Source of the DNA: an uncultured Bacteroidales bacterium
GTDB lineage: Bacteria > Bacteroidota > Bacteroidia > Bacteroidales > UBA932
Length of the DNA: 64,000 bases
Assembly (NCBI GenBank): GCA_934667175.1
Contig: CAKULN010000007.1
Location: forward strand, 23,705 to 87,704
Reading direction: 5' to 3'
A model generated the notes under the pieces. That model searched no databases. It saw only the letters and a list, made by a program, of their open reading frames with translations, and had not been told where the DNA came from. Of this stretch, positions 1 to 64,000 are shown one piece after another. The position numbers were made by a program, and so were the translations under genes. The stretch's first letter is position 1. Each line of letters begins with the position of its first letter.

Positions 1-2123
1 TTCGGGAGAGCGATCTTGGCGTATGGGAGATACGGAGCACCGAACACGTATTGGTCGCTGCCAGGACAGACAGGATAGAATCCAAGCACACTGAATATGT
101 ACCATGCGGACATCTGACCGCAGTCGTCGTTGCCGCCCAGTCCGTGAATGTCAGGACGGTACATCCGGTTTATGATCTCCCTCATCCAGTACTGTGTCTT
201 CCAAGGCTGGTTCGTCCAAGCATAGAGATAAGGAATATGATGGCTCGGCTCGTTGCCGTGCACATAGCCACCGATCAGGCAGTCCTTCGTGACATCCTCG
301 TTCGTGGCGTAGGCATATTCAGGAAGGTCATGGTAGAAGAGCTCGTCCAGGGCGGAGATGAACTTCTTCTCACCGCCCATCAACTCCATCACGCCGTACA
401 CATCCTGCGGAGCGTGGAACGAGAAGTTCAGCGAGTTGCCCTCAATGAAGCCTTCTCCCATCGTCTGCATGATGTCAAAATCTTTCTTGAAAGTGCCGTC
501 TGAATATTTCGGGCGCGCGAACCCAAGCTCGGTGTCGAACACGTTCCTATAATATTGCGCGCGTGCGAGATATTCATCAGCAATCTTGTCGTTCCCGGCG
601 AGGCGGGCGGTGTGCCAGATGGTCCAGTCGTCGTAGGAATATTCCAACGTGTTGCTGGCTGCGGTGGAGATCTTGTCGTAAGGCACGTAGCCGAGTTTCA
701 TGTAGTCCCCAAGTCCTGCGTACCAGTTTGCTTTTGAGGTGTTTACCATTGCCTCAAGAGCCCTGTCACGGTCAATGTCCAGCCCCTTGGTGATGGCATC
801 TGCGAGCACCGGCACAGCGTGATAGCCGCTCATGCACCAGTTCTCATTGGCGCAGTGACTCCAGACAGGCAGGAATTTCAAGACATTCTGGTCGTAGTGA
901 GCCAGCATAGACTCCACCATGTCCCGGTCACGCTCTGGTTTGAACAACGCCAGGAACGGATGCTCTGCCCTATAGGTGTCCCAAAGGGAGAAAACGGTGT
1001 AGTTCGTGAACCCGTCCGCCTGGTGGATCTCGTGGTCAAGGCCTCTGTACTTCCCGTCCACGTCCATATAGACAGAAGGGTTGATCATCGTGTGGTAGAG
1101 GGAAGTGTAGAACATCTTCTTCTCGTCCTCTGTGCCCTGAATCTCAATCTGGGAAAGTTCCTTCTCCCAGGCCGAAGATGCCTCCAAAGCGATGTCATCG
1201 AACGACTTGCCCGAGGTCTCCGCCGCAAGGTTCTTCAGCGCACCCTCCGCTCCGGTCGCCGAAAGCGCCACCTTCACGGTCAGCTCAGGATTCTTGGACG
1301 TGGCGAACTTGAACCATGCCACCAGCTTGCGTCCGGCCATCGCAGGGAAGTTGTGGTACTGGTCGAATTTGCTCCAGCCACCTTTATAGTTGATCTTCTC
1401 TCTATCCGCATAACCATATTCAGTGATAGGCTGCGAGAAAGAGATGGCGAAGTAGGTGTAGTTGGTTCGGGCCCAGCCGTTGGTGATGCGGTAGCCGGTC
1501 AGAAGGGTGTCGTTCTGCACCTGTACCTCCGCCCAGAGGGTCTTGCCATCGTAGTTGTAGATTCCGTGGATGAGGTCCAGAATCACCTGACCATCAACTC
1601 CTTTAGGAAATGAATATTCATGTACTCCGACTCTGGTGGTGGCGGTCAGACGGGCCTTCACATCGTAGTCGGCCAGCGTCACTTCGTAGTAACCCGCTGA
1701 GGCTCTCTCCGTGTCGTGCGAGAAACGGCTGCGGTAGCCGCTGTCCGGGTTGTCGCTTGTGCCGGGATTCAGTTTCAGCGCTCCGGTGGTCGGCATCAGC
1801 AGGATGTCGCCCAGATCCGAGTGTCCGGTTCCGCTGAAATGCGTGTGGCTGAATCCGACGATTGTAGGGTCGGAATAACGGTAGCCAGCGCAATATTCAT
1901 AAACACGTGGCTGGTACTTCCCGTTCACATTGTGAGGAATCGTGTCAGTGTCCGGGCTCAACTGAACCCCGCCGAAAGGCACGCACGCCCCCGGAAAAGT
2001 GTGCCCCATTCCGTCGGTTCCGATGAACGGATCCACATAACTGGCCTTGGTTGAAGGCTGCTGCGCCGCGGACCCGACGCAGAGAAGCAGGGACAGCCCT
2101 GCGCAAAACAGATTGATTTTCAT
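1..2123 (-). CDS. GH92 alpha-mannosidase, 3' end cut by the window edge
   Basis: Exo-acting alpha-mannosidase of glycoside hydrolase family 92, a calcium-dependent family that trims mannose from N-glycans and yeast mannan. The reading frame stays open from the ATG at 2123 to base 1, so the C-terminus is missing. An N-terminal signal peptide of about 21 residues ends near GSAAQ, so the protein is exported. Family landmarks seen: YVDPFIGTDGMGHTFPGA near residue 30, and HGLGGNDDCGQMSAWY near residue 655, which is the conserved catalytic acidic motif. It is divergent from susC with 180 bp between them, which fits a mannose-containing glycan as the locus substrate. A -7 box ends only three bases before the ATG, so the mRNA may be leaderless. 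The family call is firm; linkage specificity is not readable. Confidence 0.95.
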   Translation of the reverse strand, partial: MKINLFCAGLSLLLCVGSAAQQPSTKASYVDPFIGTDGMGHTFPGACVPFGGVQLSPDTDTIPHNVNGKYQPRVYEYCAGYRYSDPTIVGFSHTHFSGTGHSDLGDILLMPTTGALKLNPGTSDNPDSGYRSRFSHDTERASAGYYEVTLADYDVKARLTATTRVGVHEYSFPKGVDGQVILDLIHGIYNYDGKTLWAEVQVQNDTLLTGYRITNGWARTNYTYFAISFSQPITEYGYADREKINYKGGWSKFDQYHNFPAMAGRKLVAWFKFATSKNPELTVKVALSATGAEGALKNLAAETSGKSFDDIALEASSAWEKELSQIEIQGTEDEKKMFYTSLYHTMINPSVYMDVDGKYRGLDHEIHQADGFTNYTVFSLWDTYRAEHPFLALFKPERDRDMVESMLAHYDQNVLKFLPVWSHCANENWCMSGYHAVPVLADAITKGLDIDRDRALEAMVNTSKANWYAGLGDYMKLGYVPYDKISTAASNTLEYSYDDWTIWHTARLAGNDKIADEYLARAQYYRNVFDTELGFARPKYSDGTFKKDFDIMQTMGEGFIEGNSLNFSFHAPQDVYGVMELMGGEKKFISALDELFYHDLPEYAYATNEDVTKDCLIGGYVHGNEPSHHIPYLYAWTNQPWKTQYWMREIINRMYRPDIHGLGGNDDCGQMSAWYIFSVLGFYPVCPGSDQYVFGAPYLPYAKIALP

Positions 2124-2127
2124 GTGT

Positions 2128-2135
2128 CAAATATA
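2128..2135 (-). promoter_or_regulatory. -7 box of the GH92 gene
   Basis: On the minus strand TATATTTG matches the Bacteroidetes -7 consensus TAnnTTTG. Only ACAC separates it from the ATG, so transcription would begin at or next to the start codon. I see no good -33 TTTG. Confidence 0.5.
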
Positions 2136-2303
2136 CATAAATCTATTGTTTTTTCTGAAAAAGTCTCTAAATTTGTCCTTTCCAACCTGAAGAGGGTGGC
2201 TTGTTGCGTGCCTATTAAATCGGTTTGTGGGTAGGGTTGGAATAGTACTTAAAGTAAAGAAATATAACACTTTAATTAAACTACAAAATTTATAAAAACG
2301 TTT

Positions 2304-5300
2304 ATGTCTTTCAAAAAGATCGCAATGACGCTTGCGCTCCTCCTGAGCACCGTGGCGGCCCTGGCGCAGACCAGGACCGTGAAGGGTGTGATCTACGAGG
2401 AGGAGACAGGCGAGCCCATGCCGGGCGCGACGGTGTCGGTCGAGGGTTCCACCCGAGGCGTGATGACCGACCTTGACGGCTCGTTCGAGCTGACCGGCGT
2501 CAAGCCGACCGACAAACTCAAGTTCGAGTGTCTCGGAAAGGAGACGCAGGTCCTGACAGTCGGCACTATGACCAACTTCGTCGTGAAACTCAAGAACGCG
2601 GCAAACGAACTTGACGAGGTGACGGTTGTCGCCTTCGGTAAACAGAGAAAAGAGAGCGTCATCGGCTCCATCTCCACAGTCGACGTGAAGACCCTCAAGG
2701 TTCCTTCCAGCAACCTCACCACCGCATTGGCCGGCAACGTGGCCGGTGTGATCGCCTACCAGCGCACCGGAGAGCCGGGCCAGGACAACGCCGACTTCTT
2801 TGTGCGTGGTATCACCACTTTCGGCGCGAACACCAGCCCTCTCATCCTCATCGACAACATCGAGCTGACCTCCACCGACCTCGCCCGTCTTCAGCCGGAC
2901 GACATCGAGAGCTTCTCGATCATGAAGGATGCCACGGCGACCGCCCTCTACGGAGCCCGCGGGGCCAACGGTGTCATCTTCGTGACCACGAAGCGCGGTC
3001 AGGAAGGCCCGGCTAAGATCTTCGCCCGTGTCGAGACATCAATCTCAACACCTACCGACGTGGTCGAGCTAGCCGACCCTGTGACCTACATGAAGTCCTA
3101 CAACGAGGCCATCTCCACACGCGACCCGCTCGGGGACTTGATGTACTCCTACGACAAGATCGAGCAGACCGGGAAGCCGGACGCAAACCGTCTCATCTAT
3201 CCTGCCAACGACTGGTACGACATGCTCTTCAAGGATTTTGCCACAAGCTACCGCGCAAACGTTTCAGCGCGTGGTGGAGGCAAGGTCGCGACCTATTATG
3301 TGTCCGGAGCCTACACCGAGGATACAGGTATTTTGAAAGTCGACAAGAGGAACAGCTTCAACAACAACATCGACGACAAGAACTACACCCTCCGCTCCAA
3401 TGTGGACATCAATGTGACCCCGACCACGAAGCTGGCGGTCCGCCTGACCGGCAACTTCCGTGACTACCAGGGACCGCTGAACGGAGGCAGCGACGTCTAC
3501 CGTCAGGTGATGCACTCTGACCCAGTCCTCTTCCCGGCCTACTACCCGGTGGACGACGACCACGTCGGCATCCAGCACATCATGTTCGGTAACTACGATG
3601 ACGGTTCCTACATCAACCCTTACGCCAACCTCGTGAAGGGATACAAGGACTACCAGCGATCCCAGATGATCGCCGCCGTGGAGATTGACCAGGACCTCAA
3701 GTTCATCACCAAGGGACTGACCTTCATGACTCTGTTCAACCTCACCAGGCTTTCCGAATATACGGTCAACCGCCAGTTCAACCCTTACTGGTACACCCTT
3801 GACCGCTACGACTCCTACACGGGCGAGTACCACGTCAACCGGATCAACGAGAACGGATCCGACTACCTCACTTATTCTGAAGGCGCAAAGACGGTGAAGA
3901 ACACGATGTACTCCGAGACGCGCCTGAACTACGCCAATTCATTCGGCAGGCACGACGTGACCGGTCTTCTGGTTCTCACCGCGAGCGAATCCCTCACCGC
4001 CAACGCCGGGTCCCTCCAGCTGTCCCTCCCTTCACGCAACGCCGGACTCTCCGGACGTTTCACCTACGGCTTCGACAAGAGGTATTTCATTGAATATAAC
4101 TTCGGCTACAACGGCTCCGAGCGTTTCCACAAGTCGCACCGCTGGGGATTCTTCCCTTCCGCCGGCCTGGCGTGGATGATGTCCAACGAGAAGTGGTTCA
4201 AGCCGGCGGCCAAGGTCGTCAACAACCTCAAGCTCCGCTACTCCTACGGTCTTGTCGGCAACGACAACATCGGCTCGAGCAGTAACCGTTTCTACTATCT
4301 CTCCGAGATGAACATGAACAGTTCAAGCAAATCCGCGTCTTTCGGCGAGACCAGAAACGTGAGCTATTCGGGAGTGGATGTCCTGCGCTACGCCAACGAG
4401 GCGATCACGTGGGAGAAGTCCTACAAGTCCAACTATGCCCTCGAGCTGGGGCTCTTCAAGAAGCTCGACATCATCGCCGAGTACTTCACCGAGCACCGCA
4501 CGGACATATTCATGCAGCGCGCCGACATCCCTAACACCATGGGACTCCAGGCCGCCGTCTACGGCAACATCGGTCAGGCCCGCGCCAAGGGTGTCGACAT
4601 CCAGGCCGACTACAAGCAGGCTTGGGCCAGCGGTCTCTGGGCGTCAGCCAGGGCTAACTTCACCTACTCCACCGGCAAGTACGACGTCTACGAGGAGCCG
4701 ACCTATCCCGAGTCATACCGCCAGCATGCCGGCAGGTCCATCAAGCAGACATGGGGCTACATCGCCGAGCGCCTCTTCATCGACGACGAGGACGCCGCCA
4801 ACAGCCCGTCGCAGGCCGCTTTCGGCAGCCAGTACGGCGGTGGTGACATCAAGTACACCGATGTCAACGGCGACGGCGTGATCACCAATGCGGACATGGT
4901 GCCGATCGGCTACCCGACATCCCCTGAGATCATCTACGGCTTCGGTGTGTCGCTCGGCCACAAGGGGTTCGACTTCTCGGTGTTCTTCCAGGGTATGGGA
5001 CGCGAGTCCTTCTGGATTGACGCCACAAGCGCCTACAACACGAGGACGAACAAGTACGGCACCGCCCCGTTCGTGAACAACGGACAGCTGCTGAAGGCCT
5101 ACGCCGACAGCCACTGGAGCGAGGACAATCGTGACATCTACGCCCTGTACCCAAGGTACAGCGCCTACGAGAACAAGAACAACACCCAGGTCAGCACCTG
5201 GTGGATGAGGGACGGATCGTTCCTCCGCCTCAAGCAGATGGAGTTCGGCTACACCCTTCCGCAGAAACTCACCAACAAGATCCACGTCGACAACCTCCGT

Positions 5301-5432
5301 GTCTACTTCCAGGGCAACAACCTCCTGTGCTGGAGCAAGTTCAAGCTCTGGGACCCGGAGCTCGCCGGGGAGGGCTTCAACTACCCGATCCAGAGGACAT
5401 TCAACATCGGCTTGAACGTGACCTTCAAATAA
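2304..5432 (+). CDS. susC: SusC/RagA-type TonB-dependent outer-membrane transporter
   Basis: Imports oligosaccharide across the outer membrane with energy from TonB. The 1042 residues are of normal length. They comprise a signal peptide (1-21), a carboxypeptidase-regulatory-like domain (about 24-105) holding GEPMPGATVSVEGSTRG, a TonB-box/plug start at DEVTVVAFGKQRKESVIGSI, the SusC signature YGARGANGVIFVTTKRG at about 216-233, and a beta-barrel to the C-terminus. It is the first gene of an eight-gene operon; susD follows after nine bases. Together with the divergent GH92 gene this defines a glycan-utilisation locus. No convincing TTTG/TAnnTTTG promoter lies in the 180 bp upstream, so an alternative sigma factor or activator is possible. 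Confidence 0.97.
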   Translation: MSFKKIAMTLALLLSTVAALAQTRTVKGVIYEEETGEPMPGATVSVEGSTRGVMTDLDGSFELTGVKPTDKLKFECLGKETQVLTVGTMTNFVVKLKNAANELDEVTVVAFGKQRKESVIGSISTVDVKTLKVPSSNLTTALAGNVAGVIAYQRTGEPGQDNADFFVRGITTFGANTSPLILIDNIELTSTDLARLQPDDIESFSIMKDATATALYGARGANGVIFVTTKRGQEGPAKIFARVETSISTPTDVVELADPVTYMKSYNEAISTRDPLGDLMYSYDKIEQTGKPDANRLIYPANDWYDMLFKDFATSYRANVSARGGGKVATYYVSGAYTEDTGILKVDKRNSFNNNIDDKNYTLRSNVDINVTPTTKLAVRLTGNFRDYQGPLNGGSDVYRQVMHSDPVLFPAYYPVDDDHVGIQHIMFGNYDDGSYINPYANLVKGYKDYQRSQMIAAVEIDQDLKFITKGLTFMTLFNLTRLSEYTVNRQFNPYWYTLDRYDSYTGEYHVNRINENGSDYLTYSEGAKTVKNTMYSETRLNYANSFGRHDVTGLLVLTASESLTANAGSLQLSLPSRNAGLSGRFTYGFDKRYFIEYNFGYNGSERFHKSHRWGFFPSAGLAWMMSNEKWFKPAAKVVNNLKLRYSYGLVGNDNIGSSSNRFYYLSEMNMNSSSKSASFGETRNVSYSGVDVLRYANEAITWEKSYKSNYALELGLFKKLDIIAEYFTEHRTDIFMQRADIPNTMGLQAAVYGNIGQARAKGVDIQADYKQAWASGLWASARANFTYSTGKYDVYEEPTYPESYRQHAGRSIKQTWGYIAERLFIDDEDAANSPSQAAFGSQYGGGDIKYTDVNGDGVITNADMVPIGYPTSPEIIYGFGVSLGHKGFDFSVFFQGMGRESFWIDATSAYNTRTNKYGTAPFVNNGQLLKAYADSHWSEDNRDIYALYPRYSAYENKNNTQVSTWWMRDGSFLRLKQMEFGYTLPQKLTNKIHVDNLRVYFQGNNLLCWSKFKLWDPELAGEGFNYPIQRTFNIGLNVTFK

Positions 5433-5441
5433 TCCTTGACT

Positions 5442-7412
5442 ATGAATATGCGCAAGAATATCAATAAATCAATAGCTTCCGCGCTTGCCGTCGCCGCACT
5501 TATGCTCGGAACGGCCGGATGCAATAGTTTCCTCAATGTGGTCCCAGACGACGGCCTGCCGTCCATCGAGACCGCCTTCAACCTCAGGTCGTCGGCGATC
5601 AAGTATCTGGCCACCTGCTATTCCTACATGACCCTTGACGGTTCCATGGGCAATGACCCGGCGTTGCTCGGCAGCGACGAGTTGTGGGATCTCTACGGGC
5701 GTACCACGACCAACAGATCCGACCGTGTGCCTTTCACGATGTCCTACATCGCCCGCGGCAACATGAGCGCCAACACGGTCTACGCTAACGACTGGGCCTT
5801 GATGTACGAGGGCATCCGCTGCTGCGACATCTTCGTCGACAACATCCATAGAGTCCCTGACATGGGCGATTCGGAGAAGGCGCAGTGGATCGCCGAGGTG
5901 ACGTTCCTCAAGGCCTACTACCATTTCAACCTCGTCCGCAAGTGGGGACCGGTTCCGATCATCAGAGAGAGCCTCCCCATAGACTCGTCCGTGGATGAGG
6001 TCCGTGTGCACCGCGACAACATCGACGACTGCTTAGACTTCATCCTCGAGCTTCTGGACAAGGCGATGCCTGACCTGCCTCTTGTCAACCCCTCGGTCGA
6101 TGAGTACGGTCGTATAAATCAGGCCATCTGCGCATCGTTCAAGGCCAAGGTGGCTGTCTACGCCGCCAGCCCGCTGTTCAACGGCAACTCGGAGCAGGCC
6201 GCCCTTGTCGACACGGACGGGACAACAAGACTGTTCCCGGAGAAGACCGACGACGAGAAGCTCGCCCGCTGGACCGCCGCCATGGAGGCCTGCCGCGAGG
6301 CCATCGCCGTCTGCGACGAGGCGAACATCTCCCTCTACAGGGGCGATGACATCACCTACCGCATGACCGACTCCCTCAAGACAACCTTGACTCTTCGTAA
6401 CGCATTCAACCAGAAGTGGAACAGCGAGCTCATCTGGGGCAACACTCAGTCGCCTTCCGGGACAATGAACATGTACCACAAGCTCTGTATGCCGATCCTC
6501 AACGGGTACACCGACATGCTCGGAGGCTACATGTTCATCGGAGTCCCGCTCAAGATCGCCGAGCAGTTCTACACCGTGCACGGGCTGCCTATCGCCAACG
6601 ACTCCGAGTGGGCCAACATCAACCCTATGGACCTGAGGGTCGGTGACGACCAGCATTCCTACTACATCTGCAAGGGACGCAAGACCGTCAAGCTCAACTT
6701 TGACCGCGAGCCGCGCTATTACGCCTCCCTCGGCTTCGACGGGGGCAACTGGCTCGGCCAGCTCGGCAACTACAACGACCTCAAGCCTGAGGATGTACAC
6801 TTCGTGGCGTGCCGTATGGGAGGGACACATGCCAAAAGGGGCAGTCAGACCGGCCCGGTTACGGGATTCCTTCCCAAGAAGCATTTCCCGATCCAGGCGA
6901 CTTGGACAGGGCCCAACTCCTTTACGGGAGCCGGCACCACGTGGTATCCATGGCCTATGATCCGCCTGTCCGACCTGTACCTCCTCTACGCCGAGGCCAT
7001 CAACGAGGCCGAGGGACCGAACGGGGCGCACAGCGACGACCTGTTCAAGTACATAAACCTCGTCCGCGAGCGCGCCAAGATCCCTGACGTCAAGACCGCC
7101 TGGGACACCTACAGCAACAGCCCGGGCTACTACGGCACCAAGGTCGGGATGCGCGCCATCATCCACCGCGAGCGTCTCAACGAGCTTGCCTTCGAGGGTC
7201 AGCGTTTCTGGGATCTCCGCAGGTGGAAGGAGGCTCCGGCCGAGTACCAGAAGGGAATTTACGGCTTCGACGTCACCTCGGCAAAAGAGGAGGACTACTA
7301 CGTCAAGAAGTTCCTCTACGAGCAGAAGTTCGGACTCAAGGACTACTTCTGGCCGATCCCTACAAGTTACATAGAGGTCAATCCTAACCTTGTGCAGAAC
7401 ATCGGTTGGTAA
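5442..7412 (+). CDS. susD: SusD/RagB-type surface glycan-binding lipoprotein
   Basis: Partner lipoprotein that caps the SusC barrel and binds the glycan at the cell surface. The start chosen is the ATG at 5442; an in-frame TTG six bases earlier is unlikely. The signal has the lipobox GTAGC with Cys27. Of its 656 residues the middle carries the TPR-like SusD scaffold and the C-terminal third holds the usual RagB-family closing segments, such as RLNELAFEGQRFWDLRRW and a last domain ending in NPNLVQNIGW. It lies directly behind susC and before a cluster of accessory lipoproteins. No GAATAT motif occurs inside the body of this gene, unlike most neighbours. Confidence 0.97.
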   Translation: MNMRKNINKSIASALAVAALMLGTAGCNSFLNVVPDDGLPSIETAFNLRSSAIKYLATCYSYMTLDGSMGNDPALLGSDELWDLYGRTTTNRSDRVPFTMSYIARGNMSANTVYANDWALMYEGIRCCDIFVDNIHRVPDMGDSEKAQWIAEVTFLKAYYHFNLVRKWGPVPIIRESLPIDSSVDEVRVHRDNIDDCLDFILELLDKAMPDLPLVNPSVDEYGRINQAICASFKAKVAVYAASPLFNGNSEQAALVDTDGTTRLFPEKTDDEKLARWTAAMEACREAIAVCDEANISLYRGDDITYRMTDSLKTTLTLRNAFNQKWNSELIWGNTQSPSGTMNMYHKLCMPILNGYTDMLGGYMFIGVPLKIAEQFYTVHGLPIANDSEWANINPMDLRVGDDQHSYYICKGRKTVKLNFDREPRYYASLGFDGGNWLGQLGNYNDLKPEDVHFVACRMGGTHAKRGSQTGPVTGFLPKKHFPIQATWTGPNSFTGAGTTWYPWPMIRLSDLYLLYAEAINEAEGPNGAHSDDLFKYINLVRERAKIPDVKTAWDTYSNSPGYYGTKVGMRAIIHRERLNELAFEGQRFWDLRRWKEAPAEYQKGIYGFDVTSAKEEDYYVKKFLYEQKFGLKDYFWPIPTSYIEVNPNLVQNIGW

Positions 7413-7432
7413 CAGTAAAGAGAACATCACAA

Positions 7433-8788
7433 ATGAAGAAAAGGATATTATTTACATCAACATCAGTAGCGGCCATGCTGCTTTCCATAGGCTGTGCGGA
7501 GGAGAACCACGGCAGGATTGACCAGCTTGACGAGAGCCTCGAGGCTCCGCAGCCGGTTACGGTTACTAAGGTCAAGCCGACAAGCGGCGGAGCCGTCGTC
7601 TGGGTGGAGATTCCCGACGACAAGAACATCAAGGGAGTCGTGGCGACCTACACCCGCGGAGGCGTGACGGTCGACGCCAAGGTCTCCCGCTACGTCGACA
7701 GCCTGACTGTCGAGGGCTACGCCGACACAGACGAGCATGAGATGGAGGTCTGCTCCTTCAACGTGAACGAGGTCAAGTCCGAGCCGGTGGTTGTCAAGTT
7801 CACACCGGAGACCCCGGCCATCCGCAAGGTGGCCTCTACCATGATCGCCGCCGCAGGTGGCGTGAAAGTCCGGATCACCGGCAACGAGAGCAAGTCAGAT
7901 CTGGCGGTATGTCTGCTCCGCGACGAGAATGTGGACAACGCCGACAAGCCGGTGGATGAGATCAAGTGGAAGGAGGTCACGACACTGTTCACTGCAAGTG
8001 ACAATGTCACCCTTACACGAAGGGGGATAGAGGCCAAAGAGGCCGTGTTCGGGGTCTATGTGCGCGACCGTTGGGGCAACATCTCCGACACGGTCAAGGC
8101 CGTGCTCACTCCGTTGCCCGAGATAAAGATCCCCGTCGCCGCGGCCGAGGTCGACGTAGACGGTCATAAAGGGAAGACCAAAGGCTTCTCCTATAACGGG
8201 AAGGCCATATGGAGCCAGGACGACAATCTGTTCGAATATGAGTCCGAGAGGTCTTCTTACCCTGTCAGCGGCCTTTGGGACGGAACCGGAAATTCATACA
8301 CCGGAAAGATTCTAGCCGTTGACAGAGCCCCGATTCCGTGTTGGTTCACGATCGATCTGGGATGCGAGATTGAAGCCAGCCGCATCGCGACGCTTCCACG
8401 GTACGATTATCCTGAACTGTTCGGTGACGCCCACGTCCGCGACTTCGAGTTCTGGGGCAGCAACAACCCGACCGGCGCCCCCGGCACTGGCGAGCATGGC
8501 TTCGACGACTCATGGAAATGCCTCGGCAAGTTCACCCAGTACAAGCCTTCCGGCTATCTCGACGACGGGACACCGGGCGCGGTCACGCCGGAGGATCGTG
8601 AGGCCTTCAACAACGGAAACGACTTTGAGCTCGACAGCGAAAAATTCCCTGACGCCACTTACCATTTCCGTTACCTCAGGGTTGTCATGACCTCCTATGT
8701 GGCTTGGAATATGCCGGACGCCGCAAATGCGGCCGTTCAACTTGGTGACATCTCCCTATATGGACGAGTTACAAAAACCGACAACTAA
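7433..8788 (+). CDS. Surface lipoprotein with DUF4959/DUF5126-like domains and a discoidin-like C-terminus
   Basis: Probable surface glycan-binding accessory protein. The true start is the ATG at 7433 (MKKRILFTSTSVAAM), giving 451 residues and a lipobox ending in SIGC; an upstream in-frame start inside the susD stop region is less likely. Two fibronectin-like beta domains (about 30-110 and 115-215) are followed from about 230 by an F5/8 type C (discoidin)-like jelly-roll with CWFTIDLGCEIEASRI. This is the arrangement known from DUF4959-DUF5126-DUF5000 proteins that follow susCD in other Bacteroidales. It sits 20 bp behind susD and 5 bp before the next gene, so it is translated from the same operon mRNA. 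Binding specificity is unknown. Confidence 0.8.
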   Translation: MKKRILFTSTSVAAMLLSIGCAEENHGRIDQLDESLEAPQPVTVTKVKPTSGGAVVWVEIPDDKNIKGVVATYTRGGVTVDAKVSRYVDSLTVEGYADTDEHEMEVCSFNVNEVKSEPVVVKFTPETPAIRKVASTMIAAAGGVKVRITGNESKSDLAVCLLRDENVDNADKPVDEIKWKEVTTLFTASDNVTLTRRGIEAKEAVFGVYVRDRWGNISDTVKAVLTPLPEIKIPVAAAEVDVDGHKGKTKGFSYNGKAIWSQDDNLFEYESERSSYPVSGLWDGTGNSYTGKILAVDRAPIPCWFTIDLGCEIEASRIATLPRYDYPELFGDAHVRDFEFWGSNNPTGAPGTGEHGFDDSWKCLGKFTQYKPSGYLDDGTPGAVTPEDREAFNNGNDFELDSEKFPDATYHFRYLRVVMTSYVAWNMPDAANAAVQLGDISLYGRVTKTDN

Positions 8789-8793
8789 GGAAT

Positions 8794-9999
8794 ATGAACA
8801 AGAAAATTACAAAATCGAATATTCTTTTGGCCGTAGGGGCGGCCTTCGCGCTTGTCTCTTGCGGCGGCCAGGACGAGATCTACAAGGAGTGGGTCAAGAA
8901 GGGCGGCTATGACTACCCGGCCAAGGCCATCAACCTGTCCTCTGTTTCCGGTTACCAAAGTGTGATCGTGAACTGGGAGAAGCCTATGGACCCGGCGGTG
9001 CGCACAGCCACGTTGTTCTGGGACAACTACGCCAGCTCGCGCGACATCGACTACGCCGACTATCCTGACGGCAAGGTCTCCATGGAGGTCGACAACCTTG
9101 AGGACCGTTCCTACACCTTCGACATCGTCAACTACGACGAAGAAGGCAACAAGTCCCTCGCGGCCGAGATCACCGTATCGCCTTATGGAGACGGCTGGAT
9201 GGTCTCCCGCTCGGAGCGCTCGGTCGCAAGGGCTGAGATGGACGGGAACGGCCGCGACGCCAGGATCGTGATGTCCAAGGCCACGGACGAGATGGTGGCC
9301 ACCCGCTTCCGCTATAAGAACCTTCAGGACGAGTGGGTCGAGTGTGAGACCATCCTCAAGCCGGGCGAGAACGAGGTTACCTTCCCGAATGCCCTCAAGG
9401 GCAAGAGGTTTGAATATTCCTCATCCTTCTGCCCCGCCGCCGGCAAGGACACCGTCTGGAGCGCATGGACGAGGTCTGTCGACGGCATCTCCTATGCACT
9501 GGATGGCAAGAGGTGGAATGTGACGGTCACAAAGAACCAATATTTCGGAATCAATGTGGCTGACAACATCTTTGACGGCAACAAGGATCTTTCCGCTTTC
9601 AGCTGGCATAGTTCTAAATCCGATGCGACTAAGAATCAATTCCCTAAGATTCTTTCCATTGACACACAGAAGGCTTTTGGTGAGGAATATGCTTTCACCC
9701 GCTTTGAGTTTTATGAACATCCGGACCAGCCGACGCTTCGCTACATCAAGGATTTTGTCATCTATGTCGGTTCCTCGTACTACAATCCGGACGACAGCGA
9801 TTATCTCAACAATTACGGCATTCCTTTCATAGGGACTCAGTTTAAAACCGATGGTAGAATGTCTTCCGCCTCCGCAACTCAAGGTGCTACAGGCCGTTAT
9901 TTCGCTATCGTGTTCAAGAACTCCTACAATACTAAGGACGGTTTTATCGACCTCTGGGAACTTGTTCCTTACGGCTATATCCCGTCGCAGGCCGACTAA
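8794..9999 (+). CDS. DUF4998-type surface lipoprotein
   Basis: Third accessory protein of the operon, 401 residues. The lipoprotein signal ends at FALVSCGG (Cys23). The region after it, EIYKEWVKKGGYDYPAKA, followed by a fibronectin-like fold with the sequence VIVNWEKPMDPAV, is typical of DUF4998 proteins, which accompany DUF4959 proteins in susCD loci. The C-terminal half from about 240 looks like another beta-sandwich (NVTVTKNQYFGINVADNIFD) and may bind carbohydrate. The spacing of five bases to the upstream gene and 14 to the downstream gene indicates one transcript. No catalytic motif is visible. Confidence 0.72.
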   Translation: MNKKITKSNILLAVGAAFALVSCGGQDEIYKEWVKKGGYDYPAKAINLSSVSGYQSVIVNWEKPMDPAVRTATLFWDNYASSRDIDYADYPDGKVSMEVDNLEDRSYTFDIVNYDEEGNKSLAAEITVSPYGDGWMVSRSERSVARAEMDGNGRDARIVMSKATDEMVATRFRYKNLQDEWVECETILKPGENEVTFPNALKGKRFEYSSSFCPAAGKDTVWSAWTRSVDGISYALDGKRWNVTVTKNQYFGINVADNIFDGNKDLSAFSWHSSKSDATKNQFPKILSIDTQKAFGEEYAFTRFEFYEHPDQPTLRYIKDFVIYVGSSYYNPDDSDYLNNYGIPFIGTQFKTDGRMSSASATQGATGRYFAIVFKNSYNTKDGFIDLWELVPYGYIPSQAD

Positions 10000-10013
10000 A
10001 AACGAATGTCAGC

Positions 10014-13000
10014 ATGAAAAGAATATTAAAAGCCACATTCACAGTCCTGTTCGCCTCGGTCCTGCTTCTGGTCTCCTGCGGCAGCTACGATGACACCGAG
10101 CTTAGGGACAAGGTGAAGGACCTTGAGGACCGCATGGCCAAGCTTGAGTCGGCGGTCAACACCAACACCCAGTCCATACAGGCCCTCGTGGAGGCGTCCA
10201 ATGGCAAAGACGCCGTCACCGGATTCAGCGAGCTGACCGACAAGTCGGGCTACGTCATCACGTTCGCCTCGGGCAAGAGCATCACACTCTACCATGGTAA
10301 GAACGGCCAGAACGGATCGACCCCTGTCATCGGTGTGAAGGCTGACAGCGACGGACTGTACTACTGGACAGTAAACGGTGAGTGGCTTCTCTCCGGCGGA
10401 CAGAAAGTGAAGGCCGAGGGGGAGGACGCCGTCACGCCAAAGTTCAAGATAGAGGACGACAACTGGTTCGTCTCCCAGGACGGCGGCAAGACATGGACGA
10501 ACCTCGGCAAGGCCAAGGAGAAGGACATCTTCAAGAGCGTGGCCCTTGACGGAGGATTCGTGAACGTCGTGCTGGCGGACGGCACCTCATTTAAACTCGC
10601 GGTCTCCGACGGCAGTCTCGTTTCGGCGGTCGGCAGCATCAATGTTGTTCCGACATGTTCGGACGGAGCCGGCAGGGTGACCCGCAGGAACGGCTGGAAC
10701 ACACTCACGCTCAAGTACGAGATCCTGCCTTCCGGCACCCTTGACAAGCTTTCAGCAAGCGACGCCGTGAAATATTCAGTGAAGGCGGTCTACACAGCCA
10801 CTAAAGCCTCCGCCGGTGATCTGATTGACCTTGAGGTGACTAACGTCTCCGCCAGCGGTGATTTCCTGATGGTCAAGGTCAAGTGCGACGCCCTCGACAA
10901 TGCGTTCTTTGACGGGACCCTCGCCGCTAGCGTGTCCCTTCATGTCTCGGACGGTGTCGGCGACGTGGCCTCGGCCTACACCCCGATCGTCTACGGCGGA
11001 GAGTTTGTCACTTCCAAAGACTTTGATGCCAACAACATAGTGCTTTCGCTCGGCGTGGTCAGCGATGTGCACATCAACCAGCAGGCACAGGCGAACAAAT
11101 GGAAGTCAGCGCTTCAGCAGCTAAAGGCCAAGGCTCTTGAGAATGACGCTAACGGAATGGCAGGAGTCCTTGTCGTCGGCGACCTCATTGACAACCCTAA
11201 CAACTCACAGTTGAGCCTGTTCAAATCGACCCTCGAATCCGAGATAGATGTTACAAAGACACCGATGATCTACACCATCGGCAACCACGATGTTCCTAAC
11301 TATGCTTGGGCGGCTTCTATGGTCAATGATGTCGCCTATATGAGGAATATGTTCGGGGACAAGTACTTTCAGGCAGATCAAGATCAGGAAATGAGGGCAA
11401 AGTACGAGGCGCGCCACTGCGTCATCGGCGACTATCATATTCTTGCGATATCTCCGAACGGTGACAGCCCTATAGCTTATGACCCAACTGCCGTCACATG
11501 GCTTGACAACCAGTTGGCCGCCATCACCTCCGCCGAGCCTGACAAATACGTCATCATCCTCACCCACCCGATGATCAAAAACACCGTCTACGGCAGCCGT
11601 CTCGGCGAGGAGGGAGGAATATGGGAGTCAAGTTATCCGCATTACTGGGCGACAGACGTCCTGACTCCGGTGCTTAGAAAATACCCTCAGGCGGTGGTGT
11701 TCGGCGGTCACCTCCATTTTCCTCTCAACGACCCGCGCAGCGTATGGCAGGAGGACTTCTCCGTCTTCGGATGCGCATCCGTCCGCTACATGGCCATTGA
11801 GAACGGCAAGTATGAGGACATGTCCAGCGCCACCGTGATGCAGGACTGCAACGACTTCTCTCAGGGCAATCTGCTCCAGTTCGACGCAAGCGGCAACATG
11901 CGTGTGCTGAGGATGGACTTCCAAAACAAGGACGTCATCGGGGATCCGATCGTCTCCTCATACCCTACATCAGACAAGAGCCACCTCACTAAGTACAGCC
12001 ATACGACCCGCAGCCTCGCCAACGCCGCCCCGGCCCTCTCGACACTGGATGTCGATGTCACGGACGGCACCGCCACGGCCAAATGGGCTGCCGGAACGGA
12101 CGACGAGTTCGTGCACCACTACGTGCTCACCCTCAGGAAGAGCGGCGCCGTGGTGTCAACAAAGAAGATCCTCGCCGACTTCTACAAGAGCGCCAAGACC
12201 TCGGGGATGAGGAAGGAGTGGACCCGCTCTCTTGGCAGCCTCGAGAACGGCACGTACGAGCTTACCCTCGATGCCTACGACTCATGGGACGCCGCGGCGG
12301 AGCCGCTGACGAAGACGTTCCAGGTCGGCGCGGCATCCAACGGTGTCTGGACTGACGACAAGGCCGGAAGCAAGACGGTCTCTGGAGGAAGCGGCAGCGT
12401 CTCGAATGACTGGCTGACATATTCCGACGGCAAGGTCTCCTGGACCGCCAACACCACCGGCAGGCCGAGAACCGCGAAGATCACCCTCCCGGATGCCACT
12501 GAATTTTCAGTGACCCAGATCTCGGAGGAGGATTTCAAGGGCGGCTGGACGTTGTACTCCAAGCTTTTCGATCCGAACAAGACTATAGGAAAGGGTACAA
12601 CCAACGCTTATCCCGTTGCTCTGACTTTTGGAGAGCCTCTGAATAAAGAGACATTGAAGGATGTCTATGGATCTGAACATACCAACAATATCGGTGTCAA
12701 AGGTCTGTATTTCAATGCCGTGATGGATGCCACAGTGGAGATTGACTATAAATCCCAATCCGTCAGTTTCGGAATATTCCTTGACAGGCGTGCCGCTCAG
12801 GATGCCGGGAATGGCCGCTATGTGGCATTCCTTCCTGAATTGAACATAGGGAACGCTTGGGGAGCTATGAACAATTATGTTTTCGCTCCAGGTGCTGGAG
12901 TGTTCTCTGATAACAATTATGAGTGGCTCTGGTTCAGTGTAAGTAAAGATTTCAGCACTCTTAAATACTTATATGAAGGCAGTGGCCAGAAAACCTCCAA

Positions 13001-13142
13001 AGGCGGACATTACATCTGTGGTATATCATGCGTCAAGGCTACATCAACAAACGCATCTACTTTGGCCTCAAATTATGACGTGATTTATCAGGCCAACTAC
13101 AATAATGTCGGTTCACAAGGCATGTACTTCACAAGAAACTAA
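10014..13142 (+). CDS. Multidomain calcineurin-like metallophosphoesterase lipoprotein
   Basis: Likely surface-anchored phosphoesterase of 1042 residues. The lipobox is LLLVSCGS. Residues 25-75 form a coiled coil (LRDKVKDLEDRMAKLESAV) followed by tandem small beta domains of the PL29-N/DUF4988 type to about 185, then a beta domain to 330. The catalytic domain has the full metal-site series: SDVHIN (about 350), GDLIDN (388), GNHD (423), THP (516) and GGHLHF (564). A fibronectin-like domain (about 660-770) and a BACON-like segment with KVSWTANTTG lead into a C-terminal beta module shared with the product of 17253-19040. In a mannan-type locus it could remove phosphate from phosphomannan, but that is inference only. 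Confidence 0.85.
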   Translation: MKRILKATFTVLFASVLLLVSCGSYDDTELRDKVKDLEDRMAKLESAVNTNTQSIQALVEASNGKDAVTGFSELTDKSGYVITFASGKSITLYHGKNGQNGSTPVIGVKADSDGLYYWTVNGEWLLSGGQKVKAEGEDAVTPKFKIEDDNWFVSQDGGKTWTNLGKAKEKDIFKSVALDGGFVNVVLADGTSFKLAVSDGSLVSAVGSINVVPTCSDGAGRVTRRNGWNTLTLKYEILPSGTLDKLSASDAVKYSVKAVYTATKASAGDLIDLEVTNVSASGDFLMVKVKCDALDNAFFDGTLAASVSLHVSDGVGDVASAYTPIVYGGEFVTSKDFDANNIVLSLGVVSDVHINQQAQANKWKSALQQLKAKALENDANGMAGVLVVGDLIDNPNNSQLSLFKSTLESEIDVTKTPMIYTIGNHDVPNYAWAASMVNDVAYMRNMFGDKYFQADQDQEMRAKYEARHCVIGDYHILAISPNGDSPIAYDPTAVTWLDNQLAAITSAEPDKYVIILTHPMIKNTVYGSRLGEEGGIWESSYPHYWATDVLTPVLRKYPQAVVFGGHLHFPLNDPRSVWQEDFSVFGCASVRYMAIENGKYEDMSSATVMQDCNDFSQGNLLQFDASGNMRVLRMDFQNKDVIGDPIVSSYPTSDKSHLTKYSHTTRSLANAAPALSTLDVDVTDGTATAKWAAGTDDEFVHHYVLTLRKSGAVVSTKKILADFYKSAKTSGMRKEWTRSLGSLENGTYELTLDAYDSWDAAAEPLTKTFQVGAASNGVWTDDKAGSKTVSGGSGSVSNDWLTYSDGKVSWTANTTGRPRTAKITLPDATEFSVTQISEEDFKGGWTLYSKLFDPNKTIGKGTTNAYPVALTFGEPLNKETLKDVYGSEHTNNIGVKGLYFNAVMDATVEIDYKSQSVSFGIFLDRRAAQDAGNGRYVAFLPELNIGNAWGAMNNYVFAPGAGVFSDNNYEWLWFSVSKDFSTLKYLYEGSGQKTSKGGHYICGISCVKATSTNASTLASNYDVIYQANYNNVGSQGMYFTRN

Positions 13143-13177
13143 ATATTATCTCTAATCACAATTAATTTTATTTAACG

Positions 13178-14431
13178 ATGAAATTACACTTATTAACACT
13201 GACCGCAGCGGTCCTCGCGACATTCGCGTTCTCCTCCTGTGGCGAAAAGGATCCCGACTATGGCGATCCTGCCGTAAAGGTTAGTCCAGGTGAGTTGAGT
13301 TTTGAGTCAACAGGCGGTTCTCAGACCGTACAGTTGACCGCGACTGTGGACTGGACTGTTGAGAATTCATCTTCCTGGGTGACGGTTGTCCCGATGCAGG
13401 GCGAGCCTTCCAAGGAGGTTCAGACAGTTAATGTGACAGTTGACGCCAACGACGATGTCGAGCGCACCGCGACCGTCACTTTCAAGCAAGTTGACGGAAC
13501 ACTTACCGCCAAGCTTACTGTCAATCAGAAGTATTATCTCCCTGACATTCAAGATTCTGACGTTAAGACCGTCTCTGGCAATGTCAGCGCCAAAAAGTAC
13601 CAGAGATTCAGACTTTCCGGTGTTGTGAAGAGTCTCAAGAGCGATGGCTCTTTCAACCTCGTCGACGAGACAGGCTCCATCCCTGTCGCCGGCCTGAATG
13701 CAAGCGAGCAGCCTTACGGAACGGATGGTGGCGCTTTGGATAACGTAAAGGAGCGTTACACTGTGACTGTTGTCGGCTACCGTGTCGATGACGGTGGCAA
13801 GGCTCAGCTTAAGTACGCCTTCCTTGAGAAAGTGACTGAATATTCAGAGCAGGATCCAAACACTGTTGCCACAAAGTCATTCCCATATACCGCTGACTAT
13901 AAGACGGCGGAGAATGGAGTCATTGTCAACAACCAGGTGTTCCCTTATGCCTTTGACGCACTTTGGTCTTGGAGCGCCAACACCGGTTGGCAGGCTTCCG
14001 GCAACAAGAATGATGTGGACTACACGACAGAGGCCACCCTCTACACTGAGAAAGTTGACCTTAAGAATGCCGAGAAGCCGATTTTGGTTTTCGAGCACAT
14101 TGTCGGCAGGACTTTCGTGGACATGGACGTGGCGAAAGAGCAGACCTCCGTTTGGGTGAGAAAGGACGGTGGAGAGTGGAGCAAGCTTGCCATCACATTC
14201 TCTTATCCTGATGAACTTGGCGAGCAGACTGTCTCCGAGGACATCAAGCTTGACGCTTATGTTGGATCCGTTGTTCAGTTCGCTTTCAAGTACACCAGTG
14301 AAGAGGGTAAGTCTGCCGGTATCTGGCAGATTCTCAAGGTTGAAGTCAAGAAGAACGAGGAGCCTACCCAGCCTGACAACTCGACCGGTACTGAGGACTA
14401 TGACAAACCGGGTTGGGACTGGAACAAGTAA
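13178..14431 (+). CDS. BACON/OB-fold/choice-of-anchor lipoprotein
   Basis: Surface lipoprotein of 417 residues, no enzyme motif. The signal ends at FSSC (Cys21). Residues 30-115 form a BACON domain (VSPGELSFESTGGSQTVQL and TVENSSSWVTV). Residues 120-215 look like an OB-fold of the DUF5689 kind (RFRLSGVVKSLKSDGSFNLV), and the C-terminal 190 residues like a jelly-roll of the choice-of-anchor/DUF5017 kind. The tail is rich in Pro, Asp, Asn and Lys. BACON domains are thought to help tether or bind mucin and glycans. It is separated by 35 bp from the phosphoesterase gene and by 19 bp from the next gene. The domain calls other than BACON are tentative. Confidence 0.75.
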   Translation: MKLHLLTLTAAVLATFAFSSCGEKDPDYGDPAVKVSPGELSFESTGGSQTVQLTATVDWTVENSSSWVTVVPMQGEPSKEVQTVNVTVDANDDVERTATVTFKQVDGTLTAKLTVNQKYYLPDIQDSDVKTVSGNVSAKKYQRFRLSGVVKSLKSDGSFNLVDETGSIPVAGLNASEQPYGTDGGALDNVKERYTVTVVGYRVDDGGKAQLKYAFLEKVTEYSEQDPNTVATKSFPYTADYKTAENGVIVNNQVFPYAFDALWSWSANTGWQASGNKNDVDYTTEATLYTEKVDLKNAEKPILVFEHIVGRTFVDMDVAKEQTSVWVRKDGGEWSKLAITFSYPDELGEQTVSEDIKLDAYVGSVVQFAFKYTSEEGKSAGIWQILKVEVKKNEEPTQPDNSTGTEDYDKPGWDWNK

Positions 14432-14450
14432 TCTTTGAATTGGATTTAAG

Positions 14451-17234
14451 ATGAAAAAGACTATAAAAATGCTTTTCGCGGCCGCTTTTGCGATAGTTTC
14501 AGCGGCCTGCGCCCGTGAGGAAATCTTCGAGAACGAGCAGACAAGGGGAGAGGCAAGAACTTTCACCTGCGCTATTGATGAAGATGCTCAGACCAGAACG
14601 GAAATCACCAAGCAGGGAAAGACTGTATGGAAAGAGGGAGACAAGATTCTGGTCTCCAACGGAACAGAATCCGACACGCTTGCGGTTGACTCCAAGTTCG
14701 CCGGACAAAAGTACTTTGAGTTCACGACGACACTTCAAGGCAAGATCTATGTGGTCTATCCTTATAATTCAGTGAAGGAGATCAAGGATGGCAAGTTCAC
14801 TCTTGAGATTCCTGAGGTGCAGAACGGAGAGTTCGGCAGCGCCAACATTGCTTGCGCTATAGCCGAGGACAGGTACGTTAAGATGAAGAACGTGACCGCT
14901 GTCCTCAAGTTCAGGGTGCCTAAGGAGGTTACCACGCCTGTTACCTCTGTGGTGATCAATTCTGTTGACGACAATGTCGCGGGACAGTTCAATGTTGATC
15001 TTACGAGCGGCACGCCGACCATTGAGACACCTGCGGAGAATACCTACACGACAAGTGTCACGGTCAAGACGGACGGCAACAACGGCAACAACTTCTACGC
15101 CACCGTTATCCCTGGAACCTACAAAGCCGGTTTTACAATGTCCGCTGTCACTCTTGACATCAACAAGGCCATTGAGAACAAGACCACCGTCTCAGACAAG
15201 GAACTCAAGGTTAACGCTTACTATGACCTTGGAAACATCGGAACTAATCTCCAGCCTCTTGGTGGAGACGGCTCCGCCGCCAAGCCTTACCTGATCAACA
15301 ATTACGCTGAGTTCTTGATGTTCACCAACTACGTGAACTCCGGAAAGACAATGCGCGGCCAGAGTGTCAAACTGATGAATGACATCAAGGGTGTGAAGAC
15401 TCCTGTTGGAAGCATCAAGTTTGAGAAGGGCATTGTCGGAGTCGGCAATGAGATCGAGAAGGGTAATATTCCTTTCCAAGGTGAGTTTGATGGGAATGGC
15501 AAGACTGTCACCGTGAATCTCAGTGTGAACAATGTCGAGGAGGCTGTCGCCTTGTTCCCTAATGTCGCTGACTCTGCCTACATCCACGATCTTACAGTGG
15601 CGGGAAATGTTACTTCTACATATAAGCATGCCGCTGGTCTTGTCGGTTTCCTGCGTGTGCATGGCAACTACGACGGCAAGACCTCTATTAGAATCGTGAA
15701 TTGCAAGAACACCGCAAACGTTAGCGGTTACAATTACAATGGCGGTATAGCAGCTTGGGTTGACATCTATAAAGATACTCAGAATAACGCCAACGCTATA
15801 CTATTTGAAAACTGCTCGAACGAAGGAAACGTTACCGGCAAGACTGACCAGAACGGTGGTTTGATTGGACATTTCGAATATGCGACCGTCAAGAACTGCT
15901 CCAATAAAGGAGATGTCAAAGGTACTATTGACATAGGTGGAATCGTAGGACTTGCGAGACCAGGGACTATTCTTGATTGCTCAAATTCGGGAAACATCAC
16001 AGCGACAGCCGAGGCGAAGACAAATAATGCGAATTTCTACAACGGAAGTAAGTTTTGCGATCATGCTGGTGCGGCTGGAATCGTGTCGTTCGCACAAAAC
16101 ATAACACTCAAAAGATGCTCAAATTCAGGCACGATATCAGGACAAAACAAGACTGGCGGTATTGCTGGATGTGCATATTGGAGTTCTGTATATTCTAGCA
16201 AGAACATCGGAAAGGTTTCAGGAACAGTGGAAGCTGTTGGAGGAATTGTAGGCTGGGCTTTAATTCAGGCAAGAATTCATGATTGCTTGAATACTGGTGA
16301 GATTACTAATGCAAAATGGCAAGCGGCTGGTATTGTTGGCCAAGCTCAAACAGGCTATTATGACAAAAAACAGGTAAAAGACATCATAATCAGTAATTGC
16401 ACTAACGAAGGAAATGCTACTGCTGGCTCAAATGGTGCAGCGGGTATTCTTGGATATGCAACTCCTGGAGATGCCATTAATAACATTACTGTCATAGGGT
16501 GTGAAAATAGTGAGAAATCTACAATTACATCTGCCCAGTATGTTGGTGGAATTGTTGGTGCCTTGAGTAAAATTGGTAGCGGTTGGGCTAAAATATTTAT
16601 TCAAAATTGTGAGAACCACGGTCATATTGTCGGAACAACAGAGGGGCAGAAAAATAATACATTCATTGGAGGAATTTTAGGAGGCTTTTTGTCGCAAATT
16701 AATTCTCAGGGAATATTTCTTGCCAATTGTATTAATACTGGTGTAATTGAATATGCTGATCCAGCATCCCTTTATCCTAATGCGGGAGGTATAGTTGGAA
16801 GGCTTTGGTGTCCTGGACCTAGTGGAACAGGCGTGCATAATTGCTACAATTCAGGAGCCGTTAGACCTAAGACAGGATCTCCAATTGCAGGTGCATTATA
16901 TGGCGCTATTGTTGGGTATGTTCAACAAGGAGGCAATCCTAATGCTAAGATCAGCCATTCATATTACCTCGAATCTTCTTGCGATCAGATTACCGGGAAA
17001 GACTCAAAGTATAACAATGAGGGCAATATCTCTGTAGTGGATGCCGCCGGGATACTAGCATCACCAGCTAACATTAATGGCAATACGTATAGCAATATCG
17101 TAGATGCATTGAACGCATGGAGAAACGGCAATCTCACTTACTATTCATGGACAGCCGGTCCTAAGTTCGTCTATCCGTCCTACGCTGACTTCGGCAGCGG
17201 AGACTATGACCTTGGAAACGGTGGACAGATCTAA
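14451..17234 (+). CDS. GLUG-repeat surface lipoprotein with fimbrillin-like N-terminus
   Basis: Large adhesin-like lipoprotein of 927 residues. The lipobox is VSAAC (Cys20). Residues 30-265 resemble the fimbrillin-like beta fold (ARTFTCAIDEDAQTRTEI, then GKTVWKEGDKILVSNG). From about 300 to 860 there are roughly a dozen copies of a glycine-rich GLUG-type motif with the core GGIVG (for example IGGIVGLA, TGGIAGCA, VGGIVGWA, AAGILGYA), which stack as a beta-helix. DNA for the later repeats (about 16.0-16.95 kb) is clearly more AT-rich than the flanks, as if recruited or expanded separately. It lies between two other lipoprotein genes of the operon. The role is probably adhesion or glycan binding; no catalytic residues are recognised. 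Confidence 0.8.
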   Translation: MKKTIKMLFAAAFAIVSAACAREEIFENEQTRGEARTFTCAIDEDAQTRTEITKQGKTVWKEGDKILVSNGTESDTLAVDSKFAGQKYFEFTTTLQGKIYVVYPYNSVKEIKDGKFTLEIPEVQNGEFGSANIACAIAEDRYVKMKNVTAVLKFRVPKEVTTPVTSVVINSVDDNVAGQFNVDLTSGTPTIETPAENTYTTSVTVKTDGNNGNNFYATVIPGTYKAGFTMSAVTLDINKAIENKTTVSDKELKVNAYYDLGNIGTNLQPLGGDGSAAKPYLINNYAEFLMFTNYVNSGKTMRGQSVKLMNDIKGVKTPVGSIKFEKGIVGVGNEIEKGNIPFQGEFDGNGKTVTVNLSVNNVEEAVALFPNVADSAYIHDLTVAGNVTSTYKHAAGLVGFLRVHGNYDGKTSIRIVNCKNTANVSGYNYNGGIAAWVDIYKDTQNNANAILFENCSNEGNVTGKTDQNGGLIGHFEYATVKNCSNKGDVKGTIDIGGIVGLARPGTILDCSNSGNITATAEAKTNNANFYNGSKFCDHAGAAGIVSFAQNITLKRCSNSGTISGQNKTGGIAGCAYWSSVYSSKNIGKVSGTVEAVGGIVGWALIQARIHDCLNTGEITNAKWQAAGIVGQAQTGYYDKKQVKDIIISNCTNEGNATAGSNGAAGILGYATPGDAINNITVIGCENSEKSTITSAQYVGGIVGALSKIGSGWAKIFIQNCENHGHIVGTTEGQKNNTFIGGILGGFLSQINSQGIFLANCINTGVIEYADPASLYPNAGGIVGRLWCPGPSGTGVHNCYNSGAVRPKTGSPIAGALYGAIVGYVQQGGNPNAKISHSYYLESSCDQITGKDSKYNNEGNISVVDAAGILASPANINGNTYSNIVDALNAWRNGNLTYYSWTAGPKFVYPSYADFGSGDYDLGNGGQI

Positions 17235-17252
17235 TTTTGAGGAGGAATCAAA

Positions 17253-19040
17253 ATGAAAAAGAAAATATTCGCGTTAATCGCTCTTGCCGCCGCTTTCGTC
17301 GGCTGCTCAAAAGAAGCTTCTGAGACTCCTTCCCCTGCTGCTGAAGGACAGAAGTTTGTCATCACCGCCTCTGTCGGTGATCCTGCGACAAGGCTTGGCT
17401 ATGTTGAGAATGACCAGAACGGTTTCACTGCCAAGTTCACTTCATCTGAGAAGATCAGCCTTTATTTCCTGAAGGCTGACAACTCTGTGGCTGTCAGCCG
17501 CGTTCTCAACATCGATGGCTATTCCATCTCTGATGATGGAAGAACCGCCAAGTTCGAGACCACAGACCTTGTGATCCCTACGGATGCAGTGAAGCTCGCT
17601 GCCTATCTCTACTCTGGCAGCGGTTCTACATATTCAGATGAGAAAGCCACGACAGATCTTAGCCTTCAGGCTAACCTCGGTGCCGCTCAGTCCCATCATA
17701 TTCTTTACACCACTCTGAACACTTCTGACATTAAAGTGGATGAGAACGGCATTTCTACCGCTAACATCAAGTTCGCCTACAAGACCGCGCTTCTCCGCTT
17801 TACTCTGACTTTCCCCGAGGATGTAAAGGTGACGATGGACGACAAGACAGTCATCACACTCACCAATGCCAACAACACTGTCCACAATGCTCTTGACATT
17901 GTTTGGGGAGAGTTGGCCGAGTCAAGTGCGAAAGGCGACATTGTCTTCTACCCGACAGACACTTTGGATAAGAAGAACGTCGCTGTCGCCTATGCTTGCG
18001 TCTGGGCCGGTGACAACTTCAAGGACAGCAAGCTCTCAATGGTTCAGGGCGCGGACACCTACAGTGTTGACCTTGATCTTAAGAAAGAGACTCTTGAGGC
18101 CGGAAAAGTATATGATGTCGCAAGGACTATCACGAATGTCGTCAAGCCTGTGACAATGTGGGCTAATGATGAAGCAGGCTCTGTTGAGTTTAAGTATAGC
18201 GGTGGTGAGGAAGTTACCAGTGATTGGCTTTCATGCAAGGATGGTAAGGTTTCCTGGACCGCCAACACCTCTGGTGTTCAGCGTAATGCCAAACTTACCT
18301 TCAAGAACGGTTCCTCTTTCGAGATGTGGCAGGCCGATCCTAAGGATCTGGTCGCTACTTTCGCCGGGGATTACACTCTTACCGGTGATGTCAGGACTCC
18401 TACCAAGGGTGGTGCTGCCACACAGGCTACGGCTGATGACCAGACCGGTGTTAAGTATGGGTACAACGGCAAAGGTGGCATTAAGAAGAATTGTTGGTAC
18501 GATCAGGCTTGGACTGCCGACGGCAAGGGAACCAGCATAGATATCACACTTGAGGCTGCGCAAGGTGAGCATGTAATGTGCGCCAAGGGCATCTACGAAA
18601 ATCTTGTGATGCCGGTTGATATCCTTATTGATTACGAGAAGCAGACTTTCGGAATGAATTTCGTGATTGAGAACAAGGCTTACCCTATCACCTCTGGCAT
18701 GTATGCCGACCTTGGTCAGTACGGCGCTTTTGCGACTGAGCTCATGGAAGGAGCCAACTGGTGCCTTGGCTTCGGCAATGGTGGCGCTTTCAACTACAAC
18801 GGGGCAGTTGATCTTTCAACAGGTAACGTTGTTGTGAAGTTCGCCAAAGGTCAGAAGTGCACAGCCCACAACCAGTACAATGTTGTAGGTATCCTAGTGA
18901 ATAGGTACACATCCCAAAACACCGCAGGAACCGCTCTTATCCGTTCGCAAAAAAGTACTTATGCATTTAAGAACATCGAATCGTCAGGTGCCGCCTATGC
19001 AAGAGTGATCCAGAACGACTTCACCATCACCAAGAAGTAA
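17253..19040 (+). CDS. Fimbrillin-like lipoprotein sharing the C-terminal module of the phosphoesterase
   Basis: Last gene of the operon, 595 residues. Lipobox AAFVGC (Cys18). Residues 25-290 look like the fimbrillin-type lipoprotein fold (EGQKFVITASVGDPATRLGY at its start). A short BACON-like stretch at about 320-365 (WLSCKDGKVSWTANTSG) closely matches the one at about residue 800 of the phosphoesterase encoded at 10014-13142, and both are followed by a beta-rich C-terminal module of about 220 residues. A GGAGG-containing stretch lies nine bases before the ATG, unusual in this organism. A strong terminator follows 51 bp after the stop. The function is probably surface binding. Confidence 0.75.
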   Translation: MKKKIFALIALAAAFVGCSKEASETPSPAAEGQKFVITASVGDPATRLGYVENDQNGFTAKFTSSEKISLYFLKADNSVAVSRVLNIDGYSISDDGRTAKFETTDLVIPTDAVKLAAYLYSGSGSTYSDEKATTDLSLQANLGAAQSHHILYTTLNTSDIKVDENGISTANIKFAYKTALLRFTLTFPEDVKVTMDDKTVITLTNANNTVHNALDIVWGELAESSAKGDIVFYPTDTLDKKNVAVAYACVWAGDNFKDSKLSMVQGADTYSVDLDLKKETLEAGKVYDVARTITNVVKPVTMWANDEAGSVEFKYSGGEEVTSDWLSCKDGKVSWTANTSGVQRNAKLTFKNGSSFEMWQADPKDLVATFAGDYTLTGDVRTPTKGGAATQATADDQTGVKYGYNGKGGIKKNCWYDQAWTADGKGTSIDITLEAAQGEHVMCAKGIYENLVMPVDILIDYEKQTFGMNFVIENKAYPITSGMYADLGQYGAFATELMEGANWCLGFGNGGAFNYNGAVDLSTGNVVVKFAKGQKCTAHNQYNVVGILVNRYTSQNTAGTALIRSQKSTYAFKNIESSGAAYARVIQNDFTITKK

Positions 19041-19091
19041 TCACACCACGAATGCCCTCCGGCTAACCCCGTTCGGCATCCCGATACTCCC

Positions 19092-19128
19092 AAATCCGGG
19101 CGCCCCGCCAAGGCCGCCCGGATTTTTT
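19092..19128 (+). terminator. Rho-independent terminator of the glycan operon
   Basis: The arms AAATCCGGGCG (19092-19102) and CGCCCGGATTT (19115-19125) pair fully and run into six T. It follows the last lipoprotein gene. A nearly perfect inverted copy lies at 20159-20194. Confidence 0.88.
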
Positions 19129-19164
19129 GCTCTCTGAAAAAATCTGAAAAATATCCTCTATTGT

Positions 19165-19195
19165 TTTGTGTATTCCAAAATATTTAATAAATTCG
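19165..19195 (+). promoter_or_regulatory. Promoter of the candidate small RNA
   Basis: TTTG at 19165-19168, a 19-bp spacer, then TAAATTCG at 19188-19195. This matches the Bacteroidetes -33/-7 pattern except for one C in the -7 box. Confidence 0.5.
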
Positions 19196-19200
19196 CAAAA

Positions 19201-19257
19201 CAAAGCATCGCCATACTTTCTTGTATGGTTACAGCCGCTCTTGTAGCGGCTTTTTAA
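19201..19257 (+). ncRNA. Candidate small RNA of about 57 nt with two hairpins
   Basis: A promoter-like sequence ends at 19195. The next 57 bases form two clean hairpins: CCATAC (19211-19216) with GTATGG (19223-19228), and AGCCGCT (19233-19239) with AGCGGCT (19245-19251). The second is followed by five T, as in an intrinsic terminator. There is no open reading frame of note in it. It could be a free-standing small RNA or a leader that attenuates the NYN gene starting 26 bp later. I do not recognise it as a known family. Confidence 0.5.
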
Positions 19258-19282
19258 TTTAAAACATTGGTCTAAATCAAGA

Positions 19283-19918
19283 GTGACATTCTATGTTGGT
19301 GGTTTCAATTTCTATTATGGATTGAAGCAGATGAAGCAAATTGATGTTAATTGGCAACGTTACTATTGGATAGATGTGGTTAAACTCTTTGAGCAATTTC
19401 TGGGGCTGGAACAGGAATTGAATAAGGTCATTTATTTTACAGCTTCACCGCTTGATCCAGACAAGAATAGTCGGCAAAGTGCTTTTCTGAATGCGAATGC
19501 TATACTGAATCCAAACAGGTTTGAGGTTGTCCGAGGCAAGTACATAAACAAAACCATAAAATGCCCTCATTGCCATCTTGCCATAAATCGACCGGAGGAA
19601 AAGAAGACCGATGTGAATCTTTCTGTCAGGATGATTGAAGATTGTGTCAAGGATAAAACCGATGTTGTGGTATTAGTCAGTGCCGACACGGACTTGATAC
19701 CTCCCATTGACTTCATTCTGAATAATTTCCCGACCAAAAGGGTCAAGGTCTATTTCCCGCCTGCCAATCATAGTTTCGACATCAATGGATACATCAGAGC
19801 ACATAAATCACATGTTGTTCGCTTGGATGCCAATATAAGAAAGTTTGATAATGCAGTGATGCCCGATATTGTCAGTGTTGGTGAAAAAACATACACAATT
19901 CCTCAGGCTTGGAAATGA
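19283..19918 (+). CDS. NYN-domain protein, probably inactive
   Basis: Member of the NYN (PIN-like) nuclease family, 211 residues with a GTG start; no ATG upstream is in frame. Family marks are FNFYYGLKQ near the N-terminus, the zinc-ribbon-like CPHCHLAINRPEEKKTDVNL near 95-115, and VLVSADTDLIPPIDFI near 130-145. The N-terminal strand normally reads VDGFN with a catalytic Asp; here it reads VGGFN, so the first metal-binding Asp is missing. The GTG start, the missing residue, the low GC and the repeats around it suggest a foreign and decaying gene. If active it would cut RNA. There is no evident partner gene. Confidence 0.75.
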   Translation: MTFYVGGFNFYYGLKQMKQIDVNWQRYYWIDVVKLFEQFLGLEQELNKVIYFTASPLDPDKNSRQSAFLNANAILNPNRFEVVRGKYINKTIKCPHCHLAINRPEEKKTDVNLSVRMIEDCVKDKTDVVVLVSADTDLIPPIDFILNNFPTKRVKVYFPPANHSFDINGYIRAHKSHVVRLDANIRKFDNAVMPDIVSVGEKTYTIPQAWK

Positions 19919-19946
19919 CCCCGATATCATCAATCATATTCTATGC

Positions 19947-20100
19947 TTTTCAAACCACGGGCACAGAGATGTGCTTCTGACAACTGTCAGAGACAGGTCG
20001 TTGTGCCTGACCCCCTTGTTAGGGGATAGGGTCAGACACGCGAATCGGCCTCTCAACCCACCCCAAGGCATCCTCCCGTGCCTGTGGGTTGCAAAACAGC
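19947..20100. repeat. 154-bp intergenic repeat, copy 1
   Basis: Together with copy 2 (21385-21538) this forms a diverged pair running from TTTTCAAACCACGG to GCAAAACA or GCAAACAA. Inside are small inverted repeats (TCTGAC/GTCAGA and TGACCC/GGGTCA). It has no convincing reading frame, and the rest of 19919-20158 holds nothing else I can name. It looks like a non-autonomous mobile or structured element. Confidence 0.65.
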
Positions 20101-20158
20101 CAGAGACAAGAAGTCTTTGAATGTGAAAATAGTCACGTTTTCGTAGGACTATAATTCC

Positions 20159-20194
20159 AAATCCGGGCGGCCTTGGCGGGGCACCCGGATTTTT
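20159..20194. terminator. Inverted copy of the operon terminator
   Basis: This 34-bp core is the reverse complement of the terminator at 19092-19128 with about one mismatch. As a hairpin (AAATCCGGG with CCCGGATTT, then TTTT) it can also terminate plus-strand transcripts of the NYN gene. The two copies bracket the NYN islet. Confidence 0.7.
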
Positions 20195-20224
20195 GCCTTA
20201 GATGCCTCGGCTCGATTTCGGATA

Positions 20225-20256
20225 TTTGTAATATTCATTGAAAATCATTTTCTTTG
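20225..20256 (+). promoter_or_regulatory. Promoter of the HEPN/MNT operon
   Basis: TTTG at 20225-20228, a 20-bp spacer, and TTTCTTTG at 20249-20256 (one mismatch from TAnnTTTG). Five bases (CAGTT) separate it from the ATG, so the leader is very short or absent. Confidence 0.55.
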
Positions 20257-20261
20257 CAGTT

Positions 20262-20585
20262 ATGAGAGAAGATTTGTCACAAGTGCTTGAGCAGGTGCGG
20301 AAAGTCGCCAATGAGACTGTTCCGCAGGGAGGGCACGTCTTTCTCTTCGGATCACGTGCCAGAGGCGACTTCAGAGCAGACTCGGATTGGGATTTTCTGG
20401 TCATTCTTCAAAAAGACAGAATTGAGAAAAGTGACTACGACAGTGTGACATATCCATTGACCCTCCTTGGTTGGCGACTAGGCCTTGACTTTGTGCCTAT
20501 TATCTACACAGAGAATGATTGGAACAGCCGAAAAGACACATTATTTTATCATAATGTTCAAACAGATTCAATAAGAATTATTTAG
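20262..20585 (+). CDS. mntA: MNT-type nucleotidyltransferase antitoxin
   Basis: Minimal nucleotidyltransferase that in characterised type VII toxin-antitoxin pairs inactivates the HEPN toxin by AMP transfer. The signature GSRARGDFRADSDWD (about residues 31-45) is an exact GS-x10-DxD active site. The ATG at 20262 is chosen over one 24 bases upstream because a promoter -7 box ends just before it and because the duplicate at 21282 keeps the same ATG; this gives 107 residues. The HEPN gene follows two bases after the stop, which argues for coupled expression. Assignment to the pair is strong; that AMP transfer happens here is inferred from the family. Confidence 0.85.
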   Translation: MREDLSQVLEQVRKVANETVPQGGHVFLFGSRARGDFRADSDWDFLVILQKDRIEKSDYDSVTYPLTLLGWRLGLDFVPIIYTENDWNSRKDTLFYHNVQTDSIRII

Positions 20586-20587
20586 CT

Positions 20588-21001
20588 ATGACTGAAGATG
20601 AGAGGCGGGTGATTGTTGGTCAGGAAATGGTGAAAGCTCTGAAATTCCTGACTGATTCAGAAGAATTGGCAAAGTTGGAGATGTGGAATGTTGTCGCGAA
20701 TAGGGCGTATTATGCGCTTTATCATGCGGTGATGGCGATGATGGTCAATGATGGATTCTCGCCAAAGACTCATAGCGGCCTAATTACCGAATTTGGCCGG
20801 GAATACGTTTTTACTGGAAGAATTGATCCGAAATATTCAAAGGTTCTTTCTCAAATGAGGTCCATAAGGGAGAATTGTGACTATGATGTCTTTTATTACA
20901 CCAACCGAGAAGAGATGGAACCTATCTTGATCACCGTAAGGGAATTGATAGAACTCATCAAAGAACGGGTTAATGACAGTACGTCTAAAAATAAGTCGTA
21001 A
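20588..21001 (+). CDS. hepT: HEPN-domain toxin (HepT-like ribonuclease)
   Basis: All-helical HEPN protein of 137 residues, the predicted RNase toxin partner of the upstream MNT protein. The catalytic R-x4-6-H motif is present as RAYYALYH (Arg39, His46) and is followed by aromatic residues. Later the sequence YVFTGRIDPKYSKVLSQMR is typical of the UPF0332/HEPN group. It ends in a Lys/Ser-rich tail. The gene order antitoxin-toxin with a two-base gap is standard for this family. No decay is visible in the frame, although the neighbourhood is full of partial copies. Confidence 0.85.
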   Translation: MTEDERRVIVGQEMVKALKFLTDSEELAKLEMWNVVANRAYYALYHAVMAMMVNDGFSPKTHSGLITEFGREYVFTGRIDPKYSKVLSQMRSIRENCDYDVFYYTNREEMEPILITVRELIELIKERVNDSTSKNKS

Positions 21002-21011
21002 TATTTAACTA

Positions 21012-21253
21012 TGGCACAGCATTATTTGAACGAATTCCACAAGCGCAACAGTCAGGCCTGTCGAAAGGATCTTCAGTCCTTACGGCGGCAGCGATTATCT
21101 GTCGAGGATGTCCTCCGACAGAGTCGGATGTTCGGCAGATCTACGACACTGACGATCTTGTCGGAGACGGTAGAATCCAAGAATATTTAGTTGAGAAATG
21201 GGCCAGAATCAACGGCTGTTGGTTCGACGCCCCAGAGTTATATCTGTAGATTG
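21012..21253 (+). pseudogene. Unrecognised coding remnant
   Basis: Several short frames continue one another here. From 21012 a 59-codon frame opens with ATG and ends at a TAG. A second frame, from about 21080 to a TAG near 21250, reads like protein (VRQIYDTDDLVGDGRIQEY, then WARINGCWFDAPELYL) but lacks a start. The pattern suggests a frameshifted fragment, family unknown. A REP-like piece (CAGGCCTGTCGAAAGG) lies inside. Confidence 0.35.
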
Positions 21254-21281
21254 ATTTTCCAGTTCTTGCGCAGTAATTAGT

Positions 21282-21379
21282 TCGATTTCGGATATTTGTA
21301 ATATTCATTGAAAATCATTTCCGTTGCAGATATGAGAGAAGATTTGTCACAAGTGCTTGGGCAGGTGCGGAAAGTCGCC
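21282..21379 (+). pseudogene. Partial duplicate of the mntA promoter and gene start
   Basis: These 98 bases repeat 20212-20309 with about five differences. The copy carries the -33 TTTG, a damaged -7 box (TTTCCGTTG), the ATG and the first 16 codons of mntA, then breaks into the 154-bp repeat. It encodes no functional protein. Confidence 0.85.
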
Positions 21380-21384
21380 TATTC

Positions 21385-21538
21385 TTTTCAAACCACGGAC
21401 ACGGAGATGCGCCTCTGACGGTTGTCAGAGGCAGGTCGATGTGGCTGACCCCCTTGTTGGAGGATAGGGTCAGACACACGAACCGGCCTCTCAACCCACC
21501 CGAAGGCATCCTCCCGTGCCAGCGGGCTGCAAACAACC
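21385..21538. repeat. 154-bp intergenic repeat, copy 2
   Basis: Second, diverged copy of 19947-20100. Its internal hairpin CCTCTGAC/GTCAGAGG (21411-21430) is better preserved than in copy 1. It follows immediately on the truncated mntA duplicate, so its insertion or recombination may have caused the truncation. Confidence 0.65.
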
Positions 21539-21666
21539 GGTCTCGACAGGCCCGGCGACCAGACATATTCCGGAAGACATTAACTGAAGAGGTGGTGTCC
21601 GTAAGGGAGTACCAATATGCCCAAAAATTTCTATCTTTGCAGATAATGAGCTAAAGAACAGACTTT

Positions 21667-21753
21667 ATGATATACCCGATTGGAATACAGAATTTTGAGG
21701 ACATCCGCAGGGGCGGGCAAACATTCATTTACTGTGGTAAAATGCTGATTTGA
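21667..21753 (+). pseudogene. N-terminal fragment of an AAA-ATPase/PD-(D/E)XK nuclease-family gene
   Basis: A 28-codon frame (MIYPIGIQNFEDIRRGGQTF, then a stop) matches the familiar start of the abundant Bacteroidales AAA-ATPase proteins, which begin MIYPIGIQ. The rest of the gene is gone. A -7-like TATCTTTG still lies just upstream, near 21632-21640. 21539-21666 otherwise holds nothing recognisable. Confidence 0.55.
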
Positions 21754-21770
21754 CATTGAAAGATATTTTT

Positions 21771-23930
21771 ATGAACAAAAGAATCCTCGCGGTCACGGGG
21801 GCGTTCCTGTGTCTGCTTTCATCTTGTAACGACAACATGAATCCATTGCTTACAGACTCCACGCTGCCGTATGGCGCGCCTCAGTTCGACAAGATCAAGA
21901 CTGAGCACTATCTGCCTGCCTTCGAGCAGGCCATCACCGAGGCCAAGGCCGAGATCGATGCCATCGTGAACAATCCGGACACCCCGACGTTCGAGAACAC
22001 GATTGCCGCGCTGGACGAGGCCGGAGGCCGCCTTAACGATGTCGCCAGCATATTCTACAACCTTATGGAGGCCGACACGAATGAGGAGATGCAGGCGGTG
22101 GCTGAGAAAGTCTCCCCGATGATGACTGAATATTCAATGTACGTCTCGCTGAACGAGCCGCTTTTCGCCCGTGTCAAGGCCGTGCACGAAAGCGCGGAAG
22201 GACTTGAGCAGGATCAGGCAAGACTTCTGGAGAAGACATGGAAGTCGTTTGTCCGTGGCGGAGCCAACCTCGGTGCCGAGGACAAGAAGACCTACAGTAA
22301 GTTCAGCGAGCAGCTTTCCCTTTTAACCCTCCAGTACGGCAAGAACGTGCTTGCGGCCACTAATGCATTTACGTTGAATATGAAAGACGAGGCTGATCTT
22401 GAGGGACTTCCGGACTTCGTCCGTGAGGCTGCCGCAGAGACCGCCAAATCCAAGGAAATGGATGGCTGGGCGTTTGACCTTTCCGCACCGAGCTATGGGG
22501 CGTTCATGAAGTACAGCACACGCCGGGACCTTCGCCAGAAGATGTGGATGGCCTACAACACAAGGGCGACGGAAGGGGAGAACAGCAACATTGACCTTTG
22601 CCGCCAGATTGCGGAGCTGCGCCTGAAGATAGCGAATATCCTCGGCTACGAAACCTATGCGGACTACGCCCTTGAGGAAAGGATGGCCAAGAACCCTCAG
22701 ACCGTCAATGAGTTCATCGAGAAACTCTTGGCCCCATCGCTTCCTGCCGCCAAGGCCGAGGTCAAGGAGCTTTATGAATATGCCCGTTCCAATGGTTTCG
22801 AGGACACCGAGATCCAGCCTTGGGACTTTGGTTTCTGGTCAGAAAAACTGATGGATGCCCGCTACTCCATCAACGACGAGCAGCTCAAGCCGTATTTCCG
22901 GCTGGAGAACTGCATCGATGCGGCTTTCGGTCTGGCCGGGAAACTCTATGGGTTGTCTTTCGAGGAGAGGAAAGATATTCCTGTCTATCATCCTGACGTT
23001 AAGGTCTATGACGTTAAGGACGCTTCAGGAAGGCACATGGCTCTGTTCTACGCTGACTTCTTCCCTCGTGCCAGCAAGAGGGGAGGGGCTTGGATGACCG
23101 AGTTCCGTGGCCAGAGCATCGTGAACGGGGTGGAGAAACGCCCGTTCATCAGCCTTGTCACCAACTTCACCAAACCAACAGGAGATAAGCCATCGCTTCT
23201 GACCCATGACGAGTTGACGACCCTGCTTCACGAGTTCGGACACAGCCTGCACGGCATTCTCGCCGAGGGAAGATATTCATCACTTACCGGTACGAATGTT
23301 TCCCGCGACTTTGTGGAGCTGCCTTCGCAGATCATGGAGAACTGGGCGTTCGAGCCGGAGTTTCTGGACACTTTCGCGCGGCATTTCGAGACGGGAGAGG
23401 CGCTTCCGGACACCCTTGTGGGCAAGATTGTGGCTGCCAAGAATTATCATGCGGCCTACGCTCAGGTGCGTCAGCTTCAGTTCGGGATCTTGGACATGGC
23501 ATGGCACACGCTGAAGGGTTCTTCTGAGTCCGGTCACTTCGACACTTCGATAAACTCAGTGCACCGCACGCTCAGTGACCTGAAAACCATGCAGAAACTT
23601 GGCACGATTGCCTTTGAGAAAGAAGCCTTGAAGAGTTCCAATGTGATTCCGTCCATCCCGCAGGCCTGCATCTCGACTTCGTTCAGCCACATATTCTCAG
23701 GTGGCTACAGTGCTGGCTACTATTCCTACAAATGGTCCGAGGTTCTGGAGGCGGATGCTTTCAGTCTGTTCAAGGAGAAAGGAATATTCAACACCGAGGT
23801 TTCGCACTCCTTCCGCGACAACATCCTCTCGAAGGGATGCAGCGAAGATGAGGGTGTGCTCTACCGCAGATTCCGTGGGCACGATCCTGAGCCTGAGGCT
23901 CTTTTGGAGAAACTTGGGATTGTGAAATAG
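21771..23930 (+). CDS. dcp: M3-family dipeptidyl carboxypeptidase lipoprotein
   Basis: Zinc metallopeptidase of the M3 family (Dcp/oligopeptidase A type) that trims dipeptides from peptide C-termini, here in the periplasm. The start is the ATG at 21771 (MNKRILAVTGAF); a TTG 21 bases earlier is unlikely. Lipobox LLSSC. The zinc motif HEFGHSLHG lies near residue 487, preceded by LTHDELTTLLHEFGH and followed by the conserved ELPSQIMENWA, whose Glu completes the site. Later motifs GGYSAGYYSYKWSEVLEAD and FRGHDPEPEALL are typical of Dcp. Its 719 residues are a normal length. It stands alone, followed by a REP-type repeat cluster. Confidence 0.93.
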   Translation: MNKRILAVTGAFLCLLSSCNDNMNPLLTDSTLPYGAPQFDKIKTEHYLPAFEQAITEAKAEIDAIVNNPDTPTFENTIAALDEAGGRLNDVASIFYNLMEADTNEEMQAVAEKVSPMMTEYSMYVSLNEPLFARVKAVHESAEGLEQDQARLLEKTWKSFVRGGANLGAEDKKTYSKFSEQLSLLTLQYGKNVLAATNAFTLNMKDEADLEGLPDFVREAAAETAKSKEMDGWAFDLSAPSYGAFMKYSTRRDLRQKMWMAYNTRATEGENSNIDLCRQIAELRLKIANILGYETYADYALEERMAKNPQTVNEFIEKLLAPSLPAAKAEVKELYEYARSNGFEDTEIQPWDFGFWSEKLMDARYSINDEQLKPYFRLENCIDAAFGLAGKLYGLSFEERKDIPVYHPDVKVYDVKDASGRHMALFYADFFPRASKRGGAWMTEFRGQSIVNGVEKRPFISLVTNFTKPTGDKPSLLTHDELTTLLHEFGHSLHGILAEGRYSSLTGTNVSRDFVELPSQIMENWAFEPEFLDTFARHFETGEALPDTLVGKIVAAKNYHAAYAQVRQLQFGILDMAWHTLKGSSESGHFDTSINSVHRTLSDLKTMQKLGTIAFEKEALKSSNVIPSIPQACISTSFSHIFSGGYSAGYYSYKWSEVLEADAFSLFKEKGIFNTEVSHSFRDNILSKGCSEDEGVLYRRFRGHDPEPEALLEKLGIVK

Positions 23931-23942
23931 TTCAGTCGCTTC

Positions 23943-24121
23943 GACACTTCAGTTGCTTCGACAAGCTCAGCAACCGCGGATTCCGTGACCTATTCCCACC
24001 GGTCACTGAGCCTGTCGAAGTGGCCGATTGCTACCGGTCACTGAGCTTGTCGAAGTGACCAGTAGCCTGCCGAAGTGACCATGAACTTACCGAAGCGGTC
24101 ACTGAGCTTGTCGAAGTGACC
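23943..24121. repeat. REP-type repeat cluster
   Basis: Five or six copies of a palindromic unit with the cores CTTCGACAAGCTCAG and GGTCACTGAGCTTGTCGAAG, in both orientations, some degenerate. They lie between the converging dcp and lpxK genes and probably fold into hairpins that also terminate transcription. Confidence 0.85.
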
Positions 24122-24133
24122 ATGAAGCAAGAT

Positions 24134-25282
24134 TTAATACTCCGGAGTGAAATTACGCAAGGCGGTCATCAGAGTCTCCTCGAAGACCGCTTTTTCGTGT
24201 TCAGAAAGGAATCCGACCTCGATCGGCACCTGAAACAGCCTAACCTTCAACTGCTCCGGAATCCTCTTGAAATCCAATATCCTCTGGCAGTCCTTCTCGG
24301 TCGTCGCCACGACGGCCGTAGGGTGCTCCTTCACGGCATTCATTATCTTCTTGATGTCGAAGCGGTTGTAGTTGTGGTGATCCATGAAGCAGAACCGCTT
24401 CACGATCTTGTGCTCGTCGCTGAGGTACATCCTTAGAGGGGTGTCCTTGGCTATCCCCGAGAACAGGATAAGTTTCTGCGAGTAAGCGTACCTCTTGTCC
24501 CCCTCCTCGAAGATAGGCTGGAGCGAATTGTACCAGATCGTTGTGAACAGAAGAGTCTTAGTGGCTCCGTTTTTGTCCGTCCCAGTACAAGTCTTTAGAT
24601 CATAGTCCTTCAGCCCGAATGACTTGGCCCACTTGATTTTCTGCTCGTCTTCCAGATAAGCGGGGCATTTGGAGACAATGATGATGTCTGCGTAATGAAG
24701 CCTTTGCGGCAGGTCGCGCAATCTTCCGAACGGAAGCAACTGATCCTTGTAGGTCGGACGGTTATAGTCCACAAGGACGATGTTGAAATAAGCCCTCAGT
24801 GTCCTGTACTGGAACGCATCGTCCAGAACAATCAGATCCGCCGGCAGAATCGAAGCGCCCGAGCATTTCCTGGCCCTTCTCTCTGTCTTTAGCTTCTCCG
24901 GGTGGCAGAGAATGTCACACCCCTTGATCCTTTGTCTGTCCACCGCGACAGTCACTCCCGGGAATTTCCTTTTTATCTGGAGAGGCTCGTCGCCATATTC
25001 CTTGACCTTGCCGTCCTTTTCGACCAGCTGGAAGCCGCCGCTGTTGCGCTTGTGCCCCCTTGACAGCACTGCAAGATTGCGGAATCCCCAGTCATCGCTC
25101 CGCAGCAGGGTGCGTAGAATCATCTCGGTGTGAGGGGTTTTGCCTGTTCCGCCCGCTGTGATGTTACCAACGCAGATGGTCGGCACCTCACAGGTACCAA
25201 CCTTAAAGATGCCGTGGTCGTAGCAAGCGTGTCTCAGCTTCAGCGTCAGATAGTATGGTGCAAGAAGGATCTTGTCAAGCAT
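24134..25282 (-). CDS. lpxK: Tetraacyldisaccharide 4'-kinase
   Basis: Phosphorylates the 4' position of the lipid A disaccharide at the inner-membrane face. The start is the ATG at 25282 (MLDKILLAPYYLTLKLRHAC); a TTG nine bases upstream overlaps the -7 box and is rejected. The P-loop GNITAGGTGKTP lies at 39-50, the DDAFQYR motif near 150, and the hydrophobic N-terminal anchor is typical. The 382 residues match Bacteroidetes LpxK, which are longer than the E. coli protein. It follows dus by 21 bp on the same strand but has its own -7 box overlapping that gap. Confidence 0.95.
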   Translation of the reverse strand: MLDKILLAPYYLTLKLRHACYDHGIFKVGTCEVPTICVGNITAGGTGKTPHTEMILRTLLRSDDWGFRNLAVLSRGHKRNSGGFQLVEKDGKVKEYGDEPLQIKRKFPGVTVAVDRQRIKGCDILCHPEKLKTERRARKCSGASILPADLIVLDDAFQYRTLRAYFNIVLVDYNRPTYKDQLLPFGRLRDLPQRLHYADIIIVSKCPAYLEDEQKIKWAKSFGLKDYDLKTCTGTDKNGATKTLLFTTIWYNSLQPIFEEGDKRYAYSQKLILFSGIAKDTPLRMYLSDEHKIVKRFCFMDHHNYNRFDIKKIMNAVKEHPTAVVATTEKDCQRILDFKRIPEQLKVRLFQVPIEVGFLSEHEKAVFEETLMTALRNFTPEY

Positions 25283-25287
25283 AGACT

Positions 25288-25296
25288 GCAAATATA
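25288..25296 (-). promoter_or_regulatory. -7 box of lpxK
   Basis: On the minus strand TATATTTGC is followed by AGTCT and the lpxK ATG, so the message is nearly leaderless. The box sits between the dus stop codon and lpxK. Confidence 0.55.
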
Positions 25297-25303
25297 CAAA
25301 AAA

Positions 25304-26338
25304 TCATAAGCCATAGACGCTGTTTGCCTCTGAAATTTCAGTGTCACCCCATTTTTCGGCAATATATTCAAGAATCCTGAACACTTCCGCCGGGTCATTT
25401 TCCGTCACGAGCCGCATCCTGGTCTCCTTGAAGTCTGGCAGTCCCTTGAAGTAGCAGGAGAGGTGGCGGCGCATCTCATAGACCCCGGTCGGCACACCTT
25501 TGAGGTCCAGCGAGAGCCGCATCTGCCTTTTCGCCAGCTCGACACGTTCCTTCACCCCAAGCGGTGGAAGTTCCTCTCCCGTGGCAAGGAAGTGCTTGAT
25601 TTCCTTGAATATCCAAGGATGTCCGAAGGATGCTCTGGCGACCATGATTCCGTCCACCCCATAGCGGTCGAACGCCTCCTTCGCCTTCCGCGCGGAGTTG
25701 ATGTCACCGTTCCCTATTATAGGAATATTCATCCTCGGATTCCGTTTGACCTCTCCGATGAGAGTCCAGTCGGCCTCGCCCTTGTACATTTGGCAGCGGG
25801 TGCGTCCGTGAATTGTGAGGGCCTTGATGCCGGTGTCTTGAAGCCTTTCGGCCAGTTCCACGATGATCTTGCTGCTTTCATCCCATCCCAGACGTGTCTT
25901 CACGGTGACCGGCTTGCCGACAGCCTCGACGATACGCCTTGTGATCATCACCATTTTATCCGGCTCTTTCATCATCCCGGAACCGGCTCCTCGACCGGCG
26001 ATTTTGCTCACAGGACAGCCGAAATTGATGTCGATCACATCGCATCCGTGTCCACCGACAATCTCGTCCGCATGGTCAGCCATTCTCGCGGCCTCGACCA
26101 TCGCATCCGGATCGCTTCCATAGATCTGGATGCCTATCGGAGCCTCGGCGTCGGTGGTCTTGAGCTTGGCGTAGGCCTTTTTCGCATCCCGGATCAAGCC
26201 CTCCGCCGGGATGAACTCCGTGTAGGTCATGTCCGCCCCTTGCTCCCTGCATATTCCTCTGAAGGAAGCGTCCGTGACGTCCTCCATCGGAGCCAGAAGC
26301 ACCGGCCTTTCTCCGAGATCTATATTCCCAATTGTCAT
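25304..26338 (-). CDS. dusB: tRNA-dihydrouridine synthase
   Basis: FMN-dependent enzyme that reduces uridine in tRNA D-loops. The ATG at 26338 gives MTIGNIDLGERPVLLAPMED and 344 residues; a TTG start at 26407 would put the -7 box inside the gene. Landmarks: LAPMEDVTD at 15-23, the catalytic NFGCPVSK with Cys108, KTRLGWDE, the ALTIHGRTR motif and IPIIGNGDI. It is the first gene of a short minus-strand unit with lpxK and diverges from pfkA. The family is certain; DusB rather than another Dus subtype is likely from the length and from the usual single Dus in Bacteroidales. Confidence 0.9.
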   Translation of the reverse strand: MTIGNIDLGERPVLLAPMEDVTDASFRGICREQGADMTYTEFIPAEGLIRDAKKAYAKLKTTDAEAPIGIQIYGSDPDAMVEAARMADHADEIVGGHGCDVIDINFGCPVSKIAGRGAGSGMMKEPDKMVMITRRIVEAVGKPVTVKTRLGWDESSKIIVELAERLQDTGIKALTIHGRTRCQMYKGEADWTLIGEVKRNPRMNIPIIGNGDINSARKAKEAFDRYGVDGIMVARASFGHPWIFKEIKHFLATGEELPPLGVKERVELAKRQMRLSLDLKGVPTGVYEMRRHLSCYFKGLPDFKETRMRLVTENDPAEVFRILEYIAEKWGDTEISEANSVYGL

Positions 26339-26403
26339 ATCGTCGATAATCTCTGACTTTCGTTCCGCTTGGCATTTTCCTTGCGGGAAAGTGCCAATTG
26401 TCT

Positions 26404-26421
26404 GCAAAATTACTATTTTTG
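26404..26421. promoter_or_regulatory. Back-to-back -7 boxes for dusB and pfkA
   Basis: The minus-strand TAATTTTGC (26404-26412) and the plus-strand TATTTTTG (26414-26421) abut with one base between them. The two divergent promoters must share the same DNA, so RNA polymerase can probably occupy only one at a time. Clear TTTG boxes at -33 are not seen for either. Confidence 0.45.
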
Positions 26422-26462
26422 TGGGATAGAATAAAGGATTAATAAGTTAATAGTAGTGTATT

Positions 26463-27443
26463 ATGAAAGAGATAAAGACAATAGGTGTCCTGACATCCGG
26501 AGGTGACGCACCGGGAATGAACGCGGCCATCAGAGCCGTGACCCGTTCAGCGATCTACAACGGATGGAAAGTCATGGGAATCTATCGTGGCTACGAAGGA
26601 CTCATCAACGGTGATCTCAAGGAACTGACCACGGAAAGCGTCAGCAACACGATCCAGAGAGGCGGCACGATTCTGAAAACTGCCCGCAGCGAGGAGTTCA
26701 TGACTGTTGATGGCCGCAAAAAGGCCTACGACAACCTTGTCAAATTCGGAGTTGACGCATTGATTGTCATCGGTGGCAATGGTTCCCTTGCCGGGGCGCA
26801 GGAGTTTGCTCATGAATATGACATCCCGATCATCGGCCTTCCTGGCACGATTGACAACGATCTTTACGGTACGGACTCCACAATCGGTTATGACACAGCA
26901 CTGAACACGATAGTTGAATGCGTGGACAAGATCAGGGACACGGCGACATCTCACGACCGGATATTCTTTGTAGAGGTGATGGGCCGCGACGCCGGCTTCC
27001 TTGCTCAGAACTCCGCCATCGCCGCCGGAGCCGAGGCCGCCATCATACCTGAGGATCAGACGGACATCGACCAGCTTGAGAAATTCATCAGCCATGGCTG
27101 CCGAAAGAGCAAGAACAGTTCGATCGTCCTTGTCTCCGAAAGCCCGAAAGACGGGGGAGCGATGCACTACGCTGAAAGAGTAAGGCAGGAATATCCTGAA
27201 TATGACGTCCGTGTCACCATCCTCGGCCATCTCCAGCGTGGCGGTTGCCCTTCCGCCTATGACAGGATCCTTGCCAGCCGTCTCGGCTACGCCAGCATCG
27301 AGGCCCTTCAGGAAGGCCAGCGCAACATCATGGTCGGCATCTCCAACAACGAGATCGTCTATGTCCCAATCGGCAAAGCCATCAAACTCGACAAGCCGAT
27401 CGACAAAGAACTCATCAACGTCCTCGCTGTGCTGTCCATCTAA
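26463..27443 (+). CDS. pfkA: ATP-dependent 6-phosphofructokinase
   Basis: Commits fructose 6-phosphate to glycolysis as fructose 1,6-bisphosphate. The 326 residues start [20 protein letters not shown]; the nucleotide loop [13 protein letters not shown], the active-site [20 protein letters not shown] and the substrate motif [12 protein letters not shown] are all intact. Gly residues in the GGNGSLAGA segment (about 100-108) fit the ATP-dependent group. It is a single-gene unit with its own -7 box 42 bp upstream and a terminator downstream. Confidence 0.97.
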
Positions 27444-27525
27444 GGGACTTCACTGCTGCGTTTCGCTGAATGTCGCCTTGTGAAATGCGTGTCGGATAAA
27501 AGATTGATTATTAGTTAGATAAGCG

Positions 27526-27567
27526 TTGGCCTTGTGCTGATTATGGCACAAGACCAATGTTTTTTTA
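27526..27567 (+). terminator. Terminator of pfkA
   Basis: TTGGcCTTGTGC (27526-27537) pairs with GCACAAGaCCAA (27546-27557), followed by TGTTTTTTT. The remaining bases up to 27704 contain a small ACGTTTT/AAAACGT palindrome and nothing else recognisable. Confidence 0.8.
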
Positions 27568-27704
27568 TGGTTGACAGTCAAATATTTAGCTGCCACGCCA
27601 CTGAAGCCCAACGGCAACGTTTTCGCCACAAAACGTCACCGTCACAGTCAGTTTTACTCTTGAGAGGAGCAAAATTGGCTGTATATGCTACTCTCGAAAA
27701 ATCG

Positions 27705-28991
27705 CTAAGGTCTAAGGCAAGTTATCGGAACCACCCAGACTCCATTGTCCATTCTGTAAGCATAGGCACCTGTCCCTGTGAGAACCATCAGGAACGAAGG
27801 GGCTTTCATTTTATTAGTGTCAATTTTTGAAGCCAATGAAAGCAGCGTGGCTACCCCCTCGTCAATAAGTCTTTGTCCACCGAGTTTGATTTCTACCAGA
27901 CCATACTTGCCGTTTCTCAGATGTAGCACGGCATCGCATTCAAGGTTGTTCTTGTCCCTGTAATGATACAGGCTGCCGTCGAGTGCTTCTGCATACACGC
28001 GCAAATCCCTCACACACATTGTCTCAAAAAGAAGTCCCATCGTGTTCAGGTCTGAGATGAGATCATCAGGTCCGATTCCCATAGCAGCGGTCGCTATCGA
28101 AGGATCGACAAAATATCGGGTGTCTGATGTCCTTATGGCTGTCTTTGAGCGGAGATTCGGATTCCAGGCCGGGGCATCCTCCACGACAAACAGTTTTTTG
28201 AGGGCGGATATGTAGGAAGAGATGGTTTCGCTTGTCATAGAGCCGTCCGCATTGGACTTGAGATCCTCATATATTGATGTGACAGGAGCCTGTGCTCCCT
28301 GAAAACGGGCATAACTTTTAAGCAGACGCAGGGTGAAATCCCTGCTCCTCTCCACGTTGTCGACAGCTGAGATATCAGTACTTGCGATTGCGTTGATGTA
28401 ATTAAATGATTGCCGGAGAGCACCTTTTTTTGACATTTTCAATGCCGCCGGCCATCCGCCTCGGCATATCAGCCAAGTCAACTGCTCAATATTCAACTCA
28501 TTGGACTGATATGCCGCTTCTGTCCTGTTGAGGAACAAGTCGCTGAGACTCAGTTGTCCGTTTGACTCACCGGATTCCCACAGACTCATAGGACGCATTT
28601 TCATCCACGCGGCTCGCCCGGTTCCGGAATGCTTGATTCTCTCACGTTTTTCCTTGGGAATGACGGTTGAACCCGTGAAAATGAACTGCCCTGTCTTGGC
28701 ATCCCTGTGATCCACTTCAAATCTGGCCGCATCCCATAGTTCAGGAGCGTCCTGCCATTCGTCTATCAGGCGAGGAGTGTCGCCTTTCAACAGAATACTT
28801 GGTGAATTCTGAGCCAAGGCAAGATATGTCCCGGAATTACCTGGATCATTCATATACACAATACTACCCGCTTGCTGTTCAGCGGTTGTGGTCTTTCCAC
28901 ACCATTTTGTCCCTTCTATCAGGACCAATCCTGCCGCTTCAAGATTATCTTTGAGAATGCCGTCGGCTACTCTGTTTCTATAATTACCCAT
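27705..28991 (-). CDS. AAA ATPase with DUF4143 nuclease-like domain
   Basis: Member of the widespread AAA_14/DUF4143 family, 428 residues, function unsettled; members move frequently between genomes. The Walker A loop is IEGTKWCGKTTTAEQ (25-39), Walker B is PRLIDEWQD (73-81), and FIFTGSTVIP gives sensor 1 near 105-114. DUF4143 fills the C-terminal half with SYARFQGAQAP and the PD-(D/E)XK-like strand set LECDAVLHLRNGKYGLVEIK near 350-370, where the D, E and K residues are present. A full promoter ends three bases before the ATG. It is a single-gene unit and was likely acquired independently of its neighbours. Confidence 0.88.
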   Translation of the reverse strand: MGNYRNRVADGILKDNLEAAGLVLIEGTKWCGKTTTAEQQAGSIVYMNDPGNSGTYLALAQNSPSILLKGDTPRLIDEWQDAPELWDAARFEVDHRDAKTGQFIFTGSTVIPKEKRERIKHSGTGRAAWMKMRPMSLWESGESNGQLSLSDLFLNRTEAAYQSNELNIEQLTWLICRGGWPAALKMSKKGALRQSFNYINAIASTDISAVDNVERSRDFTLRLLKSYARFQGAQAPVTSIYEDLKSNADGSMTSETISSYISALKKLFVVEDAPAWNPNLRSKTAIRTSDTRYFVDPSIATAAMGIGPDDLISDLNTMGLLFETMCVRDLRVYAEALDGSLYHYRDKNNLECDAVLHLRNGKYGLVEIKLGGQRLIDEGVATLLSLASKIDTNKMKAPSFLMVLTGTGAYAYRMDNGVWVVPITCLRP

Positions 28992-28994
28992 GCG

Positions 28995-29027
28995 GCAAAA
29001 TTAACGGTTATTTTAAAAATAATCAAA
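28995..29027 (-). promoter_or_regulatory. Promoter of the DUF4143 ATPase gene
   Basis: On the minus strand TTTG (29027-29024), a 20-bp spacer, and TAATTTTGC (29003-28995). CGC then leads to the ATG, so the mRNA should be leaderless. Confidence 0.65.
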
Positions 29028-29041
29028 TTATTGCGAAATTT

Positions 29042-29112
29042 CATTCCGTCAGTTGGCTGGTTTTCATTCCGTCAGTTGGCTGGTTTTTGTTCCGTCAGTT
29101 GGCGGTAATTCC
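29042..29112. repeat. Short tandem repeat, three units
   Basis: Three tandem copies with the core TTCCGTCAGTTGGCTGGTTTT, the last degenerate (ending GGCGG). Period about 22-24 bp. It lies just upstream of the ATPase promoter. There are too few units, and no spacers, for a CRISPR. Confidence 0.75.
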
Positions 29113-29149
29113 GCCTTTCGGATTGTGAATTGCGTGGCGGATAAAACTG

Positions 29150-29212
29150 CCACGCCCCTGAATGTGACCTCGTGCCGCTTCCGGTTGGAAGGGTGGACAT
29201 TCAGGGGCGTGG
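29150..29212. terminator. Long inverted repeat, likely terminator of the Big_2/BspA lipoprotein gene
   Basis: CCACGCCCCTGAATGT (29150-29165) pairs perfectly with ACATTCAGGGGCGTGG (29197-29212), enclosing 31 bases. On the minus strand the stem is followed by CAGTTTTATC, a weak U tract. Confidence 0.6.
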
Positions 29213-29229
29213 GTTATCGGATGGCCTGA

Positions 29230-30906
29230 CTACGGGCGTTCGGTGATGCCACCGAGGTGGGACCAGAGCCAGTGGGATTCGTAGAGGGCTTTGGTGCCTT
29301 TCGGGACGGTTACCTTGACGGCTGAGCGGTCTGTGAATAAGAAAAAGAATTTCGAAGGATCCGACTCTTCGGTTGAAATTCTGTCGATGTCCTCCTTTGT
29401 CTTCCAATTCAGTTCGATCTCAAGAGGGGTTTTGGATTCGTTGAAGAATCTTGGCCCGATGTATTTTACGGATTCCGGGATGATGATCTTGTCGATACCA
29501 GCGCAGGTGATTGAATATTCATCAATTGCCTCCACGCCATCCTTGATGGTGAACACACCGGTGGCCTTTTCCGGAAGCCATGACAGTACTTCTGCCTCTT
29601 TGTTTAATGGCTTTGAATAATAACGGTGAGAATACAAAGCTCCATCGTGGGTGTAAAAATAATCACGTTGACTTTCCGAGGTCTTTGGTGTCGTGACAAT
29701 CTCAAGTTTCGGACAGCCTTCAAACACCGGATTGTCGGTGTTTAACGATTCCATCGTGGAGGAGAATGTGATCCTTTCAAGATTTGAGCAACGATAGAAA
29801 GTCCATGCTCCAATGGCTTGAATTCCTTCACCAAGTGTCACGGCTTTAAGGTCGGTGCATTCGTAAAACGCATTGTTCCAGATTGTGTTGACCGAGTAGG
29901 TGATTCCGTCATATTCAATCTGGCCGGGGATGGTGACATTCCCGCTGTATTTGCTTCCGTCTGGGTCGGGAATCACACGTACCGTGTTTGGAACACCAAC
30001 AGTGTAATGTTTTTCATACCACAGTCCGCCAACCTTGAATTTTGATTCCTCTTCTTTCACGGTGATGGTGCAGTAGGACTTGAATCCGCCGTCATCGGTT
30101 GTCACGCTGATTTTCGCTGTTCCGGCAGCGATTCCTTTCACATTGCCTTCGGAATCGACTGTCGCAACGGACGGAGATTCAGACTCCCATTTCACATTCT
30201 GGTTGGCAGCATCCGCTGGTTTGATCGTGTAAGAGAGTTTGGTGGTTCCGCGTACGGACAGGGTAACGGCCCACGGATTGACCTCCACACCAGTGACAGG
30301 CACATTCTTGCTCTTCACGGTCACTTTGCATGTGGCGGTCTTTCCCCCGTCCTCGGTTGTGACTGTGACGGTGGCCTCACCGGCCTTGAGAGCTGTGACC
30401 TTTCCGCTCTTGTCCACGGATGCGATGTCGGCATTGTCAGACTTCCACGTCACCTTCTTGTTGGTCGCGTTGTCTGGCTTGACCGTGGCGGTGAGGTTCT
30501 CGGAGGAGCCTTCTGTCAGAGTCAATTCTGTTCTGTCAAGTGACACCTCGGTTACACTCACCGTTTTCTCTTTGACTGTGACCGTGCATTTCCCGGACTT
30601 ACCTTCGGCAGTAGCGGTGATGGTGGCGGTGCCGGCCTTCAGGCCTTGCACGTTGCCGCTGCCATCAACTGTGGCAACGGCCTTATCGGAAGATGTCCAG
30701 ACAACGGTCCTGTCAGCGGCAGCCGCAGGAGAAATCTTGGCTGTCAACTTGGCGGACTCGCCTTCAGTGATCTCCATGCGATCAGGTGTGACGGTGACAG
30801 AAGAAACGGTTATCTCTTCGGTTTCCTTACCTTTGCAGGAAACGATAAGCAAAGCCGTGGCGGTTGACACCAGAATGGTGTGCAATAATCGCTGAATATT
30901 GTTCAC
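29230..30906 (-). CDS. Surface lipoprotein with three Big_2 domains and BspA-type repeats
   Basis: Predicted adhesin of 558 residues with a GTG start (no in-frame ATG precedes the signal). Lipobox ALLIVSC. Three Big_2 (bacterial Ig-like) domains at about 35-110, 115-195 and 200-285 share the pattern VSVTPDRMEITEGESAKL ... GTATITATAEGKSGKCTVTV. The C-terminal half holds BspA-like leucine-rich repeats (YECTDLKAVTLGEGIQAIGA, FYRCSNLERITF). The first Big_2 domain is close at the DNA level to that of the gene at 34316-36847. It follows the M64 gene by about 100 bp, with REP repeats between, and may be co-transcribed with it. Confidence 0.85.
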   Translation of the reverse strand: MNNIQRLLHTILVSTATALLIVSCKGKETEEITVSSVTVTPDRMEITEGESAKLTAKISPAAAADRTVVWTSSDKAVATVDGSGNVQGLKAGTATITATAEGKSGKCTVTVKEKTVSVTEVSLDRTELTLTEGSSENLTATVKPDNATNKKVTWKSDNADIASVDKSGKVTALKAGEATVTVTTEDGGKTATCKVTVKSKNVPVTGVEVNPWAVTLSVRGTTKLSYTIKPADAANQNVKWESESPSVATVDSEGNVKGIAAGTAKISVTTDDGGFKSYCTITVKEEESKFKVGGLWYEKHYTVGVPNTVRVIPDPDGSKYSGNVTIPGQIEYDGITYSVNTIWNNAFYECTDLKAVTLGEGIQAIGAWTFYRCSNLERITFSSTMESLNTDNPVFEGCPKLEIVTTPKTSESQRDYFYTHDGALYSHRYYSKPLNKEAEVLSWLPEKATGVFTIKDGVEAIDEYSITCAGIDKIIIPESVKYIGPRFFNESKTPLEIELNWKTKEDIDRISTEESDPSKFFFLFTDRSAVKVTVPKGTKALYESHWLWSHLGGITERP

Positions 30907-30950
30907 AACTTATTGAATATTATTAACTAACTTATTCATTTATTTAATTT

Positions 30951-31006
30951 GCCAGTCGCTTCGGCAGGCTCAGCGACCGATTTCTAGGGTAGGCTCAGCG
31001 ACCGCA
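30951..31006. repeat. REP-type repeats
   Basis: Two units with CGCTTCGGCAGGCTCAGCGACC and GTAGGCTCAGCGACC cores. They lie between two same-strand lipoprotein genes and may weaken read-through. Confidence 0.7.
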
Positions 31007-31008
31007 TG

Positions 31009-33657
31009 CTATCTAAGAATCTGCTCCCATGTCTTGTCCACGAAAACAGGCGAAGTTGAGGCGATGCGCTTGCGATTCGGTGACGCGGCATGTGAAACGA
31101 CCGACCTTGTCGCCTTGTGAGCCTGATCCCACTTGACGAACGACTCGTAGTCCGGAGTCCAAGATGCGCCCTCGGAGAGTCTCATCACGCGGATCCAGAT
31201 TGCCTGGCGTGACGGAGCGTTAAACCGCTCGGAGACGCTCTGATACCTCATCATACTGTTCTCACTCGGTCTGAATGCGCCCAATGCGTAGACGCTTGAT
31301 CCCTCGAACACACCAAGGTTTTCTTCCTTGTAGCGGCTGTCCTTGAGGAATGTGCTCCATTTGACATTGTCCGGATTGGACGTGAAGTCAGTGTTCCGGT
31401 ACCAACCGTATTTCTCCTGATTTCCCTTTAGGTAGTCGATTTCCTCCTGAGGAATCCTGCCAAGGGACGAATAGGAATATTCATCATCAAGCTTGCCGAT
31501 TCCGTGTCCCACCAACTCGTGGATGAGGGTAGCTGTGAGATCTTCCTTGGAATACCCCGTGGAGTTCCAGTTCTTGTAAGGAAGGAATGCGATCGATGCC
31601 CCTTCTCCGTAACCTGCTGCGGATGAAGGCTTCAACATGTAGGTCGTGCCAGCGGAGCGGTATGAGTTCATCAGGACAAGAACCGTCACATCATTCATTC
31701 TGGAAGCTCCGACAGCCTTTTTGGAATATTCAAGGACCTTGTCAAGGTCACCACCGCAGGCGGAGCCATTGCCGAAAGTTCCATTGAATACGGTTGACGT
31801 GGCGTTGGTATATTCCTCATTCTTAGAGACCGCGTTGACAAGATAGACATTGAATCTGTCTTTCATGGACTTAAGCGGTTCCATAGAGAATATTCCTTTG
31901 ACAGCATCGTCCGCCATTTTGCGTAGGGTACCGTCCGCAATGAGCCTGTCGGAGAACGCGTCGCCTGTGATGACAATGTCAGCCCCGTTGCCAACGGTCG
32001 CTTTCTGAAGAGTGATCACCTTGCCGTCAGCCGAATAGTCCTTGGATTCGTAATATTCCTCCTTGGAGTCGAAGGCATTGGAGAGATAGTTCAAGACATT
32101 GTCCAATTTATCGCTGCTTTTGTCCGGCAATGTAGTGTAGGACACCGTCCTGTCCGGGCCGATGATCACTACTGAATTCTCTGAAGCGTGAGGGTACATT
32201 GATTTGCCTCGCTCAGTGTAGAACTCCCGCTGCCCATCCTTGTACATCCATGAGGCGAAAGACTTCCAACCGACATGGAATGTGGCGAGAATATTCTTGA
32301 AATCAGCGACATTGGCGCTCTTGTCTTTTGGGTCGTTATTGTCAAAGTAGGTGATCACGCCAAGCCCTTTGTCCTTGTTCTTGTCATAGAACTTGGACAG
32401 CCTTTCGATGAAGCCTTGAGCGTTGCCGGATTGAGGATTGACATGCATCAGCACGGTGTAGCGGTTCTTGCCGAACTCCTGCTCAAGGTCGATTGTGGAG
32501 CCGTCAAGAGCGATTGTCTGGAATGACTTTGGTGCTGGGAGGTGTGAGTCCTCAATGTCTTTTTGAGTAAAGTTGTTTCCAAAGACGATCCCCGTCCACA
32601 GATTCCAGAAGTTTTCCAAGCGCGACACCTCGGTAGGAATCACTCCTGACAGCTTGTTGGCTGACAGGTCGATGGTCTTGAGGTTGGCAAGCCCGCCCAG
32701 TTCGGCTGGTATTGAGCCGGTCAGGCCGCATTTCCAAAGATCCAGTTCAGTCAGTTCGTGAAGATTCCAGAGCTCCGGAATCAGGGAACCGGTCAGTTTG
32801 CTGCCTCCCAGATCAAGCACTTTGAGCTTGGCCAGTTTGGCAATGGATGCCGGTATCGGCTGTGCGTCTGTTAACTTAAGGCGAAGTTCCTCCAGATTTG
32901 CCAGGTCAAACAAAGTTTCCGGTAGCCTGCCTCCTGTCGGATAACTCTGAAAATACAATTTCTTCAAGTACTTCAGTTTCCCGATGGCCTCAGGCAAAGG
33001 GTACGATTGCTCAGGTTCCTCTCCATAATTGGTGATTCGCAATTCCTCAAGCATTTCCAGATCCACGATCTCGTCCGGAATGCGACCATAGACTTCACAG
33101 TCGTTCAGCACAATGGATCTCACGCGCTTACCGTCCTCGGTCATCTTGACTCCGTACCACTCTGACACCGGCTTTGATCCACACCAGTCGTCTTTGTATT
33201 TCCATGAATCACCGTTGTTCGCCTTGTAGAAAGCGATCAAGGCTTGACGTTCTTTCTCCACGTAGGAATCATCCGGCTTCGGATCGGGATTTGGATCTGG
33301 ATCCGTGCCTTGCTCCTCCTTTTTCTTCACTGTCACCCGACACGTTGCGCTGCGGCCTTCCACTGCTGCGGTTACGGTGGCTGTGCCCGGCGTGAGACCG
33401 TTCACATTGCCGTTGTCATCAACGGTGACGACACTCTGGTCGGATGATCTCCATGCGATGGTTCTGCCAGAAGCTTCCACTGGGCTGATCTTTGCGGTCA
33501 GCTTGGCAGACTCGCCTTCGATGATTTCCAAACGGTCTGGAGTGACAGAGACTGAAGAGACTCTGATGGGCTCTTCCTCTTTCTTGCCGCACGAGACGAT
33601 GAGCAGGGCAGCAAAGATTGACGCCGCTATGGCGGAGAGTTTTTGTTTGATGTTCAT
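31009..33657 (-). CDS. Big_2/leucine-rich/thioredoxin-like/M64 peptidase lipoprotein
   Basis: Surface protein of 882 residues joining four modules. After the lipobox (ALLIVSC) comes one Big_2 domain (about 30-115), a Thr/Asp/Pro linker, and a plant-type leucine-rich region from about 135 to 365 that opens with ALIAFYKANNGDSWKYKDDW and has repeats such as GLTGSIPAELGGLANLKTID. A thioredoxin-like fold without the CxxC pair follows at about 380-540 (TVLMHVNPQSGNAQGF). The rest is an M64 metallopeptidase domain with HELVGHGIGKLDDEYS near 710-725, the family's zinc motif; known relatives include an IgA protease. The substrate here is unknown. A strongly structured operator lies 44-112 bp upstream. 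Confidence 0.88.
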   Translation of the reverse strand: MNIKQKLSAIAASIFAALLIVSCGKKEEEPIRVSSVSVTPDRLEIIEGESAKLTAKISPVEASGRTIAWRSSDQSVVTVDDNGNVNGLTPGTATVTAAVEGRSATCRVTVKKKEEQGTDPDPNPDPKPDDSYVEKERQALIAFYKANNGDSWKYKDDWCGSKPVSEWYGVKMTEDGKRVRSIVLNDCEVYGRIPDEIVDLEMLEELRITNYGEEPEQSYPLPEAIGKLKYLKKLYFQSYPTGGRLPETLFDLANLEELRLKLTDAQPIPASIAKLAKLKVLDLGGSKLTGSLIPELWNLHELTELDLWKCGLTGSIPAELGGLANLKTIDLSANKLSGVIPTEVSRLENFWNLWTGIVFGNNFTQKDIEDSHLPAPKSFQTIALDGSTIDLEQEFGKNRYTVLMHVNPQSGNAQGFIERLSKFYDKNKDKGLGVITYFDNNDPKDKSANVADFKNILATFHVGWKSFASWMYKDGQREFYTERGKSMYPHASENSVVIIGPDRTVSYTTLPDKSSDKLDNVLNYLSNAFDSKEEYYESKDYSADGKVITLQKATVGNGADIVITGDAFSDRLIADGTLRKMADDAVKGIFSMEPLKSMKDRFNVYLVNAVSKNEEYTNATSTVFNGTFGNGSACGGDLDKVLEYSKKAVGASRMNDVTVLVLMNSYRSAGTTYMLKPSSAAGYGEGASIAFLPYKNWNSTGYSKEDLTATLIHELVGHGIGKLDDEYSYSSLGRIPQEEIDYLKGNQEKYGWYRNTDFTSNPDNVKWSTFLKDSRYKEENLGVFEGSSVYALGAFRPSENSMMRYQSVSERFNAPSRQAIWIRVMRLSEGASWTPDYESFVKWDQAHKATRSVVSHAASPNRKRIASTSPVFVDKTWEQILR

Positions 33658-33700
33658 GTTAACTTTTAGTTAATCGAATATTCCCGTAATCTTTAAGACA

Positions 33701-33769
33701 GCAAAATTAGCCAATCGTCCACATGAAAAATATGGCAAAAAAGGCATTATATGTCTCTTTTGCCATATT
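33701..33769 (-). promoter_or_regulatory. Promoter with conserved 41-bp palindromic operator, copy 1
   Basis: The -7 box TAATTTTGC (complement of 33701-33709) is separated by exactly 19 bp from a palindrome at 33729-33769. The arms are AATATGGCAAAAAAGGCA (33729-33746) and TGTCTCTTTTGCCATATT (33752-33769) with a 5-bp spacer; 16 of 18 positions pair. No TTTG is found at -33, and the palindrome edge lies there instead, which suggests activation. The same arrangement recurs at 41025-41093 and 45196-45264. Confidence 0.8.
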
Positions 33770-33849
33770 TATCAATTATCAGTGAGCAATTTCTCTGGAA
33801 TATGACCACTCAGGCTCTTCTGAGAACGATTTTCCACATTATCCGTTGA

Positions 33850-34233
33850 ATAATTTGTTCCACGGATAATACCTCGAAAGGAATTACCAACGAGACGGAT
33901 TATTGGTTATCTTTGCTGACGGGGTCGAAGGAGATGGACGGAATGCCGGATTGGGCTAAAGGCAACAAAGCCTACGAGGCCTTCTTCGAGGCATCAACAA
34001 GAGCCAACTTCACGCCCGAAGAAACCATTCAATACGAAAAGGATATGATGACAGAACGGGACAGGATCAACTCCATCAACTACGCAAGGTGGGAAGGAGT
34101 CCAGGAAGGCAAGGCTGAAGGCCGCCAACAGACTCAGCGGGAAATAGCCGTGGCAATGAAGTCTAAAGGTCTCGACACCGAGACAATTGCCTCTTGTACA
34201 GGACTTTCTGTGGAAGAAGTCAATGTGCTTTAG
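33850..34233 (+). pseudogene. C-terminal remnant of an Rpn/PD-(D/E)XK transposase-like nuclease
   Basis: The frame is open from about 33850 to the stop at 34233 but lacks a plausible start. It reads like the last third of the Rpn (PF12784) nuclease family abundant in Bacteroidales: ETDYWLSLLTGSKEMDGMPD, FTPEETIQYEKDMMTERDRI, a Glu/Gly-rich YARWEGVQEGKAEGR stretch, and a final KGLDTETIASCTGLSVEEVN helix-turn-helix-like tail. The catalytic N-terminal part is missing. It is probably the leftover of a mobile gene inserted between the operator of the M64 gene and the end of the neighbouring operon. Confidence 0.75.
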
Positions 34234-34249
34234 AAAGCAGAATCTGCTT

Positions 34250-34292
34250 TGAAATGAAAAAGAGTGCCCCGGCGCGGACCAAGGGCACTCTT
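34250..34292 (-). terminator. Terminator of the TMEM43/Big_2 operon
   Basis: AAGAGTGCCC (34260-34269) pairs with GGGCACTCTT (34283-34292). On the minus strand the stem is followed by TTTTCATTT. It lies 24 bp past the stop of the last operon gene. Confidence 0.82.
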
Positions 34293-34315
34293 CTCAAGAA
34301 TATTTCAGGCGGCCT

Positions 34316-36847
34316 TTATTCTATCGCCACGTACTGGTCAGCGTACTTGCTCCAGTATTTGGTGGTCTTGTAGGTCTCGAGGGAGGCGGCAGGGACGCGG
34401 ATGACGCCCTTGAAGTCACATCCGTGGAAAGGATCATCGAAACGGCCGTCATAGTCATTAAAAGTCGGAGGCACCGCCGCGCGGATCGTGACATCTTTCA
34501 AGACCTTGTTGTACGCTACAAAAGTGACATTGAACCTCTCTAATGTCGAAGGAAGATCCAACACCTCGAACTTTCTGGTGTCAAGGGAATAATTGTCAAG
34601 GTAGGTATAACCTTCACTGACGGTTATTTTCTTGCAATTAGGGTAGAGTCCGTTACGCAGCAGATAATCGCCCAATGCCGTGACATTTTCTATGGCCGGA
34701 ATTGTCAAGGATGACACTGAACTGTGATTCCGGCCTGCAACCCAACCTATAACCTTTTTCATGCTACGGTCAACAATGGCCTGCCCGGTAACATAAATCT
34801 GCGGATGGGATTCATCTATGATGACCTGGTTCACTTCCATTCCACCAAGACCTTGAGTCTTAAGTTTCGGACCGAGGAAAATCTCATCGGCGACAATATT
34901 GATAAAAGCGGTGTTATCAAGATCTTCAATGTTCGGCAGATACAATCTATCTACGAAATACGCTCCATAGAAACTGTAATACTCAATATTCTTTATGCTG
35001 GATGGAACATTGTATAGTTTGGAGTGCTTAAGGGAACCATTTAGAGAAAATGCGTATTTTCCGATTATCTCCAAGCCGCTGTCCGGGAACACAACTTTAT
35101 CCAAAACACAACCTTCAAAGGCACTATCCCCGATTTTAGTGATGTAGTCTGGAAGAATTATGGACTTGAGAGTGTTGTGCCCATAGAACAATGCCGGAGG
35201 GAACTCATCATCAGTAGTAGTGTATTTATCTTTATTCTGAAATCCTGACTTGTAGGAGTCTCCTCCGGAAACAATCCTCACATTCTTCATGTCCGCGCTT
35301 TCAAGTGCGGTGCAATATTCCCGGATCGCTCCCGCATCGCTGGAATTGATAAAGCCTTCCCGCCACTTGATGGAGGTGATCGGCGTCCCGACTTTCGCCA
35401 GCAAATCGCGGAGATGGCCGACTTCGTACGTCATCATCTCTCCACCGTTAACCGAGACAGCTGATTCTCCTATCACCGTGACAATGCACGAAGCCCCGAT
35501 GGCAGGAAATTTCTTGTACTTGACAGAGACGGTGGCTTCGCCCTTCGCAACAGCGTTCAGAGTCCCGTCAGAGTTGACTTTCACTACCTTGTCATCCGAC
35601 GATGCCCATTCGAGCTCGTTTGAGGAGGCGGTCTCAGGGGTATGGGTCGGGGTCAATTTCTTGGTGTCACCGAGAGTGATGGAGATCTTGGCAGGGAGAG
35701 CGATGGCTGTCGGTGTCACGGTCACCTTATAGATTTGGGCGGCCTTGATGGATGGATTGGCGACACACTTAGCGGTGACTGTGACATCTCCCGCCTTAGG
35801 GAGGAATTCCACCTTATGGCCATTGAGCTTCGCCAAGTCGGATTTGTCAACTTCAAGAATCCAATCCTTCTCTCGGGCCGAAGCCGGAAGAACCTCGCAT
35901 TCTATTTCTACTGAGGTTCCGGAATTGACCTCAATAGGAGTCGCGCTCCATCCCTTGATCGAGATGCTCTCAAGAGGCACGTCCGTCACAGTGACGGTAA
36001 TGCTCGCCATCAGACCACCGTTTTTCTGGACAGCGGCAACCTTGCTTGTGCCCAGATTCAAAGGAGTGATGGCGCCGAACTCATCCACTGTAAGGACGTC
36101 AGTGTTCTCGGAGGACCAATTCACCTGTTTGTTTGTCGCATCCGCAGGTTCAAAGACCAGTTCCAAGATCTGTCCCGGCTCATCGATGCGAATCGTGGCC
36201 GCGTAGCCGTCACCGGTACTGTACTTGTCGGCGAAGCGCATCGCGGTGGCTTTGACTTCATTGGATGTCACAGTCACTGAACAGGAGGCGGTGAATTCAG
36301 GGTACTCTTTCAATGTCGCGGTGATCACGGCCTCACCGGCTGCGATAGCCGCGATTGTACCGTTTGTCACTACGGCCACCTTTGAGTTGGAAGTGTTCCA
36401 CTCAACCTCAAGCCCAGTGGCTTTTTCTGGTGTGATGATGGCTTTGATTGAGGTGTTGCCTCCTTCCACAAGGTTCAACTTAGTCTCGCTGAGACTGAAT
36501 GAGGTAACTTTAGCTGAGACCGTGACCTCGCATTTCCCAGACTTGCCTTCGGCTGTGGCGGTGATGGTGGCGGTGCCGGCCTTGATGCCTTGCACGTTGC
36601 CGCTCCCGTCAACGGTGGCGATGGCCTTGTCGGAGGATGTCCAGGTCACGGTCCTGTCAGCGGCCGCCGCAGGAGAAATCTTGGCGGTCAATTTTTTGGA
36701 TTCGCCTTCTGTGAGCTCCACGCTTACTGGAGACACCGCGACGGATGAGACGCTCACAGCCTCTTCCTCTTTCTTACCGCACGAAACGACAAGTAAGGCC
36801 ACAATTGCCGATGTCACGAAGGCGGATAGGGTGTGCTTGAAGTTCAT
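34316..36847 (-). CDS. Surface lipoprotein with several Big_2 domains and BspA-type repeats
   Basis: Predicted adhesin of 843 residues from the ATG at 36847 (MNFKHTLSAFVTSAIVALL); an upstream ATG at 36940 would overlap the previous gene and hide the signal. Lipobox LLVVSC. At least five Ig-like units follow to about residue 500; the first reads VSVELTEGESKKLTAKISPA and a later one LPAKISITLGDTKKLTP. The C-terminal part holds BspA-like repeats (GHNTLKSIILPDYITKIGDS, YPNCKKITVSEGYTYLDN). Last gene of a four-gene operon, 29 bp after the beta-helix gene and before a terminator. Confidence 0.85.
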   Translation of the reverse strand: MNFKHTLSAFVTSAIVALLVVSCGKKEEEAVSVSSVAVSPVSVELTEGESKKLTAKISPAAAADRTVTWTSSDKAIATVDGSGNVQGIKAGTATITATAEGKSGKCEVTVSAKVTSFSLSETKLNLVEGGNTSIKAIITPEKATGLEVEWNTSNSKVAVVTNGTIAAIAAGEAVITATLKEYPEFTASCSVTVTSNEVKATAMRFADKYSTGDGYAATIRIDEPGQILELVFEPADATNKQVNWSSENTDVLTVDEFGAITPLNLGTSKVAAVQKNGGLMASITVTVTDVPLESISIKGWSATPIEVNSGTSVEIECEVLPASAREKDWILEVDKSDLAKLNGHKVEFLPKAGDVTVTAKCVANPSIKAAQIYKVTVTPTAIALPAKISITLGDTKKLTPTHTPETASSNELEWASSDDKVVKVNSDGTLNAVAKGEATVSVKYKKFPAIGASCIVTVIGESAVSVNGGEMMTYEVGHLRDLLAKVGTPITSIKWREGFINSSDAGAIREYCTALESADMKNVRIVSGGDSYKSGFQNKDKYTTTDDEFPPALFYGHNTLKSIILPDYITKIGDSAFEGCVLDKVVFPDSGLEIIGKYAFSLNGSLKHSKLYNVPSSIKNIEYYSFYGAYFVDRLYLPNIEDLDNTAFINIVADEIFLGPKLKTQGLGGMEVNQVIIDESHPQIYVTGQAIVDRSMKKVIGWVAGRNHSSVSSLTIPAIENVTALGDYLLRNGLYPNCKKITVSEGYTYLDNYSLDTRKFEVLDLPSTLERFNVTFVAYNKVLKDVTIRAAVPPTFNDYDGRFDDPFHGCDFKGVIRVPAASLETYKTTKYWSKYADQYVAIE

Positions 36848-36876
36848 AATCAATATAATTTTATTAACGCATGACA

Positions 36877-38445
36877 CTACCGAGGCACCTGCGCCCCGTA
36901 GCCCGGCATCGCGCCGAAGAGGAGAAGCGCCTTTTCCCAATTGTAGCGGTTGGCGTACATCGTGACCTTGGAGGTCATCGTGCCGATCTGGTTCATGCCG
37001 AGGGCCGAACGGAACGTGTTGACCGCGGAATTTGGATTGTGCTGCATCTCAGCGGTGTAAGACGCGTTGAGGAACCCTTTCAAGTAAGCCTCGTCAATCT
37101 TGCCTTTGAATATGTTCGCATCCTTGACCGTAGTGTTGCCACCCTCGGAGTCGAGATATTCAACGTCAGAGAAATCAGCGCTGCTGATGTTGATGAAATT
37201 GCCGCCTCCCGGAATCGAAATGTCACCCATCCTGTTGAGGAAGAACACATTGTTCTCCACGCTGGTCTTGCGGGTGGCCTCACGGTTCCTGTCGCTGTCG
37301 ATGTGCGTGTAGTCCAGGGCGGTCATCATAGAGCAACCGAAGATGTTGTTCGCAAGGTGGCAGTCCGTGCCAGGCTGGAAACGGAATCCGTAGCCCATCG
37401 TCTCAAGATTCTGCTTGAACGACCACATAAACAACAATGTGTTGTTGGTGAAGTCAACCCTTGAGTTTACCTTTGGATCCGAACCACGCACGTCCATCGC
37501 CTCCATCCTACAGTTCACGAATATGTTGTTGTCGATGTACATCGAACCCCTGAACAGGCCGAGGATCACGTGGTTCGGAGCGTTGATGAAAGCACAGTTG
37601 CGCACGGTCAGGTTAACATTGGAGTTGTTCATATAGAGAATGCAGGACTCCTTCGTGAAAGTCTCCAGATTGGAAAGGTCCGCTCCTCCCATACCTTTGG
37701 TTCCGATAGGGTTCATCTTAGTCGTCTCCACACCTTCAGGCTGCCCCTTCTGGTTCTCGTCGTTGCCTGAATAGTAGGAGATGGAGTTGCCACGGTCGAA
37801 GATGATTCCGTCGAACAGAACCTCGGCGTTGCGGTACTCAACATTGCTGTCATACTTGCCGACATTGATCTCAAGCTGCACTGTCGGGGCCTTGGCGGTG
37901 CCGTTGGACTCCGGAGTCGGCTGAACCATAGTGCGGTAGTTCAGGATGTCACGCTGAGAGAAATCTCCGTTGAAGCCACCGTAGATGTAGGCCGGTTTGC
38001 GGACGAAGATGTTCCCGCAGCGAAGGAGACCATAGTAGTTGCCGGCGGCCACGTAGATTGTGGAACCGGCGGGAGCGATGTCCAAAGCCTTCTGGATGTT
38101 CTTGAGAGGGGTTGCCGGGCTTAGTCCGTCATTCTTGTTGTTGCCTGACTCGCTGACGTAGTAGATTGTGCCGTTGGCGTTGGCGGCCACACGACCGTTG
38201 CTCACAGCGGGTGCCTTTCCGCCGCGGCCGTTAATCGCATCGTTCGCCCCCTTCTCGATGGCACCCTCAACCTTGTCCAGCCCTTTCTGGATGGCTCTGT
38301 CCACTCCCATAGTGGTCCTTGTGGTCGCGGCGTTCTTGGCGCGTTTCCCAAGTTGGTTCAGAAGATTCTGAGCCGGCATATTCATTGAAAGCGAGAGAGC
38401 GATAATTAATCCCAGCGCTTTTTTAATATTTTCGAATGTTTTCAT
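36877..38445 (-). CDS. Secreted right-handed beta-helix protein (DUF1565-like)
   Basis: Exported protein of 522 residues with a signal peptide ending near MPAQN. An amphipathic helical stretch (LLNQLGKRAKNAATTRTTMG) follows the signal, much as in the product of 39712-40995. From about 95 the sequence shows the DUF1565/pectate-lyase-like start IYYVSESGNNKNDGLSPATP, which leads into parallel beta-helix coils (NVNLTVRNCAFINAPNHVIL, IDNNIFVNCRMEAMDVRG). Such folds occur in polysaccharide lyases and epimerases, but I cannot identify catalytic residues. Third gene of the operon, 41 bp after the TMEM43 gene. Confidence 0.78.
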   Translation of the reverse strand: MKTFENIKKALGLIIALSLSMNMPAQNLLNQLGKRAKNAATTRTTMGVDRAIQKGLDKVEGAIEKGANDAINGRGGKAPAVSNGRVAANANGTIYYVSESGNNKNDGLSPATPLKNIQKALDIAPAGSTIYVAAGNYYGLLRCGNIFVRKPAYIYGGFNGDFSQRDILNYRTMVQPTPESNGTAKAPTVQLEINVGKYDSNVEYRNAEVLFDGIIFDRGNSISYYSGNDENQKGQPEGVETTKMNPIGTKGMGGADLSNLETFTKESCILYMNNSNVNLTVRNCAFINAPNHVILGLFRGSMYIDNNIFVNCRMEAMDVRGSDPKVNSRVDFTNNTLLFMWSFKQNLETMGYGFRFQPGTDCHLANNIFGCSMMTALDYTHIDSDRNREATRKTSVENNVFFLNRMGDISIPGGGNFINISSADFSDVEYLDSEGGNTTVKDANIFKGKIDEAYLKGFLNASYTAEMQHNPNSAVNTFRSALGMNQIGTMTSKVTMYANRYNWEKALLLFGAMPGYGAQVPR

Positions 38446-38486
38446 CTTATTATTTGAATATTAATATGCTGTTGCTGTGATAGGCA

Positions 38487-39668
38487 CTATGCGGCCGTCG
38501 CGGCCTTCTTCCTGCGGGCAAGGAATATGATCAATGCGATGGCGATCACGATCAGGGATATTCCCAGAACAGGCCTGTAGGCAAGCCAAGCGATGGCGAT
38601 CACGATGAACGACCACGCGAAGCCGACGAGCGAGCAGACAAGGCCCACACCTGCACCGATGATGCTCGCGATGAAAGGAACCACCTTGGCAAGAGTCTCA
38701 AGGAATCCGAATATGCCCTTCAGGCCACCGATGACAAGGAATATTCCCAGGAACCTGAGGATCCAGAGCCACAGTTTGTTGGCCGAGTGCTGCCCCTCGT
38801 ACATCTGGTCGGCTGACTGGGCACCCATCTGAAGGACATCGAAATTCTTTCCGTTCTTCGAGGTGTAAGGCACGAACGTGTCACCGCTGACCTGAGCCAT
38901 CAGCGAAACCTCTGCCGGAAGCACCTTTGTGAAGGTCACGCGCACGTCACCGACCTGAGGCGTTCCGGACTTCTGGCCGAAGCTGACCACATTGTTCTGA
39001 ATCTTCACGGCAAGGGTTGTGTCAATCAGGCACTCCTCTCTGAACAGTTCCTTGGTGATCCTTTCGGTGTCCTTCTCGGAGAAGAGGAATGGCTGCTCAC
39101 CGGTGATAGAGGCGATCTGGCTCTTGGTCAGCCTGTAGGCTCCGAACGTCACGTTCTCGGCTGTCTGCCTCAAGTCGTCAATGGCGATCTTTACCCTGTT
39201 CGCTCCTTGATACTCCGGATCGTGGAACTCCTCGGAATTTACAGGAGAGTCCACCCATTTCTTTTCGTAGGTGTAGGTCGTTGTAGTTTCCTGGCCACCT
39301 CCGACTTTGTCCTTGGTCTTGCTCTGTGACCGCTCCACCCATTGGTAGTACTCAACCTTTCTGACAAACTTGACTGCTGTCACCCCGATGCCGAAATCAG
39401 GATCGATGAGAGAGTCAATCGTGGCGGTCATTCCGGTGGCATGGACGAGTTTTCCGTCGAACTGAGGGTTAACAGTGTTGATGTCGGTCATCTCTACCGT
39501 CACCCCGGCGGCCTCGTTAAGCATTTTTGTCGTCTTGACAGCCCTGCCTTCGTTCCACCAGAGGAGGATCGTGCCGACTATAAGAAGAACAAATCCGGAA
39601 CCGATGCCACCGAAAGATTTCTTCACGCGCTGACCGTAGGTGGTCTTTGTTGTCTCTGTGTAAGCCAT
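38487..39668 (-). CDS. TMEM43 (LUMA) family membrane protein
   Basis: Bacterial homologue of the eukaryotic nuclear-envelope protein TMEM43, 393 residues. A membrane segment near 20-40 (GFVLLIVGTILLWWNEGRAV) is followed by the family hallmark GRAVKT and a large soluble domain (about 45-290) rich in beta strands. Three or four membrane segments close the protein (about 305-385) and a Lys/Arg-rich tail follows. The biochemical role of bacterial members is not established. It is encoded between a secreted coiled-coil protein and a secreted beta-helix protein, with gaps of 43 and 41 bp, in an operon behind a palindromic operator. The context suggests an envelope function. Confidence 0.85.
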   Translation of the reverse strand: MAYTETTKTTYGQRVKKSFGGIGSGFVLLIVGTILLWWNEGRAVKTTKMLNEAAGVTVEMTDINTVNPQFDGKLVHATGMTATIDSLIDPDFGIGVTAVKFVRKVEYYQWVERSQSKTKDKVGGGQETTTTYTYEKKWVDSPVNSEEFHDPEYQGANRVKIAIDDLRQTAENVTFGAYRLTKSQIASITGEQPFLFSEKDTERITKELFREECLIDTTLAVKIQNNVVSFGQKSGTPQVGDVRVTFTKVLPAEVSLMAQVSGDTFVPYTSKNGKNFDVLQMGAQSADQMYEGQHSANKLWLWILRFLGIFLVIGGLKGIFGFLETLAKVVPFIASIIGAGVGLVCSLVGFAWSFIVIAIAWLAYRPVLGISLIVIAIALIIFLARRKKAATAA

Positions 39669-39711
39669 AAGATAATTGGATTTTGGTTTGTATTAATTAT
39701 GTGATTATGAT

Positions 39712-40995
39712 TTACTTGATGAAGAACCCGCTTCTTGTGCCAACTCCGAAGAAGTACGTCTTGCCGTACTTGCCTCCGCCCATATAGTCCTGAGCGAATC
39801 CGTAGTTTGTGGCATAGCGCTTCCCGTCCTTCTTGATGTCCACCCAAGCGCTGACACGGCGGCGCACGATGTTGCCGAAGCCGTCACGGTCGATCTGCCA
39901 GGTGGAGTTCAGAATCGTCACACGCTTGGCATCCTCTTCAGGGAACTGGGCACGCGCTGCCGCCAGACAAGCGTTCAGGAAAGCCGCGTCACCCATCTTG
40001 GTGGCTGGCCAAGGCTGCATACTTGCGGCAATCTCCGCCTCGCGGGCGGCCTTGCGCTCGGCCTCTTCTTTGGCAAGCTGCTCTTTCTCAGCCTTGTACT
40101 CATCCCTCAGCTGGGCGGCCGGCTTGACCGGATTCCTTGCCTGGAACTCTTCGGAAGTCTGTGCGATGGCAGACTTCAGGTCGGCGAGAACCTGATTGTA
40201 GCGTGGATCGCTTTCAAGCAGGTAGCCGAAGGAAGCGTTGAGGTTGTAGGCTGAATATGCCCAGTCAAGGTACCATTCCTTCATCTTCCCTGAATATTCA
40301 TTGGACTTCCCGATCTCGAACTCGATCTGATTGTAGGTCCCTTCAGCGAACTTGGCCCTGTCTTCCTTGGCCGTCGCGGCCTTCTTTGGCAATCCGGCCC
40401 AAAGTTTTGCCCAGATCTTGCCGTAGGCTGCGTTGTAATGATCCTTGTACTCATTGTACCTGAACTGGTCCTTGATACCTTCAGCTTCACGGACCATATT
40501 CTCGATGTAATTGTACATCTCCCCGGAGCGGGTGAAATATTCAAGCTCTTGATTGTAAAAATTCTGTTCATCGGCAGCCTCTTCCATCCTGTAGAGATAG
40601 TAGAGGGCGTTGGCGATGACGGTCTTGCTGTTCATCGTCATAAGGTGAAGATCCTTCTTCCACTCCTGAAGCTGATTCCAGGACGACTTCGCATTGCTTT
40701 CGTAAAGGGTCCCTTGCTGGCCTTTGATCCTTACGCAGTCTCCCATATCTGAATTCCAGAATTTTTCCTCGTCCGGACGGACTCCGTCCTGTGCCTGCCC
40801 GGCAGGATCGTTAGTGTCAGTATTGGCTGTTTCCGACTTCGATGTCTCCGCCGCCGACTTCGTCTTGGAAACTTCGTTCCTGACCTTATTCTTAAGAGCG
40901 TTCCCGAGTCCGCCCAACTGTGCGTTGGCTGTCATTGTGCCGAGTCCCGCCATCAGGGCTGCGACCATCAAGGCTTTCAATCTAAGATTTGTCAT
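39712..40995 (-). CDS. Secreted helical protein of unknown function
   Basis: Exported protein of 427 residues with a signal peptide ending at MTANAQ. A low-complexity helical stretch follows (LGNALKNKVRNEVSKTKSAA), then a long helical body to about 330 with charged coiled-coil sequence (EYKAEKEQLAKEEAERKAAR). The C-terminal 100 residues look like a small alpha/beta domain (KRVTILNSTWQIDRDGFGNI, RRRVSAWVDIKKDGKR). I do not recognise a family. It is the first gene of the four-gene operon and lies directly behind copy 2 of the conserved operator. Confidence 0.7.
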   Translation of the reverse strand: MTNLRLKALMVAALMAGLGTMTANAQLGGLGNALKNKVRNEVSKTKSAAETSKSETANTDTNDPAGQAQDGVRPDEEKFWNSDMGDCVRIKGQQGTLYESNAKSSWNQLQEWKKDLHLMTMNSKTVIANALYYLYRMEEAADEQNFYNQELEYFTRSGEMYNYIENMVREAEGIKDQFRYNEYKDHYNAAYGKIWAKLWAGLPKKAATAKEDRAKFAEGTYNQIEFEIGKSNEYSGKMKEWYLDWAYSAYNLNASFGYLLESDPRYNQVLADLKSAIAQTSEEFQARNPVKPAAQLRDEYKAEKEQLAKEEAERKAAREAEIAASMQPWPATKMGDAAFLNACLAAARAQFPEEDAKRVTILNSTWQIDRDGFGNIVRRRVSAWVDIKKDGKRYATNYGFAQDYMGGGKYGKTYFFGVGTRSGFFIK

Positions 40996-41024
40996 TATGT
41001 GATTTTTTTAGGTTTATGTGTACT

Positions 41025-41093
41025 GCAAAGTTAGGCGGTACGCCCCAATAGGAATATGGCCAAAGAGGCAAATTGCATCTCTTTGACCATATT
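41025..41093 (-). promoter_or_regulatory. Promoter with conserved 41-bp palindromic operator, copy 2
   Basis: -7 box TAACTTTGC (complement of 41025-41033), 19 bp, then a palindrome at 41053-41093: AATATGGCCAAAGAGGCA (41053-41070), 5-bp spacer, CATCTCTTTGACCATATT (41076-41093), 14 of 18 pairs. It drives the four-gene operon that begins at 40995. It lies within the 124 bp between that operon and the upstream regulator gene. Confidence 0.8.
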
Positions 41094-41119
41094 TTAGTAA
41101 AATCACCCTGAAAATGTGG

Positions 41120-42757
41120 CTATTGTCCGACGTTACTGTCCCGCCATTGCTTAGGGGTCGTTCCTGTCACTTTCTTGAAAAGTGTTATGAAATAGGACAC
41201 ATCGTTGATGCCGCAAAGCGACGCCACATCGGCGATCGGCTTGTCTTTTTGTGTGCTGAGAATCTCTTTGGCCATCTCTATCCTGACTTCCGTCACCAAA
41301 GCGCTGCTGCTGCCTCCTGTCTGTGCCTTGATTTGGCGGTTGAGATTCGACCTTGTGGTGCAGAGCGCGGACGCCGCTTCCTGAAGGTCAACGTCCTTCC
41401 CTTCAATGATCTGTTTCCGGATCTCAGCCTTCAACGGTTCGACAACATCTCGCTCAGGAGTCAGTGACGGACGAGAGGCCGTACGCTTCCTTGCCGCGTC
41501 GAGTTTGGCCAGAGTGTCGTCAAGGATGGATTTGATAGACTTGTTCCTGCGGGCGAGAAGCCATATCGCGAATGCCAGCAATGCCACGGCCACGATGCCG
41601 AACCACAGGATCTTCCGTTTGGAACTCAGGTGATGATCCCGCTCGCTGGTGATCTGCTCGTTGCGGTAGCGGGCGTTATATTCATTGAGACCTTGGTTCA
41701 TCTCGCTGTCGTAGAGAGAGTCCTTGATGTGGGTATATTGCATCAGATGTTCCACGGCTTCGTCGGAATTATGAGGAGTCAAAGCGCGGCTGAGTCCATA
41801 GTGCGAATGGCTCTTGTTATAGGCGTCCCCTTTTTCCGTAAAGACCTTGAGAGCCTTACGGAAATATTCAACAGCCTTTTCATTGTCTCCTTTTTGGAGG
41901 CAGATGTCGCCCATTTGGTTGCAGCTGATGGCCCAGGACTGCATATTTCCGGCCTTTTCCAGCTCGGGAAGCGCTTCGATCAGAGACTTCTCCGCATCAT
42001 CGTACTGGCCAAGGGCAATCTGCGCCGCCGCCATCTGTGACAGTCTGACCGCCGCCTTGTCGTCAAGCCCCATCTCCTTGTTGATGTCGTAGGCGCGGTG
42101 GGAATATTCAAGGCTCTTCTCATCCTCACCCATACTGTGGTAGATCTCCGCCGCCATACCGCATCGCACCGCCAGTTTCAGGGAATCATTCTGCCTTTCA
42201 CAGATTTTGATGGCCTCAAGAACGTATTTAACTCCCTCCGCCGGCTGCTTCGACGCAAGGCATATCCCTGCCAGGGTGTTCAATGAATATGCGATCCGCG
42301 TCTCATCCTGAAGCTCCCGCCCCAACGAGAGGGTCGCCTTTGCGTATTCCAGTGACTTGTGATAGTCGGACTTTCGGAAATATGCTATGGAAAGTACGTT
42401 GTCACAGTCGCATTCTATCTCTTTTGCTCCGATTTTCTTACTGAGAGCCAATGCTTTGCTTGAATATTCAATGGACTTGTCGTACTCCTGCGAATCATAG
42501 TACCACTCTCCGGCCCAGTACCAGGTCAGGGCCTTGACGCTGTCTGGCTTGCTGCTGGGAATCAGTTCGACCGTGTTCTCGGTGAATTCATTTTCGGCCA
42601 GATACTTGAAGAATGCTTCCGCTGTGCTTGCGGCTTGAGAACCTTTTTGTTGATCGAATGCAATGACAAGCGAGTCCACCACATTCTGCGAATATGCGGA
42701 CAAGGTGAGTAGCAGGAATATGTTGGTCAGTGCGATTCTTAGTGACTTCATTTTCAA
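41120..42757 (-). CDS. Membrane-spanning TPR sensor with AraC-type DNA-binding domain
   Basis: One-component regulator of 545 residues. A signal peptide (1-24, ending SAYSQ) exports the N-terminal part, which holds tetratricopeptide repeats from about 60 to 345 (KAVEYFRKALKVFTEKGDAY and similar). One membrane segment near 385-405 (ILWFGIVAVALLAFAIWLLA) is followed by a linker. An AraC-family double helix-turn-helix fills the last 100 residues (DLQEAASALCTTRSNLNRQI, then IADVASLCGINDVSYFITLF and FKKVTGTTPKQW). The design implies sensing in the periplasm and DNA binding in the cytoplasm. It is encoded between two units that carry the shared palindromic operator, which makes it the leading candidate for the protein that binds there. 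Confidence 0.88.
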   Translation of the reverse strand: MKMKSLRIALTNIFLLLTLSAYSQNVVDSLVIAFDQQKGSQAASTAEAFFKYLAENEFTENTVELIPSSKPDSVKALTWYWAGEWYYDSQEYDKSIEYSSKALALSKKIGAKEIECDCDNVLSIAYFRKSDYHKSLEYAKATLSLGRELQDETRIAYSLNTLAGICLASKQPAEGVKYVLEAIKICERQNDSLKLAVRCGMAAEIYHSMGEDEKSLEYSHRAYDINKEMGLDDKAAVRLSQMAAAQIALGQYDDAEKSLIEALPELEKAGNMQSWAISCNQMGDICLQKGDNEKAVEYFRKALKVFTEKGDAYNKSHSHYGLSRALTPHNSDEAVEHLMQYTHIKDSLYDSEMNQGLNEYNARYRNEQITSERDHHLSSKRKILWFGIVAVALLAFAIWLLARRNKSIKSILDDTLAKLDAARKRTASRPSLTPERDVVEPLKAEIRKQIIEGKDVDLQEAASALCTTRSNLNRQIKAQTGGSSSALVTEVRIEMAKEILSTQKDKPIADVASLCGINDVSYFITLFKKVTGTTPKQWRDSNVGQ

Positions 42758-42840
42758 TAGTATGGCTAAGCTGGTGCCTGCGTGGCAGACAAAAGCGTCT
42801 TACAAATTTGAGAAAATTATCTGAATATTCCTACTTCAAA

Positions 42841-42875
42841 ACAAAAAGCCGATGGCAAAAGAATGCCACCGGGCT
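42841..42875 (-). terminator. Terminator of the 5'-nucleotidase operon
   Basis: AGCC-ga-TGGCA (42847-42857) pairs with TGCCA-cc-GGGCT (42864-42875). On the minus strand it is followed by TTTTTGTTTT. Confidence 0.8.
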
Positions 42876-42909
42876 GGTTTAACTAATATTATTTGTATTT
42901 ATGGGTGTT

Positions 42910-43737
42910 CTATCTTCCGATCTTCAGATTGCCGACGTTCAGACCCCACTCTCCGTCTTGGACGATAGGTGTAGGCACCCCGTCAAGATTCTTCTCATAG
43001 TGAGGATCCTTAAGATAGGTGTGCGAGTGGCCACCGACTACTAGATCCACGTTGTGGGTCCTGCTGACAAGCATCTGGTCGAGGTACGGCTCGTCCTCGA
43101 AACCGATGTGCGTCAGGGCGATCACAAGATCGCATTTCTCCTTGTTCTTCAGGTACTCGGCCCATTTGTTGACAACCTCGGCGTTCTCGTAACCCGGAAT
43201 TCTGTCGGACACCTCCTTGGTGACAAGAATCGTTATGTCCGGCATCAGGCCGATGATTCCGATCTTCATTCCGGCCTTCTTCACGATGGTGTAAGGCTTC
43301 ACGTACTTGGTCAAAGACACGTTTGAGAAGTCGTAGTTCGCGCAGACAACCGGGCATTTGATCTTTGCCAGACGACGTGCAAGTTCATCGACACCGTTGT
43401 CGAACTCGTGGTTGCCGAGGGTCACGCAGTCGTACTTCATCGCGTTGATGAGATCGATCTCGATGTCGCCTCCGAGCACTGAGAAGTAAGACGTCCCCTG
43501 ATCGAAGTCTCCGGCGTGGAGAAGAAGCACGTTCTTCTTTCCGTCAGCCTTCACGACGCTGTCCCTGTAGGCAGCCCGCTCTATCACTCCGCCGTGCCCC
43601 AGATGCTCGCCGGCGCGTTCCGGCTCAAGGTGGCTGTGGGTGTCATTGACGTGGAGGATGGTAAGTCTCTTCTGGGCCGCCGCGTCGATGTTCGTCAGGG
43701 CTGCAAGCAGACATATTCCTAAAATTATCTTTCTCAT
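42910..43737 (-). CDS. 5'-nucleotidase, metallophosphatase (N-terminal) domain protein
   Basis: Periplasmic metallophosphoesterase of 275 residues corresponding to the catalytic half of UshA-type 5'-nucleotidases. The signal peptide ends near DAAAQ. Metal ligands: LHVNDTHSHLEP (about 24-35), HAGDFDQGT (76), LGNHEFDNG (106), ALTHIGFEDE (206) and GGHSHTYL (239). The start is the ATG whose A is also the last base of the upstream stop codon (TGATG); an AAAGGAGGA Shine-Dalgarno sequence precedes it inside the upstream gene, so translation is coupled. The C-terminal half is encoded by the gene just upstream. It would release nucleosides and phosphate from nucleotides in the periplasm. Confidence 0.9.
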   Translation of the reverse strand: MRKIILGICLLAALTNIDAAAQKRLTILHVNDTHSHLEPERAGEHLGHGGVIERAAYRDSVVKADGKKNVLLLHAGDFDQGTSYFSVLGGDIEIDLINAMKYDCVTLGNHEFDNGVDELARRLAKIKCPVVCANYDFSNVSLTKYVKPYTIVKKAGMKIGIIGLMPDITILVTKEVSDRIPGYENAEVVNKWAEYLKNKEKCDLVIALTHIGFEDEPYLDQMLVSRTHNVDLVVGGHSHTYLKDPHYEKNLDGVPTPIVQDGEWGLNVGNLKIGR

Positions 43738-44576
43738 CACTCGTCCTCCTTTAATATTGTGATCCAATTATGGTTCTGGTACTCGACAGGCTTGCTGGCG
43801 GCGGTGAGGCTCTGGACATAGGCGAGCATCGTGTCGTAGAGGTAGCCGTTGCACATTATAACCTCTTCGGCGTTCTTGGCCACCTTGTAGCCGTCCCCGC
43901 CGTCAAGCATAAAGTTAAGGGTCGCGACTCCGTAGATCCTGTCGTCGTCGATCGGCTCTCCGTTAATCGTGGCCGAGACTATCTTGCCGTTCTTGGCCAC
44001 GACCTTGATTCCGCCGACGATCTGGAATGTCGTGGATGCCATCTGGTTAAGGATGACTTTCACGTCACGGCCTCGCAAGGCCACATAGCAGAGGTTGTTG
44101 CGGAACGGGAACATCGACATAATGTCATCGTAGAGAATCTCACCGGCCGGCATATCGATCCGGACTCCGCCACGGTTGGCGATGCCGATGTCAACCCTCT
44201 TGCCGGTGCTGTCCGCCGTGGCGCGCATCAGCTCGTCAATGTACCAGTCGTAGATCTCGCACTCGGGGTATGTCCTGACCATCGTGCGGGTGGAGTGCCC
44301 GATGACGGACTTGACCTTGGCCATTGCCGGCTGCGCGTCGAGCATTATCTTGGCGACATCCTTGACAGTTCCCTTGCGGAACTTCTTCCCGTTGGGCGCA
44401 TAATAGGTACAGCCCTTGACCGTGCCCATCGCCTCCTCGACGTTCGACGCGTTGGATGCCACGACACCCGTGCGGTGTCCGTCCACCGGATCCGTCGTCC
44501 AGGTGATCGTCCGCTCCTGCGCCGAAAGGCTCAGCCCTCCGGCCAGAAACAGGATGATTGTCAGTTTAATCTTCAT
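43737..44576 (-). CDS. 5'-nucleotidase C-terminal domain protein
   Basis: Stand-alone 5'-nucleotidase C-terminal (substrate-binding) domain, 279 residues, with a signal peptide ending GLSLSAQ. Marks: GNRGGV-type motif as IANRGGVRIDMPAGEI near 148-163, MFPFRNNLCYVALRGRD, and YGVATLNFMLDGGDGYK near 230-246. The first 60 residues (TITWTTDPVDGHRTGVVASN) precede the domain. Bacteroidetes commonly encode the two halves of the enzyme as neighbours in this reversed order. It overlaps the catalytic-half gene by one base and follows the small lipoprotein gene by 70 bp. Confidence 0.88.
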   Translation of the reverse strand: MKIKLTIILFLAGGLSLSAQERTITWTTDPVDGHRTGVVASNASNVEEAMGTVKGCTYYAPNGKKFRKGTVKDVAKIMLDAQPAMAKVKSVIGHSTRTMVRTYPECEIYDWYIDELMRATADSTGKRVDIGIANRGGVRIDMPAGEILYDDIMSMFPFRNNLCYVALRGRDVKVILNQMASTTFQIVGGIKVVAKNGKIVSATINGEPIDDDRIYGVATLNFMLDGGDGYKVAKNAEEVIMCNGYLYDTMLAYVQSLTAASKPVEYQNHNWITILKEDE

Positions 44577-44601
44577 TATGTGTCAGTTTTAATAAAGCAC
44601 G

Positions 44602-44621
44602 CCCGTCACTTAAGTGGCGGG
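44602..44621. other. Hairpin between operon genes
   Basis: CCCGtCACTTAAGTGgCGGG is a near-perfect palindrome in the 70-bp gap between two same-strand genes. There is no U tract, so it is more likely an mRNA stability or processing element than a terminator. Confidence 0.5.
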
Positions 44622-44646
44622 TGTGGGTACACAGCCTTCTCTCAGG

Positions 44647-45126
44647 CTACTTAACAATCTTGACGGTAACTGTCTTGCTGATGGTAATCTTACCGTCAGC
44701 GCTGGTGTAAGTTAAAGAGTACTTTTCTGAATCGCCTTCCTTCGCATCAGTACGAGCATCGAATCTGAGCGCTTTCGCAGGGCAGGAATATGCCTTGCCG
44801 TCAATTGCCACCGGGACAACTTTCCTGTGCCTGATAGAGGTGGTGGTCAGACATTCGTTTGTGATGGCATTGTCATCATCGTAAGGAAGCAGATTCTTTC
44901 CGTCGCTTGGACAGAAAACTTCATTATGAGAGTCGTCGCCGAGTTTGACGGTAAGCACGTCCGGCATTGCGTCACGAACACCGTTTTCGGTGACCCTGAC
45001 AAAGTAAGGCTTCTGCTCTGGTTCCGGATCCTTGTTGTCATCTTTCTTGCAACCTGTGGAGGCGAGCATTAGCGCTGCCATCGCGGCGAAGGCTACGCTT
45101 CGCAGATAGTGATTCTTCATATTCAC
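44647..45126 (-). CDS. Small lipoprotein of unknown function
   Basis: Lipoprotein of 159 residues. The signal ends at LASTGC (Cys26) and is followed by an acidic linker (KKDDNKDPEPEQK). The remaining 120 residues are beta-rich and look like one Ig-like domain (SEKYSLTYTSADGKITISKT at the end), with two further cysteines. I do not recognise a family. It is the first gene of an operon with the split 5'-nucleotidase and lies behind copy 3 of the conserved operator. The position next to the nucleotidase halves may point to an envelope-anchoring or binding role; this is inference. Confidence 0.7.
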   Translation of the reverse strand: MNMKNHYLRSVAFAAMAALMLASTGCKKDDNKDPEPEQKPYFVRVTENGVRDAMPDVLTVKLGDDSHNEVFCPSDGKNLLPYDDDNAITNECLTTTSIRHRKVVPVAIDGKAYSCPAKALRFDARTDAKEGDSEKYSLTYTSADGKITISKTVTVKIVK

Positions 45127-45195
45127 AAAATTTTAATGATTGATATTAGTTTTAGTACTTAATATAATGTCTTTTCTCATTCGGTTCTGACGTTT

Positions 45196-45264
45196 GCAAA
45201 GTTAACGGGCGTTTCCCGAAATGAATATGGCAAAAGGGGCAATTTGTGTCTTTTCCGCCATATT
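45196..45264 (-). promoter_or_regulatory. Promoter with conserved 41-bp palindromic operator, copy 3
   Basis: -7 box TAACTTTGC (complement of 45196-45204), exactly 19 bp, then the palindrome AATATGGCAAAAGGGGCA (45224-45241), 5-bp spacer, TGTCTTTTCCGCCATATT (45247-45264), 13 of 18 pairs. It controls the lipoprotein/5'-nucleotidase operon. The leader would be about 65 nt. Confidence 0.8.
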
Positions 45265-45361
45265 TCCGCCAAATCATTGCCTCCAGACAGAGCCGCCTCC
45301 CTCAAAATTTCCATTCCATCTTCTGGCTTCCGCGGACGCTCTTTGCTATATGAAATTATGA

Positions 45362-45502
45362 ATATCTCAAAAGCAAACCATCGAAGAGGTCCTGAGAGTG
45401 GAGCAAAAACTGGCGGTATTGCTTCAGTCAGAGACTAAAATTCACGCGACGGGAGCATATTCACCACAAAATGTAGCTGAGGTTCCTAATGGTTGGTCTT
45501 GA
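45362..45502 (+). other. Coding-like fragment without a start codon
   Basis: An open frame of 46 codons between a TGA (45359) and a TGA (45500) reads like a protein C-terminus (QTIEEVLRVEQKLAVLLQSE) but has no start codon and no family I recognise. The rest of 45265-45543 shows nothing else. It may be a gene remnant. Confidence 0.25.
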
Positions 45503-45543
45503 GGGTGGAGAATTGTCGCCTTCAGAGCCTATGAAAGATTAAG

Positions 45544-45603
45544 TTTGAATATTTCGGAAAAAATGCCTATCTTTGCGACCCCTATGTTGTGTAGGGATCG
45601 CAA
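45544..45603 (+). promoter_or_regulatory. rplM promoter with overlapping palindrome
   Basis: TTTG (45544-45547), a 20-bp spacer and TATCTTTG (45568-45575) form a canonical promoter. An inverted repeat, TTGCGACCCCTA (45573-45584) with TAGGGATCGCAA (45592-45603), spans the -7 end and the expected transcript start. It could be an operator or, once transcribed, a 5' hairpin. Confidence 0.7.
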
Positions 45604-45635
45604 TATTTTATGTTAAACCATTAAAGATCAAGACA

Positions 45636-46088
45636 GTGGACACACTTAGCTACAAAACAGTTTCTTTGAACAAGAATACTGTACAGAAAGAGTGGGTCGT
45701 TATCGATGCCACGGATCTGGCACTCGGACGTCTTGCCTCAAGGGTAGCTCTTGTCCTCCGCGGCAAGAACAAGCCTGGATTTACCCCTCACGTTGACTGC
45801 GGTGACAACGTCATCGTCATCAACGCCGAGAAGGTTATCCTCAAGGGCAGCAAGATGACTGATCGTGTTTACGTTCGCTACACCGGTTATCCGGGCGGAC
45901 AGCGTTTCACGACTCCGAAGGAGATCCTCGCGAAGAGACCTGCTGAACTCGTAAGGAGAGCAGTGAAGGGTATGCTCCCTAAGACACGCCTTGGTGACAA
46001 GATCATCAACAACCTGCACGTTTACGCAGGCCCTGAGCATCCTCACCAGGCACAGAACCCTAGAGAAATTAAGTTGAACGAAATCTAA
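45636..46088 (+). CDS. rplM: 50S ribosomal protein L13
   Basis: Large-subunit ribosomal protein, 150 residues. The GTG at 45636 is chosen ([16 protein letters not shown]) because it matches the usual Bacteroidetes start MDTLSYKT; an in-frame TTG at 45573 lies within the -7 box. Hallmarks are [16 protein letters not shown], the [20 protein letters not shown] segment, [13 protein letters not shown] and [12 protein letters not shown]. It is followed eight bases later by rpsI, the conserved pair. It lacks the GAATAT motif. Confidence 0.97.
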
Positions 46089-46096
46089 CAGAGCAA

Positions 46097-46486
46097 ATGG
46101 AACAGAAAAACGCCCTTGGAAGACGTAAATCAGCCGTAGCTCGTGTTTATCTCGCGGCCGGACAAGGTAATGTCACAATCAACGGACGCAGTGTTGAGGA
46201 GTACTTCAAGACTGACGCTCTCCGTTACATCGTGAACCAGCCTTTCGCGGTTACGAAGACAGAAGGTCAGTTTGACGTAAAGGTTAACGTTGTCGGTGGA
46301 GGCACAAAAGGCCAGGCCGAAGCGATCAGACTCGGAATATCCCGCGCTCTCAGCGATCTGGATAGAGAGGCTTACCGCTCTGCCCTCAAGGCCGAAGGCT
46401 TCCTGACACGTGACTCCCGCGAAGTCGAGAGGAAGAAACCTGGTCAGCCTGGCGCACGTGCACGCTTCCAGTTCAGCAAGCGTTAG
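46097..46486 (+). CDS. rpsI: 30S ribosomal protein S9
   Basis: Small-subunit ribosomal protein of 129 residues with the typical [15 protein letters not shown] start, the [19 protein letters not shown] core and the conserved C-terminal tail [10 protein letters not shown], whose last Arg reaches the tRNA in the P site. Second gene of the rplM-rpsI unit. Confidence 0.97.
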
Positions 46487-46723
46487 TCTTGCCTGGATAA
46501 CGAAGCGGCATAAGCTGGTTTATGAAAAAGCACAGTCCGGTGCTTCAAATCCCGCGGACTTTTCGCTGGATGAGAATCCGATGAACACTACCGGGGATTG
46601 CCGGGACTGCGGAAAATCTCAGAGACTGGTCAAGAACCACTGCTCCGGGATTGAAGAAAAGAGCCTTCAGGCTGTCGGCAAAAGGTCTGAAGGAAAGTTT
46701 AAACAAAAAACAAGAATTTTAAA
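46487..46723 (+). other. 237-bp rpsI-rpsB spacer, possible leader
   Basis: No gene is convincing here. The sequence has several small inverted repeats, for example CTTCAG/CTGAAG (46666-46694) and ACCGG/CCGGG near 46590-46605. Its length and position before rpsB suggest a regulatory mRNA leader for S2, but I do not recognise a known one. Confidence 0.35.
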
Positions 46724-47578
46724 ATGCCACGCACAAATTTCCAAGAACTTCTTGATGCAGGTGTACATTTCGGACATCTGGCCAGGAAATGGAACCCTAA
46801 GATGGCTCCATACATCTTTGACCAGAAGAACGGGATCCACATCATCGACCTGCACAAGACCATCGTCAAGATAGACGAGGCTGCTGACGCAATGAAAGAG
46901 CTTGCGCGTTCAGGTCGCAAGATTCTCTTCGTAGCCACAAAGAAACAGGCTAAGGAGATCGTTGCAGAAAAGGCTACGGCAGTCAATATGCCATCGATAA
47001 CCGAGCGCTGGGCTGGTGGTATGCTTACCAACTTCCCGACAATCCGCAAGGCTATCAAGAAGATGAACACCATCGACAAGATGAAGGAGGACGGTACGTT
47101 CGACAAGCTCGCCAAGAGAGAGCGTCTGCAGATCAACCGTCAGAGAGAGAAACTTGAGAAGAACCTTGGTTCCATCAAGGACATGAGCCGTCTCCCGTCA
47201 GCGCTTTTCGTGGTTGACGTACAGAAGGAGGCCAACGCCGTCAAGGAGGCCAACCGTCTCAACATCCCGGTATTCGCATTGGTTGACACTTGTTGCGATC
47301 CTACCCCGATTGATTATGTGATACCGGCTAACGACGACGCCACGAAGTCGATCGAGACCATCCTCAACGTCCTTTGCGGCGCGATTCAGGAAGGCCTCAA
47401 CGAGAGAAAGCTCGAAAAGGAGAAAGAGGCTAATGAGGAGGCTGCCGAAGGAGATGCTCTCGCAAATCCGACAGGCAAGAAACTCCGCGCACGCAAGAGC
47501 GCCAAGCCAGTTGACGTGGAGGCTGAGGCCGCTCCGGCCACAGAAGCCCCAAAGGCAGAGGAACCAAAGGCTGAATAA
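46724..47578 (+). CDS. rpsB: 30S ribosomal protein S2
   Basis: Small-subunit protein of 284 residues. It begins MPRTNFQELLDAGVHFGHLA and contains KWNPKMAPYIF, NGIHIIDLHKT, the WAGGMLTNFPTIRKAI motif and VDTCCDPTPIDYVIPANDDA. A charged, Ala/Glu-rich tail beyond about 235, ending in repeats of AP-KAE, exceeds the E. coli length but is usual in Bacteroidetes. tsf follows 17 bp later. Confidence 0.97.
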   Translation: MPRTNFQELLDAGVHFGHLARKWNPKMAPYIFDQKNGIHIIDLHKTIVKIDEAADAMKELARSGRKILFVATKKQAKEIVAEKATAVNMPSITERWAGGMLTNFPTIRKAIKKMNTIDKMKEDGTFDKLAKRERLQINRQREKLEKNLGSIKDMSRLPSALFVVDVQKEANAVKEANRLNIPVFALVDTCCDPTPIDYVIPANDDATKSIETILNVLCGAIQEGLNERKLEKEKEANEEAAEGDALANPTGKKLRARKSAKPVDVEAEAAPATEAPKAEEPKAE

Positions 47579-47595
47579 TTTAAACAGAACGAGTT

Positions 47596-48588
47596 ATGGC
47601 AATTACAGCACAAGACGTAATGAAGTTGCGTAAGATGACTTCAGCCGGAATGATGGACTGCAAGAAGGCTCTCGCCGAGGCTGAGGGTGACTTTGAGAAG
47701 GCTGTCAACATTATCCGTGAGAAAGGCAAACTCGTCGCCGCCAAGCGTGCGGACCGCGAGACCTCAGAGGGTGCGGTTCTCGTTCGTATCAACGGCGACA
47801 AGGGTGTGATCGTGTGCCTTGGCTGCGAGACCGACTTTGTTTCGGCCACACCTGATTTCAAGGCTCTCGCCGCCGAGATCGCTGATGCCGCCATCGCTTC
47901 CTTCCCTGCCGACATCGAAGGCTTGAAGGCAAGCAAGTGCTCTAACGGTCACACGGTTGAGGAGGAGATCTCCGCACAGACCGGAAAGACCGGTGAGAAG
48001 CACGTTCTCGCTTACTATGCCGCCCTTGAGGCTCCGTTCATTGGTGACTATGTTCACTTCAACGGAAAGCTCGGTGCCATCGTCGCATTCAATAAGGAGA
48101 TTCCAGCAGAGCTTGGCAAGGCTGTCGCCCAGCAGGTTACGGCCATGAATCCTGTTTCTGTCTCAGCCGCTGACTGCCCTGCGGAAGTGGTTGAGAAAGA
48201 GCGTGAGCTCGCCATCCAGAAGACAAAGGACGAGATGGTTCAGAAGGCTGTCGAGGCCGCTCTCAAGAAAGTCGGCATCAACCCAGCTCATGTTGACAGC
48301 GAGGACCACATCGAGTCCAACACCGCCAAAGGTTGGATCACTCCTGAGCAGGCTGAGCAGGCTCGTGAGATCATCAAGACTGTCTCTGCCGAGAAGGCCG
48401 CTTCTCTCCCGGAGCAGATGATCCAGAACATTGCCAATGGTCGAATCCAGAAGTTCTTCAAGGAGTCTACCCTTGAGGAGCAGGAGTTCGTACAGTCTGA
48501 TGACAAGAAGACTGTCGCGGAGTACATCAAGTCTGTTGATCCTGAGGCTAAAGTGGTCGCTTTCAAGAGATTCTCTCTCAGCGACTAA
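47596..48588 (+). CDS. tsf: Elongation factor Ts
   Basis: Nucleotide exchange factor for EF-Tu, 330 residues. The N-terminal UBA-like domain reads TAQDVMKLRKMTSAGMMDCK, followed by the exchange motif VCLGCETDFVSATPDF and two core repeats (GKTGEKHVLAYYAALEAPFI). The C-terminal region PEQMIQNIANGRIQKFFKES binds EF-Tu. It ends just before a strong terminator. Like rpsB it contains no GAATAT site. Confidence 0.97.
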   Translation: MAITAQDVMKLRKMTSAGMMDCKKALAEAEGDFEKAVNIIREKGKLVAAKRADRETSEGAVLVRINGDKGVIVCLGCETDFVSATPDFKALAAEIADAAIASFPADIEGLKASKCSNGHTVEEEISAQTGKTGEKHVLAYYAALEAPFIGDYVHFNGKLGAIVAFNKEIPAELGKAVAQQVTAMNPVSVSAADCPAEVVEKERELAIQKTKDEMVQKAVEAALKKVGINPAHVDSEDHIESNTAKGWITPEQAEQAREIIKTVSAEKAASLPEQMIQNIANGRIQKFFKESTLEEQEFVQSDDKKTVAEYIKSVDPEAKVVAFKRFSLSD

Positions 48589-48609
48589 TTGTCGGTTCAA
48601 AAGATAGTA

Positions 48610-48639
48610 AAGGCTGGCCGGTCGGTCAGCCTTTTTTTA
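48610..48639 (+). terminator. Terminator of rpsB-tsf
   Basis: AAGGCTG (48610-48616) pairs with CAGCCTT (48627-48633), followed by a T run to 48638. The T run directly abuts the -7 box of cutC. Confidence 0.9.
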
Positions 48640-48648
48640 TAACTTTGC
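48640..48648 (+). promoter_or_regulatory. -7 box of cutC
   Basis: TAACTTTGC followed by ATC and the cutC ATG, so the message should be leaderless. The -33 position falls inside the upstream terminator stem and has no TTTG. Confidence 0.5.
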
Positions 48649-48651
48649 ATC

Positions 48652-49323
48652 ATGGAAAGCAAACGATTTCTGGAGTGCTGCTGCACAGACGCGGCGGAGG
48701 CGGTCGAAGCCATGAGCGGCGGGGCGGAGAGAATTGAACTCTGCGAAGACTTGCCTTGTGGGGGAGTGACCCCGAGCCGAAGCAACATTGAATCGGCCTT
48801 AAAGGCGGTGAATATACCCGTGAACGTGCTTGTAAGAGCCCGTGGCGGAGATTTCGTTTACAATGCCGATGAGATCGAGACCATGGTGAAGTCTGTCAGG
48901 ATGTGCCGGGAGTTGGGTGCCAACGGGGTTGTGGTCGGAGCCTTGAGGATGGACGGAAGCGTTGACATGGCAACGGTCAGGAAGTTGATGGCTGAGGCTG
49001 AAGGGCTTCATGTCACTTTCCACCGTGCCTTTGACGAGTGTGCGGATCCGTTCAAGGCCTTGGAGGACATTATCACGCTGGGGTGCGACAGGCTTTTGAC
49101 CGCGGGGCACGCCTCGAATGTCAACGATGGCGAGACGATGCTCAAGGATTTGAACGACAGGGCCTCGGGGCGGATTATTATCCTTGCCGGTTCGGGTGTC
49201 CGGCCGACCAACATTGCCCTTCTGGAGAAGGCAACAGGAATCTCGGAGTTCCATTCATCATCCCACGGGCCAGACGGCAGAACTTCATCTGATGTTGTGT
49301 CCGCCATGATTCGCAGGTGCTGA
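48652..49323 (+). CDS. cutC: CutC family protein
   Basis: TIM-barrel protein of 223 residues named for copper homeostasis; the enzymatic role is not settled. Family motifs: LECCCTDAAEA, GAERIELCEDLPCGGVTPS (about 24-42), VNVLVRARGGDFVY, VVVGALRMDGSVD, LHVTFHRAFDECADP and IILAGSGVRPTN. The C-terminal FHSSSHGP holds conserved His residues. Length is slightly shorter than the E. coli protein but typical of Bacteroidetes. Single-gene unit between tsf and REP repeats. Confidence 0.93.
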   Translation: MESKRFLECCCTDAAEAVEAMSGGAERIELCEDLPCGGVTPSRSNIESALKAVNIPVNVLVRARGGDFVYNADEIETMVKSVRMCRELGANGVVVGALRMDGSVDMATVRKLMAEAEGLHVTFHRAFDECADPFKALEDIITLGCDRLLTAGHASNVNDGETMLKDLNDRASGRIIILAGSGVRPTNIALLEKATGISEFHSSSHGPDGRTSSDVVSAMIRRC

Positions 49324-49326
49324 TGG

Positions 49327-49478
49327 CGCTTCGACAAGCTCAGCGACCATTCCCTCGCCGCCTAAGAATATGTGGGAGAGGTCATGGTCCGGTCACTGAG
49401 CACCATAAACAGGTCACTGAGCACCATAAACAGGTCACTGAGCGCCATAATCCGGTCACTGAGCTTGTCGAAGTGACC
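49327..49478. repeat. REP-type repeats with a 21-bp tandem array
   Basis: It opens with CTTCGACAAGCTCAGCGACC, then from 49391 has three 21-bp tandem units (GGTCACTGAGCACCATAAAC and a variant), and ends in the complete palindrome GGTCACTGAGCTTGTCGAAG-TGACC. The tandem units look like the left half of the REP palindrome amplified by slippage. Confidence 0.85.
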
Positions 49479-49497
49479 GTCATCACAAAAATATCAA

Positions 49498-50082
49498 ATG
49501 AATATGTCAAACCATCAAACAGAAAATCATCCCTGTGAAGTCTCGTTGTGGCGGATCTTCCTGGTCTTCGCCAAATTGGGAGCCTTCACCATCGGAGGAG
49601 GGTACGCCATGATCCCTCTGATCCGGGACGAAATGGTCAAAAGAAATTGGATGACCGACGAGGAACTGCCGGACATCATCGCGATGGCCCAGTCCGCACC
49701 CGGAGTGCTTGCTGTGAATATGTCCATATTCGTCGGCCATAAGCTTCACGGAGTGAAAGGCAGTGTCATAGCGACCCTCGGATCTGTGCTCCCTTCGTTC
49801 ATCACCATCCTCCTCATTGCCATGATATTCACGAATTTCAGAGATAATCCCATCGTTGAAAGAATATTCAAAGGCATACGCCCTGTTGTGGTGTCCCTGA
49901 TCGCCGTGCCGATGATCAACATGGCCCGGAAGAACAACAAGACCTGGTGGGCCTGGGCGATCTCCATCGTGACGCTTTTTCTGGTCGCGTTCCTCAACTT
50001 CTCGCCGATTTACATCCTGCTTGTCCTGATTGTCGTGTCGGCAAGTGTCGCAGTCATCAAAAACAAAAAGGAGGCTGAATAA
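49498..50082 (+). CDS. chrA: Chromate-transporter family protein, first half
   Basis: Single-domain CHR protein of 194 residues; two such proteins together form the transporter. The signature FAKLGAFTIGGGYAMIPLI (about 25-43), the DIIAMAQSAPGVLAVNMSIF segment and a set of five or six membrane helices are clear. The actual substrate may be chromate, sulfate or another anion. The start could be 49498 or the second ATG at 49504. The stop codon overlaps the start of the partner gene by one base (TAATG), so the two are co-translated. Confidence 0.88.
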   Translation: MNMSNHQTENHPCEVSLWRIFLVFAKLGAFTIGGGYAMIPLIRDEMVKRNWMTDEELPDIIAMAQSAPGVLAVNMSIFVGHKLHGVKGSVIATLGSVLPSFITILLIAMIFTNFRDNPIVERIFKGIRPVVVSLIAVPMINMARKNNKTWWAWAISIVTLFLVAFLNFSPIYILLVLIVVSASVAVIKNKKEAE

Positions 50083-50684
50083 TGACTGAACTTACTCTTA
50101 TCCTCCAGCTTTTCTGGGTGTTCTTTGTCATCGGGCTCTTCACGTTCGGTGGCGGCTACGCCATGCTTTCCTTTATCCAGACTCAGGTTGTCGTGGCCCA
50201 TGGGTGGCTCTCTGAAAGTGCCTTCACCGACATCGTGGCCATCTCTCAGATGACCCCTGGCCCAGTCGGAATCAACTGCGCCACCTACGTCGGCTATGAG
50301 GTCCTGCATCAGGCCGGCGCGAGCCATCTGGTCGGAATCATCGGTTCGCTGTCGGCGACATTTGCCGTGATCCTGCCGTCCTTCATGATCGTTCTGGCTA
50401 TCGTTAAGTTTTACACTAAGTTCAAGAACAGCAAGGTTTTCGCCAGTGTCCTCGGTAGCCTTCGCCCGGCCGTGGTCGGACTGATCGGAGCGGCGGCCTT
50501 GATCCTGATGTTCACGGTTGAGTGGGACGGACTCACGCCTCAAATCAGCGTGGTCAAGGAAAACTTCCCTGACTGGATCAGCTGGGCCTTGTTCGCCGCG
50601 GCGGTCATCGCGTCGATGGTCTTTAAGGTCGGCCCGATCAAAATCATAGTGGCCGGGGGATTTCTTGGGCTTCTTTTGTACTGA
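50082..50684 (+). CDS. chrA: Chromate-transporter family protein, second half
   Basis: Partner CHR protein of 200 residues with the corresponding signature FFVIGLFTFGGGYAMLSFIQ and DIVAISQMTPGPVGINCATY. Five to six membrane helices. It overlaps the first half by one base. Paired short CHR proteins face opposite ways in the membrane and function together in characterised bacteria. No regulator gene is adjacent. Confidence 0.88.
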   Translation: MTELTLILQLFWVFFVIGLFTFGGGYAMLSFIQTQVVVAHGWLSESAFTDIVAISQMTPGPVGINCATYVGYEVLHQAGASHLVGIIGSLSATFAVILPSFMIVLAIVKFYTKFKNSKVFASVLGSLRPAVVGLIGAAALILMFTVEWDGLTPQISVVKENFPDWISWALFAAAVIASMVFKVGPIKIIVAGGFLGLLLY

Positions 50685-50751
50685 TAACCGAAAGAATTTA
50701 GTATATTTATAGCCTTTGACGACACATGATGCAACATTAAAATATTCATAA

Positions 50752-52401
50752 ATGAAAAAGATTATTTTTATTCTTTCCGCCATGCTTCTTTTCGCGCCTT
50801 TTCATACTAAGGCCAAAGAGGCTGAGACTGTGATCAATGTCATTCCGTATCCTCAAAGTGTTGAGATAGGCAAGGGGACGTTCAAGGGTGCCGGCGCGAA
50901 TTTCAACTGTGACCAGTCGATTGATGCAAAGAGCCAGACTCTCATCAAGGAGCTTGCCGACAAGATGACATTCATAAGTGGCAGGATAAGCTCTTACGCC
51001 ACGCCTTTGGGCCTTGGAAAAGACTGCGGCAAAGTCAAAGGGTTCATATTTCTTAAGGACTCCACTCTTGCCGATGAGGAATATTCCATCTCCGTCACCA
51101 AGGCTAACTGCACAGTACGGGCTTCCTCGTACAACGGCTTCCTTTATGCCATCCAGACCCTGAAGCAGTTGACAAGTGTCAGCATATTCGGAGAGAATCC
51201 TGATCCTGCCGAGAAGTTCCTCTTCCCTTGCGTCCGGATTCAGGACAGGCCGCGCTTCGGCTACAGGGGAATGCATCTTGACTGCTCAAGGCATTTCTTC
51301 TCGGTCGAGGAAGTCAAGAGATACCTTGACATAATGGCTCTTTACAAGCTCAACCGTTTCCATTGGCATTTGACCGATGATCAGGGTTGGCGTGCCGAGA
51401 TCAGGAAATATCCTAAGCTGACTGAGGTCGGCGCCTTCAGGAACGGAACCGTAATCAAGAAAGACTGGGACAGCAACGACGGCATCCGCTACGGTGGCTA
51501 TTACACTCAGGAGCAGATGAAGGACATCGTCGCCCATGCGGCGAAACTCGGGATAGCCGTCATCCCTGAGATTGACCTTCCGGGACACATGATGGGAGCC
51601 CTGGCAGGTTATCCTGAACTCGGCTGTACCGGAGGCCCTTACGAAGTCTGGACCAGATGGGGAGTCTCCGAGCAGGTCCTTTGCCCCGGCAAGGAAGGAA
51701 TGTTCACCTTCCTTGAGGATGTGTTCACCGAGTTGATGGACATCTTCCCTTCTGAATATATCCATATCGGCGGGGACGAGTGCCCGAAGTCGGAATGGGA
51801 AAAGTGCCCGGCCTGTCAGGCCAGGATCAAGGAACTGGGCATCAAGGCGGATGGTCAGCACACTGCCGAGCAGTTCCTCCAGAGCTATGTCACCTCCCGT
51901 GTCCAGAAGTTTCTGGGCGATTACGGCCGAAAGATCATCGGCTGGGATGAAATCCTTGAGGGGGAACTCGGCGAGGGTGCGACCGTCATGTCATGGAGAG
52001 GGACGAGTGGCGGCGTAAAGGCATCCTCTATGGGTTTTGACGTGATCATGACCCCTAACACTTACTGCTACTTTGACTACTATCAGTCTCAGGATCCGGA
52101 CAAAGAGCCTTTTGGCATCGGTGGAGACCTCCCTTGGGAGAAAGTTTACGGCTACGAGCCTCTTGAGGGCTTGGATGCGGATCAACAGAAGCACATCCTC
52201 GGAGTACAGGCCAATCTTTGGACTGAGTATGTCTTGACCCCGGAGCACTTGGAGTACATGCTTTTGCCAAGGATGTCCGCTCTTAGCGAGGTCCAATGGT
52301 GTAAGCCGGAGAACAAGAACCCGGAAAGGTTCAAAACTGCCATGGAGGCTGAATCATTCAAGATTTTTGACATCTTGGGGTACAATTACCGAAAGTTCTA
52401 A
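50752..52401 (+). CDS. GH20 beta-N-acetylhexosaminidase
   Basis: Exo-acting hexosaminidase of 549 residues that releases terminal GlcNAc or GalNAc, for example from host glycans or chitobiose. A signal peptide (1-22) leads to the N-terminal GH20b domain (about 27-155), then the catalytic barrel starting RFGYRGMHLDCSRHFFSVEE. The catalytic Asp-Glu pair lies in HIGGDECPKSEW near 338-349, and HWHLTDDQGWR and WDEILEGEL are also present. The length is normal; the larger C-terminal extensions seen in some GH20 enzymes are absent. Only six bases separate it from the cyclophilin gene downstream. Confidence 0.95.
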   Translation: MKKIIFILSAMLLFAPFHTKAKEAETVINVIPYPQSVEIGKGTFKGAGANFNCDQSIDAKSQTLIKELADKMTFISGRISSYATPLGLGKDCGKVKGFIFLKDSTLADEEYSISVTKANCTVRASSYNGFLYAIQTLKQLTSVSIFGENPDPAEKFLFPCVRIQDRPRFGYRGMHLDCSRHFFSVEEVKRYLDIMALYKLNRFHWHLTDDQGWRAEIRKYPKLTEVGAFRNGTVIKKDWDSNDGIRYGGYYTQEQMKDIVAHAAKLGIAVIPEIDLPGHMMGALAGYPELGCTGGPYEVWTRWGVSEQVLCPGKEGMFTFLEDVFTELMDIFPSEYIHIGGDECPKSEWEKCPACQARIKELGIKADGQHTAEQFLQSYVTSRVQKFLGDYGRKIIGWDEILEGELGEGATVMSWRGTSGGVKASSMGFDVIMTPNTYCYFDYYQSQDPDKEPFGIGGDLPWEKVYGYEPLEGLDADQQKHILGVQANLWTEYVLTPEHLEYMLLPRMSALSEVQWCKPENKNPERFKTAMEAESFKIFDILGYNYRKF

Positions 52402-52407
52402 TTTTTA

Positions 52408-53169
52408 ATGAATATGCGAAAGAATATTTTTGCCATTATTCTCTGCTTGGCAACATCCGCCTTTGTTTTTGGTTGTGGCAATGGAGCCAAGAAAGCGACG
52501 GCGGAGGCAGAGGCCGCGACAGAGAAAGCCCGCCAAGACTCAATCGCTGCCGCAGAGTTGGCCGCAAAAGAAAAAACAGCAATGGAAATTTTAGCTAATT
52601 TGCCGGAAGAACCGGTATTTGACATCGTGACGAATCTCGGCACGATCAAGGTGAAACTCTACAGCAAGACCCCGAAGCATCGCGAGAACTTCGCCAAACT
52701 GGCTTTGACCGGTTACTACGACAGCCTTCTCTTCCACAGGGTCATCAACGGTTTCATGATTCAGGGCGGTGACCCTTACACCCGTGACACTTCCGCCGCC
52801 GCTGTGGCGAAATACGGCCAGGGTGGTCCTGGTTACACAGTGCCGGCTGAGTTTGTCCCTGAATATACCCACAAGAAGGGCGCTCTCGCCGCCGCCCGCA
52901 GGGGTGACGTGGCGAACCCGATGAAAGAATCATCCGGTTCCCAGTTCTACATCGTGCAGGATGCCGGAGCATGCGCCCAGCTTGATGGCGCGTACACTGT
53001 CTTCGGAGAGACGGTCAGTGGTCTTGACATCATTGATAGAATCGCTCAGGTCGCGACCGACCAAAGGGACAAACCTTTGGTGGATGTCCGGATAAAGACC
53101 GTGAAGCTGGACGAGAGCTGTATGCCAAAGACTATGAGCGCTTCAGAAGAGGCCAAGAAAGCGGAGTAA
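52408..53169 (+). CDS. Cyclophilin-type peptidyl-prolyl isomerase lipoprotein
   Basis: Prolyl isomerase of 253 residues, probably periplasmic and membrane-anchored. Lipobox VFGC (Cys23), then an Ala/Glu-rich helical linker (25-65). The cyclophilin domain (about 68-235) has FHRVINGFMIQGGDP with the catalytic Arg, SGSQFYIVQDAGACAQLDGA and YTVFGETVSGLDIID. The conserved Trp that binds cyclosporin in the eukaryotic proteins is replaced. It follows the GH20 gene in one unit. Confidence 0.93.
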   Translation: MNMRKNIFAIILCLATSAFVFGCGNGAKKATAEAEAATEKARQDSIAAAELAAKEKTAMEILANLPEEPVFDIVTNLGTIKVKLYSKTPKHRENFAKLALTGYYDSLLFHRVINGFMIQGGDPYTRDTSAAAVAKYGQGGPGYTVPAEFVPEYTHKKGALAAARRGDVANPMKESSGSQFYIVQDAGACAQLDGAYTVFGETVSGLDIIDRIAQVATDQRDKPLVDVRIKTVKLDESCMPKTMSASEEAKKAE

Positions 53170-53269
53170 TCAGTTTGATTCTAACGTCGAATTATGGCTA
53201 AAAATGACTTATTTGCCTTTTGGGTCATAAATGCGGAAGTTTGGAACAAAAATAAAATATCCAATCTTG

Positions 53270-53297
53270 TTTGTTTTATAAAAAAACTATACCTTTG
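53270..53297 (+). promoter_or_regulatory. Promoter-like sequence in the ppiA downstream gap
   Basis: TACCTTTG at 53290-53297 is a full -7 match. Upstream are CTTG (53266-53269, 20-bp spacing) and TTTG (53270-53273, 16-bp spacing). No protein gene follows at a sensible distance. Confidence 0.5.
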
Positions 53298-53302
53298 CAA
53301 CG

Positions 53303-53380
53303 AATAGTTTTTTCATAGGTTAAGTTTTAGGTTAGAATTGCGAACGGGGTCTGCTGCGACAGCAAACCCCGTTCATCTTT
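53303..53380 (+). ncRNA. Candidate small RNA ending in a strong hairpin
   Basis: Transcription from the promoter at 53290 would give a short RNA. It has an AT-rich 5' part and a near-perfect hairpin at 53342-53374: GAACGGGGT-c-TGCTG pairs with CAGCA-a-ACCCCGTTC around a CGA loop. ATCTTTAATTT follows, a weak U tract. There is no credible reading frame. The stretch 53170-53265 upstream holds only a degenerate palindrome (53192-53234). Confidence 0.45.
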
Positions 53381-53502
53381 AATTTGTGTATGTCATTGAT
53401 GATTGGATTCTTGGACGTATTTTTACTTTACTTCTTTAACACAGGGTTTTGGACTTGGTCCATTTTTGCGTTTTCCCATTCATGCTATATGGTTAATACA
53501 CC

Positions 53503-53545
53503 GACAAGGCCGGATGCTGAGCTTGTCGAAGCATCCGGCCTTGTC
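53503..53545. terminator. Perfect 16-bp hairpin with a REP core in its loop
   Basis: GACAAGGCCGGATGCT (53503-53518) and AGCATCCGGCCTTGTC (53530-53545) pair without mismatch around GAGCTTGTCGA, the REP core. It lies 28 bp past the end of the minus-strand DUF4876 gene and probably terminates it. There is no U tract. Confidence 0.65.
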
Positions 53546-53573
53546 TTGGCATATTCGCGTATCAATTGGTCCT

Positions 53574-55010
53574 CTATTTCTTGAGGGACGGTGTGGAGTC
53601 TCTTGTGAAATCGTTGGTGGAATTATTCGTGTCAATAAGTTTTCCGTTTTCATTTTTTTTGCGGAGGACTGACTTTCCGTACTTGTCAGGATCTTGGTTG
53701 ATTTTTCCGCATCCAGTGTAACCGGAATCAATTGAATCGTCCCAACTTTTTGCGAAGAACATCACTTCAAGTGAAAGGTTCACACCGTCTATGACCCACA
53801 GATTCGGAATCTTGTAGGCTTTGCTGATGCTCATGTTGTAATCCCCTGTTTTGGAATGATTGATGTAGCCTCCTTCCCACTTGTAGTCTTTAAGGAATTT
53901 ATCCATGCCGATTCCATAAGGAGGCAATGAGATGATCAGCCCTTGGAATCCTTGTTTATGTAGAACAAAATATGTGCTCGTATAGCTGAACCAGACATCA
54001 AGATTAGGAACGTCCGGATTGTCTATGTCTTGATGAGCCGATACGGTCGATTTGTCATACCATTCAAAATCCGCATTACTCAAATCGAATGCATTAGGGT
54101 TTGTCTTGGTGTGATTTTCGGCGTTATTGGCTATTAAGAGTGATTTCCCAGGCTCAACAGGTACATCTGTCCCGCTTCCTGGAATGACATACGCTGTCCC
54201 AACACCGCAGTATTTGTCCTTGATCGGTTCAAGAAACTCGTAATTTAGAGTTGATGGGTACTTTGCCTCGGAGATGATGATCCCGTCAGCGTAAAGCAAC
54301 TCATCTGAATTGTTGGTGATTTTGATGTACTGGTCACCATTGTGTATGTCCGGTTTATTCGTTGTCGGAAGGGGGGAACCGGTAAAGTAAATCTCCTCTA
54401 TCAGTAGTTCTCCCGGCTCGATGTTTCTCCAACTTTGCTCCAGAGAAACTTTCTCCAGTTCAGCTCCGGCAGTTGTCGAGAGGACAATCTCGGCTGTACG
54501 ATAAGCGTCAGTCCTGTTGGTGTCCAGCTGAAGCACCACGCTGTCCTTTCTGGTCTCGGCGACCGTGATCCAGTCAGGAGTCTCCGCGACTTCATACACA
54601 TAACCCTGGACGGCAGGGAAAGCGACTCTGCCGCCTCTTCCTCTGGCGAACAGTTTGGATGCCTCCGGCTGCTCCGGCGGAACAGGGCCGTTCTGGGTGA
54701 TCTTGAATGTCTGGAGACCGAGGGAAGTGTCGAATGTAAGCGTTGAGGTTCTCGGTGCGGCGTCTTCATAAGGCTCGACCGTGACGGTCACCTCTGTGTC
54801 GGAATTACCGCTGAGGGCTGAGACAGTGTACCAGGTGTCGGTCTGTGGCACCTGCGCCGTCCAGTCTCTGTTGGCGGAAATGAACACGGTCTGTGTGCCT
54901 CCGTTCGCATCAAACTTCAACTCATCGGTTGACAGGGTGAAGATCGGATCTTCATCCTTGCAGGCCGCAAGCGCGAGCGCTGCTGAAAGAATCAAAAGTA
55001 ACTTTTTCAT
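53574..55010 (-). CDS. BACON/DUF4876-type lipoprotein
   Basis: Surface lipoprotein of 478 residues. Lipobox ALAAC (Cys17). A BACON domain occupies about 25-105 (FTLSTDELKFDANGGTQTVF; ISANRDWTAQVPQTDTWYTV). A second BACON-like unit follows to 195. From about 200 (GELLIEEIYFTGSPLPTTNK) the sequence matches the DUF4876 fold, a lamin-tail-like beta domain with SLLIANNAENHTKTNPNAFD. It ends in a basic, Asn/Thr-rich tail. Last of four genes in an operon with a TonB receptor and a DUF6850 barrel; the partner set recurs in Bacteroidales but its substrate is not known to me. Confidence 0.78.
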   Translation of the reverse strand: MKKLLLILSAALALAACKDEDPIFTLSTDELKFDANGGTQTVFISANRDWTAQVPQTDTWYTVSALSGNSDTEVTVTVEPYEDAAPRTSTLTFDTSLGLQTFKITQNGPVPPEQPEASKLFARGRGGRVAFPAVQGYVYEVAETPDWITVAETRKDSVVLQLDTNRTDAYRTAEIVLSTTAGAELEKVSLEQSWRNIEPGELLIEEIYFTGSPLPTTNKPDIHNGDQYIKITNNSDELLYADGIIISEAKYPSTLNYEFLEPIKDKYCGVGTAYVIPGSGTDVPVEPGKSLLIANNAENHTKTNPNAFDLSNADFEWYDKSTVSAHQDIDNPDVPNLDVWFSYTSTYFVLHKQGFQGLIISLPPYGIGMDKFLKDYKWEGGYINHSKTGDYNMSISKAYKIPNLWVIDGVNLSLEVMFFAKSWDDSIDSGYTGCGKINQDPDKYGKSVLRKKNENGKLIDTNNSTNDFTRDSTPSLKK

Positions 55011-55050
55011 AATCTATTAGTTGTTAATAATAATTATAAATTATCGTTTA

Positions 55051-56580
55051 CTAAAACGCCAGTCCTATGGCTGCTGTCAGATATTCCGCGTGACCGAATC
55101 CGTCGAGGGATCTGAACGTGAACTCCGGCCTGAGGAAGACGGCGGTGTTGTGTCCCACATTGCGTTGTATTCCAAGATCTACCCCTGCGGTCGTCCTGTC
55201 CGAAGAAATCATGGAATGGAAATGCTCCAGATAGTCCAAGATCTTGGGCTCGGTATATTCGGCAGGAATGGATAAGGAACCTTCCAGTCCGAATGTGCGC
55301 CGGAATTTCGCATTGGCGCTAAACATCCATTCTTTGTGCTGTCTTCTCAAACCTAATGTCATACCGGCATCGGCAAAACTGAAGGACATTTCCCTTTTTG
55401 GGAATATATATTCCGCGGACGAGCGGTAATATTCAATTATAGGCTCCGCGCTGATTGTTCCCGCTTCGGAAGGAATCTCGACGGCTCCCTTCAGGTCTAC
55501 GGACAGGATCCTGTTCCGGTACATCGTCAATGAACCCAGCACAGCATATTCATTGTTCTTGCCTGTGTCGATGATGTTCTCCGTGCTTTGCCTCAGCTCA
55601 TAGGTCATTCCGGCGAGTATATTCCATTTCACTCCGTCGCTTAGATGCTTGTAGCCAAACATCCCTTCGAGTCTCTGTATCCAGAGATCGGTGATAGGCA
55701 CCTCATTGTTGGCGGTCAGCAGGCACTCTATGTCCAGACTGTTGTAGGAAAGCAAGCCTGTCCATCCATTCGGATGCCCTGGAACGACAGTGGTTGAGAC
55801 TTCCCAGCCGTGGCCGTTGTACCTGCTGGAAGTGAAGTCACCGGCTCCATCGAATCTGGCGAAGTGGCTTCCAAGACCTGTGAAATGCAGTTCGGAGGTG
55901 TTGGCTCCAAGAGGGTCATAAAAACTTACGTCCTGCGACTGCTTGTAAATCCTGATCGCGGTGTTAAGGTCGAAGACATAACCATGAGAGGTGATTCCTC
56001 CTGTAATGATGGCATTGAGATCGGATGTGACGGATCTTGGACGCGGATCGACCTGACGGTATTCGTGCAATGCCCTGTAACCACCATAGACCCCGATGTG
56101 CGCTTTCCCGATCAGGCGTGACCAGGCTCCGTAGAATGAATATTGCTCCTTCTGGAGATTACCTCCCACAGTATCCACCATCACGTCCGGATAGAGTAGT
56201 TCGAAGTCGGATGTGGAGTTCCAAAGCACATTCCTTTTCTCTCCTCTTGAATATTCCGCCCCGGCTCTGACCGCTGAATGACCCTGCAATCGGATCAAGG
56301 AATTGACCTCGACCGAACCTTGGTCCAGTCCGTCTCCCTCTTGTGGCAGCAGAGCGTCATCCTCTCGGCGCGATTCATAGACAGCCTTGATTTCTGAATA
56401 TGTCGGGATGTCCCACAGCAGGAAACTTCCCGCGTTATGACATGCGATCTCACTTCGCCCCAAAGCGCGAACAGGGGACAGGTATCTCTGTGTGGCTGAA
56501 TTGACATCTGACTTCATCTGTCCGAAGGCTGGAAAGGTGGATGCCATGGCTATGAATATTATGCTGATGATCCTGTTCAT
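55051..56580 (-). CDS. DUF6850-type outer-membrane beta-barrel protein
   Basis: Outer-membrane protein of 509 residues with a signal peptide ending PAFGQ. The sequence alternates as in a beta-barrel throughout and ends in a typical aromatic C-terminal strand (YLTAAIGLAF, final Phe). The pattern AVRAGAEYSRGEKRNVLWNS and QYSFYGAWSRLIGKAHIGVY fits the DUF6850 family. Its start overlaps the stop of the small lipoprotein gene upstream by four bases (ATGA). It is likely a partner of the TonB receptor and DUF4876 lipoprotein of the same operon. Confidence 0.8.
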   Translation of the reverse strand: MNRIISIIFIAMASTFPAFGQMKSDVNSATQRYLSPVRALGRSEIACHNAGSFLLWDIPTYSEIKAVYESRREDDALLPQEGDGLDQGSVEVNSLIRLQGHSAVRAGAEYSRGEKRNVLWNSTSDFELLYPDVMVDTVGGNLQKEQYSFYGAWSRLIGKAHIGVYGGYRALHEYRQVDPRPRSVTSDLNAIITGGITSHGYVFDLNTAIRIYKQSQDVSFYDPLGANTSELHFTGLGSHFARFDGAGDFTSSRYNGHGWEVSTTVVPGHPNGWTGLLSYNSLDIECLLTANNEVPITDLWIQRLEGMFGYKHLSDGVKWNILAGMTYELRQSTENIIDTGKNNEYAVLGSLTMYRNRILSVDLKGAVEIPSEAGTISAEPIIEYYRSSAEYIFPKREMSFSFADAGMTLGLRRQHKEWMFSANAKFRRTFGLEGSLSIPAEYTEPKILDYLEHFHSMISSDRTTAGVDLGIQRNVGHNTAVFLRPEFTFRSLDGFGHAEYLTAAIGLAF

Positions 56581-56990
56581 TTCAGTACGGTCAATTCAAG
56601 GTTCAAAATCTCTTTATCGTTCAGTAACTCAACTGCGGTCGAAGGAGAGTTGTGGCCGGCAAAACGAACCTTTTTGCGTTGTCCGTCGCTGAACACAGCC
56701 TTGCCGTCGAAAGAGATCAAATATATTCCTTTCTTTAATTTCACGGTCGTTGTCCCGACCTGAAAGACTGGGATTTCATATTCCTGCCTTGTGTTGAGGT
56801 CGCGGATGAACGAGCCGTCAAGGGAATTGTCCACCTCGACTCTCTCAATCTCCGCATTGACTGACGGACATGTCACGTTCAGGGTCACGATGGTGAAGAT
56901 ATTCTGCCCCGAGTCTTTTTCACATCCGCAGAGAAGGATCGAGAAAAACAGGATGATATTCCGTATGGATTTGTGAGTCAGCATATTCAT
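56577..56990 (-). CDS. Small lipoprotein of the TonB/DUF6850 operon
   Basis: Lipoprotein of 137 residues with the lipobox ILLCGC (Cys23). The rest is one beta-sandwich domain (VTLNVTCPSVNAEIERVEVD and VGTTTVKLKKGIYLISFDGK) that resembles the N-terminal part of DUF4876 proteins. It overlaps the TonB receptor gene by one base (TAATG) and the DUF6850 gene by four, so all three are translationally coupled. Probably an outer-membrane accessory subunit. Confidence 0.7.
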   Translation of the reverse strand: MNMLTHKSIRNIILFFSILLCGCEKDSGQNIFTIVTLNVTCPSVNAEIERVEVDNSLDGSFIRDLNTRQEYEIPVFQVGTTTVKLKKGIYLISFDGKAVFSDGQRKKVRFAGHNSPSTAVELLNDKEILNLELTVLK

Positions 56991-59848
56991 TAAAGTTTGA
57001 AATTCAACTCCATTCCGAAGTACGGCAGGACTGAGCGGCGTGTGAGGATGCCCATGTTCGTCCTGTAGTCAGGAGAAACATCCAAAATCTTGTTCACGAA
57101 CAAGGCGCAGGCGATCTTGTCATGGTAGATCTTCTTTGTCGCCTTGAGATTGATGTTCATGCTGAACGGCACCCTGAAATAGACGGACATCGAGGGGGTA
57201 TATTCCCTGACCATCTGCGCCAGTGCTCCATCCGCGGCGGATTCGTCCGTGAACGGGTGGCTCTCCAGATTCTTGTCGATGTAGGACAGTGGCTGCGGGT
57301 CTTTCGGCAGGGTTTGCCGTCCGGTGAACCATTGGCACTGGAAGGAAGTCGAAAAGATCATCCCGAGCCTCGGGATCTGTGTGTCGAACATGAAGTTCGT
57401 GTTGAAGACCTCACGCAGGAAACCATCCGTGTCCTTGTAGTAGCCTACATAGGGGTAGGTCTTGCCGGCCACGACCACGGAGGGTCTGTAATATGTCGGC
57501 TGGCTGTTGCTGTACCTTGTCTTGAACCAAGCTCCGCTGACGGTGACCTTTGTTCTGATCGGCCGGATTCTCGGAGCCGACAGAGTGAACTCGACGCCTT
57601 CCTTGAGAGTGCGGCTGCCGTTGGTGTTGAACGTGTGGCTGACCAAAAGGGTGTCCGGAACCCAAGAGGTTGTCTCCGTGGAAGGAGGACCGGTAAGTGT
57701 GCTCTTGTCGATCGTCTCCTCTTGGTAGTCCTTGTAAATCACACGTGTGAACTCACTGCCGTACCTGAATCCGGAAGTCATATCCTCCCTGAAATAGTCA
57801 ATGTTGAACGAGAACTCACGCCCGACCCGGACATCAGCGGCGATTTCCCATTTGAAATTCCTCGCGGCCTTGAGGTTAAAGTTGGTCGGGTCAATCTTCA
57901 TCACATAGACATTGATCCTTCTCAGGCTCTCCTCTACTGGCCAGTAGTTCATCTGGGTGATGTCGTAGTAGATCGGGTCTGGGTAAAGCTGATCCATTGT
58001 AGGGAACTTCGTGTGCCAGCCGGCGCCGCCTGACAGCCCGACCTTCACATCCTTCCCGAATGCCTTCTCCAGCCTGAGGTTCAGTCTCGGATCAAAGTAT
58101 GGTTTAAGATTGACGGAATATTCCTTGCCTGCTCCAGCCATCGCCGCGACCCTCACTCCGGCGAGCCATTCGGCCTTGAATCCGTTCCCGAAAGCCAAGA
58201 CGGAATTGTCTTCGATGAAAGCCGACATCTGGTGCGTGGCAGGAATCGCGGAATAGTTCCTCGGGCGGACGTTCATGTCCACGGAGAACGGCCTTTCCGG
58301 ATCGAATATGGTCCCTTTCCCGAAGTTCTTGTTGACGTTCCACTGGGCACCGGCCTTGAAAGTGTTTGTCGTGTTCCCGAAATCCTTACGGAACTTCGCC
58401 GTGCCGTTGAAGTAGGCGTAGAACGGCTTGCCATCGACTTTCAGCGTCGCTTCGTACCTGTAGGGCACAATCGTGACATCGAACTCACCTTCTTCCAGAC
58501 TTGTGGAGAGAGGCATCGGAGAACTGTATTCCACGAATTTCCATCTGTCAATCAGATCTTTCTCGTAGGTCAGCGAACCTGTGATGTCAAAGCTCTGAAA
58601 GAACGATTCCAGGCTCTTGCTCCGGACATTATATTCCCCGCCCAACGCGAAGCGGCTGTAGTTGGACTTGTAGGTCTCGATCGGGCCGCAGTCGCCGAAG
58701 TCGAGATTCTTGTCTGATTTCTGGTTGTCGAACGAGCCGGTATAGTCAAGACTGCCGCTGAGGGTTCTGACAAGTTCTCCGGTCCATGTCTTGCCAATTC
58801 TGTAGCTTCCGGTGAGCCGTTTGTAATTCTGCCTCGTGTTGCGCGGATCCGCTCTGGAATCCAGGAAATTGCCACTGAAATTCATTGTCAGCTTGTCGTT
58901 CTTGCCCCACTCCAGATCCTTGCCGAGGTAGAAGAGCTTGCTCTTCATATCCGCCTTAAAGCGGGCTCTGGTGTCGTTGCCGCCCTTGCGCCTCTTGATG
59001 TTGACAAGGCCGCTGGTGAGGTCGCCATATTCAACGGAAGGGATTCCGCGGATGATTTCGACGGATTCCACATCCTCTGTGGTGATGGTCCTCATATCGA
59101 CTCCTGAGTTGACGAAGGATGAGCCGTAGTTGCTGAAAGCCGGAGTCGTCTGAAGGTTCGCGTCGTTGTTGACCGGCACTCCGTCGATCAGGAATCGGGT
59201 GCCGAGGGACGAAGTGTTGTAGTTGTCCCCGGAGACAGAGACTGCTCTCAGGTTGATAGTGTTCGGTGTTGAGAATGAGGGATCTACGGAACGGCCTCCC
59301 GGAAGCAGTTCAAGCAGATCGGCGAAACTGGACGGCTGGATGTGTGCGATCGCATCCTGCCCGATTCGTGACGAACTTGTCAGCCCGTGGCTTTCCGTCG
59401 CCGTCACCACCACCTCGTTGATGGCGTATGAATCCTGAATCAATGAATATCTTCCGTCTTTCCGCACTGCGGTGGTCAGCGTCTTGTAGCCCATACACGT
59501 GATCTGAAGTGTTCCGCCTGTGGTTTTGAGCCTGAATCTGCCTAAAGAGTCAGTTATGTCCCAGATTGCCTTATCCCCTTTTATGGCTACCGCCGCTCCC
59601 GCGATCGGAGAACCGTCCGCCTTGTCGATGACCGTTCCGATGATGCCTTTCATAGGGTTTAGGGTGGCTGCTCGGTCGCTTGAGGTACTTTTTGCACTGC
59701 CCCCGGATGCGGATTTGTCATTAGCTAAGCCCTTTGCGTTGCTTTGGGCCGCACCGTTCCCGAAGCCGCTGACTTGGGCGAACGCACTGACGGACAGTAT
59801 CATTGCCGTCACGATGATGATTGATGACTTTATTCTTGCTCCAAACAC
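56990..59848 (-). CDS. TonB-dependent receptor
   Basis: Outer-membrane receptor of 952 residues, GTG start, signal peptide ending VSAFAQ. A Gly/Ser/Ala-rich stretch (30-65) leads to a carboxypeptidase-regulatory-like domain (about 68-145, IIGTVIDKADGSPIAGAAVA), a TonB box/plug (INEVVVTATES, then FLIDGVPVNNDANLQ and EIIRGIPSVEYGDLTSGLVN) and a beta-barrel ending YFGMELNFKL. It is not SusC-like: no RGxxGVI signature and no SusD partner. The operon partners are DUF4876/DUF6850 proteins. The ligand is unknown. The neighbouring feoAB gene might hint at a metal, but it is on the opposite strand with its own promoter. Confidence 0.92.
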   Translation of the reverse strand: MFGARIKSSIIIVTAMILSVSAFAQVSGFGNGAAQSNAKGLANDKSASGGSAKSTSSDRAATLNPMKGIIGTVIDKADGSPIAGAAVAIKGDKAIWDITDSLGRFRLKTTGGTLQITCMGYKTLTTAVRKDGRYSLIQDSYAINEVVVTATESHGLTSSSRIGQDAIAHIQPSSFADLLELLPGGRSVDPSFSTPNTINLRAVSVSGDNYNTSSLGTRFLIDGVPVNNDANLQTTPAFSNYGSSFVNSGVDMRTITTEDVESVEIIRGIPSVEYGDLTSGLVNIKRRKGGNDTRARFKADMKSKLFYLGKDLEWGKNDKLTMNFSGNFLDSRADPRNTRQNYKRLTGSYRIGKTWTGELVRTLSGSLDYTGSFDNQKSDKNLDFGDCGPIETYKSNYSRFALGGEYNVRSKSLESFFQSFDITGSLTYEKDLIDRWKFVEYSSPMPLSTSLEEGEFDVTIVPYRYEATLKVDGKPFYAYFNGTAKFRKDFGNTTNTFKAGAQWNVNKNFGKGTIFDPERPFSVDMNVRPRNYSAIPATHQMSAFIEDNSVLAFGNGFKAEWLAGVRVAAMAGAGKEYSVNLKPYFDPRLNLRLEKAFGKDVKVGLSGGAGWHTKFPTMDQLYPDPIYYDITQMNYWPVEESLRRINVYVMKIDPTNFNLKAARNFKWEIAADVRVGREFSFNIDYFREDMTSGFRYGSEFTRVIYKDYQEETIDKSTLTGPPSTETTSWVPDTLLVSHTFNTNGSRTLKEGVEFTLSAPRIRPIRTKVTVSGAWFKTRYSNSQPTYYRPSVVVAGKTYPYVGYYKDTDGFLREVFNTNFMFDTQIPRLGMIFSTSFQCQWFTGRQTLPKDPQPLSYIDKNLESHPFTDESAADGALAQMVREYTPSMSVYFRVPFSMNINLKATKKIYHDKIACALFVNKILDVSPDYRTNMGILTRRSVLPYFGMELNFKL

Positions 59849-59872
59849 GTTTCTATTTTTCTGTTTAAGTCC

Positions 59873-59881
59873 GCAAAATTA
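59873..59881 (-). promoter_or_regulatory. -7 box of the TonB receptor operon
   Basis: On the minus strand TAATTTTGC lies about 24 bp before the GTG start. No clear TTTG at -33. The gap 59882-60060 toward feoAB holds a weak AGAG/CTCT hairpin followed by T and nothing else I can name. Confidence 0.5.
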
Positions 59882-60060
59882 TCCTCAAATCCGGCCTCTA
59901 TCAATGCCAATAAGTTGGGATGGAACCGATGGGGCGTTGAGGGTAATTTATTGAGTATTAGAGAAATGCCTCGTTGTCTTGCGCTGAATATCACTAAAGA
60001 GAACCGCTCTTTTTACTGATAATTAGGTATTTATCCTCCACGGCTACCAATTATTGATGA

Positions 60061-60091
60061 TTGCGGAAATCTTCTAAAATGAATATTTTTG
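60061..60091 (+). promoter_or_regulatory. Promoter of feoAB
   Basis: TATTTTTG at 60084-60091 matches the -7 consensus, and TTGC at 60061-60064 lies 19 bp upstream in the -33 position. The leader is about 15 nt. I saw no obvious Fur-type 19-bp palindrome. Confidence 0.5.
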
Positions 60092-60110
60092 TACCGAATT
60101 TGGGTGTATA

Positions 60111-62522
60111 ATGAAACTTTCTGAACTTAAGACAGGAGAGGTGGGCGTCATCGCCAAGGTGAACGGTCACGGAGGATTTCGGAAAAGGCTCATCGAGATG
60201 GGCTTCATTACCGGGAAAAGGGTAACGGTCGTGCTGAATGCTCCGCTGAAAGATCCTATTGAGTATGAAATACTTGGCTATAAGGTTTCGTTGCGGCGCT
60301 CCGAGGCTGGACTCATTGATGTCATCAGTGAGGATGAGGCGAAGGCCGCTGTCGAGGCCAAGCGGGATCCTGTCCCGATCTTCGAGGATGACTGTGACGA
60401 GATCGCCGCGCTGAACCTTGAGATGGAACGCCTTGCCAAAGAAAGGCATCACGTCATCCGTGTCGCTCTTGTGGGTAATCCGAACTGTGGAAAGACGTCG
60501 CTGTTCAACATAGCCTCCGGCAGCCACGAACACGTGGGCAACTACAGCGGTGTGACCGTTGACGCCAAGGAGGGACGTTTTGAATATAAAGGCTATAAGT
60601 TTGTGCTAGTTGATCTGCCGGGAACATATTCATTGTCAGCCTACAGTCCCGAGGAACTTTACGTCCGCAAGAATCTGGTTGAGAATGTCCCGGATGTCGT
60701 GGTCAATGTCGTGGACGCCTCCAACATCGAAAGGAATCTCTACCTCACGACCCAGGTCATCGACATGAACCTGCGGGTAGTGATGGCTCTGAATATGTAC
60801 GACGAGCTTCGGGCGAGAGGCGACAGCCTTGACATCAAGCAGCTGGGCTATCTTCTCGGAGTGCCTGTCTGCCCGACCGTCAGCCGTGACGGAACCGGGA
60901 TTCCTGAACTTCTGGACACTGTCATCAAGATCTACGAGCAGCACGACGAGAGGCTCGCGCGCCACATCCACATCAATCACGGGCAGGAACTGGAAAAGAG
61001 CATAGACAGCATCAAGGCCTTGATTCAGAAGAATCAAGACATCAGAGGCAGGTACTCCACCCGTTATCTTGCGATCAAACTGCTTGAAAACGACAAGCAG
61101 ATTGAAGGTGTGGTCTCCACACTCCCGAATGCCGGAGAGATCCTCAAGACTCGGGATGAGGAAGCCGCCCGCATCGAGAATATGCTGCACACCAACGCCG
61201 AGTCGGCCATCGTTGATGCGAAATATTCATTCATCCATGGAGCCCTCGCCGAGACTTACACCCAGCACATGGATTCCAGGCCGAAGAAGACAATCACGGA
61301 CAGGATTGACGCTGTCGTCACAAACAAATGGGCGGCGTTCCCGATATTCATACTCCTGCTGTACCTTATCTTCCAGTCCACGTTCACGCTGGGCAACTAC
61401 CCGATGAACTGGATCGACTGGCTTGTGGGGCGGTTCGGAGATTTTGTCGCTGATTTCATGAAGGAGGGCTGGCTCAAGGACCTTCTCGTCGACGGCGTGA
61501 TCGCCGGAGTGGGAAGTGTCCTTGTGTTCCTGCCTAATATTTTGATACTCTATTTCTTCCTGTCGATCATGGAGGATTCCGGGTACATGGCCCGAGCCGC
61601 CTTCATCGTGGACAAGCTGATGCACAGGATCGGCCTTCACGGCAAGTCCTTCATCCCGATGGTGATGGGCTTCGGATGCAATGTGCCCGCGATCATGGCG
61701 ACCCGCGCGATCGAGAGCCGCAAGAGCCGTCTCATCACGATCGCCATCATCCCGTTCATGTCCTGCGCCGGCCGACTTCCGATCTTCGTCCTGCTCGCCG
61801 GAGCCTTCTTCCCGCACAATTCCGCCCTTGCTCTTTTAGGAATATACTTCCTCGGAGTCCTGATGGCGATCCTGTCGGCGGTGGTGCTCAGCCGCTTCAT
61901 CAAGGAGGACGACCTTCCGTTCGTGATGGAGCTGCCTCCTTACAGGGTACCTACCGGAAAGGCGATCTGGAGGCACACCTGGGAGAAGGGAAAGCAATAT
62001 CTTGAGAAAATGGCCACGACCATTCTGATCGGTTCTGTGGTGATCTGGTGTCTTGGTTACTTCCCACGCTCAGACAAAGGGGCGGAGTACCAGCAGGAGC
62101 ATTCGTACATCGGCCAGCTTGGCAAGGCTGTCTCTCCCGCCCTTGATCCGCTTGGATTCAGCTGGAAGATGGACATCGGCCTGTTGACCGGAGTTGTGGC
62201 CAAAGAGTTGGTGGTGAGTACTTTGGGTGTTATGTACGCTTCGGACGAACCTGAGGTTTCGGAGGCCGTCGAGGCTGCCGACACTGACGCTCTCGCCGCC
62301 GACACCCAGCTTCAAGGCACGCTTGCCCGCTCGGTAAGCCTTCCGGCCGCCGTCGCCTACATGATATTCATTCTCCTGTATTTCCCATGCATAGCGACTT
62401 TTGTGGCGATAAAGAACGAGACGGGCAAATGGCGTTGGGCCGTGGCGGTCTGCGCCTACACTATGGCAGTGGCCTGGATAGTCGCTTTCATCGGCTATCA
62501 CATCACCGCGATGCTGATTTAA
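60111..62522 (+). CDS. feoB: Fused FeoA-FeoB ferrous iron transporter
   Basis: Inner-membrane Fe2+ transporter of 803 residues with FeoA fused at the N-terminus, as is common in Bacteroidetes. FeoA occupies about 1-75 (MKLSELKTGEVGVIAKVNGH). The G domain starts with GNPNCGKTSLFN (about 122), then VDLPGTYSLSAYSPEE and NMYDELRARG. The membrane part from about 405 has the two gate regions (YMARAAFIVDKLMHRIGLHG, GFGCNVPAIMATRAIESRKS; SCAGRLPIFVLLAGAFFPHN) and the WKMDIGLLTGVVAKELVVST segment. It is likely co-transcribed with the hemerythrin-like gene 36 bp downstream. Confidence 0.96.
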   Translation: MKLSELKTGEVGVIAKVNGHGGFRKRLIEMGFITGKRVTVVLNAPLKDPIEYEILGYKVSLRRSEAGLIDVISEDEAKAAVEAKRDPVPIFEDDCDEIAALNLEMERLAKERHHVIRVALVGNPNCGKTSLFNIASGSHEHVGNYSGVTVDAKEGRFEYKGYKFVLVDLPGTYSLSAYSPEELYVRKNLVENVPDVVVNVVDASNIERNLYLTTQVIDMNLRVVMALNMYDELRARGDSLDIKQLGYLLGVPVCPTVSRDGTGIPELLDTVIKIYEQHDERLARHIHINHGQELEKSIDSIKALIQKNQDIRGRYSTRYLAIKLLENDKQIEGVVSTLPNAGEILKTRDEEAARIENMLHTNAESAIVDAKYSFIHGALAETYTQHMDSRPKKTITDRIDAVVTNKWAAFPIFILLLYLIFQSTFTLGNYPMNWIDWLVGRFGDFVADFMKEGWLKDLLVDGVIAGVGSVLVFLPNILILYFFLSIMEDSGYMARAAFIVDKLMHRIGLHGKSFIPMVMGFGCNVPAIMATRAIESRKSRLITIAIIPFMSCAGRLPIFVLLAGAFFPHNSALALLGIYFLGVLMAILSAVVLSRFIKEDDLPFVMELPPYRVPTGKAIWRHTWEKGKQYLEKMATTILIGSVVIWCLGYFPRSDKGAEYQQEHSYIGQLGKAVSPALDPLGFSWKMDIGLLTGVVAKELVVSTLGVMYASDEPEVSEAVEAADTDALAADTQLQGTLARSVSLPAAVAYMIFILLYFPCIATFVAIKNETGKWRWAVAVCAYTMAVAWIVAFIGYHITAMLI

Positions 62523-62558
62523 TTTGAACCCTTCAACGCAGGCGAAGTCCTGCCTTTT

Positions 62559-63257
62559 ATGAATATGAGAACGAAATATTCGACAGAGATGTCCTTGTCT
62601 GCCCTTATAGACAGCGACTTCAGCCTTCTTCAGGTGATTTCCAGGATCGGTATCGACCTGAAGTATGCCGCCATGCCTGTGTACGAGGCATGCGGGAAAT
62701 GCGGCATTGATCCTGATACATTCATCCTGATTTGCAATGTCTATTCATTCCCCGCCCATGTTCCGTCACAGGAGGAGTTGGCCGTGGGAAACATCAAGAA
62801 CATCATAGACTATCTCCACAGTTCACATCTTTATTACATGGGACAGGCCATCCGTGTGCTCGGGAACTCGTTCGACAGGCTTGTGGCTCCTTTTGACGAG
62901 AAACAGAAGAAAGTGGTCCTGAGATTCTTCTATGACTATAAGTCTGAACTTGAGAAACACTTTGCCTATGAGGAGGATGTCGTCTTTCCGTACATAGAGG
63001 CATTGCTCAGGGATGGCGTGAAGACTTCCGGGTACTCGATCGAACATTTCGAGGAGCACCATGAGAATGTTGAGGAAAAGCTGGAGGACATGAAGAACAT
63101 CGTGATGAAGTATCTTCCTGGCGAGTGTTCCAATGATTTGAAAATCATGGTGCTCTTGTCCATCTACCACCTTCATGACGACCTTAGGCGTCACACCTAT
63201 GTGGAAGACAACATCCTTGTGCCGATCGTTAGCAGACTTGAGAAAGATGGAAGATAA
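62559..63257 (+). CDS. Hemerythrin-domain protein, RIC/YtfE-like
   Basis: Diiron helical-bundle protein of 232 residues related to the repair-of-iron-centres family that restores Fe-S clusters after nitric oxide or oxidative damage. Ligand motifs: HSSHLYY (about 88), EKHFAYEEDVVFPYIE (about 131-146), HFEEHHENVE (about 160) and HLHDDLRRHTYVEDNILVP (about 207-225). The N-terminal 60 residues resemble the ScdA N-terminal domain (LKYAAMPVYEACGKCGID), but its Cys pair is replaced. Location between feoAB and a LuxR-type regulator supports a role in iron or nitrosative stress. It overlaps the regulator gene by 11 bases. Confidence 0.82.
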   Translation: MNMRTKYSTEMSLSALIDSDFSLLQVISRIGIDLKYAAMPVYEACGKCGIDPDTFILICNVYSFPAHVPSQEELAVGNIKNIIDYLHSSHLYYMGQAIRVLGNSFDRLVAPFDEKQKKVVLRFFYDYKSELEKHFAYEEDVVFPYIEALLRDGVKTSGYSIEHFEEHHENVEEKLEDMKNIVMKYLPGECSNDLKIMVLLSIYHLHDDLRRHTYVEDNILVPIVSRLEKDGR

Positions 63258-63846
63258 GAAGACCGTGACATTGATCGTGCCGTCTGACATAATCGCCAGA
63301 GGGCTTGAGAGTATCCTGTCCGGACAGGGTGGGTTTCAGGTTCAGGATAATCTGATTGATTGCTCGAGAGCCAGTGAGGCAAGGCTTCGTAGCCTGTCTC
63401 CAGACATCGTGATAATCGACCCGTCCGTCTTTGACTACCAAAGCCGTAAGGAAGGCCGTATGGTCCTGGCTGAATTATGTGACGCCTCCGTGATCGCCCT
63501 TGAGGGCACAGGAGTGGCCGAGGATGTCCTAAGGCTGTATGATGGCTCTGTCTCGTTGTATGATGACGCTCCTGCGATAGTCCGGAAACTTCATGCGGCG
63601 TTGGATTCCAAGCAGCCAGAGACGGCCGGAGAGGGCAATGAACTGTCTTCGAGGGAAAAGGAGATTCTGGTCTGCGTGGCCAAGGGGATGCTTAACAAGG
63701 AGATCGCCGACAAATTCAGCCTTTCCATCTACACCGTCATCACCCACCGCAAGAACATCACCCGCAAGACCGGAATCAAGACCGTCGCCGGCCTCACCGT
63801 CTACGCCATCCTCAACAACCTCATTGACATCAATTCCGTCCAGTAA
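63247..63846 (+). CDS. LuxR-type transcriptional regulator
   Basis: DNA-binding regulator of 199 residues, start at the ATG at 63247 (MEDKKTVTLIVPSD); an earlier ATG at 63175 lies inside the hemerythrin gene. Residues 1-125 look like a degenerate receiver domain (LSPDIVIIDPSVF in the phosphorylation-site strand). The C-terminal 65 residues are a LuxR helix-turn-helix: ELSSREKEILVCVAKGMLNK, then EIADKFSLSIYTVITHRKNI. Overlap with the hemerythrin-like gene implies co-regulation, possibly autoregulation of this small stress unit. Confidence 0.9.
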   Translation: MEDKKTVTLIVPSDIIARGLESILSGQGGFQVQDNLIDCSRASEARLRSLSPDIVIIDPSVFDYQSRKEGRMVLAELCDASVIALEGTGVAEDVLRLYDGSVSLYDDAPAIVRKLHAALDSKQPETAGEGNELSSREKEILVCVAKGMLNKEIADKFSLSIYTVITHRKNITRKTGIKTVAGLTVYAILNNLIDINSVQ

Positions 63847-63858
63847 CTTGAGCCCGTT

Positions 63859-63902
63859 CGGTCACTGAACCACCCCGTTCGGTCACTGAGCCTGTCGAAG
63901 TG
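63859..63902. repeat. REP-type repeats
   Basis: Two units, CGGTCACTGAACCACC (degenerate) and CGGTCACTGAGCCTGTCGAAG, directly after the regulator gene. Confidence 0.75.
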
Positions 63903-63924
63903 CCACTATAACATCCTCTAAAGG

Positions 63925-63997
63925 ATAGGCAATACCCCGCTCAACCAGAATTTTGCACGTTACCAAAATTCTTGGGTCGAGCGGGGTACTTGCCTAT
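63925..63997. repeat. Long imperfect inverted repeat
   Basis: The left arm (63925-63955, starting ATAGGCAATACCCCGCTC) and the right arm (63964-63997, ending GAGCGGGGTACTTGCCTAT) pair over about 30 bp with a few bulges around a GCACGTTAC loop. It may be a small non-autonomous element or the end of a mobile element that continues beyond the window. Confidence 0.6.
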
Positions 63998-64000
63998 GGG

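Follow-up and report, generated by a model that had tools for sequence, protein, structure and literature searches.

Three operons on the minus strand of the window, as we call the whole 64,000-nucleotide stretch analysed here, are each preceded by a palindrome at a constant distance from a promoter without a -33 element, and among them lies the gene for a regulator that joins a TPR domain, a transmembrane helix and an AraC-type DNA-binding domain. Quite probably, dimers of this TPR-AraC protein bind the palindromes and activate the three operons, contacting RNA polymerase from a site that replaces the -33 element. The system is best read as a surface regulon that is self-contained and depends on an activator, with an operator that is an inverted variant of the AraC architecture familiar from Bacteroides; the palindrome case is a variant of a known AraC-type kind, not a new kind. 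The palindromes and the promoter boxes that they face are located as follows:

33729..33769, minus strand: palindrome 1, candidate operator of operon 1 (arms 16/18; promoter-proximal arm 33729-33746)
41053..41093, minus strand: palindrome 2, candidate operator of operon 2 (arms 14/18)
45224..45264, minus strand: palindrome 3, candidate operator of operon 3 (arms 13/18)
33702..33709, minus strand: -7 box TAATTTTG of operon 1, 19 bp (33710-33728) from palindrome 1
41026..41033, minus strand: -7 box TAACTTTG of operon 2, 19 bp from palindrome 2
45197..45204, minus strand: -7 box TAACTTTG of operon 3, 19 bp from palindrome 3

As the earlier note had claimed, the palindromes lie at the coordinates given there, each measures 41 bp, with two 18-bp arms and a 5-bp spacer (3/3 sites), and the distance to the -7 box is exactly 19 bp in every case. 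All three face minus-strand operons. The boxes all fit TAA(C/T)TTTG (3/3). The sigma-ABfr consensus, in the available text of PMC7366714, combines TAnnTTTG at -7 with TTTG near -33, and the palindrome promoters carry the first at 3/3 sites and the second at 0/3, no TTTG being present 17-23 bp upstream of the box, again in agreement with the earlier description. At the neighbouring rplM promoter (box at 45568) TTTG stands 20 bp upstream, and of the window's 34 TAnnTTTG boxes that were tested, 4 have it 17-23 bp upstream. Two patterns derived from the sites match these three places alone in the window and give 0 matches in 100 shuffles, and an unguided repeat search puts the three sites in one family, with copies 76% and 81% identical to the first. 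When the half-site consensus of the earlier note is run over the window, the four best matches (17/18 each) all fall inside the three sites; the remaining two arms, at 14/18 and 13/18, do not rise above background (best match outside the sites, 14/18). When the inverted repeats upstream of the window's 34 TAnnTTTG boxes are ranked, the three sites are among the top four, the other being an A/T-rich repeat upstream of the box at 53254, and across all the loci fetched an inverted score of at least 13 occurs at 7 of 818 distinct boxes as background. A score of 13 or 14 taken singly says little, and it is the common letters together with the common gap that are distinctive.

Long inverted repeats in intergenic DNA may also be extragenic repeats of the REP or MITE kind, or transcription terminators, that have spread in the island, and such an origin would suit palindrome 2, close behind a stop codon, and palindrome 1, which is followed by TTT. 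However, the copies number only three in the window, each upstream of an operon and exactly 19 bp from a -7 box, their spacers and flanks differ, palindrome 1 sits 546 bp from the end of the preceding gene, palindrome 3 lies between divergent genes, and none of the three sites appears in the terminator scan. Both the terminator and the mobile-repeat readings are rejected on position, copy number and the scan, and we give this explanation a very small probability. In the window, no Rfam family reaches its gathering score and no tRNA was found.

The operons that follow the palindromes are predicted to comprise these genes:

29230..33657, minus strand: operon 1 (Pfam and N-termini; membership judged from spacing and strand)
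31009-33657, minus strand: Big_2/LRR/peptidase M64 lipoprotein, operon 1 (Pfam, N-terminus)
29230-30906, minus strand: Big_2/BspA-LRR lipoprotein, operon 1 (Pfam, N-terminus)
34316..40995, minus strand: operon 2 (Pfam and N-termini)
39712-40995, minus strand: exported-looking protein without a family, operon 2
38487-39668, minus strand: TMEM43-domain protein, operon 2 (Pfam)
36877-38445, minus strand: DUF1565 protein, operon 2 (weak PF07602 match)
34316-36940, minus strand: Big_2/BspA-LRR lipoprotein, operon 2 (Pfam, N-terminus)
42910..45126, minus strand: operon 3 (Pfam)
44647-45126, minus strand: small lipoprotein without a family, operon 3
43737-44576, minus strand: 5'-nucleotidase C-terminal-domain protein, operon 3 (Pfam)
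42910-43767, minus strand: metallophosphoesterase, operon 3 (Pfam)

By Pfam, these contents are those listed in the earlier note, the beta-helix label resting on the weak DUF1565 match. No SusC or SusD is found among the ten island proteins scanned. Named adhesins, internalins and plant-pathogen effectors were considered for the Big_2/LRR proteins and rejected, the matches being far below curated cut-offs, and we think that these matches represent shared LRR or Ig repeats only. The 5'-nucleotidase is split over two genes (42910-44576) with the C-terminal-domain gene first, which is presumably the reverse of the fused order. The three Big_2 lipoprotein genes share a 244-bp module (30565-30808, 33319-33562 and 36509-36752; 67-82% identity) and are, to judge from their sequences, duplicated or recombining adhesin-like genes within the island.

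This module, present in the Big_2 genes of operons 1 and 2 at the identity just given, would also be expected if whole operons had been duplicated, the promoter being carried along, and the palindromes were a by-product without a shared live regulator. Operon 3, however, has no Big_2 gene, and the stretch between palindrome and gene start has no evident kinship among the three sites by eye, yet the arms and the 19-bp gap are kept. Spacers and flanks differ as well, as the earlier note had pointed out for spacers and downstream sequences, and duplication without a live regulator appears highly improbable.

The likely regulator gene, not mentioned in the earlier note, falls inside the very coordinates of the finding, between operons 3 and 2, with a hairpin upstream of it:

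41120..42751, minus strand: proposed activator, TPR-AraC (HTH_18 and TPR_12 matches; translation; hydropathy)
42849..42872, minus strand: terminator-like hairpin between operon 3 and the regulator gene (9-bp stem and T run)

The reading frame has 545 codons and is listed from a TTG at 42757, with an ATG at 42751. Its product begins with a signal-peptide-like N-terminus, followed by a TPR region at about residues 27-370, one transmembrane helix (383-401) and HTH_18 (462-540), and the Pfam matches are strong (TPR_12, 5.6e-26; HTH_18, 7.4e-17, and HTH_AraC, 1.5e-13, the last two both over cut-off). It possesses the C-terminal HTH_18/AraC DNA-binding domain of AraC/XylS-type regulators, and its sequence matches in the PDB include AraC, GadX, a xylose operon regulator and a hybrid two-component protein; Pfam finds in it neither a histidine kinase nor a receiver domain, such as would define an HTCS. 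Presumably the TPR domain is periplasmic and the DNA-binding domain cytoplasmic. Palindrome 2 begins 26 bp past the regulator stop codon, and the region upstream of the regulator itself has no palindrome. The terminator scan gave 17 sites against 18.5 expected in shuffles, so that the hairpin at 42849..42872 is a consensus match only. Homologues 57-90% identical to the regulator are known as proteins alone, without DNA context. In the metagenomic protein P0043, an N-terminal part of 369 residues from an 86%-identical regulator is fused to a stretch of TMEM43 protein (79% identical); it is probably an assembly or deletion chimera, and the fusion suggests that the regulator and TMEM43 genes are neighbours there too.

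The position of the operators finds a close parallel beside related regulators. A contig scan with the regulator yielded 46 loci, 28-51% identical over the best segment, and every TAnnTTTG box in them (657 boxes) was scored at fixed offsets for a repeat of at least 13/17. With a period of 21, such a repeat is present at 27 of the 657 boxes, and other periods yield 0 for 17-19 and 22-25, 1 for 26 and 8 for 20. Two of the 27 lie elsewhere in L025, and the other 25 are distributed one per locus over 25 of the 46 loci; these 25 represent 23 distinct 60-bp upstream sequences, many of them from one orthologue group and not independent. In 25/25 the box lies 64-324 bp past the stop of the nearest AraC-type HTH gene (L019 and L028 also show a second HTH stop, respectively 357 bp ahead of the box and 412 bp beyond it), a range that includes the -7 box of palindrome 2, 86 bp past the regulator stop. 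The proximal half-site begins, with TGT(C/T), exactly 37 bp before the box in 23/25 (the exceptions being L002, with 38, and L009, with another motif), and TTTG occurs 17-23 bp upstream of the box in 0/25. The remaining 21 of the 46 loci have no tandem site of at least 13/17 beside a TAnnTTTG box, and they include contig ends, weaker repeats, loci with no perfect box and loci with no visible site. The 19-bp gap is the geometry of operators beside TPR-AraC regulators. The proposal of an activator-dependent surface regulon, made in the earlier note, is supported by the shared operator, the fixed gap, the missing -33 element and a cargo of surface proteins and lipoproteins, but the gap extends beyond this one regulon.

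The half-site letters past the leading TG differ strongly between lineages by eye, and regulator groups with different recognition helices (also by eye) have different half-site sequences. One example is TTGTTCC...TTTTCAAA in the Cryptobacteroides-like loci (a label taken from database proteins that share about 50% identity with the regulator), and another is TTTGTCCG..TTTTG.AAA in Paludibacteraceae. A further tandem motif, AAATGATAA, also of period 21 and before a TAACTTTG box, is seen at the Prevotellaceae/Bacteroidaceae TPR-AraC genes of L007, L008 and L009, the first two scoring just below the 13/17 cut. In L002 and L061 the TPR-AraC gene with its tandem operator adjoins Big_2 surface genes. 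In five of the six Cryptobacteroides-like relatives (L001, L003, L004, L005 and L006), an early gene downstream of the regulator encodes a peptide of 55-60 aa with Y-x-x-P...C and an NGxY end, followed in L003-L005 by a lipoprotein-like ORF of ~730 aa, and these small-peptide genes look like a conserved surface system under TPR-AraC control. For this class of membrane sensors of Bacteroidales, the common geometry amounts to a testable rule, by which the operator is to be sought just downstream of the regulator stop codon, as a repeated half-site with the proximal copy starting 37 bp before a TAnnTTTG box without a -33 element.

The window sites share the register of this class and depart from it in symmetry. 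The proximal arm of each palindrome begins with TGCC 37 bp before the box (18 + 19; 3/3), so that all three have a half-site TG at 37 bp before TAnnTTTG and no -33 TTTG, and the footprint of the two half-sites is nearly equal in the window and in the relatives; the distal half in the window is on the opposite strand. Scored both ways, the window sites reach 4-6/18 as tandem and 13-16/18 as inverted repeats, and the relatives (11 of the 25 were scored) 13-17/18 and 8-11/18. The site of L061 scores 14 as tandem but also 12 as inverted. A hidden tandem repeat in the window sites is ruled out by their scores of 4-6/18; they do not have the 21-bp tandem arrangement of HTCS operators and of the TPR-AraC relatives, being inverted instead.

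Classical HTH dimers usually leave the mark of inverted symmetry in their sites, and the palindromes might therefore belong to some other dimeric regulator, unlinked and acting as activator or repressor, the AraC gene being a neighbour by chance; the sites are tandem, not inverted, in 11/11 scored relatives of the AraC protein, which likewise speaks for such a regulator. Against it, the proximal half starts exactly at -37 and a site comes directly after the regulator stop, both as in the TPR-AraC class, and a simple HTH dimer would be expected to cover less than 41 bp. We consider an unlinked regulator unlikely, and prefer the TPR-AraC protein encoded between the operons.

By eye, the recognition helices of this protein and its homologues differ from those of the groups with tandem sites. 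A midpoint-rooted tree places the window clade (support 1.0, eleven members used) beside L001, L002, L004 and L005 (joint node 0.997), which makes tandem the likelier older state; the tandem sites of L001, L002 and L004 were scored and that of L005 was read by eye. These nearest tandem-site relatives of the regulator are only 46-49% identical to it, and the inverted state is represented by one window. It is a tentative suggestion, with the chances falling a little on the negative side, that in the window regulator and its 57-90% identical homologues the distal half of the operator was flipped from tandem to palindromic, the proximal half staying fixed at -37, along with new recognition helices, and that this yielded a private operator for an accessory island of surface proteins. 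If an AraC-type operator did go from tandem to inverted here with the polymerase contact kept, this natural example would bear on the flexibility of AraC-type regulators and on how surface-protein islands bring their own control.

In the mechanism that we propose, the TPR domain, presumably periplasmic, would sense an extracytoplasmic signal, and the cytoplasmic AraC-type domain would then bind as a dimer, with each 18-bp arm taken by one monomer. Ending 19 bp upstream of the -7 box, the promoter-proximal arm would take the place of the missing -33 element, and since it occupies that place, the bound activator is expected to recruit RNA polymerase in a class II-like manner. A single regulator would serve all three sites, and three operons would be switched on, for surface lipoproteins, adhesin-like Big_2/LRR proteins, an M64-type peptidase, the TMEM43 protein and the split 5'-nucleotidase. 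Related TPR-AraC regulators have their operators at the same position, with TG at -37 and tandem halves at a 21-bp period; in this lineage the distal half is inverted, which yields the palindrome.

Several systems described for other bacteria share parts of this layout. In the available text of PMC3878776, the half-sites of Bacteroides HTCS proteins repeat at about 21 bp (16+5 and 12+9, with 14+6 for one), and HTCS_Man, with a DNA-binding domain of the AraC type, is reported to have 16-bp half-sites with a 5-bp spacer, close to the 18-bp arms of the window palindromes. The same text describes a membrane sensor joined to an AraC-type DNA-binding domain, encoded near its target operons, and a half-site period of about 21 bp as in the relatives of the window regulator. 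The window system differs from these in that no kinase or receiver was found, the operator is inverted, not tandem, and the cargo is surface or adhesin-like, with no SusC/SusD among the ten proteins scanned. ToxT, according to the portion of PMC3089052 available, is an AraC-family activator whose paired half-sites are tandem at some promoters and inverted at others; there, however, both forms occur within one regulon and the boxes are of 13 bp, whereas the three window sites are without exception inverted, their arms measure 18 bp, and the split between tandem and inverted lies between regulator lineages. AggR, in the accessible part of PMC6392122, likewise has its site at a fixed distance from the -10 element (21-22 bp, optimum 22), but a single site can suffice, and the promoters are those of E. 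coli with a -10 hexamer. Another palindromic operator in a Bacteroidales genome is the 22-bp Crp-like palindrome of Bacteroides treated in the available text of PMC3878776, although it is about half the length and belongs to another regulator family.

The palindrome was sought outside the window with two patterns, both of which recover the three window sites. One found it in 0 of 7 related genomes and the other, looser, in none of 400 genomes sampled from the nearest genus (that of G002), so that the copies in related genomes for which the earlier note had proposed to look did not appear. There is no exact match of the pattern in IMG/VR, where exact matching would miss a site like palindrome 2. 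Orthologues of the regulator above 54% identity with DNA were likewise not found in 398 genomes of the family of G002, 200 genomes of its genus, 170 relatives of G219 and 168 genomes of the order (query P0040), in samples that overlap and cover part of each group, the best few candidates per genome being scored. No relatives of the regulator were detected in IMG/VR, by protein or by alignment, and 242 plasmid records have matches below 60% identity that all fall short of 80% query coverage, those listed (ten) being TPR proteins. By title and abstract opening, no paper was found on TPR-AraC regulators of Bacteroidales or their operators, which is weak evidence of absence. The missing copies are not taken as refuting the regulon, since the regulator is accessory and operators of this class vary from one regulator lineage to another; the palindrome itself is left without comparative support.

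The system looks accessory from its location, in a block between two flanking genes:

27444..45539: block between pfk and rplM (three operons, regulator, DUF4143/AAA gene)
26463-27443, plus strand: pfk, island flank
45573-46088, plus strand: rplM, island flank
27705-28991: DUF4143/AAA gene, in the block

The corresponding region was taken from the genomes closest in EF-Ts, out of 249 sampled (G219, 85%; G136, 84%; G249, 83%) and from ten more distant ones, and of the 13 stretches obtained 12 are informative, L067 being too short to reach rplM. The operon genes and the regulator are absent from 12/12 (tblastn, E 1e-10). In L071 and L073 pfk stands immediately before rplM, in L066 and L068 dus is beside rplM, and in the rest other or small genes occupy the place; the sole match to an island gene in the 12 stretches is that of the DUF4143/AAA gene in L075, more than 7 kb beyond dus. 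In seven of the eight nearest genomes the regulator has no match at E 1e-15, the eighth having a weak one (27%). Since relatives have neither the operon genes nor the regulator at this locus, and seven of the eight nearest genomes have no regulator match, the regulator appears to form a single accessory block of ~18 kb together with the operons and their operators, which would represent an insertion here, not a loss elsewhere. No integrase was detected among the 20 proteins scanned, and no end repeat was found. Between the DUF4143/AAA gene and operon 1, at 29039-29107, three 23-bp tandem repeats are present.
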